DNA of 41,599 nt from positions 1 to 41,599 of the forward strand of contig JAHDFM010000027.1 of NCBI GenBank assembly GCA_020628165.1. The letters run 5' to 3'. This stretch comes from Bdellovibrionales bacterium (GTDB lineage Bacteria; Bdellovibrionota; Bdellovibrionia; Bdellovibrionales; UBA1609). The stretch's first letter is position 1, and each line of letters begins with the position of its first letter. The notes under the pieces were generated by a model. The model was not told where the DNA came from. It saw nothing but the letters and a program-made list of their open reading frames with translations, and searched no databases. Made by a program: the position numbers and the translations under genes. This document shows, one piece after another, positions 1-41,599 of the stretch.

Positions 1-714
1 AATCAAAGCCCCATAAGGAACTCCAGACATAGGACTTTCAAAATATGCCTCCTCAGAAAAAGAAAACCCTATTGCTAATCTAGTCCTGTCTGAATCTATT
101 TCTCCACTAACTCGTAAACTATGGTATAAAACTTCATGCACCAACAATGCAGCTTTATTAACCTCATCCATGACATTCCAAAAATCACTCACTATATGTA
201 AACGGCCATTCTTATCTTGAAATCTGGCAACCTGCTCAATTTTACACTTACCCGGATCAATTGATGGGTTTGAATCTTTGATGATGTTCAAACGTATTCC
301 TGGTGGCAGTAAATTTTTATTATTATTAAAGTTGACTAAAGTATTTGTAAAATCTGTTTTTGCTCCATTTACAAAGTTGATAAAATGTATGTCTCTGCTA
401 TTTAAAATACCATCTATATAGCTAGTTGACACTCCAGTGTACTCTAAACCAACCTTTGCTTTGTCATACATTTCAGTAATTTGCTTTGATATATCCAAGT
501 ATTTTTTATTAGAAAACTTTTTTATTTCAAAATTCTGAAAGTTCTTGGCCTCAAATAAGTCTAAAAGCTCTACTGATTTAATATTACTATATTGATCATA
601 ACAAACAACACCCTGACCACCACCATCACTAACTCCACCAATAAGTCTTGCTTGGGCTTGCAAGCTTAAAATTAAACTACCCAGTAAACATATCTTAATT
701 GTTATTTTCCCCAT
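1..714 (-). CDS. partial secreted protein with HEVLYH motif
   Basis: An open minus-strand frame of 238 codons runs from an ATG at 714 to the window edge without a stop, so the C-terminus is missing. The N-terminus is a clear Sec signal peptide (MGKITIKICLLGSLILSLQAQA), so the product is exported. It is followed by a Gly-rich GGVSDGGGQGVVCYD stretch. Around residue 190-200 the segment LLVHEVLYHSLR contains an HExxxH-like arrangement that recalls, but does not match, the HExxH zinc motif. Short Gly-rich secreted proteins with such a His/Glu helix are my recollection from Bdellovibrio-type genomes; no function is assigned. It is transcribed divergently from the regulator at 838. An SD-like GGGAGA (revcomp of 719-724) sits just upstream of the ATG. 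Confidence 0.75.
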   Translation of the reverse strand, partial: MGKITIKICLLGSLILSLQAQARLIGGVSDGGGQGVVCYDQYSNIKSVELLDLFEAKNFQNFEIKKFSNKKYLDISKQITEMYDKAKVGLEYTGVSTSYIDGILNSRDIHFINFVNGAKTDFTNTLVNFNNNKNLLPPGIRLNIIKDSNPSIDPGKCKIEQVARFQDKNGRLHIVSDFWNVMDEVNKAALLVHEVLYHSLRVSGEIDSDRTRLAIGFSFSEEAYFESPMSGVPYGALI

Positions 715-806
715 ATTTTCTCCCTTAAATTGGTTTATCTTACAGATAGAAAAATAACAAATATGAAAATAATTAAAAGATGATTGTAATTAAAAATAAA
801 CCTGTT

Positions 807-825
807 ATTTAAGTATTACTTAAAT
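807..825. promoter_or_regulatory. 19-bp perfect palindrome upstream of TIGR02147-like gene
   Basis: Arms ATTTAAGTA and TACTTAAAT flank a single T. The palindrome lies directly before the ribosome binding site of the regulator starting at 838, inside the divergent intergenic region. A position this close to the start codon fits an operator, perhaps autoregulatory. The AT-rich composition means chance is not excluded. Confidence 0.35.
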
Positions 826-837
826 AAGGAGTGAGAG

Positions 838-1647
838 TTGATTATCTTTGAGTTCAAATCATATAAGGCTTACCTGACACAACATTTAGGATCAATAGGC
901 AGGAGAAAAGGCCTAAAATCTGCATTAGCTAAAGCAATCAACTGCCAACCTACATATATCTCTCAAATATTAAATGGAAACGCCCATATGAGTCTCGAAC
1001 AAGCAGAGGCAACAAATAGTTTTTTAAATCACTCTAAAGATGAATCTCATTTCTTCATGCTACTCGTTCAACACGAAAAAGCTGGAACTAAACCATTAAA
1101 AGAATACTTCTATGGCCAAATCCAGTCTTGCCTTAATGATAGGATGGTACTTACAAAAAGAGTTGGAAAAGCAAAAACTTTATCAAAGGTGGATCAAGCT
1201 GAGTACTATAGTTCGTGGACCTATGCTGCAATTCATGTAGCAACTACAATACCGGAACTTAATAACCCGATTAAAATAGCTGATTTTTTTAACTTGAATA
1301 TTAACATTGTAAATAAAGTATTAAATTTTTTAGAAAATAAAGAGCTTATCTCCAAAGACAAAAGTGGACTTTATGAAAGTGGTGATGTTTCTATAAGGCT
1401 TGGTAATAATTCTTATAATATAACTAAACATCATACTAATTGGAGACTGTTCGCAATTGAAGCTTTAAAAAATGAAACAATTAATGATCTTCACTATTCT
1501 GGCGTTGTTAGCTTATCAAGAAACGATGCTTACAGGATAAAAGACAACTTATTAAAGTTCATTAAAAATAATATTCAGATCATTAAAGGCTCTAAAGAAG
1601 AGGAGCTTTTTTGCTTAAGTTTAGATTTTTTTAATATGAAAAAATAG
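838..1647 (+). CDS. TIGR02147-like regulator (helix-turn-helix plus winged domain)
   Basis: The 269-residue protein looks like the TIGR02147 / DUF4423 family, which is abundant in Bdellovibrio and Fibrobacter-type genomes. Residues 1-60 hold an N-terminal helix-turn-helix (YKAYLTQHL, then LAKAINCQPTYISQILNGNAHMS). The middle (FYSSWTYAAIHV-like region, about 120-180) holds a second winged-helix-like unit, IADFFNLNINIVNKVLNFLENKELI. The C-terminal 80 residues resemble the family's effector-like part. The start is TTG: AAGGAG at 826-831 is six bases upstream, ideal spacing, and no ATG competes. It is probably a transcriptional regulator. The target is unknown, but the divergent secreted-protein gene and its own promoter are candidates. 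Confidence 0.8.
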   Translation: MIIFEFKSYKAYLTQHLGSIGRRKGLKSALAKAINCQPTYISQILNGNAHMSLEQAEATNSFLNHSKDESHFFMLLVQHEKAGTKPLKEYFYGQIQSCLNDRMVLTKRVGKAKTLSKVDQAEYYSSWTYAAIHVATTIPELNNPIKIADFFNLNINIVNKVLNFLENKELISKDKSGLYESGDVSIRLGNNSYNITKHHTNWRLFAIEALKNETINDLHYSGVVSLSRNDAYRIKDNLLKFIKNNIQIIKGSKEEELFCLSLDFFNMKK

Positions 1648-1758
1648 CTCAAAACTAAATTTATATCACCAACTTTTCTAAAGCAGCAAAAATCTTCTAA
1701 GTTCAAAGATGAGCTTTCTTAAACCAATTTCCTCTGTTGCTCGCATCATTTATCAATT

Positions 1759-2118
1759 TTAATTAACAATATCTACATCACAAAAAAACCTATCAGCCGA
1801 CAAGTTTAAATTTACACTATCTGTTTTAGTATATCCATTTGAACCAACGATTGATTGACCATTTGTGAAATCAGAAATAGTCAGCATAAAATACTGAAAC
1901 CCGTCATCTCTTTGTTTTGACAAAAGAATATTACACTCAACTTCTGGATCATCACTAATTACAGATAGGTCTTGAAATTTATTAATATCAATATTTGCAA
2001 AAGTAATCTCGGAAACAACATCACCACCAAATTTAGTTAGAGTCATTTTCAAATTGATAGTTTCTGCAAAACAAACTGTTGAAAAAAACAAAATTGAACT
2101 TAAAACCAAAAGCTTCAT
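1759..2118 (-). CDS. small exported protein of unknown function
   Basis: This 119-residue protein starts with a Sec signal peptide (MKLLVLSSILFFSTVCFA, cleavage before ETINLK). The mature part is about 100 residues, mostly alternating polar and hydrophobic as in a beta-sandwich, with two cysteines (VECNIL and RFFCDV) that could form a disulfide in the periplasm. GGAG seven bases before the ATG supports the start. I do not recognise the family. It stands alone on the minus strand, convergent with the regulator upstream, and its promoter region contains two copies of a 16-bp palindrome (2201-2216 and 2329-2344). Confidence 0.7.
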   Translation of the reverse strand: MKLLVLSSILFFSTVCFAETINLKMTLTKFGGDVVSEITFANIDINKFQDLSVISDDPEVECNILLSKQRDDGFQYFMLTISDFTNGQSIVGSNGYTKTDSVNLNLSADRFFCDVDIVN

Positions 2119-2200
2119 AAATTACTCCGTCAGTTAAATTACATTGTAAATTGTACATAAAAAACTACTCATCCCCAACCCTATCTAAAAATTCAAAAAT

Positions 2201-2216
2201 TTGAATACCTCTAAAA
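2201..2216. repeat. 16-bp palindrome, copy 1
   Basis: ATTCAAAAATTTGAAT has perfect 7-bp arms around AA. It is the exact reverse complement of the core at 2329-2344. It lies about 85 bp upstream of the start of the small exported protein gene (minus strand), where an operator would be expected. Confidence 0.5.
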
Positions 2217-2323
2217 ATTACAGTAATTTAAAGATGAATAATAATAGCTACTTACAAATATAAGCAATTCTGCTGGTATTAGCTAAGTATTTAATATCAA
2301 AGAGCTACTCCTAGCAAATTGTA

Positions 2324-2349
2324 ATTTTATTCAAATTTTTGAATAAAAT
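2324..2349. repeat. 26-bp palindrome, copy 2 (same 16-bp core)
   Basis: This is a perfect inverted repeat with 12-bp arms (ATTTTATTCAAA / TTTGAATAAAAT) around TT. Its central 16 bp (2329-2344) are the reverse complement of copy 1, 128 bp away. Paired identical palindromes suggest two binding sites for one dimeric regulator. A hairpin terminator is less likely because there is no GC-rich stem. Confidence 0.5.
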
Positions 2350-2599
2350 ACGCCATTTTCACGTGTAAATTATGAAATGATTTCGTGTTTTCCCTTATAT
2401 TTTTAATTATTTAAGCTCTTTGGCACATTGGGCTTGAGTTTTGCTTATTCAGGTAGCATTGATGATTACTGGGAGGGACCACAAAGTGTTTAAAAATTTC
2501 AAAAGCTCATTATTTGATAATCAATTATAAAAAAATTATATGTGGTAGATCCACCTTGGGCAAATCTCTGATGCTATATCTCCGTGCTCATGAACATGC

Positions 2600-3511
2600 T
2601 CAATTATTAAAATTGAAAAAAGATACTCCTAATCCAATTCGACGAGCATCATGGTCGTAACCGATCATAGACAATCCATATCCATAGCTTGCTTTTGCCA
2701 TAAATCTTAAACCTTTATTAATGGGATAAGTATATGTTAGCTCATAGCCTTGCCTACTTTCGCCAGGAACAAATCGAAAATGGATATCAGACTTTTTAAA
2801 GCTATGTATAATATCAATTTCACCATAACCTTTGTATTTATATATGTCAGAATTATCATCATCTGAAGACTTTTCAGGAAATCGATACCAAATTGTCATA
2901 CTAATTAATGTTTTATCAATATAAGTCACACCCCTTAAAAAAACTCTATCCCAACTTCTTGAAAGCTCTTGTATCTGTCCGTTGGATTGATGAACGTAAC
3001 CAAAGTCATAAGCCAATAAGTCGATGTCTAATCCAAATAAAGACATAGTATTTGCTCCTATGTTGCGCAAAAAAACCTCAGGCATATAATTAGTTTCTCT
3101 AAAAGGCTTGGACCAGTCCGAGTTATAAACTTGCCACCATGACTGGTGTGTATATGCCATTAAAAGATCATACTTGCCACCCAATTTCCTTACGATAGGA
3201 AAAGCAAAGCTTATTTGAAACTCTGCTTCAAGATTTTGATTAAACTGCCCTCTGTCAGAAAACTCTTCAAGAGATGTAATACTCTCATATGCTTTTCTAT
3301 TGGGGTCATTACTATACGACAATGGCAAAAGATATGTTCCTCGGTAAGGGATAAAACCATAATTTTTATCAAGTAATGATAAATATTCTCTTTTTATCTC
3401 TTCAAAGTATGGGCTATCTTTAGATACCGATGAAAGTGGAACTAACAATATAGACAATAAAAATAAAGATTTACTTTTTATAAATGAAACTAAATTAATT
3501 AATCTTTTCAT
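2600..3511 (-). CDS. pldA: outer-membrane phospholipase A (OMPLA)
   Basis: This 303-residue protein has the hallmark OMPLA segments. YTHQSWWQVYNSDWSKPFRETNY-type residues (about 120-142) match the family strand carrying the W..Y...S..FRETNY signature. YDFGYVHQSNG (168-178) contains the catalytic His174 and Ser176, and SRSW (184-187) follows at the usual distance. OMPLA is a 12-strand beta-barrel that hydrolyses phospholipids in the outer membrane as a calcium-dependent dimer. The third member of the E. coli triad, Asn156 (14 residues after the His), is Asp188 here. An N-terminal hydrophobic segment (about 14-30) serves as signal peptide. The gene begins 5 bp after the RND permease stop, so it is the last gene of the tolC-RND-pldA operon. 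The coupling with an efflux pump is unusual. Confidence 0.9.
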   Translation of the reverse strand: MKRLINLVSFIKSKSLFLLSILLVPLSSVSKDSPYFEEIKREYLSLLDKNYGFIPYRGTYLLPLSYSNDPNRKAYESITSLEEFSDRGQFNQNLEAEFQISFAFPIVRKLGGKYDLLMAYTHQSWWQVYNSDWSKPFRETNYMPEVFLRNIGANTMSLFGLDIDLLAYDFGYVHQSNGQIQELSRSWDRVFLRGVTYIDKTLISMTIWYRFPEKSSDDDNSDIYKYKGYGEIDIIHSFKKSDIHFRFVPGESRQGYELTYTYPINKGLRFMAKASYGYGLSMIGYDHDARRIGLGVSFFNFNN

Positions 3512-3516
3512 ACTAT

Positions 3517-6500
3517 TTATTCCTCTAATTTACCAACTTTCATAAATTTAATCTTTGACAATATACTCGATGCAGCCCCAGAAATATCTTCTAAAATACC
3601 ATAAGCACATGGCACCCAAACCAAGGTAAGAACTGTTCCCGTTGTTAGGCCCCAGGCCATAGCTAATGTCATTGGAATAAGAGTGGGGTCACTTCCCCCA
3701 ATTCCATATGCAGTAGGAAATAATCCACTAATAGTTGTTAATGAAGTTATTAAAACTGGACGAAAACGAACAACTGCTGCCATAGCAAGTACCTGGTTGA
3801 GGTCTTCATTATTTTCTTTTCGCAAGTCATCAATGTAGCTGATTAAAACAATACCGGCGTTAACTACAATCCCAGCTAAACCAATAACACCAATTAATGC
3901 TAAAAAACTCACCGGCCTGTCGTGAGCCCAAAATGAAACTGAAAAGCCCAATAACCCTAGAGGAATAGTTGTCAAAATAATGAAAGGTTTTAAAAAGCTA
4001 TTGAACATAAAGATTAAGAGGCCAAAAATACATAGTAAAGCAATGTTCATAGCACTTGCAAGGCTCTCAACTGACTCTGCTGAGCTTTCAGCTTCACCAA
4101 TAAGATTTAAAGACACTCCTTTAATATTTTCACGATGCTTTTCATAAGAAGCTTGAACTATTGCATTTACTTTTTCCGAAGTTATTTTTTCAACATCGAC
4201 ACTACCAACGATAGTTTTTGAGCGCTTATTATTATATCTCTTTATTTGAGGCGAACCTTTTTTCTTTTTAAATTTGGCAATCTTACCTAAACTTACAAGC
4301 TTACCTCTGCCATTAAGCACCTTTAACTCTTTAAGGTTATCAATATTACTTTTATATTTATCTAGAAATTGAACTTTTAAATCTACTTCTTTATTTTGAA
4401 TTGTAACTTCAGAGACAATAGCTCCGGCAATGCCAGAACGAATACTAGCTCCAATAATTTCAGCGCTAAGTCCAACACGATCTGCCGCTTCAAAATCAAT
4501 GAGTATTTCAATTTCATCTTCCCCGACCACATCATCAATTTTAAGGTCTAATACTCCGTCAACTTCAGACAGGTCTTTCATTACAAGCCCTATCATTTTA
4601 TCCATTGGTTCTTTTTTATTTGAACGAAACTTTGCTTGGATTGGGCTGCCAACAGGAGGGCCCTCTATTTTTTCTTCATATGATACCTTACTCAAATAAG
4701 ATGTATCAATAGCCCTTAACTTGCTAAGAACTTCGGTGTGTGGAATACTTAATTTAGTTTTATTGTTAACATATATTTTTAGAAGAGATAAGTTCGCACC
4801 ATCCCCAGCTTTAGGGTCATCCAAAGAACTTCTAGATTCGCCAGCAAGTGACGAAACGACTGAAACATATTCTTTAAGCTGGCCCCTTATATCATCTGCA
4901 AGCCTTTTAGCTAATAAATCAGTATTTTCAACTGTAGAGCCACCGGAAGCCTCAATGCGAGCAAAATAAACTTCCGTTTGTTCTGCTGGCGTAAGAATAA
5001 ATTTATTCATTTTTGTTAAAAAGAAAAAGCTTGTACCAAGAACTGCTATGAACATAATAAAAACAATATATCTTTTCTTAATACAAGCTTGCATGAATTT
5101 AAAAAAGACACCTTCAAACTTTTTGAAAAACCCTGCTTTTTCTTTCTTCGGCGTTGAACTTCCTTTGCTTACCATTTTAGTTAATCGCATCGGAAGAAGA
5201 AAAAAGCTTTCAGCTAGACTGATGATTAAGGCCGTAGTCACCACAATTGGAATACTGGAGATGAAAGCACCCATTATGCCCTTGGTGACCATCATAGGTA
5301 AGAATGCAGCAATAGTTGTAAGCGCTGATGCTGTAATGGGCCCCCAGAGCTCCTTAACTGCACTTGTAACAGCACTTTGAGGGTCCATCCCCTTAGTAAG
5401 ATTTCTTGAATAAGTTTCACTGATTACAACGCTGTTATCAACTAGCATTCCAATTGCTATAATAAGAGCAAGAACAGTTACTGAATCAAGGTTTAAATCA
5501 AAAAATGGCATTATCCCAAAGGTCGCCATAACTGCAAGTGGTAAAGATAAGCTTGCAGCTGATGCAATTTTACCAGGAAGGAATATAAATAAAAATATTA
5601 TGACTAAAAGTAGTCCTGTAATTGCATTGGATCCTAAAACTTCTATTTTATTACTTACTTCAATAGACTCATCCATTATTGTTTCGAATCTAATTTCTTG
5701 ATGTTCATTTTGTTTCTTAAATTCATCAATTTTTTCTTTAACTGAATTAACCATACCAATAGTGTCTTGCCCTGCCTTTTTAATAACAGTAAGAACTGTT
5801 GCTGGTTCTCCGTTAAAGCGTGCAAGTATATTCTTTTCCTCCTCACCATCAACAACAGTTGCAATGTCTGACAATAAAACTTTTTTACCATCAAAATTTG
5901 AACGGATCATAAAGTTTTCTAGTTCTTTAGCACTCTCAATTTTTCCTTCAACTCTTATTAGAGATTCTTCGCTGTTTGACCTTAATTTTCCACCAGGAAT
6001 ATTAACATTTCGGCCTCTAACTTTTGATATAACTTCCGAAACTGATACATACATTCCCTTCATTTTTTCGGCATCTAGAAGAATTGAAAACTCTCTCTCT
6101 CCGTAGCCAGACAGAGTCACCTTTTTCACTTGCTCGATATCTTCAATTTCTTCTTGGAGATCTTCTGCTGACAAGTCTCTTTGTCTTCTTGAGTTATCTC
6201 CTAAAAGAGCAATCTCTAAAACGGGCATCTCAGCAGAGTTTATTTCAAAAAATACAGGGTCACTTTCTAAGTCCACAGGCAACCCAGGGGTGCCGTCTAT
6301 CTTCTTTTGAATTTCATCCATAACCTCAGACACCACGTAGTTGTCCATATCAACTCGAATAGTAATTTTACTAAGGCCCGACATACTAACACTACTGATA
6401 TCTTTGATTCCTACAACTCTTTTGATCTCATCTTCAATAGGTTTAGTAATTTTATTTTCAATATCTTCAGCAGACGCACCACGGTACCCCGTTGTGATTG

Positions 6501-6639
6501 TTGCTGTTGCCATACTCACGGCTGGAAACTTTTCAGCATTCATGCTCTTCAGGCCTTGAAAACCAAAAATCATAAGGAACATAGAGATTGCAATTGTTAG
6601 TTTATAGTTTTGAACAAAAAATTTAACGATAAAACCCAT
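3517..6639 (-). CDS. RND-family efflux permease (AcrB/HAE1-like)
   Basis: At about 1,040 residues this has the usual RND length and layout: a first TM helix (NYKLTIAISMFLMIFGF), porter domain (KFPAVSMATATITTGYRGASAEDIE), TM2-6 around 330-490, second TM7 near 525, second porter domain, and TM8-12 to the end. It is an inner-membrane proton-driven exporter. The TM4 relay reads IGMLVDNSVVI, keeping the first Asp of the AcrB DD pair but Asn in place of the second. The TM10 segment GLAGIVVNAGIVLI lacks the AcrB-type Lys, a pattern seen in other RND subfamilies. I use the ATG at 6639 rather than the GTG at 6651, because GAGTGAGG lies six bases before it and it follows the tolC stop by one base. No adaptor gene is adjacent. 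Confidence 0.93.
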   Translation of the reverse strand: MGFIVKFFVQNYKLTIAISMFLMIFGFQGLKSMNAEKFPAVSMATATITTGYRGASAEDIENKITKPIEDEIKRVVGIKDISSVSMSGLSKITIRVDMDNYVVSEVMDEIQKKIDGTPGLPVDLESDPVFFEINSAEMPVLEIALLGDNSRRQRDLSAEDLQEEIEDIEQVKKVTLSGYGEREFSILLDAEKMKGMYVSVSEVISKVRGRNVNIPGGKLRSNSEESLIRVEGKIESAKELENFMIRSNFDGKKVLLSDIATVVDGEEEKNILARFNGEPATVLTVIKKAGQDTIGMVNSVKEKIDEFKKQNEHQEIRFETIMDESIEVSNKIEVLGSNAITGLLLVIIFLFIFLPGKIASAASLSLPLAVMATFGIMPFFDLNLDSVTVLALIIAIGMLVDNSVVISETYSRNLTKGMDPQSAVTSAVKELWGPITASALTTIAAFLPMMVTKGIMGAFISSIPIVVTTALIISLAESFFLLPMRLTKMVSKGSSTPKKEKAGFFKKFEGVFFKFMQACIKKRYIVFIMFIAVLGTSFFFLTKMNKFILTPAEQTEVYFARIEASGGSTVENTDLLAKRLADDIRGQLKEYVSVVSSLAGESRSSLDDPKAGDGANLSLLKIYVNNKTKLSIPHTEVLSKLRAIDTSYLSKVSYEEKIEGPPVGSPIQAKFRSNKKEPMDKMIGLVMKDLSEVDGVLDLKIDDVVGEDEIEILIDFEAADRVGLSAEIIGASIRSGIAGAIVSEVTIQNKEVDLKVQFLDKYKSNIDNLKELKVLNGRGKLVSLGKIAKFKKKKGSPQIKRYNNKRSKTIVGSVDVEKITSEKVNAIVQASYEKHRENIKGVSLNLIGEAESSAESVESLASAMNIALLCIFGLLIFMFNSFLKPFIILTTIPLGLLGFSVSFWAHDRPVSFLALIGVIGLAGIVVNAGIVLISYIDDLRKENNEDLNQVLAMAAVVRFRPVLITSLTTISGLFPTAYGIGGSDPTLIPMTLAMAWGLTTGTVLTLVWVPCAYGILEDISGAASSILSKIKFMKVGKLEE

Positions 6640-6640
6640 T

Positions 6641-8089
6641 TTAGACCTCACTCATTGGACAAGAAAATTCTGAAAAAACAGACAAATAATCAAATAGAAG
6701 ATGAATCATATCTCTTTTCGCATTAATTAGCTGGATTGCATTGGAAAGATACCTATCTTCCTCTTGAAGTAATTGAAATGAAGAAATCCTTGCCTGACCA
6801 TATTTTTTTCTCGCATTATTCAATACTTTTTTTAAATCATTGGAATTATTTGAACGACTTTTTACTATACTATTAACTAACTCAATGTTTTGTAAAAAAG
6901 TGATATGTAAGGCATTCATCCTTGCCTGGAGAGTTCTAGCCTCAGCTTCAAAATTCATTTTCTCAAGACTCAGTTGTTTTTTTTCTGTTACCCTCTTCTT
7001 TCCACCTAAGGGCATACTAATATTTAATCCTATAGTAGAAAAATTATTTTTTTGATCTTTCAAATTTCTATCAGCCTGATCAATTTTATTACCCGCACCA
7101 ACCAAACCAATTTGACCTTGAAGTTTTATATCGATATCTGAATATGTTGAAATTGTTTTAGTTCTAGCAGCAAGTTGTTTTTCCTTCAACTTCACTAGGT
7201 CATCAATCAAGGTATATCTTAAAGGTGTATCTTTTTCTTTTTCAATTAAACCGAGGCATGAATAAAATTTTTTTAAAGTCTCTTCACTATTATAGTTACC
7301 CAAAACAAATTCTTTATTTGACAGTTGCGGGAGCAATTCTCTAATGCCAAGTTCTGTTCTTTTCATAGCCCTTATAAATCCATTCATTTGAGCTTCTCTT
7401 TCATTCAACTGAGACTTAAATCGGGCTATATCAGAGGAGTCAGCTACATCATTTTTATATTTCTTTCTAGTTGTTCTCAGTTGCCTTTTTGAGGAATCTA
7501 ATAACTGACTAGCAAAATCTTTAGATTCTTTTGCTGCTACGTATGACCAAAATATTTTTCTAAAGTTAAGCCTTTGCTTCTTCATATTTATTTTGTTTTC
7601 GATTTGAGCAACCTCGTAACCAAGCTTGGCGTCTTTTATATGCGACTTAGAGTTGCGTCCCAAAAAATCTTTGAACAAATCAATACTTAATTCAGCAAAA
7701 TAAGTTCTCTTTTTTAAATCTCCAAATGATTTAATTCGACTAAACTCAGCTTCATGCCCTACACCAACACTAAAGCCATATTTTGTAGGTCTTGTAATAT
7801 CTATATTAAAAACCTTTGATGATGAGACTGGTGGAAAGCTTCCTACTACTTGAGTTTCATCAGATTTAAATACCCTACCATTTGCATTTAAAGTAAAATC
7901 GTACGCATCATTTGCTCTTAGCCTATTAAAGTCAGCAGCTTCTAATGAAGCACCAATAGATTGGCTCTGGGGAGAGTCTTTTGCAAGCTCTACAATTGAT
8001 TTTTCGGTTAAGGCGTATTCTTCAGCAGAAAGCAAACTAGCACTTAGTAGAGTTATGCATATTACTGAGCCTCTAAATAATTTTGTCAT
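6641..8089 (-). CDS. TolC-family outer-membrane efflux protein
   Basis: The 482-residue protein has a Sec signal peptide (cleavage after LLSA, near residue 22). The rest is rich in long amphipathic alpha-helices with two internally similar halves (about 130-250 and 330-470), as in the TolC/OEP fold, which forms a trimeric channel-tunnel through outer membrane and periplasm. The C-terminal LLQEEDRYLSNAIQLINAKRD segment matches the usual OEP helix with a repeated helical pattern. It is the first gene of the operon with the RND permease, one base upstream of that start, and is divergent from the TetR regulator, which probably controls it. Typical tripartite pumps also need a periplasmic adaptor, and none is encoded here. 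Confidence 0.88.
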   Translation of the reverse strand: MTKLFRGSVICITLLSASLLSAEEYALTEKSIVELAKDSPQSQSIGASLEAADFNRLRANDAYDFTLNANGRVFKSDETQVVGSFPPVSSSKVFNIDITRPTKYGFSVGVGHEAEFSRIKSFGDLKKRTYFAELSIDLFKDFLGRNSKSHIKDAKLGYEVAQIENKINMKKQRLNFRKIFWSYVAAKESKDFASQLLDSSKRQLRTTRKKYKNDVADSSDIARFKSQLNEREAQMNGFIRAMKRTELGIRELLPQLSNKEFVLGNYNSEETLKKFYSCLGLIEKEKDTPLRYTLIDDLVKLKEKQLAARTKTISTYSDIDIKLQGQIGLVGAGNKIDQADRNLKDQKNNFSTIGLNISMPLGGKKRVTEKKQLSLEKMNFEAEARTLQARMNALHITFLQNIELVNSIVKSRSNNSNDLKKVLNNARKKYGQARISSFQLLQEEDRYLSNAIQLINAKRDMIHLLFDYLSVFSEFSCPMSEV

Positions 8090-8124
8090 TTCTTATCTCC
8101 TAATATTAAAAAACTTGCATAAAA

Positions 8125-8140
8125 GTAAACAATTGATTAC
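8125..8140. promoter_or_regulatory. putative TetR operator 1
   Basis: GTAAACAATTGATTAC is a near-perfect palindrome in the divergent tolC/tetR spacer. It matches the core of operator 2 at 13 of 16 positions. A weak tetR promoter (TTGCAT at 8115-8120, 17 bp, TACATT at 8138-8143) would overlap it, so binding could autorepress. Confidence 0.6.
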
Positions 8141-8164
8141 ATTTAGATAGTGTCAAACATCTCT

Positions 8165-8186
8165 AAAGTAATCAAGCGATTACTTT
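8165..8186. promoter_or_regulatory. putative TetR operator 2
   Basis: Perfect 9-bp arms AAAGTAATC / GATTACTTT flank AAGC. The inner 16-mer GTAATCAAGCGATTAC shares 13 of 16 bases with operator 1. The centres are 43 bp apart, about four helical turns, so both would present the same face to a dimer pair. On the minus strand, TTGACA (revcomp of 8151-8156) lies between the two sites and may be the -35 of tolC; no good -10 was found. Confidence 0.6.
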
Positions 8187-8241
8187 AATACTGCGCCTTA
8201 GTGCAGCAAAAGTGTAAAAATAACATGGAGGATGATTAAAA

Positions 8242-8835
8242 ATGAGACAATATAACAGAGAAGATACTGAAAAAAGAACCATGAAGGCTGCTTTAAAGAT
8301 TTTTGCTAAAAAAGGGTACGAAAACACAACAACAAGGATGATTGCTGAAAAAGCTAAGATTAACCTTTCTCTTATTTCAAGGTATTTTGGAGGAAAAGAA
8401 GGTTTACTTAAGGCTATTATTGAGTCTGAACTACAACAGCTTTCAGCCGGTGGTCTAAACTATACTGCTCAAAAAGACCTTGCGAATGAAATAGAAAAAT
8501 ATTTTGATACGATTTTTTCAGAAATATACCAAAAGTTAGATGTTATAAAACTAATAACATCCCTTGGGATGAAAAACACAAAACATGCTGACATACTCAA
8601 TCAATTATTTCCACAACCTGAACCAAGGTTAGTTAAAAGGTTAAAAGAGTCCCATCCTTATCTGATAGAAAACAATTCCAATCCAGAAGACTTAAGCCAG
8701 TTTGTGCTTCTTTATATGGGTGGTGTATTTTTAAGAAAAGTTCTGCTTCTAAGAGCAAAGCAATCGGAACTTGAGGCTGACAAGGCCCTTCTAGTAAATA
8801 TACTACTTCAAATGAATTTTAAATCTCTTAAATGA
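8242..8835 (+). CDS. TetR-family transcriptional regulator
   Basis: This 197-residue protein has the TetR N-terminal DNA-binding domain: TMKAALKIFAKKGYENTTTRMIAEKAKINLSLISRYFGGKEGLLKAII-like sequence over residues 12-60, with the typical F..KGY..TT..IA..A......Y.F..K..L pattern. The rest is an all-helical ligand/dimer domain. TetR proteins usually repress neighbouring efflux genes until a ligand binds. The divergent arrangement and two palindromes in the spacer make the tolC-RND-pldA operon the obvious target. GGAGG at 8227-8231 lies upstream of the ATG with spacing of about 10. Confidence 0.9.
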   Translation: MRQYNREDTEKRTMKAALKIFAKKGYENTTTRMIAEKAKINLSLISRYFGGKEGLLKAIIESELQQLSAGGLNYTAQKDLANEIEKYFDTIFSEIYQKLDVIKLITSLGMKNTKHADILNQLFPQPEPRLVKRLKESHPYLIENNSNPEDLSQFVLLYMGGVFLRKVLLLRAKQSELEADKALLVNILLQMNFKSLK

Positions 8836-9022
8836 GTTAAACTTTAAAAATATCCTATAAAATCCACACCTCGGACAAAAACAAGCTTGTTACTTTTATA
8901 AGTGTTTTTATTGAATTAACTTCAATAACTTTTTATAAGCTATAACAAAAATAACCTAATAGTTCTTACTTAAATAAAATTCTATTTTTATATTTAGTAA
9001 AATCTAAAATATATTCTTGCTT

Positions 9023-9045
9023 TGGACCCCATTTGGGTAGACACC
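9023..9045. repeat. IS3 left terminal inverted repeat
   Basis: It is the outer end downstream of orfB. It shares ACCCC, ATTT and TAGACACC with the opposite end and requires one gap to align. The exact outer base is uncertain by one or two positions. Confidence 0.6.
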
Positions 9046-9836
9046 TTATTTAGTTAAATTTTTATACTCCACTGGGCTTTTCATGCCAAGTCCTGAGTGG
9101 GGCGCAACATTATTATAATCATGAACCCAGCCTGCCAACATTTTGATAACAATATCTGCATCCACACAGTCGTTAGTGTAAACGTAGTCTCTTTTTATGG
9201 TGTTTACAAAAGCTTCTGCCATACCATTTGATGTGGGCTATAGGCGGCTGTAAAACATGACTTAAGGTCCAGCTGACGACCAATTTTTATTGTTTCTTTA
9301 GATCTATAAATTAAACCACGGTCACTTAAATACTGTATTTGTCTTTCTGTTTTTAAAGTTTTGGGGAACCTGTGAGCCACTGACTGAACCGTGAGGTCTT
9401 GAATATTTCTAGCAGCTAGAGGATCTTTTGAAGCTACATAGCTTATACACTCGCGATCACAACAGTCTAAAGTAAAAGCCACATAGACTTTTTCACCATT
9501 AAAACAGTGTATTTCAAAACCGTCTGAACACCACCTTGTATTTGAGTGAAGTGTAATTATTTTTCCAGTTTTGTGATGCTCCCTCCTTGGGTTTTTGTGC
9601 TTAAGAGTTAACCCATTTATTTGCATAACACGCAAGACTCTCTTCTTACTATATACAGGAAGGCTGTTAGCCTTCCTGATACGATTAATAAGTGCTGTGA
9701 CTCGTTTATAGCCGTAAGACGGCCTATCTGCGAGTATCGCTTTTATTTCTTCTAGAACAATTGTGTCGGTCTTCTTCTTATAACGTTTCATTCTTACAAC
9801 TTTATTATAATAAATAGTACCTCTAGAGACGCCCAT
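9046..9836 (-). pseudogene. IS3 transposase orfB, frameshifted before the catalytic Glu
   Basis: The rve/DDE integrase core is readable: HTH_21-like start (MGVSRGTIYYNK), SYGYKRVTALI, the first Asp region (NTRWCSDGFEI), and the second (LSDRGLIYRS). At CFTAAYSPH the frame breaks. One base is missing near 9229, so the annotated frame ends QMVWQKLL and stops at 9204. Restoring one base gives SNGMAEAFVNTIKRDY and continues to a stop at 9046, which supplies the third catalytic residue Glu (GMAEAF). The loss therefore removes the DDE Glu and the C-terminus. The upstream frame (SIRKVCLLMGV) is joined to orfA by the frameshift site at 9869-9875, so the true protein would be OrfAB. Confidence 0.85.
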
Positions 9837-9859
9837 TAATAAACAAACCTTGCGAATAC

Positions 9860-10237
9860 TTATTTTTTCTTTTTTCGTTTGTTTGATGATTTGTTTGGTG
9901 TGGTGAACTTTTTTTTACGTTTTTCTTTGAGTAATATTTCTTTGGATATTTCGAGTATTCGCTTATCCACGGCAAGATCACTTACAGTATTTTTTAGAGC
10001 AGCAACTTCTTTTTTTAACTTTTCGTTTTCAGCTAAAATTTCCTCAATATCTACTACTTTTTTATCTTTTCTCATATCTTTTAACCCGCGCTTCCATGAA
10101 TAAATAGTTACCGGGTCAATACCATGTTTTCTGGCTAATTCTGAGCAGTTAATAAAGCCAGAGTCTAATTCAGATAATATTTTCTGCTTTAGAGCCTTTG
10201 AAAAATACCTTCTGCGCTGTATTTGATTTGATTCCAT
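9860..10237 (-). CDS. IS3 transposase orfA
   Basis: The 125-residue protein has a helix-turn-helix of the HTH_8/IS3 OrfA kind (FSKALKQKILSELDSG, ELARKHGIDPVTIYSWKRG) over residues 12-55. A leucine-zipper-like coiled coil follows (EILAENEKLKKEVAALKNTVSDLAVDK), used for multimerisation in IS3 transposases, then a Lys-rich tail. AGGAGG (revcomp of 10246-10251) eight bases before the ATG gives a strong start. OrfA binds the IS ends and, through frameshifting, is fused to OrfB. Confidence 0.9.
   Translation of the reverse strand: MESNQIQRRRYFSKALKQKILSELDSGFINCSELARKHGIDPVTIYSWKRGLKDMRKDKKVVDIEEILAENEKLKKEVAALKNTVSDLAVDKRILEISKEILLKEKRKKKFTTPNKSSNKRKKKK
9869..9875 (-). promoter_or_regulatory. programmed -1 frameshift heptamer A_AAA_AAG
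   Basis: In the orfA frame the sequence reads cgA AAA AAG, the canonical slippery heptamer of dnaX and IS3 elements. A -1 slip yields GAA AAA ATA AGT ATT CGC AAG (EKISIRK), which enters the orfB frame directly. This is the standard route to the OrfAB transposase. Confidence 0.8.
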
Positions 10238-10258
10238 TTTCTATTTCCTCCTGGCTAG

Positions 10259-10283
10259 AGGTGTCTAAACGAAATGGGGGTCA
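10259..10283. repeat. IS3 right terminal inverted repeat
   Basis: On the plus strand it reads AGGTGTCTAAACGAAATGGGGGTCA. It complements the left end apart from a few mismatches and one gap, and marks the upstream edge of the element. Confidence 0.6.
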
Positions 10284-10307
10284 GGAACATTCTTAAGAAA
10301 AGTATAT

Positions 10308-10321
10308 GACTTAGCTAAGTC
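10308..10321. repeat. 14-bp perfect palindrome beside the IS
   Basis: GACTTAGCTAAGTC is a perfect palindrome with partial outward extension (TATAT / ATATA). It lies 25 bp outside the right IS end, in the region upstream of the zinc-ribbon gene. Confidence 0.35.
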
Positions 10322-10404
10322 ACATATAACTATGTATTATTATTAATAATCATATCCACTCATAATTTATTTAAGTCATTATTTAAAAAAAACTCAAACC
10401 TATA

Positions 10405-10456
10405 AAAATACTTTTAAAAGATAAATAAAATTATTTCAGTTACTTAAAAGTATTTT
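10405..10456. repeat. 13-bp inverted repeat with 26-nt spacer
   Basis: Arms AAAATACTTTTAA (10405-10417) and TTAAAAGTATTTT (10444-10456) match perfectly. It is placed about 75 bp before the zinc-ribbon gene and may be an operator pair or hairpin of the conjugation remnant. Confidence 0.35.
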
Positions 10457-10494
10457 AATTTTTGGCCCATTTCTCGCACAGCTCTTTTGTCGAA

Positions 10495-10512
10495 TCGAAC
10501 AATTAAGTTCGA
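10495..10512. promoter_or_regulatory. operator-like inverted repeat TCGAAC-N6-GTTCGA
   Basis: Perfect 6-bp arms around AATTAA end about ten bases before the AAGGAG of the gene starting at 10531. The position in the leader suggests repressor binding, but this is inferred only from symmetry. Confidence 0.3.
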
Positions 10513-10530
10513 ACAACAAAAGGAGTTCTC

Positions 10531-10896
10531 ATGAACAACTACGAACACAAACACTCATACCTATCTGAATGTCCCCGCTGCGGAGAATGTGGCATTGAAC
10601 ATTTAATTTCCTACTCACACTGTTTAAATTGCGGATACAGCTATTACGGCTCACACGATAAATGTATAGAGCATAGTTACTTTGAAGCTATGGAGTTAGA
10701 GAAAGAACTGGATGAATTATTACTAGAAGAAGCTCTTAAGATGAAAAGAGTTTCAAATACTAAAGCGCTATTAAACGTTAGTAGAGCTATGGGGCATATC
10801 ACTTACATACTTCTTGGTGGTGATGAACAATCCCATTTTAACAATCAACGACTACAACAAGTTACACAATTACAGCCTTGGGGCAACTTTTACTAA
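10531..10896 (+). CDS. zinc-ribbon protein in conjugation remnant
   Basis: In this 121-residue protein the N-terminal part has CPRC (C14, C17), an extra C20, and CLNC (C31, C34), a classical zinc ribbon of two CxxC knuckles. The rest is predicted helical with an acidic stretch (ELEKELDELLLEEALK). AAGGAG lies before the ATG. The family is not recognised. It is followed by a frameshifted gene and a VirB2-like pilin on the same strand, so it was probably part of a conjugation or mobile-element operon. Function (DNA binding or regulation) is unknown. Confidence 0.6.
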   Translation: MNNYEHKHSYLSECPRCGECGIEHLISYSHCLNCGYSYYGSHDKCIEHSYFEAMELEKELDELLLEEALKMKRVSNTKALLNVSRAMGHITYILLGGDEQSHFNNQRLQQVTQLQPWGNFY

Positions 10897-10912
10897 TCTC
10901 TGGGAGGGATAA

Positions 10913-11294
10913 ATGAACTTATACTATTACGATCACTTACAGTTTGGCATCTACGAAGGTGCATATGAAAACAAACAACTTAACGAATTAGAACGCGTTG
11001 GCAACGCCATACTACTTGATAACAATCGCTACTATACGATTAGATTTAAAAATATTCCTAAAAAAAACATTTTACTTGGTTAGAAACAACAAACGCCCTG
11101 GAAAATACCTAATTTTTGAAAAAAAACTTGGAGCTTTTAAATTCGACTCCCTAGTAGGGAGAGGACAATTGAAAACTCATTTAAAAGAACATCTCGAAAT
11201 TACTTTACCTAAACAAGGTTTAAGAGCCTATATGAGTCTTTTTCCTGAAAATGCTCATCAAAATACTTATAACGGAGAAAATAATTATGAATAA
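10913..11294 (+). pseudogene. small gene disrupted by a frameshift in an A8 tract
   Basis: An ATG at 10913, preceded by GGGAGGG, opens a 56-codon frame (MNLYYYDHLQFGIYEGAYEN...) that ends at a TAG at 11081-11083. At A11060-A11067 the sequence has eight As. With seven, the reading would continue as KKTFYLVRNNKRPGKY and run to the TAA at 11292-11294, giving about 126 residues. The two halves (YTIRFKNIPKK and FYLVRNNKRPGKYLIFEK) join naturally as one protein, so an inserted A is the simplest explanation. A +1 programmed slip is possible but less likely. The 3' end overlaps the pilin start by 8 bases. No family recognised. Confidence 0.65.
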
Positions 11295-11568
11295 AAAGCA
11301 CTTAAAAACAATAATACTACTTATAACCATTGCACTCCTACCTACAGTTGGCTTTTGCAGTGTTGAATCAACACTTAGCGCAATTCAAAGCAAACTTACA
11401 TCAACCATATTGCCACTTGTAGCTATTCTAGGTTTAGTTTTTGCGGCCTTTTCATTCATCACTGGTAATGAAAATGCAAGGTCTCACCTTAAGCTTGCCA
11501 TATTCGGTGTTATTATTGGGTTTTCAGCACCTAGTATTATTGCCTTTTTACGTGGCCTTGTAAATTAA
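11287..11568 (+). CDS. VirB2/TrbC-like pilin
   Basis: The 93-residue protein starts at the ATG at 11287 (upstream GGAG at 11275-11278). It has a signal peptide (LKTIILLITIALLPTVGFC), then about 30 polar residues and two hydrophobic helices separated by a short polar loop, ILPLVAILGLVFAAFSFI and LKLAIFGVIIGFSAPSIIAFL, with GNENARSHLK between them. That is the topology of TrbC/VirB2 pilins of type IV secretion, which build the conjugative pilus. The TGNENA and FGVIIGF pattern supports the family. It overlaps the preceding gene by 8 bases and is followed by a truncated TraL/VirB3-like stub, so the system is a remnant. Confidence 0.7.
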   Translation: MNKKHLKTIILLITIALLPTVGFCSVESTLSAIQSKLTSTILPLVAILGLVFAAFSFITGNENARSHLKLAIFGVIIGFSAPSIIAFLRGLVN

Positions 11569-11579
11569 GAGGTTGAGAA

Positions 11580-11747
11580 ATGGCAATTAAAACAACACAT
11601 GTAAGTAAGTGCCTTGATAAAAAATTGCTAGTTATGGGATATGAAGTCCCCGACTTACTAGCAATCTTTTTACTTTTATCAGTACTCAACCTTACGATCG
11701 GACAGTTTGGAGTCAAGCAAGGGCAATTGTTTTATTTCAGGACTTAG
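11580..11747 (+). pseudogene. truncated TraL/VirB3-like inner-membrane protein
   Basis: A 55-codon frame (ATG at 11580, preceded by AAGAGGTTGAG) encodes a short N-terminus MAIKTTHVSKCLDKKLLVMG, then a hydrophobic segment YEVPDLLAIFLLLSVLNLTIG. This resembles the start of TraL/VirB3-type proteins, which sit next to the pilin in conjugative operons. The end (FGVKQGQLFYFRT) does not look like a natural C-terminus, and the following 170 bases hold only stop-rich fragments. I read it as a gene cut by the deletion that removed the rest of the transfer operon. Family assignment is tentative. Confidence 0.5.
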
Positions 11748-11975
11748 GTGAGTTATTCTTACACAGGACCAATGTCTACTTTTAAATAATAAATATATTT
11801 TATTTATTTAGTTTTATCAAGTTCTTACATTAATTTCAGTTGTTTACTGGTTTTTTCAAAAGTTAAAAAAGCTTGTCACACATCAAAATCTAATTCGTAC
11901 TAGAGGTAGAGTGAAAAATTGCAAACACAAATCAGCACAGCTCAGTCTCTTATTATAAAAAAATCAGGAGGATTT

Positions 11976-12920
11976 ATGTTAGGACGGAAGTTAAATCTCA
12001 TATTGTTAGCACTCATCATCGGACTCACCGGTTGTGAAAAAGAAGCTGAAGAAGAGCTGCTCAGCGATGGTAGTGGATCGCAAAACTTAAAAAATCTGTT
12101 ACAACTTACACTCAACGGCATTGAACCTGCCACAGGACAACATTACGAAGGGTGGCTAGTCACCGATGAAGAAACTCTTTCTACAGGACGTTTTAACTTA
12201 GACACTCTAGGAGCCGTCTTTGCCGTCGATTCGCTTGGCAACCGCGTTCAAGACATCGGAGACGTCAACGCAGCTAACTTTCAACTAAATACTTACAAAG
12301 GAAAAATCAGCTCCTTTATATTAACGATTGAGCCCAATGGTGACACAGACCTTGGACCAAGCTCTGTTCACTATGTTGCTGGAAACTTCAACGATGATGT
12401 TCTCGCCTTAGCAAAAACGGATCACGCTTCAGCTATTGGCACACGCTTTAATATCGCGTCTGGTGCCTACATACTGTCCACACCAACAAATGGTCCTAGC
12501 ACAAGCAACCAAGGGCTATGGTACTACGATGGCAATTTAGCCACCTTAGATCTACCTACGCTCAACACTGGATGGACATACCAAGGCTGGATCATTGACA
12601 ACAGCACCGGAGAAATGATCTCAACTGGGACCTTTCTTACGCCTGATGAAAGTGACAGCGATGGAGCTGGCGCCTCTGCTGGCCCAGACCCAGTGCCTCC
12701 TCACCCTGGTCAGGACTTCTTAAGCCCTCCCCGCATTTTAAATGATGGCAATCATGTCGCTGTTATTTCGGTTGAACCTTCGCCTGACTTTGACCCAGCA
12801 CCTTTTACACTTAAAATTCTATCTGGAGAAATCGAACTTGATGCTACGACTGAGTCTATTTACGGGATGGACACGACTAGCAACGATTCTACAATTTATA
12901 TTGAAGCTGTTTTAAAATAA
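11976..12920 (+). CDS. putative lipoprotein, repeat-containing
   Basis: The start at 11976 is chosen because AGGAGG lies just before it and because it leaves a clean lipoprotein signal (KLNLILLALIIGLTGC, lipobox LTGC). The longer frame starting at 11919 would bury the signal. After the lipidated Cys comes an acidic linker. The mature 290 residues contain two similar halves: HYEGWLVTDEETLSTGRFNLD (about 50-70) and TYQGWIIDNSTGEMISTGTFL (about 200-220). Each is followed by an SFILTIEPNGD- or VISVEPSPD-like stretch and a loop. This suggests a duplicated beta-sandwich domain similar to anti-sigma-factor-type lipoproteins. Function unknown. The base composition is richer in GC than the neighbouring remnant. 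Confidence 0.7.
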   Translation: MLGRKLNLILLALIIGLTGCEKEAEEELLSDGSGSQNLKNLLQLTLNGIEPATGQHYEGWLVTDEETLSTGRFNLDTLGAVFAVDSLGNRVQDIGDVNAANFQLNTYKGKISSFILTIEPNGDTDLGPSSVHYVAGNFNDDVLALAKTDHASAIGTRFNIASGAYILSTPTNGPSTSNQGLWYYDGNLATLDLPTLNTGWTYQGWIIDNSTGEMISTGTFLTPDESDSDGAGASAGPDPVPPHPGQDFLSPPRILNDGNHVAVISVEPSPDFDPAPFTLKILSGEIELDATTESIYGMDTTSNDSTIYIEAVLK

Positions 12921-13369
12921 ATGGTGTCAACTCCTGTTTCCATACCCTGCGCTCATCTACATTGCTGAACCTGGGAAACAGGGGTTGAACCGATAATTCT
13001 AAGAGTTATCAAATAACTCAATACTCAAATAATTAAAGTCATCCTTCTAAAATATATATTTAAACCTACACTTTCCTAAAATAGGATATGCAAGGCTCGC
13101 TATGAGAATTAAACTTACAATTCATCTACAAAACTATGTTACTACTGTGAATTTTTGTTATATTGTTTTGTAAATTTAATAAATATTGAACTTCATTTTT
13201 ACCCATTTATATAATTAAAACGGCAGCTTTAAAAAAACGTAGAGCAGACTTAATTCTAGTGTTTACGATATTTTGATTTAATTAAAGAAATAAAGTCAGA
13301 CAGAGTTCTAATAGCGGTAGTTTGCTAAAGGTGAACTCACTCATTGTAGAGCTTGTATCTTTGGTAAAG
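12921..13369. other. 450-bp intergenic region, contains a long inverted repeat
   Basis: No gene was found. It opens with a large inverted repeat that may terminate the lipoprotein gene. The rest is AT-rich with no clear promoter. The start of the permease gene to the right is uncertain, so its true leader is 400-500 bases. Confidence 0.5.
12927..12988. repeat. inverted repeat with 15-bp arms (possible terminator)
   Basis: Arms TCAACTCCTGTTTCC (12927-12941) and GGAAACAGGGGTTGA (12974-12988) match at 14 of 15 positions, with a 32-nt loop. No T-run follows, so this is more like a mobile or REP-type palindrome than a classical terminator. It lies directly after the lipoprotein stop. Confidence 0.5.
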
Positions 13370-15271
13370 ATGAAGTACTTCCTTAGGATACAGATAAAAA
13401 ATAAAAGAAGAAAAAGAGTGGAAAAAGAGCATAAATCGAGTTTGAATTGGATGATAGCCGCCGGCGTTGTTGGTGCAGATATTGGGACGTCAATCTTCTA
13501 TGGAACTGGTATACTCTTCCCTATCGTTGGTTACTTAGCACCTGTATTTGTCCTAACAACTTGCTTGATGATGTGGTTTTTTAAAAGAACCTACGAAGAG
13601 GGTCTAGCACTTTGCCCATACAATGGGGGCGCTTATTCGCTAATACTAAGAACCTTAGGTCGACAATTTGCCGTCTTGGCAGGAACACTGACATTTATCT
13701 CCTACTTAGCAACGGCCTCAGTCAGTGCTTTGTCTGGCGCTTTTTACTTAAAGTCATTATTTCCTGTGATTGCTACGACAGAGCTAGTTGTTCTCGTGTC
13801 TTTCATACCCATTATTGTTTTTGCGTTGTTAAATTCACGTGGAATTAAAGAGCCTGCAAAGCTTGTGACTGTCGTTTCTGCCTTTCATTTTCTACTGCTT
13901 ATCTTCCTTTCCATCTGGGGCCTTATCTATATTTTATTTAACTTTGATCAAATTCATTTTCACAATTTTGCCAGCATTAGTTTTAGCGACAACAGTTTAA
14001 CCTTTGCCACTTTAATTTATGGGTTCTCTGCTGCTTTTTTAGGAATCACCGGCTTTGAATCAGCAGCACAAATTGTTGAGGAGCTCGAACAGCCAGCACT
14101 CAAAACAGTTCGTAGGCTTTACAAAACAGTGATCATATTAGTTTCTATCACTGCCCCTATTATCTCTTTACTTTGCCTTCTTATTCTTTCAAAAAATCAA
14201 ATTGAAACCAACTTAGAGTCTTTGTTATCTAGCCTTGCAAGCACTCTAGGCGGCAAAATGCTTTTGTCTGTTGTAGTTATTGATGCCACTTTAACTTTAT
14301 TTGCTGCTGTTAACACGGCCTTCGTGGGTTTCATCGGCCTTGCCACCACTATGGCCAAACAAGGAAATTTACCTGGCGTAGTTTTAACTCGTTTTGCTCA
14401 CAAGCACCCGACCTTACAAGGTTACCCGCTCATTGCTATCCCCTTCGGCATGGTAGCTATGGTGATGTCAGCCACTGTCGCAGGAACCCTCGACACTGCT
14501 GCCAAAGTCTATGAAATTTCTTTTTTAGGAGTGATGGTCAGTTTTTGTATTGGTGTTATTTTAATGCGCAATATGCCACTTAGAAAAAGAACTCCTAAAC
14601 GTTACTTATCAAAAACTGTCATTAAAACTGAAAAACACACCATTCCACTTGTGCCTCTATTTTCCATGATCGTTCTCTTCATAGCTTGCCTCACTCTTTT
14701 GCTAAAGTCTGATCACGAAACAAAACTTATGTTACTCATGCTGTTTTCAAGCATTTTAATCATCAAAGCTTTTTATCGTTGGCGAGTTCTTGAAAAGCAT
14801 ATTATTGCTCACAGAGACCTCCGTTTAGGGGCTGGTAAATACAGTAACGTGAGTGAACTCCCAAACGATTTGCCAAAATACATTTTAGGTGTGGACGGAG
14901 CCGGAGTGCGCCGTATGATTTCCAATACTTTAAAATTCATCCGCAAAGAACGACTGCAAAAAAACTCAAGCTTTGAATTAATTATTTTCCACGCGGAAGA
15001 AAACAAAGACCCCAACGGGTTTTACTTTGAACAGCTCATACGAGTGGTTTCCCAACAAATTGTCCCCATTGAACACCATGACTTAATAGTTTCTGTAAAA
15101 ATACTTCCTGGCAATGTGCAAGAAGGTTTGCAAGCCATTAAAGATCACGAAGGCCGTATCGAAGAAGTTTTTCTGGGACATTCAGATATGAACAGAGATG
15201 AGGTGAATGACTTTAGCAAAACACTAGAAAAGGACTTAGAAATCAAAGTCACCACTAAAAAATTCAAATAA
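13370..15271 (+). CDS. APC-family amino-acid permease with C-terminal soluble domain
   Basis: Twelve hydrophobic segments are visible over the first 480 residues, from SLNWMIAAGVVGADIGTSIFYGTG, the family TM1 pattern (G...IG..IFYG), through to LMLLMLFSSILIIKAFY. APC permeases take up or exchange amino acids and organic cations. After the last helix, about 150 residues form a soluble cytoplasmic domain (LPKYILGVDGAGVRRM..., FELIIFHAEE, VEEVFLGHS-like strands) of alternating strands and helices resembling a universal-stress-protein fold, which is unusual but known in other APC members. The start is not certain: TTG 13322, ATG 13370 and GTG 13418 are all possible, none with a strong ribosome binding site. 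I give the ATG. Confidence 0.8.
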   Translation: MKYFLRIQIKNKRRKRVEKEHKSSLNWMIAAGVVGADIGTSIFYGTGILFPIVGYLAPVFVLTTCLMMWFFKRTYEEGLALCPYNGGAYSLILRTLGRQFAVLAGTLTFISYLATASVSALSGAFYLKSLFPVIATTELVVLVSFIPIIVFALLNSRGIKEPAKLVTVVSAFHFLLLIFLSIWGLIYILFNFDQIHFHNFASISFSDNSLTFATLIYGFSAAFLGITGFESAAQIVEELEQPALKTVRRLYKTVIILVSITAPIISLLCLLILSKNQIETNLESLLSSLASTLGGKMLLSVVVIDATLTLFAAVNTAFVGFIGLATTMAKQGNLPGVVLTRFAHKHPTLQGYPLIAIPFGMVAMVMSATVAGTLDTAAKVYEISFLGVMVSFCIGVILMRNMPLRKRTPKRYLSKTVIKTEKHTIPLVPLFSMIVLFIACLTLLLKSDHETKLMLLMLFSSILIIKAFYRWRVLEKHIIAHRDLRLGAGKYSNVSELPNDLPKYILGVDGAGVRRMISNTLKFIRKERLQKNSSFELIIFHAEENKDPNGFYFEQLIRVVSQQIVPIEHHDLIVSVKILPGNVQEGLQAIKDHEGRIEEVFLGHSDMNRDEVNDFSKTLEKDLEIKVTTKKFK

Positions 15272-15321
15272 ACCTGATCAAGTAGATTATCTCTTGCTTT
15301 GAGAATTATTATTAGGTAACC

Positions 15322-15414
15322 ACAAATGAATAAGAAAGAGTGAATTCAGTGCAAATCTGAAACTGTCGCGCAACGGTGATCAGCTCAAAGCTGTCAGTCC
15401 GGTCTCTCATTTGT
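15322..15414 (+). ncRNA. cobalamin riboswitch
   Basis: The leader of the BtuB-type gene carries the conserved B12 core: GTGCAAATCTGAAACTGTCGC followed by GCAACGGTGA matches the family G(G)TGNAAATCC...GCTGTCCCGCAACNGT motif. A B12-box-like GTCAGTCCGGTCTC lies near 15393-15406. The outer stem is formed by ACAAATGA (15322-15329) and TCATTTGT (15407-15414). B12 binding normally closes the ribosome binding site and lowers receptor expression. The B12 box is divergent, so the exact 3' limit is approximate. The riboswitch ends about 30 bases before the start codon, consistent with translational control. Confidence 0.85.
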
Positions 15415-15445
15415 CTTAGCCACTTACGCGTCATAGGAGGTTTAT

Positions 15446-17269
15446 ATGCTTTTTTTGTGGTTTTTTACATTTTATCTAGTCAACGATTCTTTTGCCAATG
15501 TAGTTGAAGATATCATTGTGACTGCAACTCGAACAAAAACAGCTAGTGATCAGCTTGCTAGCACTGTTCACACTCTCAATTTTCAACCCCTTTCTGAAAA
15601 ACATCAAACCAGTCTTGGCGATGTCATTAAAAACATTGAAGGCATTGAAATATTAAATCAAGGTGGTGTAGGGAAAGTCTCACCTATTTTTATCAGAGGC
15701 GCCAATTCCGAACACACCTTGGTTCTGATTGATGGCATTGAGGCCAATGACCCTATGTCTCCGACCCGTGCTTTTGACTTTGCTAGGCTGAACGTCAATG
15801 ACATTGAACGCATCGAGGTGGTAAAAGGCCCACAGTCTGTTCTTTATGGCTCTAACAGCCTAGGAGGGGTGATCAACATCATCACTAAAAAAGGGCGAGG
15901 AGAAAGTAAACTCAATTTGCTTATTGAAGGTGGCAGTTACGGCAGTCAAAGAACAACCCTCGGCTTGAACGGTTCTCGCAAAACATGGTCCTATAACTTT
16001 ATGGCAACACAAGAATCTAGTGATGGTTATTCATCCGCAAATAAAAAAGATGGTAACACTGAAAATGACGGACACAAACAACATTCTTTTACTACAAAAA
16101 TAAATCAAGACCTTAACAAACGGCTAAACCTTGAGTTTGTTGGCAAGTACATCAACGCCAACACAGAGCTTGATGAAAATGGAGCTCTCAATGGAGATGA
16201 TTTTGATTACAATGAAGACACCGAACAGCTTTTTTCCAAGATCAAAGCTAGCACTTATTTTCTGAGTGGACTTGTTGAGTCGTCAATAAATCTTGGTTAC
16301 AATCTAACAAAAAGACAGAGCCACTCAAGCCCTTTTGGCTCTGACCCAAAGTTCAAAGCACAAAACTTAAAAATTGAAAGCATCAACAACATTAACATTA
16401 CAAATAACCAAAACATCTCTTTAGGAGTTTCTTACAAAAAAGATAGAGGCGAGTCCAGTGCCATTAAAAATCTAAAAGCCAGCATTAAAAGCACTTATTT
16501 ACAATACCAATTTAAGAAACAACATTTTTTTGGCACTATAGGTGCTCGCATGGATGAACACTCACAAGTGAAAGATCAAATTTCCACTTATAAGGCCACC
16601 CTGGGCTCTCAAATCAAAACTACTAAAATTAAAACCAGCTTTGGAACTGGCTTCAAAGCCCCAAGTCTGTCACAGCTTTACGATCCCACAACAGGCAATA
16701 CCGATTTAGAACCTGAAGAAGTTAAAAGTTGGGAGGTTGGTTTTGAAAGTTCATTTTATAATAAAAAATTAAAGTTCAACAGCAGCTACTTTCAAAATCA
16801 TTACAGCAATTTGATTTCGTTTGAGCCTATTGGCTTTCGTTCGATCAACATTGGAGAATCTAAAATACACGGATTTGAATCTAGTATGTCGCTAAGAGCT
16901 ATTGAAAGAGTCATCCTATCAGCTAACTTCACCCGATTTTTTAAATTTAAAAATGGTAACGAAACTTTATTAAGACGACCAAGAAACTCAGCCAGCGCAC
17001 AAATTCAAGTTCAGTGGAACGATCAAATGAACACAGCATTGATCCATAGATATATTGGGCACCGTTTAGATTTTGATGCCAACACATTCACAAAAACTAA
17101 AATGAAAGCTTACAATGTCACCCAAGCTATCACTGAGTATGAATTCAAAAAAAATCAAAGTTTGTACGTGCGAATCGACAATCTGTTTAATAGCAATTAC
17201 GAGGAGATCAACGGATTTGGAACGGCTGAACTCAGCGTTTATCTCGGCTTGAATTTACAGTTAAAATAA
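15446..17269 (+). CDS. btuB: TonB-dependent vitamin B12 receptor (BtuB-type)
   Basis: The 607-residue outer-membrane receptor starts at an ATG with TAGGAGG seven bases upstream. It has a signal peptide (MLFLWFFTFYLVNDSFA), a TonB-box-like EDIIVTATRT near residue 22-31, and a plug domain over 40-150 with SPIFIRGANSEHTLVLIDG and ERIEVVKGPQSVLYGSNSLGGVINIIT. A 22-strand beta-barrel with alternating strands continues to the end. The receptor takes up a bound nutrient across the outer membrane with energy from TonB. The cobalamin riboswitch directly upstream identifies vitamin B12 or a corrinoid as the probable substrate. No other B12 gene is in the window. Confidence 0.88.
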   Translation: MLFLWFFTFYLVNDSFANVVEDIIVTATRTKTASDQLASTVHTLNFQPLSEKHQTSLGDVIKNIEGIEILNQGGVGKVSPIFIRGANSEHTLVLIDGIEANDPMSPTRAFDFARLNVNDIERIEVVKGPQSVLYGSNSLGGVINIITKKGRGESKLNLLIEGGSYGSQRTTLGLNGSRKTWSYNFMATQESSDGYSSANKKDGNTENDGHKQHSFTTKINQDLNKRLNLEFVGKYINANTELDENGALNGDDFDYNEDTEQLFSKIKASTYFLSGLVESSINLGYNLTKRQSHSSPFGSDPKFKAQNLKIESINNINITNNQNISLGVSYKKDRGESSAIKNLKASIKSTYLQYQFKKQHFFGTIGARMDEHSQVKDQISTYKATLGSQIKTTKIKTSFGTGFKAPSLSQLYDPTTGNTDLEPEEVKSWEVGFESSFYNKKLKFNSSYFQNHYSNLISFEPIGFRSINIGESKIHGFESSMSLRAIERVILSANFTRFFKFKNGNETLLRRPRNSASAQIQVQWNDQMNTALIHRYIGHRLDFDANTFTKTKMKAYNVTQAITEYEFKKNQSLYVRIDNLFNSNYEEINGFGTAELSVYLGLNLQLK

Positions 17270-17295
17270 CAAGATGAAATTTTAAAAAATTAGAC

Positions 17296-18426
17296 TTATC
17301 TCTCTATTTTTTTTATAAACTCAAAAAGCCTTTCAAAACCAGCTGATAAATTATGACTTCCTAAGCCAACTCGAAAGTGATTTTTTATATCCGAAGCAAA
17401 ACATTCACCGGGTTCGAAACGCACCCCAGACGCTTCTAAAAATTGAGAGCAAAAGGTCGTTGCATCTACCGATAAGTTTAATTTAGGAAATAACAATAGG
17501 CCTGCATCAATGTCATTGAACTGCAACCATTCATCTTTTATCTGAGGCACAACACTGTCGTGAATATAGTTTAAATTGTTGCGGATGTGCATTTTGTGTT
17601 TATGTAACAACTCGTCTTTGTGCTCTAAAACTAAGTTGGCTATGAACTCGTCATAAAGACTACAACAAATCGAAAAATACCTTTTCACATTGAGCAACTT
17701 TTGAATCAAAGCTTGGTCTTTGCACACCACCCAACCAATTCTCAAAGAAGGGCAAGCAAATGTTTTAGACATGGACCCAACACTAATGCCTTTGTCGTAA
17801 ACATCACAAATTGCGGGAGATATCGCGCCAAATTCAAGGCCTCTAAAGACTTCATCGCAAATGACTGGAACTTTCATGCTTTCTAAAAACTGTTTCCAAA
17901 TTGAATGTTCAGGTATAAAGCCAGTTGGGTTGTGGGGGAAGTTCGTCACAACAAGAGACGCTTTATTAGCAATGACTTTATCTTTAAGTTCATCAAAGTT
18001 CAGTGACCACTTGTTCTCACTCATGGTGAGTTTTTGTTCAATGCAGTTAGCGCCAATTTTTTGTAACGACAAAGTCATAGGCGCATAGGACGGGCTTAAA
18101 CTAACTACTGCGTCGTTTTTATTTAATAAAGATAAGTACAAACACGACAAAGCCTCTTGAGCACCACAAAACAACACCACATTTTCGGCATTCACTGTTT
18201 CATAAAGCTGAGATATATTTGTGCGCAAGGACAGAGAGCCTTGCAAACTGCTATAACTCATTTTTTTTTCTAACAACTCAAAAGCTTTTTCTTCACCCGC
18301 TAAATTGAAAAGACCTTGCAAACTCCACAATGAGGAACTCGCTCCTCCCAAATGAGTGATCGTGTGTTTTGCTTTGAGCTTTTGCCACTCCCCTAAAAAA
18401 AAAGGTCGAGACCACGTAGAGTTCAT
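17296..18426 (-). CDS. ovoB: PLP-dependent aminotransferase-fold enzyme, probably OvoB (sulfoxide lyase)
   Basis: This 376-residue fold-type I PLP enzyme has NFPHNPTG (about 162-169, Asn166), CDEVFRG (Asp191, pyridine-nitrogen contact) and GSMSKTFACPSLRIGW (Lys221 as Schiff-base lysine). The ATG at 18426 overlaps the ovoA stop in the sequence ATGA, with AAGGA upstream. A TTG at 18444 is less likely. Class I aminotransferase-like enzymes next to OvoA act as the PLP sulfoxide lyase (OvoB) that cleaves 5-histidylcysteine sulfoxide to 4/5-mercaptohistidine, pyruvate and ammonia. Sequence alone cannot separate lyase from ordinary aminotransferase, so the OvoB name rests on the four-base overlap with ovoA. 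Confidence 0.7.
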   Translation of the reverse strand: MNSTWSRPFFLGEWQKLKAKHTITHLGGASSSLWSLQGLFNLAGEEKAFELLEKKMSYSSLQGSLSLRTNISQLYETVNAENVVLFCGAQEALSCLYLSLLNKNDAVVSLSPSYAPMTLSLQKIGANCIEQKLTMSENKWSLNFDELKDKVIANKASLVVTNFPHNPTGFIPEHSIWKQFLESMKVPVICDEVFRGLEFGAISPAICDVYDKGISVGSMSKTFACPSLRIGWVVCKDQALIQKLLNVKRYFSICCSLYDEFIANLVLEHKDELLHKHKMHIRNNLNYIHDSVVPQIKDEWLQFNDIDAGLLLFPKLNLSVDATTFCSQFLEASGVRFEPGECFASDIKNHFRVGLGSHNLSAGFERLFEFIKKIER

Positions 18427-20558
18427 AAATCCTTTTTTTCCCAAATAGTCATTTGCGCGACCGTGTGCTGAAACTTTCTTGCGGTTTCACGAATAACAAA
18501 CTCAACATCTTCAGTAGCAAGGAGTTTGAACTGTGAACTTAGCACTTCTTTTAAGCCCTGCAAGGTGAGCTGATTTTCACCATTCTTTTTATAACCACCC
18601 AGCCACTCATTTTTTGGCGTGTACTCTTCAAGCCAAGTGTAAGGAGAGGTCAATATCAAACGGCCACCACTATTTAATCGCTCATGGATACTTTCCAAAA
18701 AGAGCTTTGGTGAGTACAAACGATCAATCAAGTTGCCAGCAAAAATAAAATCGTAATCACTAAATTTATCATTCAAATTACAAGCATCTGATTGCATGAA
18801 GACGCACTTATGAGCCGTTTCTGCAAGACCTAATTGGTCCATATCAATCGTTTTCAATTGATGAATATCACCTTCAATGGGTATTTGATATTTTTTATTT
18901 CCAGTTTGTTGTAACTGTGATGCGTTTTGAATGAACCTTGCTGAAAAATCAATGGCATCTACATGATCAAAATGTTTTGCAAACTCAAAGGCTGATCTCC
19001 CAACAGCACATCCCAAATCTAAAGCCCTACTCGTATTATTAAAATATTTAGAAGAACGATCAACGCATGCTTTTGCGAAGTTCTTGACCTGAAAATGCTC
19101 ATCACCATAATGAAATTCTAAGTACTGATTGATCAACTCATCTTTTTCGTAAGGGTTGATAGCTTCCATTTTCACTTCCTTTTCTGACTCGATGTAACGC
19201 AAACCTGCATGTTGAAAAAAATGTCGACGAAAAGCATACCTGGAGTCTTTTAAGGCATAATTTCCCGTTGAAAAATAGCTCCCGCCCTTAATTAGGTTGT
19301 GCTTCTGATCGAATGTTGGCACTGAAAAGTCATCATAGTCTGGGTGGACCTCAAAACCATTGAATGGTGCTATTGGCGATTCCGTCCACTGCCAGACATT
19401 GCCGATCAAATCATACACACCACTCGAGCTTTTAAATTGATCAACGGGACAAGCTGAAGCCCAGTATTCCAAGTTAATATTCCCAGGAGCCTCTGGCCAG
19501 GTTGGCTGATCTAAATCCATAGAATTGCGCATCAACATCCACTCAGCTTCTGATGGCATACGTATTTTTTTGTTTTCTTTTTTTGACTTCCAATTACAAA
19601 ATGCCTTGGCCTCTAAATGATTAATATCGACTGGCCAATTCCAAGGCATTGGTATCTCTTCAGTGAGCGTTCGGTAGTAATAAGTTTCACCTTTATTCAC
19701 CCAAAAACAAGGTTTGTCAGCCTGTGTGTAGCTTTTCCAAGAGACCCCCTCGTCAGTCCAGTAACTATCATTTTGATAACCACCCTCTTGTATAAATTCA
19801 AAGTACTCTTGATTAGAAACAAGATACTGACTGGCCTTGAAAGAACTTACTGTGACTTTTTTGTGGCCGTACTCATTGTCCCAACCATAATAAGGATTGC
19901 TTTTCTCTTTGCCGAGAGCAACATCTCCCCCTGTAAAGCTCACCATGGCATTTTGAGGTGCCATCCCTTGATAAGGACACACTTTAAACATATCGACCGA
20001 TTTTACTTTTTCTAGGGGCAATTGCCTAATTAAGACTGAGCTGGTTTCAATGTGTATTCTTTGATGAGCAATGCCCATCATAACTATCCAAAAAGGATCG
20101 TTCCAAGTTATTGGTAAAGTGAGTGGTGCTGATAAGATCACCTCAGTGACAAGCTCTTTTACATTTTGACGATAATCTTTGATTGAGTTTAGGCTTGGCC
20201 AGTCGTAGTTGCCTTCATTAAGATCATCCCAAGACATTTCATCCACACCAATGGCACACATGGACTCAATTTTTTCGCTGAGTCGTTCATCAATGAGGCC
20301 AGCAATGAATAACTTGTTCACATAGAAAACTGCAGTGTGACCATAATAAAAGATAAGAGGATGCCTCAATGGACTCCCCTTACTTAGAAAAGAATTTTCA
20401 TCCGCAAGAGTTTCATACAGTTTTTCATCAAGAGCGAAAGTTTTTAAAAAGTAATTTAAAACCTCTTGGCGCTTTGACTCAACATCATCGCCCTGCAAAG
20501 ATGGCTCTTTGGTCACAAGCAATTGTTTTTCAGAAAAATGTGTACAAGCTAACTCCAT
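18423..20558 (-). CDS. ovoA: OvoA: 5-histidylcysteine sulfoxide synthase / mercaptohistidine N-methyltransferase
   Basis: The 711-residue three-domain protein matches OvoA. The N-terminal DinB_2-like part has YYGHTAVFY (His74) and GIAHQRIHIETSSVLIRQLP (His165, His169), forming the three-His non-heme iron site. The middle FGE-sulfatase domain runs about 205-450 (KKVTVSSFKASQYLVSNQEYF; SEAEWMLMRN; GNVWQWTESP; GGSYFSTGNYALKDSRYAFRRHF). The C-terminal SAM methyltransferase (about 470-711) has ALDLGCAVGRSAFEFAKHF. OvoA joins Cys to His with O2 to give 5-histidylcysteine sulfoxide, and the methyltransferase later methylates the imidazole to ovothiol A. Ovothiol is a redox-active thiol-histidine antioxidant. 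The start is the ATG at 20558 with GGAAA upstream. ovoB follows with a 4-base overlap. Confidence 0.93.
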   Translation of the reverse strand: MELACTHFSEKQLLVTKEPSLQGDDVESKRQEVLNYFLKTFALDEKLYETLADENSFLSKGSPLRHPLIFYYGHTAVFYVNKLFIAGLIDERLSEKIESMCAIGVDEMSWDDLNEGNYDWPSLNSIKDYRQNVKELVTEVILSAPLTLPITWNDPFWIVMMGIAHQRIHIETSSVLIRQLPLEKVKSVDMFKVCPYQGMAPQNAMVSFTGGDVALGKEKSNPYYGWDNEYGHKKVTVSSFKASQYLVSNQEYFEFIQEGGYQNDSYWTDEGVSWKSYTQADKPCFWVNKGETYYYRTLTEEIPMPWNWPVDINHLEAKAFCNWKSKKENKKIRMPSEAEWMLMRNSMDLDQPTWPEAPGNINLEYWASACPVDQFKSSSGVYDLIGNVWQWTESPIAPFNGFEVHPDYDDFSVPTFDQKHNLIKGGSYFSTGNYALKDSRYAFRRHFFQHAGLRYIESEKEVKMEAINPYEKDELINQYLEFHYGDEHFQVKNFAKACVDRSSKYFNNTSRALDLGCAVGRSAFEFAKHFDHVDAIDFSARFIQNASQLQQTGNKKYQIPIEGDIHQLKTIDMDQLGLAETAHKCVFMQSDACNLNDKFSDYDFIFAGNLIDRLYSPKLFLESIHERLNSGGRLILTSPYTWLEEYTPKNEWLGGYKKNGENQLTLQGLKEVLSSQFKLLATEDVEFVIRETARKFQHTVAQMTIWEKKDL

Positions 20559-20923
20559 GCAAATGTTTCCTTTTTTTTAATTTTAGTGCTCTTAAACTTC
20601 CTTTAAAAACACTTTCCTTCGATCTCAAAAATGTGACTAAATAGCACCTTAAAAAAACTAAAATGAGAACGATCCCTTAAAAATTAACGGTTCATACAAA
20701 AAACAAACTCTTACCTAACATTGAAACCGCTAAAACTTTTATACTGATGACAATGACTTAGACGTAACATTTTGAGACAAACCCTATTGATCGATATGAC
20801 AATACTATAAGGCTCTAGAATCATTAACAATAATTAACTTAATGACTCATTTAATATTCCTTAACCTCTAAGTTACCATGGCATTTTTTATGCACTTATT
20901 TAAGGCAAAAGGTTGTGTCCTCT
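20559..20923. other. 365-bp divergent intergenic region
   Basis: It separates ovoA (minus) from the metalloprotease lipoprotein (plus) and must hold both promoters. I saw no convincing -10/-35 pair, hairpin or operator. The region is AT-rich. Confidence 0.4.
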
Positions 20924-22414
20924 ATGAAGTTAATTAAAAATCTCTTTTACACATTATTGTTTCTGTACCTATCTGTGGTTATAGGCTGCCTATCCAGCTC
21001 AAACACCAGCAGGCCTGACAAAACAAATAATGAAGTGGGCTCAGTCACAACGGTAGACATTGATAACATTGCTGAGCTCATGGAAAACATTCCAGAAGCT
21101 CAGACTGGCGATATTAAAGTACTTAAATTTAAGCTAGCTAGCACAATTTTATTCACTATCTCAGATGAAGATTCACATTTATTAGAGCAATTCAAAGATA
21201 CTGACGGCGAATATTATTTTAAGTTTTTAGTATTAAAAGATAACCAGCAACTCAAACCAACGTTAACGGATTTAGCAGGACTGCCTAACACTGATTTATC
21301 AACTCAACTAGAGAAAGCAAAACTCTATGATGGATTGATTTTAACACTTGATGCAAAAAAACCAATTGATAAAAACGGTAACGAGCTTAAGTTTCTAGCA
21401 TCTATGTTACTGGTTGATGATCAAAAAACCGAGGAACAAACAAACTTCAAAGTTTTTGGCTCAGCTCAATGGTATGATAACCAGCTTTTGAATTTTTTTG
21501 GTGATTGGTTTTCCATTCAAAAACAATTTAAACTCAGCAGTAGTGACTTTAAAGAATTTCCAATAAAACAACGACATAATTATCAAGTTTCCATCACAGA
21601 AAGCTTTATTCAAACTTACAAAAACAAAGGTCATGAAGCCTTATATATTATATTGGGTAGTTACTTGAATATGCGACTAAATATGAGTTATTTTTTCGAT
21701 ATAGATCTTTATTTAACGAATATCTACTATGCTAATGACGCTGTCACAAGTCGTTATGAAGATGCTCGTAGCATTGAAATTGAAAAAAAGATTCAGACCA
21801 TTGAAAGTATTCTCGGTGAAATCGAAAAGCTCAACACCTCTTTGAGCGACTCATCGTTAACGCCCTCTGAGACAGGATTCTTTCAAGAAAAACTAAAGCT
21901 GCAACAAGCAGAACTTGTTGTCGCAAAAGAGCAACTTATTGCCACCTATTTATTTGCCGTTTCTGATCAATTCAATGGCCGAGCAGGAGACAGCGCAACT
22001 TCCTTTCATATTCAATACACAGACTCTCAGTTTTTTAAAGACATTCAAGGTTACAACAGTGCCATCGCTTTAAGTTGGATCAACCCAGTGTGTAACCATA
22101 AATTTAAATACATCTACGCAATGCCATACTTTGACAGCTTGGCAGTAGGTCAATATCAAGTAGATATCCACGAAGTCTCTCATATGTTCGGAGCTTACCA
22201 TGAAGAAGGAAGAAACGAGTATCAAGACCCTATCATGGAAGCAAATCTAAAACAGGGTAGTATAGATTACGGTTACTTAAATCAATCAAATATAGATGCC
22301 ATATACGGTCGCAGATCACTGACCTCAAACGACGGATTCTGCCAAGTGAAAAAATCTGCAAAGAGTCTGCAAAATGATGAAAATCCACCTCAGTTGTCAA
22401 AGTGTAAACATTGA
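20924..22414 (+). CDS. lipoprotein metalloprotease with metzincin motif
   Basis: The ATG at 20924 gives a clean lipoprotein signal (LFYTLLFLYLSVVIGC, lipobox VIGC); an in-frame GTG at 20915 is less likely. The protein has about 496 residues. Near residue 416 lies HEVSHMFGAYH, an exact HExxHxxGxxH metzincin zinc motif, followed 12 residues later by PIMEA, a plausible Met-turn. Upstream, NSAIALSWINPVC resembles the strand before the active helix in reprolysin-like (M12B) proteases. Residues about 280-345 form a probable coiled coil. It would be an outer-membrane or periplasm-anchored zinc endopeptidase. The substrate is unknown; in a predatory bacterium it could act on prey protein, but that is only speculation. 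Confidence 0.75.
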   Translation: MKLIKNLFYTLLFLYLSVVIGCLSSSNTSRPDKTNNEVGSVTTVDIDNIAELMENIPEAQTGDIKVLKFKLASTILFTISDEDSHLLEQFKDTDGEYYFKFLVLKDNQQLKPTLTDLAGLPNTDLSTQLEKAKLYDGLILTLDAKKPIDKNGNELKFLASMLLVDDQKTEEQTNFKVFGSAQWYDNQLLNFFGDWFSIQKQFKLSSSDFKEFPIKQRHNYQVSITESFIQTYKNKGHEALYIILGSYLNMRLNMSYFFDIDLYLTNIYYANDAVTSRYEDARSIEIEKKIQTIESILGEIEKLNTSLSDSSLTPSETGFFQEKLKLQQAELVVAKEQLIATYLFAVSDQFNGRAGDSATSFHIQYTDSQFFKDIQGYNSAIALSWINPVCNHKFKYIYAMPYFDSLAVGQYQVDIHEVSHMFGAYHEEGRNEYQDPIMEANLKQGSIDYGYLNQSNIDAIYGRRSLTSNDGFCQVKKSAKSLQNDENPPQLSKCKH

Positions 22415-22418
22415 AAAT

Positions 22419-22937
22419 TTATAATTGAAGCCAGTAACGAAGAACCTTTTCGTTTTTTTGGTCATCAAAAAAAGAGCTTTCTAACTGACCGCCAAAGTGC
22501 TCAATAAGCTTTACAGACGGCATGTTGTTATCTGAACAAGTGATTAAAATTTTATTTAAACCTAATGACTTACAATAAGGCAGAACTTGAGCAAACATTT
22601 GCTTTGCATAACCATTTCGTCGATAGGCTTTGGCCACAGAATAACCAATATGCCCTCCTCTTTCTAATAAAAATTCATTCAAAGTGTGTCTGACATTGAC
22701 TCGACCGACAATCACTTGATCAACAAAACCATAAAGCATCGAAGAAGACACATGGCCTTGAGGTAACTTGTATCCAATCTTATTTAATTTTAATCTATTT
22801 AAATGTTCTAAAAAAGAAACTCCTGGCTTCCAGTCAAAAGTGTACCAAGTGCGTTCCTGCTCAGGCCACTCTTTTAAACCTATAAAGAAAGCCTCTTCAT
22901 CTGTTGTTTCTAGTTCTCTTAAAATTAAATTTTTCAA
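22419..22937 (-). CDS. GNAT-family N-acetyltransferase
   Basis: This 172-residue protein has the GNAT acetyl-CoA signature HIGYSVAKAYRRNGYAKQMF (RRNGYA, the Q/RxxGxA loop), a beta-bulge strand SSMLYGFVDQVIVGRVNVRH, and the final SDNNMPSVKLIEHFGGQLESSF. It looks like the RimJ/RimL/PanZ-like branch (Acetyltransf_3). It transfers acetyl from acetyl-CoA to an unknown amine. It overlaps the preceding gene by 4 bases (ATGA), so it is the last gene of a four-gene operon. It ends 4 bases from the convergent metalloprotease gene. Confidence 0.85.
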   Translation of the reverse strand: MKNLILRELETTDEEAFFIGLKEWPEQERTWYTFDWKPGVSFLEHLNRLKLNKIGYKLPQGHVSSSMLYGFVDQVIVGRVNVRHTLNEFLLERGGHIGYSVAKAYRRNGYAKQMFAQVLPYCKSLGLNKILITCSDNNMPSVKLIEHFGGQLESSFFDDQKNEKVLRYWLQL

Positions 22938-23248
22938 AAAGTAAACACCATAGGTATGATCACTCCGGCTGTAGAACCTACGAGATTGGCTTGCATGTCT
23001 TCGACACTGTAATCTTCATCGACATAACGTTCTTTTAAAAAGGCGAAAGCCATGGTGATCATCATAGCTCCAACAGCAGAGGTCAAGCGATCGACATTGT
23101 TCGAACGAAAACTTATATAAGTGACCCCAGAAATAACAGCTGTGGCTGCAATGTGTGCCTGCTTGTCTCTGTCATCATAATCAAAGTCTAAGGCATGTGT
23201 GCCTAGACTAAAAACCATTACAGAAACAAGCAAACAATACTTTATCAT
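22934..23248 (-). CDS. YfiM-like small exported protein
   Basis: The 104-residue protein has a signal peptide (MIKYCLLVSVMVFSLGTHA), then DYDDRDKQAHIAATAVISGVTYISF. The DKxxHxxa pattern at the start of the first hydrophobic helix resembles YfiM/DUF2279-type membrane proteins. Two more hydrophobic helices (AVGAMMITMAFAFLKE and ANLVGSTAGVIIPMVF) follow. It lies between the PDZ-like and GNAT genes, overlapping the first by one base (TAATG) and the second by four. Function unknown. Confidence 0.65.
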   Translation of the reverse strand: MIKYCLLVSVMVFSLGTHALDFDYDDRDKQAHIAATAVISGVTYISFRSNNVDRLTSAVGAMMITMAFAFLKERYVDEDYSVEDMQANLVGSTAGVIIPMVFTF

Positions 23249-23592
23249 TATTTAACAGAGATGGTTTTTCTTTTTCCGTTACGATCAACAACCACTTCTT
23301 TGACTTGACCCTTTCTAAAATCAACATACATATCGAGTGTGTCGGCAGCTGTTGTGACTTTCTTACCATCATATGACTTAATCACATCACCTTGGCGCAA
23401 ACCCATTTTCTGGTATATAGACGCTTTTGATTTTGCTTCAAAACGACTATTTCTAGCTATTTGACGTTCCAACCTTGATTTCTCAACTATTTTCTCAACT
23501 GCTGTTTTGTCTTGTTTTAATAACTTGTCGTCAGTGATCTCTGCAGACACTGAGCCCACTAAAACTACTAAACCTAATAATAATGCTTTCAT
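23248..23592 (-). CDS. exported PDZ-domain-like protein
   Basis: This 114-residue protein has a short signal peptide (LLLGLVVLVGSVSA) and a C-terminal PDZ-like half: YQKMGLRQGDVIKSYDGKKVTTAADTLDMYVDFRKGQVKEVVVDRNGKRKTI. The LRxGDVI, NG/DGxxV and final beta-strand order match a truncated PDZ domain as in DegP or type II secretion GspC C-terminal domains. GAGGG precedes the ATG. It probably binds C-termini in the periplasm. It lies in an operon with DUF6607 upstream and the YfiM-like gene downstream. Confidence 0.7.
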   Translation of the reverse strand: MKALLLGLVVLVGSVSAEITDDKLLKQDKTAVEKIVEKSRLERQIARNSRFEAKSKASIYQKMGLRQGDVIKSYDGKKVTTAADTLDMYVDFRKGQVKEVVVDRNGKRKTISVK

Positions 23593-23602
23593 CGAGCCCT
23601 CG

Positions 23603-24697
23603 TTACTTTAAAAATTTGTTAATTGTTTTTTTGATGAGGGCATACCTCTCATCGCCACCCTTATTGATGATATCATCATCGGCTGCTTGTTCAAAGTGGT
23701 GGGCGTAAAGTGGTTTACCATCAACTTGTTTTCTTAAAGTGATAGACTGATTGGCTTTAAATATATCTTTCCAAACTCTACGAACATCTTTCCAGTAGTT
23801 TTGTTGCTTTTCCCAGTCAGCATAGCCTTGCTTAAAGTCAAAGTTTTTAATGCGAGTGTAGGAGTTGTGACCGAGCTCTCTGGCAACGATGTCACCATCT
23901 GTTTTGTTATTTACATCTGTCAGAGTTTGCTTGCGCTTAAACCCTCTTTGCTCATGAAACCATCTATTAGCGGTAACAACGAGACTTTCACTGCCCAGTA
24001 AGATTTTATAATCACTGCGTACAGAGCGTTCACGCCTCGGTAACGGGCGGCTCATTAGCTCTGTGTTGAACTGAGAGAGATTTTTCATATGTGACCACTG
24101 GCCGACACCTGAGTATCTCGGAGAATCATCCACTTGATAGACTTCCCATAACCATTTGCCACGTTTTTCGTTGTCTAAAAGACTTTTTGTCACCCAAGTT
24201 CTGTTACCTTGGTACTCCCACATAGAGCTTGCCTGCCAGGTCCAATCTTGGCGCCAATGCTTCATTACAATCGGGCCAATGACCTTGCCGTTTTCTTTAT
24301 TTTTATAATACATCACCATAATGTGCTGAAGCGATATAAAATCACCAGTGTCCTCTAGTAACTTAACAAACTCCGTCGCCCATGAGATGTAAGGCTTATC
24401 TAGTTTATACTTAGGATCTACTGTGAATGTTTCTAAAAATTCAAACTTAGTTTTGTACTCTCCTTGCAAAGCTAAGATCGCACGACGGTCTTTTTCATAA
24501 GTTGATAAACCAGGCTGTTGTAAGTCTTGCCAAACCTTTGGAGCAACTTCGTCCACTTCAACAGATGTTCCTGTGGTTGTGCCACCGCGAGTTTTAGTCA
24601 GTGAATCACGTGTGAAGGTCCAAGAATCTGTTTTTTCTTTTGCGACAGAACAAGCACAAGTCAGTGCCAATACAGCCAATAATACTATTTTGCTCAT
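23603..24697 (-). CDS. DUF6607-like exported protein
   Basis: The 364-residue protein begins MSKIVLLAVLALTCACS, a lipoprotein-like signal. The mature part contains KHWRQDWTWQ (about 140) and MWEYQGNRTWV, which recall DUF6607 proteins of marine and Bdellovibrio-type bacteria. The repeated RW/YW aromatic strands suggest a lipocalin-like or outer-membrane-associated beta fold. Function unknown. It is the first gene of the DUF6607 / PDZ / YfiM-like / GNAT operon; the next gene starts 10 bases after its stop. Confidence 0.65.
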   Translation of the reverse strand: MSKIVLLAVLALTCACSVAKEKTDSWTFTRDSLTKTRGGTTTGTSVEVDEVAPKVWQDLQQPGLSTYEKDRRAILALQGEYKTKFEFLETFTVDPKYKLDKPYISWATEFVKLLEDTGDFISLQHIMVMYYKNKENGKVIGPIVMKHWRQDWTWQASSMWEYQGNRTWVTKSLLDNEKRGKWLWEVYQVDDSPRYSGVGQWSHMKNLSQFNTELMSRPLPRRERSVRSDYKILLGSESLVVTANRWFHEQRGFKRKQTLTDVNNKTDGDIVARELGHNSYTRIKNFDFKQGYADWEKQQNYWKDVRRVWKDIFKANQSITLRKQVDGKPLYAHHFEQAADDDIINKGGDERYALIKKTINKFLK

Positions 24698-24777
24698 AGA
24701 ATTCCCCCTAATATTTTTTTCTAATTCCTTATGGCAACAGGTCTTTTTACAACAGTCAAGTTGGGGGTGATGTTTCT

Positions 24778-24820
24778 AACAGACTTGAAAGTCTGTTGAT
24801 TTATCGCCTTAAAAAAAGGC
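24778..24820 (-). terminator. pair of hairpins downstream of the FlgT-C-like gene
   Basis: Two perfect stems lie in tandem: AACAGACTT / AAGTCTGTT (24778-24797) and GCCTT / AAGGC (24806-24820). They are placed between the minus-strand gene ending at 24881 and the next one starting at 24697. They are plausible transcription terminators for the upstream gene, but no classical T-run follows. Confidence 0.4.
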
Positions 24821-24880
24821 AAGAATAGCTCAATTTAATTTAAGATTTTAAGGTTGCTTTGTTTTTATAAAAATGAAGTT

Positions 24881-25804
24881 CTAATACACTTCAATCTTGT
24901 CATTCACTTGAATACCAGCTCCTGAGTGAATGCTGGCAATAGACCCATTCTCTCCAATATAACCTTTGACTTCAATAGTGGCTTTAACTCGCCCTGGAGC
25001 TTTGCCGAGATGTTCTCCTTTTTGCGGGTCGTAAACATCTTGAGGCTCACCTGTGACTTTTAAAATATCACCAATCTGCACACCTGCTTTGCGGCCGACA
25101 TTGAGGAACACACGTTCCCCTTCAATACGAGCCACACGGCCCTCCCAAGCTAAGTGTGCCATGGACTTATTGGCCATAGGCACAACTTCATCAAGAGCGT
25201 TGGAAACGGCAAGCTCAACCATGTAAGGGTCGGCAAAAACTTTTTCATCTTTATGAGGCTTGGTCATTACGCGTTGATCTTTCATCACCACCGATGACTC
25301 TTTTAAAGTTTTAAAAATATCACTTTTCGACCCAGCAGAAACGATAGCTATTCTTGTTTTTGCATCGAGCTTGTTTTGAATCTGCCTTAGTACACCAAGG
25401 TTATCACCAATGCGGTAGTATTTAATGTCTTCGACAATCACTACAAAAAATGCATGGATGTTGAATTTACTGAGTTCGTCGGCAAGCTTGTCGATATTGT
25501 ACTTGTTTTCAGCAGTTAGGTAACGGCTCGGGTTTATGCCTATGTCACTTGTGCGTACGACATTGTAAAGTTGCGATTGCACCAATTTGCTTTCAAAATT
25601 CATTTCGATATTATTTAAGGTTTCGCGATCAATTTGATGAGATAGAATGGGCAGTAATAACACCTTTTTTTTGTAATTGTCTTCGACTCTGGCATTGAGA
25701 GGAATGTCTTTAACCGGTAAAACTTGATAATCTGGGGACTCTACCTCAACCATCTGACAAGAAACTGTAAAAATTAAAATGAAGACTAAAAAAAACTGAG
25801 ACAT
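24881..25804 (-). CDS. lipoprotein with FlgT C-terminal-like domain
   Basis: The ATG at 25804, preceded by GGGAG, gives a lipoprotein signal (FFLVFILIFTVSC). The longer frame from 25819 is less likely. The middle (KKVLLLPILSHQIDRETLNNIEMNFESKLVQSQLYNVV) looks like the CsgG/FlgT nucleotide-type middle domain. The end (ARIEGERVFLNVGRKAGVQIGDILKVTGEPQDVYDP..LGKAPGRVKATI) matches the C-terminal domain of flagellar H-ring protein FlgT. The neighbour at 25965 looks like a FlgT N-terminal part. It would be an outer-membrane lipoprotein associated with a secreted or flagellar structure. Confidence 0.6.
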   Translation of the reverse strand: MSQFFLVFILIFTVSCQMVEVESPDYQVLPVKDIPLNARVEDNYKKKVLLLPILSHQIDRETLNNIEMNFESKLVQSQLYNVVRTSDIGINPSRYLTAENKYNIDKLADELSKFNIHAFFVVIVEDIKYYRIGDNLGVLRQIQNKLDAKTRIAIVSAGSKSDIFKTLKESSVVMKDQRVMTKPHKDEKVFADPYMVELAVSNALDEVVPMANKSMAHLAWEGRVARIEGERVFLNVGRKAGVQIGDILKVTGEPQDVYDPQKGEHLGKAPGRVKATIEVKGYIGENGSIASIHSGAGIQVNDKIEVY

Positions 25805-25964
25805 ATTCACTCCCTTCACTCACATCAGTATGAATAACTATTTTATCACCCGACGAATGGGGATTCTACTTCCCCTTTGTCTAAAATCGGTGTTTTTTAG
25901 GATCAGGATTGGAGCCTTTCAAACTCAAAATTCAACTGTCCTATACCTTTCGTCGAGATAAGGC

Positions 25965-27125
25965 CTATTTGACGTCTAAAACAATGCTTTGATCGGAGTC
26001 TTTGCTAACTTCAACTTTTAAAGACCCAAACTTTGACTGACTTAACTTTTTAGCGACATTATCGATCTGTGAGGGAGAGCTTAACTCAAGCACAATCGAG
26101 CCTGGCTTAAACTCTTTTTCGGTCAGACTGTTTACCGCCCCGATATTCACTTTTAAGTCATTTTTCAATTGACTGTATTGCTTGTATTTTAAATCTCCTT
26201 TGAGTTTGATCAAAAAAGTTTTCGCTCCAACAACACCTAAATTTTTACTTTCGTTGATGGAAGCAAGAAGTTGAGTTGTGGCCTCAGCTTTAGACTCTTT
26301 AAAGACTTGATAGGTAGAAGCTTTAAAGCTACCCGGCAAAGACACATAGTCTTTTTTTACAAACCCAGTGATTTTGAAGCTCTGCATATCTAAAGCTTGT
26401 ATGTCATATCTAAGCACATAGGTGTTTTGCTGTTGACTGTCTTTTTGAATTATTATTTTACCAAGTAGAACAGTGTCAGCCCCAAATTTTTCGGCAAGTT
26501 TTATATGATCTGCTGATTTTAAATTTAAAAACTTCTGCTCGCTATCCACCGCATTCACTAATCGTTTTTGAATCGGCATAAGCACTTGCCCACCTGTAAG
26601 CTTCAACTGCTTATACAGTTGCCTGTGCAAAGAGCGGATCAAGGGTTTGCCCACTTTGGTGAAAAATGGATTATCTCCTCCCCACCAAAAGTAATTTTTA
26701 AAATTCACTTTGTCTTCGACAGCAACAAGAGGTAACACCACTGATTTTTTTGACAAACTTGCAAAAAAACCATTCTTTCGCATGAGGTTTAACAGTGTTT
26801 TTTGTGAGATATTAATATCGTATTGCCCCGTTGAGGTTGGAATGGCATAAGTCACATTTTTCTCAACAACAGAGGTCACAATATTTTTTGTTTTAGAAAG
26901 TATTTTTTTATTAATAACGTCATTTTTTTCTTTATAAACATTTTTACCAGCGATGGTTCTGATTTGTTTGCGAATAACCTGTCGAACGGCTTTTTGCTCA
27001 AGCTCCTTTCTGGCTTCATATTCAGAAGGTTGATTGCTAACTACGGTGACGTCTTTAAACTCAAACACTGCCGTAGCAAAAGAAAATGGAACATAAACCA
27101 ATAAAAGAAAAACAAGACTTTTCAT
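25965..27125 (-). CDS. exported FlgT N-terminal-like protein
   Basis: This 386-residue protein has a signal peptide (MKSLVFLLLVYVPFSFA). Residues 20-125 (YEARKELEQKAVRQVIRKQIRTI..., then TGQYDINISQKTLLNLM) resemble the FlgT N domain. It has a beta-alpha pattern with conserved AR..A...A. A middle portion (VVLPLVAVEDKVNFKNYFWWGG...) resembles the FlgT middle/LPP20-type fold, and the C-terminus is different. It precedes the FlgT C-like lipoprotein on the same strand with a 160-bp gap. Homology is fold-level and uncertain. Confidence 0.5.
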   Translation of the reverse strand: MKSLVFLLLVYVPFSFATAVFEFKDVTVVSNQPSEYEARKELEQKAVRQVIRKQIRTIAGKNVYKEKNDVINKKILSKTKNIVTSVVEKNVTYAIPTSTGQYDINISQKTLLNLMRKNGFFASLSKKSVVLPLVAVEDKVNFKNYFWWGGDNPFFTKVGKPLIRSLHRQLYKQLKLTGGQVLMPIQKRLVNAVDSEQKFLNLKSADHIKLAEKFGADTVLLGKIIIQKDSQQQNTYVLRYDIQALDMQSFKITGFVKKDYVSLPGSFKASTYQVFKESKAEATTQLLASINESKNLGVVGAKTFLIKLKGDLKYKQYSQLKNDLKVNIGAVNSLTEKEFKPGSIVLELSSPSQIDNVAKKLSQSKFGSLKVEVSKDSDQSIVLDVK

Positions 27126-27276
27126 ACATCATCCCTGATTTTATCTAGACATTATAAGTACACTCAATTTTTTAAAATATTCAAATGGAGTTCACGCTGA
27201 GGTTGGATCAAACGTGTGTACATGTATAAGGATAATTAAATTCGACTTCATTAGCAAACCAATCCAAAAGGCAGAA

Positions 27277-27296
27277 CTTAGGTCCAGAAACCTAAG
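27277..27296 (-). terminator. hairpin about 76 bp downstream of dnaE
   Basis: Perfect 7-bp arms CTTAGGT / ACCTAAG flank a six-base loop. Read on the minus strand it follows the dnaE stop but has only a weak T stretch. It is a weak terminator candidate. Confidence 0.3.
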
Positions 27297-27371
27297 CTAG
27301 TGTCGATCAATTTTTAATACTAGTTTTAACTTTAATGTTTTAAAAAAATTCTTTTAAACGAAATATGCCTT

Positions 27372-30300
27372 TTAAATCTTTAACTGCACAAAGTCCAAGT
27401 CGCCGAACTCCTTGTGCATATTGTTCATTAACTCAAACGACACACCAATGGTTTTGGGCTCATAACTTTGTAGGGACACTTTCTTTTTTAGATCATCAAT
27501 GCTCAAACTCAAATTCACCGGTATTTGCCCTGGGTATTTGAGTAAGACCTCTTTGAGTAGAGGGAGTTTCTGCACATTGATTTTATCTAATGAAATGTTC
27601 ACTGACTTTGATTTTAAAAATAACTTTTCAACCATAGTGATCTTTTCAGCCAAGATCTTAGCCCCATTGTCATCGGCCTCAAGCTGCCCACTGATCAAAA
27701 TGGGTTTTTCAGCTTTGAGTTCCATTTCAAACTCAGCATAGGTGTTCGGAAACACCACAACCTCCATAGTTCCCGTTAAGTCTTCCAACTGAACAAAAGC
27801 CATGCGAGTTCCCTTTTTAGTAATGATCTCACGAAAACTCGAAACTAGCCCAAGAACAGTTTGTTTAGATTTTGTGTTCATAGCTTTTAAATCTTTCACA
27901 GTTTTGTCAGCCCATATACTAGTGACATCAGTGATTCCCTTAAGAGGATGATCACTCAAGTAAAACCCGAGCACCTCTTTTTCAAAAGCAAGCCTCGCTG
28001 AACGCTTCCACGGCTCCACGTCTGGTAAAGTCACTTTTTGATCCACTTCGATCTCTTCGTCTAAAGAAAATAGGCTTGCCTGCCCCACTTCCTTATCCCG
28101 GCGGACGGACTCCGACCTGTCTATAAAGTCGGAATACCCCTCCATCAACTGTGCACGATGAAAACCAAACCCTGAAAAAGCTCCCGACTTGATCAAACAC
28201 TCCACCGTTTTTTTATTCACCCGGCGCAAGTCCACTTTAGCAAAAAACTCTTCTAAAGATGCAAAGGTTTTATTAGGTAAATTGTCACGGGTTTCAATAA
28301 TGGCCTCAACGGCTGCTCGCCCCACGCCCTTGATGGCTCCCAAGGAGAAGTAAATCTCATCACCATTCACACTGAATTTAAAGTCAGAGTAATTGATGTG
28401 TGGTGGATTCACTTTGATATCGTGTCTTTGGGCGTCTTTGACGTACTTGACCACTTTGTCGGTGTCGTTCATCTCCGTACTTAGCAGGGCTGCAAAAAAT
28501 TCGACCGGGTAATATTTTTTCAAGAATGCTGTTTGTGCGGCAAGAACACAGTAAGCCGCGGCGTGGGATTTGTTGAATCCGTACTTGGCAAATTCGGCCA
28601 TGCTGTCAAAAAGATCTTCCGACTTTTTAGGGTCGTGGCCATTTTCTTTGGCACCACTTAAGAACCTGGTTTTCTGCTTCGCCATTTCTTCGGCGATTTT
28701 TTTACCCATGGCTCGTCTTAAGATATCGGCTTCACCCAAACTGTAGTTAGCAATTTTAGAAGCGATGAGCTGCACTTGTTCCTGGTAAACGATAATGCCA
28801 AAGGTCTCTTTGGTGATGTCTTCTAGTTCAGGAAAGGCATACTTAACTTTTTTCTCACCCTTCTTACGTTTTAAGTAATCGGGAATCATGTCCATCGGCC
28901 CTGGTCGATAAAGGGCGTTGATGGCAACGATGTCTTCAAAGCAATCTGGTTGTGCTTTTTTAATCAGGTCAGTGATGCCCTCACCTTCAAACTGGAAAAC
29001 TCCGGCGGTGTCCCCGTCACACATGAGTTCATACACACCTTCATCTTTCAACGAAATATCTTTGGTGGTGATTTTTTTGCCACGGTTCTTTTCAACTAAC
29101 TTTAAGGCATCATCAATGTGAGTGAGTGTTTTTAAACCTAAGAAGTCAAACTTGATAAGACCAATTTTTTCAGAGTGCTTCATGTCGTACTGAACGACAT
29201 TCTCGCCATCATTCCCTTTGTAAAGAGGAGCATGACTGACAATCTCTCCGTCAGCGATGATCACACCGGCTGCGTGGATCCCGGCATGACGAACTAAGCC
29301 TTCAACATTTTGGGCGATCTCCAACAAATTGTTCACGCGAGGGTCGGCATCCATGGCCTCTTTAATTCGAGGCTCCATTTCAAGAGCCTCTTTGAGGTTA
29401 ATGCCTAACTTGTCAGGTATCAGTTTTGCAACAACATCCACTTCACCGTAAGTCATTCCGAGCACACGCCCGACATCACGAATGGCGGCCCTTGCCTGTA
29501 GTTTTCCGTAAGTGATGATCTGTGACACACTCTCTGGGCTGTATTTTTCTGTCACATAGTTAATCACAGTGCCACGTTTGTCCTGACAGAAATCGATATC
29601 AAAATCCGGCATGGAAACACGTTCTGGATTCAAGAAACGTTCAAAGATCAAGTTGTAAGGCATGGGATCTAAATCGGTGATCTTCAAACTGTAGGCCACC
29701 AAAGATCCGGCACCAGATCCACGACCTGGTCCCACAGGCACATGGTTTTCCTTAGCCCAATCGATAAAGTCTTGAACGATCAAAAAGTAACCGTTAAAGC
29801 CCATGTTGTCGATCACACCTAGCTCGTAATCAAGGCGATCAAAGTACTTTTGCTTATCTGTAATGGGCTCTTCTCTTTTTTCAGCTTCGTCAAAGCGAAG
29901 TTCTAAACCTTCTAAAGATTTGGCTCGCATCTCTTCTTTAAGAGTGCGTCCTCCTTGAGTGGGAAAGGTCGGCAAGTGATAAATGGGTTTGCCTTCATCA
30001 TCCGTGAGTTTAAAATCAAACTGGCAATCTTCAGCAATCTTTAAAGTGTTCTCACAGGCTTCGGGAATGTCTTTGAACAGATCCAACATCTGCTCACCGG
30101 TTTTGAAATAAAACTGATCAGACCCCAAGCGGTAACGGTACTCGTCGTGCAAAGTTCTGTTGGAGCCAATGCAAATCAAAACTTCTTGAGCCAATTGATC
30201 TTTAGGGTCCATGTAGTGAACATCGTTGGCGGCAATTAACGGAATAGAGTGAGACTTAGACACCTCTTGTAAAAAGGGATTGATTTCATCCCATTGTTTC

Positions 30301-30842
30301 AAACCAGTTCTGTTAAGCTCTAAATAAAATCGATCTTGAAAAATATTTTTTAAAGTCTCCACTTTTTTCAAAGCGTCGTCTTTGCCTGAATTATGAAAAC
30401 TCCAAGCAACGTCCCCTTGCAAACCACCACTTAGGGCAACGACGTCTTCGCTGTATTTTTGCAAGAGTTCGTAATCGATTCTTGGTTTGTAATAAAAACC
30501 TTCTTTGTAACCCGTTGAGCTCAGTTGACATAAGTTTCTGTAGCCCACTAAGCTTTTAGCAAGCAAGACAATGCGGGTGTTGGGATTTTTACGAATTTCG
30601 TCTTTGCCACCTTTGTAAGTGTGCCCCTTCGGTGCGATGTATGCCTCAAGGCCAATGATAGGGTTGATGCCTTGCTTTTTGGCGGACAAGTAAAATTCAA
30701 CGGCTCCAAACATGTTGCCGTAATCTGTGATAGCCACAGCCGGCATTTTGTACTGCTCGGTGCGTGCCACAAGTTTCTTGGCTGTGATCGTTGACTCAAG
30801 CAATGAGTACTGAGAGTGAACATGCAAATGAACGAAGCTCAT
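27372..30842 (-). CDS. dnaE: DNA polymerase III alpha subunit
   Basis: At 1,156 residues this is the normal DnaE length. The N-terminal PHP domain starts FVHLHVHSQYSLLES (HxH metal motif), followed by AITDYGNMFGAVEFY. The C-family polymerase palm contains VGPGRGSGAGSLVAYSL and the catalytic MPDFDIDF (two Asp). Fingers include ALYRPGPMDMIPDYLKRK and YQEQVQLIASKIANYSLGEADILRRAMGKK. The tandem helix-hairpin-helix region is at about 800-900, and an OB-fold (VLGLVSSFREIITKKGTRMAFVQLED) is near the end. It is the replicative polymerase. It has its own transcription unit, opposite to no neighbour within 370 bases upstream. Confidence 0.98.
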   Translation of the reverse strand: MSFVHLHVHSQYSLLESTITAKKLVARTEQYKMPAVAITDYGNMFGAVEFYLSAKKQGINPIIGLEAYIAPKGHTYKGGKDEIRKNPNTRIVLLAKSLVGYRNLCQLSSTGYKEGFYYKPRIDYELLQKYSEDVVALSGGLQGDVAWSFHNSGKDDALKKVETLKNIFQDRFYLELNRTGLKQWDEINPFLQEVSKSHSIPLIAANDVHYMDPKDQLAQEVLICIGSNRTLHDEYRYRLGSDQFYFKTGEQMLDLFKDIPEACENTLKIAEDCQFDFKLTDDEGKPIYHLPTFPTQGGRTLKEEMRAKSLEGLELRFDEAEKREEPITDKQKYFDRLDYELGVIDNMGFNGYFLIVQDFIDWAKENHVPVGPGRGSGAGSLVAYSLKITDLDPMPYNLIFERFLNPERVSMPDFDIDFCQDKRGTVINYVTEKYSPESVSQIITYGKLQARAAIRDVGRVLGMTYGEVDVVAKLIPDKLGINLKEALEMEPRIKEAMDADPRVNNLLEIAQNVEGLVRHAGIHAAGVIIADGEIVSHAPLYKGNDGENVVQYDMKHSEKIGLIKFDFLGLKTLTHIDDALKLVEKNRGKKITTKDISLKDEGVYELMCDGDTAGVFQFEGEGITDLIKKAQPDCFEDIVAINALYRPGPMDMIPDYLKRKKGEKKVKYAFPELEDITKETFGIIVYQEQVQLIASKIANYSLGEADILRRAMGKKIAEEMAKQKTRFLSGAKENGHDPKKSEDLFDSMAEFAKYGFNKSHAAAYCVLAAQTAFLKKYYPVEFFAALLSTEMNDTDKVVKYVKDAQRHDIKVNPPHINYSDFKFSVNGDEIYFSLGAIKGVGRAAVEAIIETRDNLPNKTFASLEEFFAKVDLRRVNKKTVECLIKSGAFSGFGFHRAQLMEGYSDFIDRSESVRRDKEVGQASLFSLDEEIEVDQKVTLPDVEPWKRSARLAFEKEVLGFYLSDHPLKGITDVTSIWADKTVKDLKAMNTKSKQTVLGLVSSFREIITKKGTRMAFVQLEDLTGTMEVVVFPNTYAEFEMELKAEKPILISGQLEADDNGAKILAEKITMVEKLFLKSKSVNISLDKINVQKLPLLKEVLLKYPGQIPVNLSLSIDDLKKKVSLQSYEPKTIGVSFELMNNMHKEFGDLDFVQLKI

Positions 30843-31212
30843 AAATCCCCTATGGTTTAACTTGCGTTGAATGGTGTCGTTTTGATGAGCACTTGTAGCA
30901 AGTGACGAATGTCTAACTCAGTGAACGCTTATAAAATTTATAACAGTCTATTTTAAGAGTACAGGATGGAGTCTGATCTTTATGGACAAGGACGCACTTT
31001 GTTATTAGTTTTTTTATAATGCAGCTAAGAAGTGATTTACAAAGCCTCAATTTCTTTAACGACCCCCTGTTATTCAGCCCCAAACAGCTTTATCCTGAGC
31101 TAAACGAGGGCCATTCGCAAATTAAGCGCTAACGAGTTTAGACCCTTCGATTTGCCTAGGATGACAGAACTTAGCTCGGGATAGCCGCTTACCGCTCAGA
31201 CACTTTTTTTGT
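30843..31212. other. 370-bp intergenic region between dnaE and glutamate dehydrogenase
   Basis: No gene was found. It holds a nested inverted repeat (31091-31183, listed separately) about 30 bases after the glutamate dehydrogenase stop. The dnaE promoter should also lie here on the minus strand, but I could not place it. Confidence 0.5.
31091..31183. repeat. nested inverted repeat downstream of glutamate dehydrogenase
   Basis: Outer arms TATCCTGAGCTAA (31091-31103) and TTAGCTCGGGATA (31171-31183) match at 12 of 13 positions. Inner arms GCAAAT / ATTTGC add to the structure. It lies 30 bases from the stop of the minus-strand glutamate dehydrogenase gene. The ATCCTGAGC start recalls the large repeat at 34422-34501, of which this may be a degenerate relative. 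It could stabilise or terminate the transcript. Confidence 0.45.
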
Positions 31213-32625
31213 TTATGGGAAAATACCGTTTTCTTTGTAAGACAACGCTATTTTTTCTAAGGCACAAATAAAAGCGGCTGTGCGCATATCAAATTTAAAA
31301 TCGTGCTTTTGCCAAATAGCAAAAACCTGCTCGAAAGCTCTGATCATAGTGTCTTCAAGGCCTGAGTGCACAAGGCTCACTTCATCACCTTCTTGTGAGT
31401 ACTTTTCAACTAAACAGGTGTCCATTTTTTTGTTGGTGAAATCAGAAATCAAATTCACTAGGTTATCAAAACCTCTTTGATTGAATTGATTTTCGATGCG
31501 ACCAAAGCGAATGTGCGATAAGTTTTTGACCCATTCAAAATAAGAGACCGTCACTCCACCGGCGTTTAAGTATGTGTCCGGAATCACTGCCACTCCTTTT
31601 TCGTACAACTTTTGACTGGCATCGAAGGTGACGGGTCCATTGGCTGCTTCACCAATGATCTTGGCTTTGACATCTTGCCAATTATCAATAGTGATTTGTG
31701 CTTCAAGGGCCGCTGGCACTAGAATATCACACTCCATTGTGAACACACTGTTGCGGTCTTCAGAAAAACTACCACCAGCAAACCCTTTCATGGTTTTGTG
31801 TTCCGTTCTATGAGCAAGTAAAGCTTCAATATCTAAGCCTTCTGGATTCACAACAATGCCTTCATACTCAGAAACGGCAATGACTTTCGCTCTCATTTCA
31901 CTCACGTACTTCGCCGTATGATACCCAACATTACCAAACCCTTGAACAGCTATAACTTTATTGGCAATGCCAGTTTTTAAATTGAGTTTGTCCATTAACA
32001 GTTCATTTTTACAGAACTCACGCAAACCGTAAGCTACGCCAAGACCTGTGGCTTCTGTTCGCCCACGAATTCCACCTTGAGAAACTGGCTTACCAGTCAC
32101 ACATCCATGCCCATTAATATCATTAGATAAGGTCCTATAGGTGTCAGAGATCCAAGCCATTTCTCTGCCACTTGAACCATAGTCGGGAGCTGGCACATCA
32201 ATGCCTGGTCCAATAAAATTGTGCTTGTGAAGCTCAAAAGTCATACGGCGAGTGATTCTCTCGATTTCTCTATCTGAATAATTTTTAGTATTGATTTTAA
32301 CAGCCCCTTTGGCGCCGCCAAATGGAACGTCTACAATCGCGCACTTGTAAGACATTAAAGCGGCAAGGGCCCGCACTTCATCTTCGTCAGCAATTTCAGC
32401 GTAACGAATTCCACCCTTACAAGGAGTCCTGTGATGACTGTGCTGTGAGCGCCAGGCTTCAATCACCTCGATGGAACCATCATCTCTCTTGATTGGAAAA
32501 CTTAAATGGATAATTGAATTATTTTGCAAAACCTGTTCGATCAAGTCGCGTGGGTAATCAACATATTGCGAGGCTAACTCGATGCCCTTTTCAACCTGCT
32601 TAAAAAATTTAACTTTATGAGACAT
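31213..32625 (-). CDS. glutamate (Glu/Leu/Phe/Val) dehydrogenase
   Basis: The protein has 470 residues from the ATG at 32625, which has GGAG seven bases upstream; the ORF extends five codons further but lacks a ribosome site. RTPCKGGIRYAEIADEDEVRALAALMSYKCAIVDVPFGGAKGA carries the catalytic Lys. IGPGIDVPAPDYGSSGREMAWI follows, and VIAVQGFGNVGYHTAKYV is the nucleotide-binding Rossmann fold. The enzyme interconverts glutamate and 2-oxoglutarate plus ammonia; the family also includes leucine- and phenylalanine-type enzymes, so the substrate is inferred. It is a single-gene unit. Confidence 0.93.
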   Translation of the reverse strand: MSHKVKFFKQVEKGIELASQYVDYPRDLIEQVLQNNSIIHLSFPIKRDDGSIEVIEAWRSQHSHHRTPCKGGIRYAEIADEDEVRALAALMSYKCAIVDVPFGGAKGAVKINTKNYSDREIERITRRMTFELHKHNFIGPGIDVPAPDYGSSGREMAWISDTYRTLSNDINGHGCVTGKPVSQGGIRGRTEATGLGVAYGLREFCKNELLMDKLNLKTGIANKVIAVQGFGNVGYHTAKYVSEMRAKVIAVSEYEGIVVNPEGLDIEALLAHRTEHKTMKGFAGGSFSEDRNSVFTMECDILVPAALEAQITIDNWQDVKAKIIGEAANGPVTFDASQKLYEKGVAVIPDTYLNAGGVTVSYFEWVKNLSHIRFGRIENQFNQRGFDNLVNLISDFTNKKMDTCLVEKYSQEGDEVSLVHSGLEDTMIRAFEQVFAIWQKHDFKFDMRTAAFICALEKIALSYKENGIFP

Positions 32626-32816
32626 GAGAACTCCTGCCAATATCTAAATTTCACAACGTGTATTTATCATATTCTGATCGCAAGACACCCCTATGAACAG
32701 ACCTAATGCTTCGTATAATTTGAAGCGCTGAGCATCACACAATTTAAGGTGCTGACCAAATCAGCATTTTTTTTAAGTGACCTTTTTTTAGGAGCTTATA
32801 AATTTGAGTTAGACAT

Positions 32817-32847
32817 AAAAAAACGCTCGTTAAGAGCGTTTTTTTTT
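32817..32847 (-). terminator. rho-independent terminator
   Basis: AAAAAAACGCTC at 32817-32828 pairs with GAGCGTTTTTTTTT at 32834-32847, with a 5-base loop GTTAA. The stem and flanking A/T runs make it bidirectional. It is 21 bases after the stop of the exported protein at 32869. Confidence 0.85.
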
Positions 32848-32868
32848 AAATCTACTTTGTTAAGAAAA

Positions 32869-33447
32869 TTAAATTTCGTTGTCTGCGTGCCCTAGCTCCC
32901 TGCATGTTGGAACAGTGTAAGTTTTGGTAAATTGAAACCTTTCTTCTCGTCGTTGTGTGTAGATGTCAGCAACTTGCACTGTTGGTAGCAGCATCATTTT
33001 TCTTTCAACGCAAACTGTTTTATATATCTGGTCTTTACGTGGACGATGTTCATCAATGATTATAGTTTCTTCCAAGACGCACTTATTATAAAGGTTGCTT
33101 ACTAATTCAAACTCAACCTTTTTACGCTTCACACAGTATCTTTTAATTTCTGTATCCCCACCGCTTCTCGGAATATCAACTTCGATCTCTTTGTATTTCA
33201 CACACTTCGGCTTAGGTTTTAACACTTTGAAATTGTTTTGATCGTAAATGCAAACATTAAACAAACTCGCACCTTCTGGATGAATTACAGATCTATAGTC
33301 GACTTTTAAGTTTGATGAACCCTTTAATATTTTCTGCCATGAATGACTTTTAGCTCGTCTTGAATCTTCGCTATGTCTTTCGATTCCGTTGAAAGCATTT
33401 ACTGAACTCACAAAAAACAAAGCCGCTATTAATACATATAATTTCAT
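32869..33447 (-). CDS. small cysteine-containing exported protein
   Basis: The ATG at 33447, after GGGAGGGG, gives a clear signal peptide (MKLYVLIAALFFVSSVNA). The longer frame to 33522 has no ribosome site. The mature 174 residues show a repeated pattern of a Cys and Val followed by basic residues: CVKYKEIEV, YCVKRKKVEFEL, VCVERKMMLLPTV and a final VPTCRELG. This suggests three or four similar beta-hairpin units, possibly disulfide-linked. Family not recognised. It is followed by a strong terminator and is divergent from the regulator at 33568, so it may be controlled by it. Confidence 0.7.
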   Translation of the reverse strand: MKLYVLIAALFFVSSVNAFNGIERHSEDSRRAKSHSWQKILKGSSNLKVDYRSVIHPEGASLFNVCIYDQNNFKVLKPKPKCVKYKEIEVDIPRSGGDTEIKRYCVKRKKVEFELVSNLYNKCVLEETIIIDEHRPRKDQIYKTVCVERKMMLLPTVQVADIYTQRREERFQFTKTYTVPTCRELGHADNEI

Positions 33448-33567
33448 TTCCCCTCCCAAGGTTTTTTCTATGCATAGATTTTTAATAAGTTTTGATGCTG
33501 AGATGGTATGTAACTTTTTCAAAGCTTGTATACGATCCTTATTCTATATAATATACTAAAAGTATAT

Positions 33568-34374
33568 ATGAGCAATTTTCACAATACTCTCAGTGACTTA
33601 CGAAGGTCATATGGCTATGACTCAGCTCGACAATTCTATGATCACATCACTAACCATGGAGAACATGGTTTTAACTACACTTATTATGTACGGATGGAAA
33701 AAGGGAGTTCTTTGCCTGCGAGTAAAACCCTGCAATTGCTTTTGCCTTTTTTTAAAAAAACAGACCAAGATGAATTAATTCAAAGTTGGTGCTTAGAGCA
33801 CTTTCCCAAACACACACATCTTTTTTCTCAAGATGAAAAAAAGTTATTAAATGATAAAGAAAGTGAGTCAACAAATTTAAAATCACAAAAAGCACTCAGC
33901 ACTCAACAGATTCAGTTACTTGCAAACTCAAAGTACAATTATTTTATTTTTTTATTGATCACACTCGCACGCTTCAAAATTGAAATTTCAAAACTGTATG
34001 ATTCCTTTCCGAAACTAGAGGTGCAAAAAGCAATCGAGCAGTTATCACAACATCAAATCATTCACGCTGATGAAAACTTTATTTCAACTCAAGTTGTAGA
34101 ACGTTTGTTTCCAAAACCCTCTACAAAAGACATCAGAAAGCTCTACGATCAATTTGATTTATGGGATGATGAACTTTCACAAGTGTTTAACTTTGAAAAG
34201 ATAATCACTCGCAAATTTGTGCGACGAATTTCTTATCGCCACATATCTTTGATTCAAAAACACTTGGAACTCGTGTTCGACCTTGTGCGCTCGTCAGAAG
34301 AAATAGATAGTCAGCACAATAACCACGTTCTCCAGCTCAAACTCGACCTGCTCTGCGGACAAGTTCCGGGTTAA
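33568..34374 (+). CDS. helix-turn-helix protein, possibly TIGR02147-related
   Basis: I place the start at the ATG at 33568 (MSNFHNTL); the ORF extends 14 codons upstream into AT-rich sequence. Residues 1-75 look like an XRE-type helix-turn-helix: HNTLSDLRRSYGYDSARQFYDHI... YYVRMEKGSSLPASKTLQLLLPFF (VRMEKGSSLP resembles the recognition turn). The rest is helical, with a putative wing (ARFKIEISKLYDSFPKLEVQKAIEQLSQHQII). It resembles the TIGR02147-type organisation of the gene at 838. It is divergent from the Cys-rich exported protein, which is a candidate target. Confidence 0.55.
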   Translation: MSNFHNTLSDLRRSYGYDSARQFYDHITNHGEHGFNYTYYVRMEKGSSLPASKTLQLLLPFFKKTDQDELIQSWCLEHFPKHTHLFSQDEKKLLNDKESESTNLKSQKALSTQQIQLLANSKYNYFIFLLITLARFKIEISKLYDSFPKLEVQKAIEQLSQHQIIHADENFISTQVVERLFPKPSTKDIRKLYDQFDLWDDELSQVFNFEKIITRKFVRRISYRHISLIQKHLELVFDLVRSSEEIDSQHNNHVLQLKLDLLCGQVPG

Positions 34375-34421
34375 GCTCTATCAATAGCTCCAAAATAAAA
34401 GCTTCACCTTGAATGCATTTT

Positions 34422-34501
34422 TGTCATCCTGAGCGCAGCGAAGGACCTAAACACGCTAGCACTTAATTCGTGATAGGTCCTTCGCTGCGCTCAGGGTGAC
34501 A
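34422..34501. repeat. 80-bp palindromic repeat with 28-bp arms
   Basis: Left arm (34422-34449) begins TGTCATCCTGAGCGCAGCG. The right arm (34474-34501) is its complement with one mismatch, and the loop is 24 nt. The core CCTGAGCGCAGCGAAGGA is a motif I recall as recurring in many bacterial genomes as a dispersed palindromic element (REP/MITE-like). It lies between two convergent genes (stops at 34374 and 34564), where it could also act as a bidirectional terminator. Confidence 0.8.
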
Positions 34502-34563
34502 GCTCTCTGCTCATGATAAACGTAACTCTGATTTCTACGATGGCAAAGTTTGGAAACTCTCAC

Positions 34564-36504
34564 TTAATCGAGGCTGTACCTTAAGGGTTCGTTGAGGATT
34601 GAGACGACGAGTGCGAAAATGTTGCCACCGGAGTCTTTGAACTCTTTTTGGAATTTCTGCACTGAACACAGATTATGACTGGCAAATTCTTGCCCTTGTA
34701 AGTATTCAAATGTTTTCTTGGCAAAACAATTGGAGACATCAACACTTGAAGCAAGCTTTCTAGATAAATCTGTAGCATCTGAGAAACTAAAGTTTGAATT
34801 TTCTGTGTATTGAACAAAGCCTGATTTATCGACCGGGCCATTGGTGACAGGGTCCATGAGCTCAAGCTTTCCAAAGTCATTGAAATAAGAAAGTCCAAAA
34901 CCAATCGGGTCTATGAGCGAGTGACAACTTTTACAGTCTTTTTTAACCAAATGTGATTTTTCAAATCGTTCTCTAGCATTCAAAACTTTGTTTTCAGGAG
35001 TATCTTCTAATTCTAACTGCTCGTCCACTGCTGGTGGTGTGCCCATTTCATGACACAATAACTTTTCACGAACAAACACTCCTCGTGTGATACTACCAGG
35101 GGCATTCCGCACTAAGGTTGAAGTAGTTAGGATAAAGCCAGGCAATGTTAACAACCCTGCACGCTCACTTGGGTTATGACTGATCAAATCACCATCGTTG
35201 TTACCATTCAAGCCATAAGCAAGGCTGGCAACAGATCTTGATGGTGACGTCTGTGAACTCGATAAAAGAGAGCTCAACCTTGAATCCCCGCTCATCACTT
35301 GTTCAACAAATTTGTTAAACTCAAGCATATAGTCGTCTTTCACTTCTTGACTCAAAGACGTGTTCGGCTTGTACGACTCTAGATAATACATTTGAAAATA
35401 ATCTGCTATGTACTTCTTAAAAAACTCTTGCCCTTTATCGGTGTTAAGCATTCTAATGATGTGACCTTTGCGAGCATTGTTATCAGTAAGTTCCCCTCGT
35501 TCAGCTGCAATCATTAATTGATCATCTGGTATGGACCTATAGATGTGAAAGGCAAGATCTTCGGCGATGACATAATTATGATCCAAATTAGATAAGCCTG
35601 AATGAATTGATTTTTTATATAAAAAATGAGGTGAAAGCAGTGCCGAGTAAACAACTTTCCCAAGCCCTTTTAAGACCGGTTTATCAAAATCAGAACTTAA
35701 TTGGTAGATTTTGTAATATTTGTCAATATCGCTAGAACTTAAACTTTTACGGTGGAGCCTCCCAACCGTCTGTTTGATAAACTTATCAACACAAGCCTTA
35801 GATAGTGAGTTTTCTGAAATGTTGTCACACACTAAAACCTTTTTAACATTATTGATATTGGCAGTGAATTGATTGGCAATGACTTCGGCAAGCCGAGAGT
35901 GCTCACTAAATACAAAATCATCGACCACAGCACTTTCTCTATTTTTTTGAAAGCCGTGATTAACAAATGGGTCTGGCAACTTTTGAATGTCAGCAACGGT
36001 TATTTTTAAAGTTTCGCTGATCACATTATTAAACTCTGACTTACTCAACAACCAAAGTTCATTGCTATTGCCTTTTCTCACTTTTGCTGCCACTTGCACA
36101 CAGCTGTGAGAATCATTCACTTCAAAACTGGTCAAACCTTTCAACCAATTGTTAATGATGTGTTTGTCTGAAATACTCAAATGACCCGCTGGTGGCATGC
36201 GACCTGAATTGATTGAAGCCACGACAGCATTAGCCATCCCTGACATCTTTAAAGCCGCCAAGTCCGTAATGTTTTCAATGCCTGCAAATTTGATTTCTGA
36301 ATTGTGACAAGAGGCACAGTTCTTGGTGAAAATCTGCTCAACGCGACTTTCCACTTTGTTACTGACACTCACTGCTCCACCAGAGCCCAAATCTTCTTCC
36401 GCCTTTTGAATGAATGAAGACTCAAAGGCCGGTCCACAATTGGTGTAGCTCACCGAAAGCACAAATAAAAATCCTAATAAAATAACAAGTTTTAAGGTTT
36501 TCAT
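34564..36504 (-). CDS. DUF1592/DUF1588-type c-type cytochrome lipoprotein
   Basis: The 646-residue exported protein (lipoprotein-like signal ending SYTNC) contains a c-type heme motif CASCH (C63, C66, H67) with the distal GRMPPAGH Met ligand (about 102). Then comes LSKSEFNNVISETLKI (DUF1587-like), the long DUF1595/DUF1592 part (FHIYRSIPDDQLMIAAERGEL), and a second motif CKSCHSLIDPIGFGLSYFNDFG (DUF1588). Such proteins occur in Planctomycetes, Myxococcota and Bdellovibrionota as periplasmic redox proteins of unknown substrate. It overlaps the DUF1552 gene by one base (TAATG), so the two form an operon. Confidence 0.88.
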   Translation of the reverse strand: MKTLKLVILLGFLFVLSVSYTNCGPAFESSFIQKAEEDLGSGGAVSVSNKVESRVEQIFTKNCASCHNSEIKFAGIENITDLAALKMSGMANAVVASINSGRMPPAGHLSISDKHIINNWLKGLTSFEVNDSHSCVQVAAKVRKGNSNELWLLSKSEFNNVISETLKITVADIQKLPDPFVNHGFQKNRESAVVDDFVFSEHSRLAEVIANQFTANINNVKKVLVCDNISENSLSKACVDKFIKQTVGRLHRKSLSSSDIDKYYKIYQLSSDFDKPVLKGLGKVVYSALLSPHFLYKKSIHSGLSNLDHNYVIAEDLAFHIYRSIPDDQLMIAAERGELTDNNARKGHIIRMLNTDKGQEFFKKYIADYFQMYYLESYKPNTSLSQEVKDDYMLEFNKFVEQVMSGDSRLSSLLSSSQTSPSRSVASLAYGLNGNNDGDLISHNPSERAGLLTLPGFILTTSTLVRNAPGSITRGVFVREKLLCHEMGTPPAVDEQLELEDTPENKVLNARERFEKSHLVKKDCKSCHSLIDPIGFGLSYFNDFGKLELMDPVTNGPVDKSGFVQYTENSNFSFSDATDLSRKLASSVDVSNCFAKKTFEYLQGQEFASHNLCSVQKFQKEFKDSGGNIFALVVSILNEPLRYSLD

Positions 36505-37880
36505 TAGACAATGATATCCTTTAATGCAGGTTTCCTCGCTGACTTGTACCCAAAAGTTTCTCCTTTACGACCAAAGCCTTCTAGTATGGCAGCAAGTAAT
36601 GCTGTGTGATTTATATTTCTTGAGCCCTTGTAATCTTTAGCAAAGTTCGTTTTAAAGAAACCACCCAAGCTACCGGCAGAAACAAAACTTGATTTTTCAC
36701 TGGCGTGGGAGTCATCACCCATATCGTTTCCAGCTAGAACATAAGAGTTTTTAAAAATATCAAACTCCTTCATGCGACTCACAAGGTAAGCCATCTCTTC
36801 ACTGTGCCATTTATCAATTTCAGTTTTCATACGCTCAAGCACATTCAATGACACACCCAGTTTCGTGATTTTATCTGAACACACATCTGTTTTGTAGTAG
36901 TGACTGATCGGGTGATGCGCAGACTTGTCAAACAAACGAATGCCATCACGTCCATTAAGATGAGGGTATTTTAAAGCAGAAACTCCTTCCGACATTAAAA
37001 TACAAACAACGTCAGTGCGGTCACAGGCCATGGCTGCCACTGCAATTTGAGCAAAGATACGAGACCTTTTTTGCACGGATGCAGAACTCAATATGCTTTT
37101 CTCTTCACTGACTGAAGGCATTTTTAGTGCTTCACACTTTAAGAAGTCGGTTGTCACCGGTTCTTTTTGTTCTTCAATTTCTTTCTCAAGAGTTCGAAAC
37201 AAATCAAAGTGAGATTCGAATTTACTGAGCTCTGTGCTCGACAAATGTCTTTTAAGATTTTGATAATCAGAACGAACCAAATCAATAATGCTCTTGTTTT
37301 GTTCTAAGATCTTAGCCGGTGATGCCACTTTTTGTTGTTCTTCTATACTATTTGGAAACTTAAAATTTTTAAATGCAAAGTCATAAGCCTGCCTTGGACT
37401 TTTGATCATATTGATTGGCTGACCATTATCTCGCCACGACATAGTGTTGTAATAAGTGCTTGTTCTGGTTTGATCAACATTGAGTTTTAAACTAGCTAAT
37501 GGAGTTCCTAAGGTTTTTCCTAAATACTCATCAATTGATGGACCCTTAGGCTTTTCATGCTGTTTCAACTGAGCTCCAGTTAACATATTCATAGTGGTGT
37601 GAGAAACACGGTCTTGAATGCGAGTGTTTAACCGATGTAAAACTGTTAAATCTTGTTTGTGTTCATTGAGGGGTGACAGTACATAACTGTTTTGAAAGTT
37701 ATTGCCAAAGCTTTTTGGAGTGAACTGTTTTGTCCACCCATTGGACCAATGTAAAAAAACTAATTTTTTTCGGGGGTTGGTTTGAGCTTCTGCTCTAAGG
37801 GTGTAAAAAATAGGAAATAATAAAGGTGAAGAGCCACCTACGAGTTTTAAAAATTCTCTGCGGCAAAATAGATCTTTCAT
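36504..37880 (-). CDS. DUF1552 protein with Tat-like signal
   Basis: This 458-residue protein has a twin-arginine-like N-terminus CRREFLKLVGGSS, followed by a hydrophobic segment, suggesting Tat export. The mature part starts RKKLVFLHWSNGW and shows the DUF1552 features: VLHRLNTRIQDRVSHTTMNMLTG, PSIDEYLGKTL, AVAAMACDRTDVVCILMSEGVS, HHPISHYYKTD and DKWHSEEMAYLVSRMKE. DUF1552 genes are usually paired with DUF1592-type cytochromes, as here. Function unknown, probably a periplasmic partner of the cytochrome. Confidence 0.88.
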   Translation of the reverse strand: MKDLFCRREFLKLVGGSSPLLFPIFYTLRAEAQTNPRKKLVFLHWSNGWTKQFTPKSFGNNFQNSYVLSPLNEHKQDLTVLHRLNTRIQDRVSHTTMNMLTGAQLKQHEKPKGPSIDEYLGKTLGTPLASLKLNVDQTRTSTYYNTMSWRDNGQPINMIKSPRQAYDFAFKNFKFPNSIEEQQKVASPAKILEQNKSIIDLVRSDYQNLKRHLSSTELSKFESHFDLFRTLEKEIEEQKEPVTTDFLKCEALKMPSVSEEKSILSSASVQKRSRIFAQIAVAAMACDRTDVVCILMSEGVSALKYPHLNGRDGIRLFDKSAHHPISHYYKTDVCSDKITKLGVSLNVLERMKTEIDKWHSEEMAYLVSRMKEFDIFKNSYVLAGNDMGDDSHASEKSSFVSAGSLGGFFKTNFAKDYKGSRNINHTALLAAILEGFGRKGETFGYKSARKPALKDIIV

Positions 37881-38025
37881 ATATCCCCTTAATACACCTA
37901 CAATTATGCATTATATTCGGACATCTATGAAAAATATTTGAATGTATCAAAATTAAATATCAGTTATATCAACAACCTAGAGTATCACTCACCCACATTG
38001 AGACATTTTCATTATTGAAATGAGA

Positions 38026-39558
38026 TCATTCCCACTCAATCGTGCCTGGCGGTTTGCTTGTCACGTCGTAAACCACTCGATTCACACCCTTCACTTCATT
38101 GGTGATGCGATTAGAAACTTTGCGCATAAAAGCACCGTCAAAATCATACCAATCAGCAGTCATGCCATCTTTTGAGGTGACGGCTCGGATGGCTAAAACC
38201 TTTTCATAAGATCTCGCATCACCTTGCACACCCACAGTTTTCACAGGCAATAGCACACAGAAAGCTTGCCAAATTTGATCGTACAAGTCGTTGTTTCTTA
38301 ATTCATCTATGTAGATGGCATCAGCATCGCGCAAAGTGTTTAGGTCTTTTTCGCTGATTTCACCGATCAAACGAATGGCAAGGCCTGGCCCAGGGAACGG
38401 ATGTCGCATCAAGAATTTTTCTGGAAGCCCCATATGACGACCAATTTTTCTGACTTCATCTTTGAAAAGCTCTCTCAAAGGTTCAATTAATTTTAAGTTT
38501 AAATCTTTCGGCAAACCACCCACATTGTGATGGGACTTGATCGTTACACTTTCACCACGAGGTGAGACACTTTCAATAACATCTGGGTACAAAGTTCCTT
38601 GAGCAAGAAAATCAATCTTACCAATCCCTGCAATGGATTTTTTAAACACATCAATAAAAACCGTCCCAATGATCTTTCTTTTTGTTTCAGGATCACTCAC
38701 TCCCGACAACTCACTTAAGAAGTCGTGACTGGCATCAACAGCGGTCACATTTAAATCAAGTTCTTTATATAGATCTTGCACTGATTCAAATTCATTTTTT
38801 CTTAACAATCCATTATTGACAAATACACAGTGCACTCTTTCTTTTCCTAAAACTTGCGTCAGTAGGTGGGCTACGACAGTAGAGTCAACTCCACCACTGA
38901 GCGCGCAAAGAACCTTTTCATCACCAGGAACCTGGCTTTTGATTTTATTTTTTAAATCTTCAACGATGCCTTGTGATGTCCAGTTAGGTTGTGCCTGGCA
39001 CATTTCAAAACAGAAATGTTCTAACAGCTCTGTGCCCTTATCTGTGTGGTTCACTTCTGGGTGGAACTGAAAACACAATATATCTTTACTTTTCATTACA
39101 GCAATATGTTTGGACTCCGACTGAGCCAACACTTCAAAACCTTCAGGAACAGATTTTATATAATCACCATGACTCATCCAAACCTTTTGCTCAGTAAGGC
39201 CAGTAAGTAACGGAGTTTTCCAAGTTAAGTGGTTCAATCCATACTCTCGCAAATCAGCCTTAGAAACTTCTCCCCCAAGATCATGACAAATCAACTGCAT
39301 GCCATAACAAATTCCAAGTAACGGAGCAACAGCTTGCAATTCACTAACACTTCTTTTTGGAGAATCTTCTTCAAGCACAGAGCTTGGACCACCACTAAGA
39401 ATAATCCCTTTAGGATTGTATTTTTTAATGTCATCAATGGACGCTGAGTATGGAAGAAGTACACTGAACACTCCCAGCTCACGCAATCGACGGGCAATCA
39501 ATTGGGTCAACTGCGATCCAAAGTCTAAAATTACGATTTGATCTTTCATCTCTGCCAT
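38026..39558 (-). CDS. guaA: GMP synthase (glutamine-hydrolysing)
   Basis: The 510-residue protein has two catalytic halves. The glutamine amidotransferase domain (1-190) has ICYGMQLIC (catalytic Cys) and FQFHPEVNHT (His/Glu). The ATP-pyrophosphatase domain has LCALSGGVDSTVVAHLL (PP-loop), and the dimerisation domain ends KPPGTIEWE, the usual C-terminus. It converts XMP to GMP with glutamine and ATP. The start is the ATG at 39558; an ATG three codons later is also possible. It is 56 bases after guaB on the same strand, giving the classical guaB-guaA order. Confidence 0.97.
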   Translation of the reverse strand: MAEMKDQIVILDFGSQLTQLIARRLRELGVFSVLLPYSASIDDIKKYNPKGIILSGGPSSVLEEDSPKRSVSELQAVAPLLGICYGMQLICHDLGGEVSKADLREYGLNHLTWKTPLLTGLTEQKVWMSHGDYIKSVPEGFEVLAQSESKHIAVMKSKDILCFQFHPEVNHTDKGTELLEHFCFEMCQAQPNWTSQGIVEDLKNKIKSQVPGDEKVLCALSGGVDSTVVAHLLTQVLGKERVHCVFVNNGLLRKNEFESVQDLYKELDLNVTAVDASHDFLSELSGVSDPETKRKIIGTVFIDVFKKSIAGIGKIDFLAQGTLYPDVIESVSPRGESVTIKSHHNVGGLPKDLNLKLIEPLRELFKDEVRKIGRHMGLPEKFLMRHPFPGPGLAIRLIGEISEKDLNTLRDADAIYIDELRNNDLYDQIWQAFCVLLPVKTVGVQGDARSYEKVLAIRAVTSKDGMTADWYDFDGAFMRKVSNRITNEVKGVNRVVYDVTSKPPGTIEWE

Positions 39559-39614
39559 AAGCTTTTACTCACTTCTTTACTAATTATTAATCTCAAAAAT
39601 TAGATTCAACTCAA

Positions 39615-41072
39615 TTACAAACGGTAGTTCGGAGCTTCCTTGGTGATGTTCACATCATGTACGTGCGACTCTTTTAAACCTTGTGAACTGATTTTTATAA
39701 ACTCAGCCTTGTCTTGTAAGTCTTGAATGTTTTTGGCTCCGATATAACCCATACCTGAACGCAACCCACCCACTAACTGGTGAAGTATGGCACTCGCACT
39801 TCCTTTATAAGGAACACGACCTTCAATCCCTTCAGGAACTAACTTTTCAACTTCATCGACGTCTGACTGGAAGTAGCGATCTTTGGACCCTTTTTTCATA
39901 GCGCCTAAACTCCCCATACCGCGATACACTTTATAAGTACGACCTTGATAGAGAACCGTCTCGCCAGGAGATTCGTCAGCTCCAGCTAATAAGCTACCGA
40001 CCATCACTGTGTTTGCTCCCAGAGCAAGAGCCTTAGTGACATCCCCTGAGAATTTGATGCCACCATCAGCGATGATGGTCTTACCAAACTTTCTAGCTGC
40101 TTCAGAGCACTTCATGACAGCTGAGATTTGCGGCATACCAATGCCAGTGACGATTCGAGTGGTACAAATACTACCGGGGCCAACGCCCACTTTCACAACA
40201 TCAACACCTGCGTTGATCAAAGCTTCTGTCGCTCCTGCAGTTACAACATTCCCACCCACAACTATAACATCTTTGAATTGCTCTCTGATGAACTTAACCA
40301 TATTGAGAACATTTTGCGAATGGCCATGAGCTGTATCGACGACAATGGCATCAACTCCGGAAGATACCAAGCGCTCGGCTCTTTCTTTTGAAGAATCATC
40401 GGTACCAATAGCTGCACCTACAAACAAACGACCTTGTGAATCTTTAGTTGCCAAGGGGTAGTTCTGTGATTTTTCGATATCTTTAATGGTAATTAAACCT
40501 TTTAAAATTCCAGCAGAATCAACAACAGGCAGCTTTTCAATACGGTGCTGTTGTAAGATAGCTTTGGCCTGCTCTAAGGTTGTCCCCTCTGGTGCCGTGA
40601 CCAGATTTTCTTTTGTCATGATTTCAGAAATGGGTTGCTCAATGTTGGTTTCAAAACGAAGATCTCTGTTTGTTAAAATCCCTACCAACTTTTTGTCAAC
40701 TGTCACCGGAAAACCACTGATCGAATACTTTTTCATGAGCATCAAGGCTTCTTTCACCAAAGCCTCTGGAGGCATAGTGATCGGGTCGGTGATCATACCA
40801 CTTTCATATTTTTTAACTTTTTCAACTTCAAAGGCTTGGCTCTCAGGTGATAAGTTTTTATGAATGATTCCCAACCCACCCATTTGAGCCATTACAATAG
40901 AGGTTTTGCTTTCCGTCACCGTATCCATAGCCGAAGAAAGGATGGGCATATTTAAATAGGTGTTGCGGGCAAAAAATGTTTTGGTCGAAACTTCGGAAGG
41001 AACAATCTCCGAATATTGCGGGACCAATAAAATATCATCAAACGTCAGTGCCATTTCGCCAATAGTGGGCAT
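39615..41072 (-). CDS. guaB: IMP dehydrogenase
   Basis: The protein has 485 residues from the ATG at 41072, which has AAGGAGG seven bases upstream; the seven-codon longer frame is unlikely. It is a (beta/alpha)8 barrel with two inserted CBS domains ([20 protein letters not shown] and [22 protein letters not shown]). The catalytic loop [15 protein letters not shown] holds the active Cys. [18 protein letters not shown] binds the phosphate, and the flap [11 protein letters not shown] carries the Arg-Tyr pair. It oxidises IMP to XMP using NAD, the rate-limiting step to GMP. It starts 2 bases after the gamma-carbonic-anhydrase-like stop. Confidence 0.97.
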
Positions 41073-41074
41073 AA

Positions 41075-41584
41075 TCAATCCTCCTTGTACCAAGATTTGT
41101 ATTCAATATAATTTTTTGCTGACTGGGGCAAAAATGCGAGCTCTTTTTCATTGATGGGTCTCACTACTTTTGCCGGGCTCCCTAAAATCAAAGACCCTTC
41201 AGGGAAATGTTTGTTTTGAGTGAGAACTGAGCCGGCTCCTATAAAACAGTTTTTTTCAACATGGACATTGTCCATCACCACACTGCCCATGCCGACAAGC
41301 ACTAAATCATCGATGCGACAGCCGTGCAAAATGCACTTGTGCCCAACGGTGACCTGGTCTCCGATGATAGCTTCAGCTTGTTTGAAGGTGCCGTGAATTA
41401 CGGTGCCGTCTTGAATGTTTGAGTCATTGCCTATAGTGATGGGCATGACGTCACCGCGCAAAACACATTGGTACCAAACGGATGAATTCTCTCCGATTCG
41501 CACATCACCAATGATGTCCGCAGAAGGTGCAATAAAAGTATTTGATGGAATTTGTGGGCTCTTGCCAAGCAAAGAACGAATCAA
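41075..41584 (-). CDS. gamma-carbonic-anhydrase-like protein (left-handed beta-helix)
   Basis: The start is TTG at 41584, with AAAGGA six bases before it in the last bases of the window. The 169-residue protein shows hexapeptide-repeat coils: [31 protein letters not shown]. It keeps the metal-binding His pattern (VIHGTF and [14 protein letters not shown]), and residues such as [10 protein letters not shown] and [10 protein letters not shown]. This is the YrdA/PaaY-like gamma-carbonic-anhydrase family, whose activity varies. It lies 2 bases upstream of guaB, so it forms an operon with guaB and probably guaA. Confidence 0.9.
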
Positions 41585-41599
41585 CGTATGTCCTTTTAG

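Follow-up and report, generated by a model that had tools for sequence, protein, structure and literature searches.

An adaptor-less OEP–RND operon with a linked pldA gene in a Bdellovibrionales genome and its relatives among Bdellovibrionota

The reviews of RND pumps consulted treat the periplasmic adaptor as a standard part. The locus described here raises the question of how a TolC-family channel and an AcrB-fold permease would work together when no adaptor is encoded with them, and of what an outer-membrane phospholipase gene is doing at the end of the same operon. It lies in a stretch of 41,599 nucleotides from a Bdellovibrionales bacterium (contig JAHDFM010000027.1; hereafter the window), the draft genome of which comprises 3.19 Mb in 56 contigs and is 99% complete. 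No description of an adaptor-free RND operon of this kind was found in the literature searched, which covered few subscription journals.

Organization of the operon

Gene calls and Pfam matches bear out the packed tolC (OEP)–RND–pldA order, with gaps of 1 bp and 5 bp, that had been read from the sequence in a preliminary description of the locus. All three genes are on the minus strand, and a regulator gene diverges from them:

2600..3511, minus strand: PldA/OMPLA outer-membrane phospholipase A, 303 amino acids (PF02253, E 8.4e-69)
3517..6651, minus strand: RND permease of AcrB fold, 1044 amino acids, from GTG (alternative ATG at 6639; PF00873, E 2.2e-173)
6641..8089, minus strand: OEP/TolC-family outer-membrane channel, 482 amino acids, with signal peptide (PF02321, E 3.6e-21)
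8122..8143, no strand: second, imperfect palindrome copy, 82% identical to the first and 43 bp away from it
8164..8187, no strand: operator-like palindrome TAAAGTAATC-AAGC-GATTACTTTA, with perfect 10-bp arms (10+10)
8242..8835, plus strand: TetR-family regulator (PF00440, E 1.5e-14), divergent from the operon

The OEP stop codon is followed by the RND start after 1 bp if translation begins at ATG 6639, and the two genes overlap by 11 bp if it begins at GTG 6651; pldA lies 3′ of the RND gene after 5 bp. RND orthologues (BLAST score >600 bits to the window RND) were taken from genomes of the order, of the phylum and from named GTDB genomes, giving 72 distinct orthologous operons in Bdellovibrionota. 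Judged by its conservation, the tight OEP–RND packing exceeds chance, because the junction is kept in 62 of these 72 operons, where the OEP gene is directly upstream of the RND gene and the distance between them has a median of 2 bp. Both palindromes are contained in the 152-bp gap between the OEP and TetR genes. TetR-controlled operons are commonly laid out in this way, and the regulator would probably bind there; its matches to BetI- and PsrA-type models are weak. A scan for sigma-70 promoters and terminators returned sites not above the shuffled-sequence count.

Structure of the channel and the permease

The AlphaFold2 model of the OEP (pLDDT 88.8) matches TolC, OprM and CmeC structures with Z scores of 22–26 over about 390 residues, so that in family (PF02321) and fold it is a TolC-type outer-membrane factor such as tripartite RND pumps contain. 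The RND model (pLDDT 83.7) matches AcrB, AdeB and AcrD with Z scores of 45–48 over about 1000 residues; residues 8–1028 align to AcrB chains, and the porter and TolC-docking domains are both present. The same protein scores below every NCBIfam HAE1 and HME cut-off (351 of 940 bits for 2A0602, 486 of 1250 for RND_permease_2 and 296 of 701 for HME). At the proton-relay positions Asp407, Asp408, Lys940, Arg971 and Thr978 it carries Asp, Asn, Asn, Arg and Thr, respectively. An unusual relay was considered as a marker of the clade and rejected, as Asn at the Asp408 and Lys940 positions is also the majority state among 85 other RNDs.

Neither protein carries a visible substitute for an adaptor. Fusion of an adaptor to the OEP or the RND was rejected on the normal lengths of both proteins and their full-length structural matches to TolC and AcrB. 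Longer OEP helices were likewise rejected, with H3 and H7 comprising 71 and 68 residues against 69 and 69 in TolC. This counts against a bipartite pump: the OEP helices are no longer than those of TolC, and nothing visibly compensates for the length of the adaptor.

The clade OEPs have an extra β-hairpin in the outer-membrane barrel, which is real in the alignment and could mean a wider barrel. The first barrel half (residues 62–141 of the window OEP) comprises 82 residues, compared with a median of 54 and with 40 in TolC, and forms four strands in the model. No tie was found between this hairpin and the missing adaptor, as adaptor-linked OEPs span 32 to 106 residues in this region.

No recognisable adaptor in the genome or in the orthologous operons

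The preliminary description had noted the absence of a membrane-fusion protein and proposed that an adaptor be sought elsewhere in the genome. Neither the operon nor the flanks inspected encode one, and three profile searches of the whole genome were also negative: the one TIGR01730 match was the lipoyl domain of a biotin carrier, which at E 5e-4 missed the cut-off, PF16576 gave nothing significant (best E 0.15), and A3, a profile built from 20 RND adaptors, gave no matches. The genome contains five RND (ACR_tran) genes, four of which are directly 3′ of an OEP gene, and these four pairs have no adaptor between or beside the genes. The four RND genes besides that of the window, all adaptor-less, are (genome G000):

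C53:182881-185943, RND gene with no neighbouring OEP gene
C18:31611-34631, RND gene
C7:18629-21646, RND gene
C29:30750-33794, RND gene

By a home-made adaptor profile, no adaptor lies within four genes in any of the 72 orthologous operons; TetR is directly downstream in 45. The clade that bears them includes MAGs of Bacteriovoracaceae, Halobacteriovoraceae and Pseudobdellovibrionaceae, and the isolate Bacteriovorax sp. BSW11_IV. As a positive control, the same home-made profile found an adaptor nearby in 53 of 61 distant RND loci from many phyla (24–29% identity), several of the 8 others being cut by contig ends. By these gene neighbourhoods, the missing adaptor is a trait of the Bdellovibrionota clade. 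Many relatives, Bacteriovorax sp. BSW11_IV for example, do have adaptors elsewhere in the genome, which weighs against a bipartite pump; within the family, 39 of 47 genomes contain A3 matches, some of them short lipoyl-like fragments. Three genomes (G134, G135 and G121) gave no A3 match, and the genome with the closest relative of the window RND (G194) gave only lipoyl-like fragments of about 45 residues. In one Bdellovibrionales MAG (L151:2384-6893, plus strand) the RND gene precedes the OEP gene, still without an adaptor.

Within the adaptor-free operons, a sister subclade encodes two further proteins. Directly 3′ of the RND gene is an unannotated lipoprotein family with no Pfam match, members of which also adjoin RND genes in G099, G101 and G107. 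Directly before the OEP gene is a signal-peptide protein of 233–254 amino acids, β-barrel-like in appearance; the L115 member was tested and has no Pfam match.

L115: lipoprotein 7396-7995, minus strand; signal-peptide protein 12483-13217, minus strand
L116: lipoprotein 10408-10905, plus strand; signal-peptide protein 5045-5809, plus strand
L117: signal-peptide protein 5444-6145, plus strand
L118: lipoprotein 968-1948, minus strand
L119: lipoprotein 6224-7105, minus strand; signal-peptide protein 11702-12439, minus strand
L120: lipoprotein 10561-11517, plus strand

The lipoprotein is a possible surrogate third component in that subclade; as a surrogate adaptor in the window genome it was rejected, since it has no match there.

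We regard it as rather unlikely that an unrecognised third component bridges the window pair and makes the pump tripartite in practice. Such a component could be a periplasmic adaptor of unrelated or extremely diverged sequence, or a lipoprotein from another locus. Canonical RND pumps do require adaptors, and the lipoprotein of the sister subclade indicates that accessory periplasmic proteins exist in the family; however, the window genome has no match to this lipoprotein, the window subclade has no conserved extra gene, and the three adaptor profiles were negative.

PldA and the origin of the operon

The phospholipase aligns to OMPLA (1fw2, E 1.7e-32) and shares with the E. coli enzyme a full PLA1 domain, the HxSNG and SRSW motifs, and the catalytic His and Ser (His174 and Ser176, conserved within HxSNG). 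It differs in being encoded in an export operon and in having Asp188 at the position of Asn156 of the catalytic triad, an exchange that is common among PldA orthologues of the phylum.

PldA matches are present in 75 of 369 genomes in a phylum-wide search, and pldA is joined to the adaptor-less OEP–RND operon in only 2 of the 72 cases, the window and G231. The G231 locus (L269) reads OEP, RND, TetR, PLA1, with gaps of −22, −4 and 16 bp. The preliminary description had named as refuting that pldA be unlinked to RND genes in all related genomes; with this distant relative, it was not refuted on that point. The two RNDs fall in separate subclades of the RND tree and the nearest members of both have no adjoining pldA, among them the closest relatives of the window RND, G194 (64%) and G163 (59%); therefore, pldA joined OEP–RND operons at least twice. 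As a conserved third member of the operon pldA was rejected on this count, and on gene content it is an optional cargo, not a general part of the adaptor-free RND operon. The idea of pldA as a defining member, or of a dedicated lipid-remodelling system, found no support; of the proposed two-component export and lipid-remodelling system, the two-component export system is the best reading.

Elsewhere, pldA lies 3′ of an MFS exporter gene after 3 bp (L283:7282-9606) and closes an OEP–adaptor–ABC2–amidohydrolase operon (L284:357-8867). In total, 4 of 27 inspected PldA loci are exporter-linked (rough binomial p ~0.002-0.04 at assumed background rates of 2–5%), most orthologues adjoining unrelated genes, and a linkage beyond background is suggestive only.

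The RND tree bears on where the operon came from. In this tree, a FastTree run the notes of which warn of long branches, the window RND groups with high support with G194 and G163 of family f12, which holds Bacteriovorax. The own-genus orthologue is the C29 copy, which falls beside G110, a genome of the same genus. Insertion-sequence-like ORFs separate tetR from the remainder of the contig:

9204-10237, minus strand: two transposase ORFs of an IS3-like element, one PF01527 (HTH_Tnp_1), the other HTH_21 plus rve (PF00665), apparently truncated, 210 amino acids

Given these groupings and the adjoining transposase ORFs, the window operon looks like an extra copy, horizontally acquired from Bacteriovoracia-like donors.

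The same surroundings make a neutral hitch-hiker of pldA conceivable, placed by mobile insertion and with no functional connection to the pump, but we doubt that this is so. The adjacent transposase ORFs, the transfer indicated by the RND phylogeny and the rarity of the linkage agree with it; the shared strand, the 5-bp gap and the independent second case in L269 speak against it, as do, suggestively, the 4 exporter-linked loci.

Conserved motifs at the putative docking tips

If the channel and the permease meet directly, the helix turns of the former and the apical hairpins of the latter would be the places of contact:

5887..5904, minus strand: RND apical β1 docking hairpin R250-S-N-F-D-G255 (AcrB 252–257), clade motif RSNF[S/D]G
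6788..6796, minus strand: OEP H7/H8 tip motif Q432-A433-R434, clade motif Q[AGV]R
7430..7450, minus strand: OEP H3/H4 tip, DVADSSD (clade consensus ADxGEVAR)

The Q[AGV]R motif is present at the H7/H8 turn in 60 of 61 adaptor-less OEPs and in none of 31 adaptor-linked ones. The β1 hairpin is the most clade-specific block within the RND docking domain: R, S, N, F and G are conserved in 100%, 95%, 91%, 91% and 97% of 64 clade RNDs, against 8%, 5%, 9%, 2% and 53% at the same positions of 85 other RNDs. The membrane and porter domains contain blocks of equal or greater contrast, and the hairpin contrast alone is therefore no proof of a docking role.

Whether TolC and AcrB form a conduit by direct contact has long been disputed, with cross-links for and reconstituted complexes against. 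The top hairpins of AcrB (D256 in β1 and D795 in β2) adjoin two TolC helix turns (PMC4446572; PMC2292822), and cysteine cross-links between them form in vivo even without AcrA (reviewed in PMC4446572; D256 in β1, PMC2292822). The clade motifs of the OEP and the RND fall at these very positions. Pump function in E. coli nonetheless requires AcrA (PMC2292822), and in reconstituted complexes AcrA is inserted between TolC and AcrB (PMC4403515). For the window pair we infer direct docking as a bipartite pump; alternatively, the tip and hairpin motifs could be lineage markers that reflect shared descent within a monophyletic lineage.

It is improbable that the RND alone moves substrates from the inner membrane to the periplasm while the OEP serves as an independent pore, the two sharing an operon and forming no conduit. 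Such an arrangement would suit the loci with no neighbouring OEP gene (L123-L126, L128 and L129, a few of them near contig ends) and the partnerless C53 RND, but 62 of 72 pairs are adjacent, 2 bp apart at the median, and both tips show clade-specific conservation.

A proposed bipartite exporter with an accessory phospholipase

Its most likely function, as far as the genes and models tell, would be that of a TetR-controlled two-part exporter of amphiphilic compounds, with PldA as an optional outer-membrane clean-up enzyme. The proton-driven permease trimer would dock the channel trimer directly, its apical RSNF[S/D]G hairpin on the tips of the periplasmic helices (QAR), and amphiphilic substrates from the inner membrane or the periplasm would be discharged outside the cell. 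The divergent TetR would repress the operon until released by an amphiphilic inducer. PldA, an accessory cargo not needed for transport, would clear phospholipids mislocalised to the outer leaflet, as might arise when membrane-active compounds disturb the outer membrane or when a relative of predatory bacteria meets membrane fragments.

We give about even odds to the reading that a bipartite RND exporter which does without an adaptor is spread across Bdellovibrionota, that the locus is an additional copy of it, probably gained by horizontal transfer, and that PldA is accessory to it. Tentatively, and with a little less confidence, the phylum may hold a whole class of bipartite RND pumps, in which AcrB-like and TolC-like trimers meet tip to tip through co-evolved RSNF[S/D]G and Q[AGV]R motifs and pldA counts among several envelope-repair cargos that are optional. 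A dedicated lipid export or remodelling system, in which phospholipids or fatty acids that PldA helps to produce or sense leave through the pump, is very unlikely: pldA did join OEP–RND operons of different subclades twice and lies 3′ of MFS and ABC exporters in two other loci, and the TetR weakly resembles BetI- and PsrA-type models, but 70 of 72 orthologous operons and the nearest RND relatives have no pldA, and most PldA orthologues are beside unrelated genes.

Relation to known systems

With AcrAB-TolC and MexAB-OprM the window pump shares the whole-length permease fold (Z 45–48), the channel fold (Z ~25), TetR control and the equivalents of Asp407, Arg971 and Thr978; it differs in having no adaptor in operon or genome, Asn at the Asp408 and Lys940 positions, other docking-tip motifs and a sub-cut-off HAE-1 score. 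On present sequence comparisons we do not class it as a tripartite HAE-1 pump, although it is HAE-1-like, because the adaptor, a defining feature, was sought in the operon, the genome and the 72 orthologous operons and is missing. The nearest known reduction is BesABC of Borrelia burgdorferi, in which the BesA adaptor is devoid of an α-hairpin, implying contact between channel and transporter (PMC3807786); in the window genome no adaptor was found at all. CusCBA and other HME-RND pumps share the ACR_tran permease and the OEP partner but need a CusB-type adaptor, and the window RND falls far short of the HME cut-off. HpnN/MmpL-type proteins are RND superfamily members that work outside the classical trio of permease, adaptor and OEP; the window RND, by contrast, resembles AcrB over 1000 residues, contains a TolC-docking domain and is paired with an OEP of its own.

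The question of direct contact can be put to the test in a lineage whose several RND pumps come naturally with no adaptor; this would show what adaptors are needed for, and an adaptor-free pair would give structural work its simplest RND pump. The twice-repeated pldA linkage hints at a coupling of outer-membrane phospholipid clean-up to efflux.

Other features of the window

Four further features of the window were recorded:

838-1647, plus strand: DUF4423 protein (PF14394), close to where the operon ends with pldA; its N-terminal region resembles a helix-turn-helix
11251-11568, plus strand: TrbC/VirB2-type pilin ORF (PF04956, E 1.8e-7), with no other type IV secretion gene among the ORFs inspected
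17296-20558, minus strand: fusion of FGE-sulfatase and methyltransferase domains (711 amino acids) adjoining an aminotransferase-fold protein, presumably an OvoA/OvoB-type ovothiol pathway
34564-37880, minus strand: DUF1588/1592-type cytochrome-like protein adjoining a DUF1552 (HXXSHH) protein
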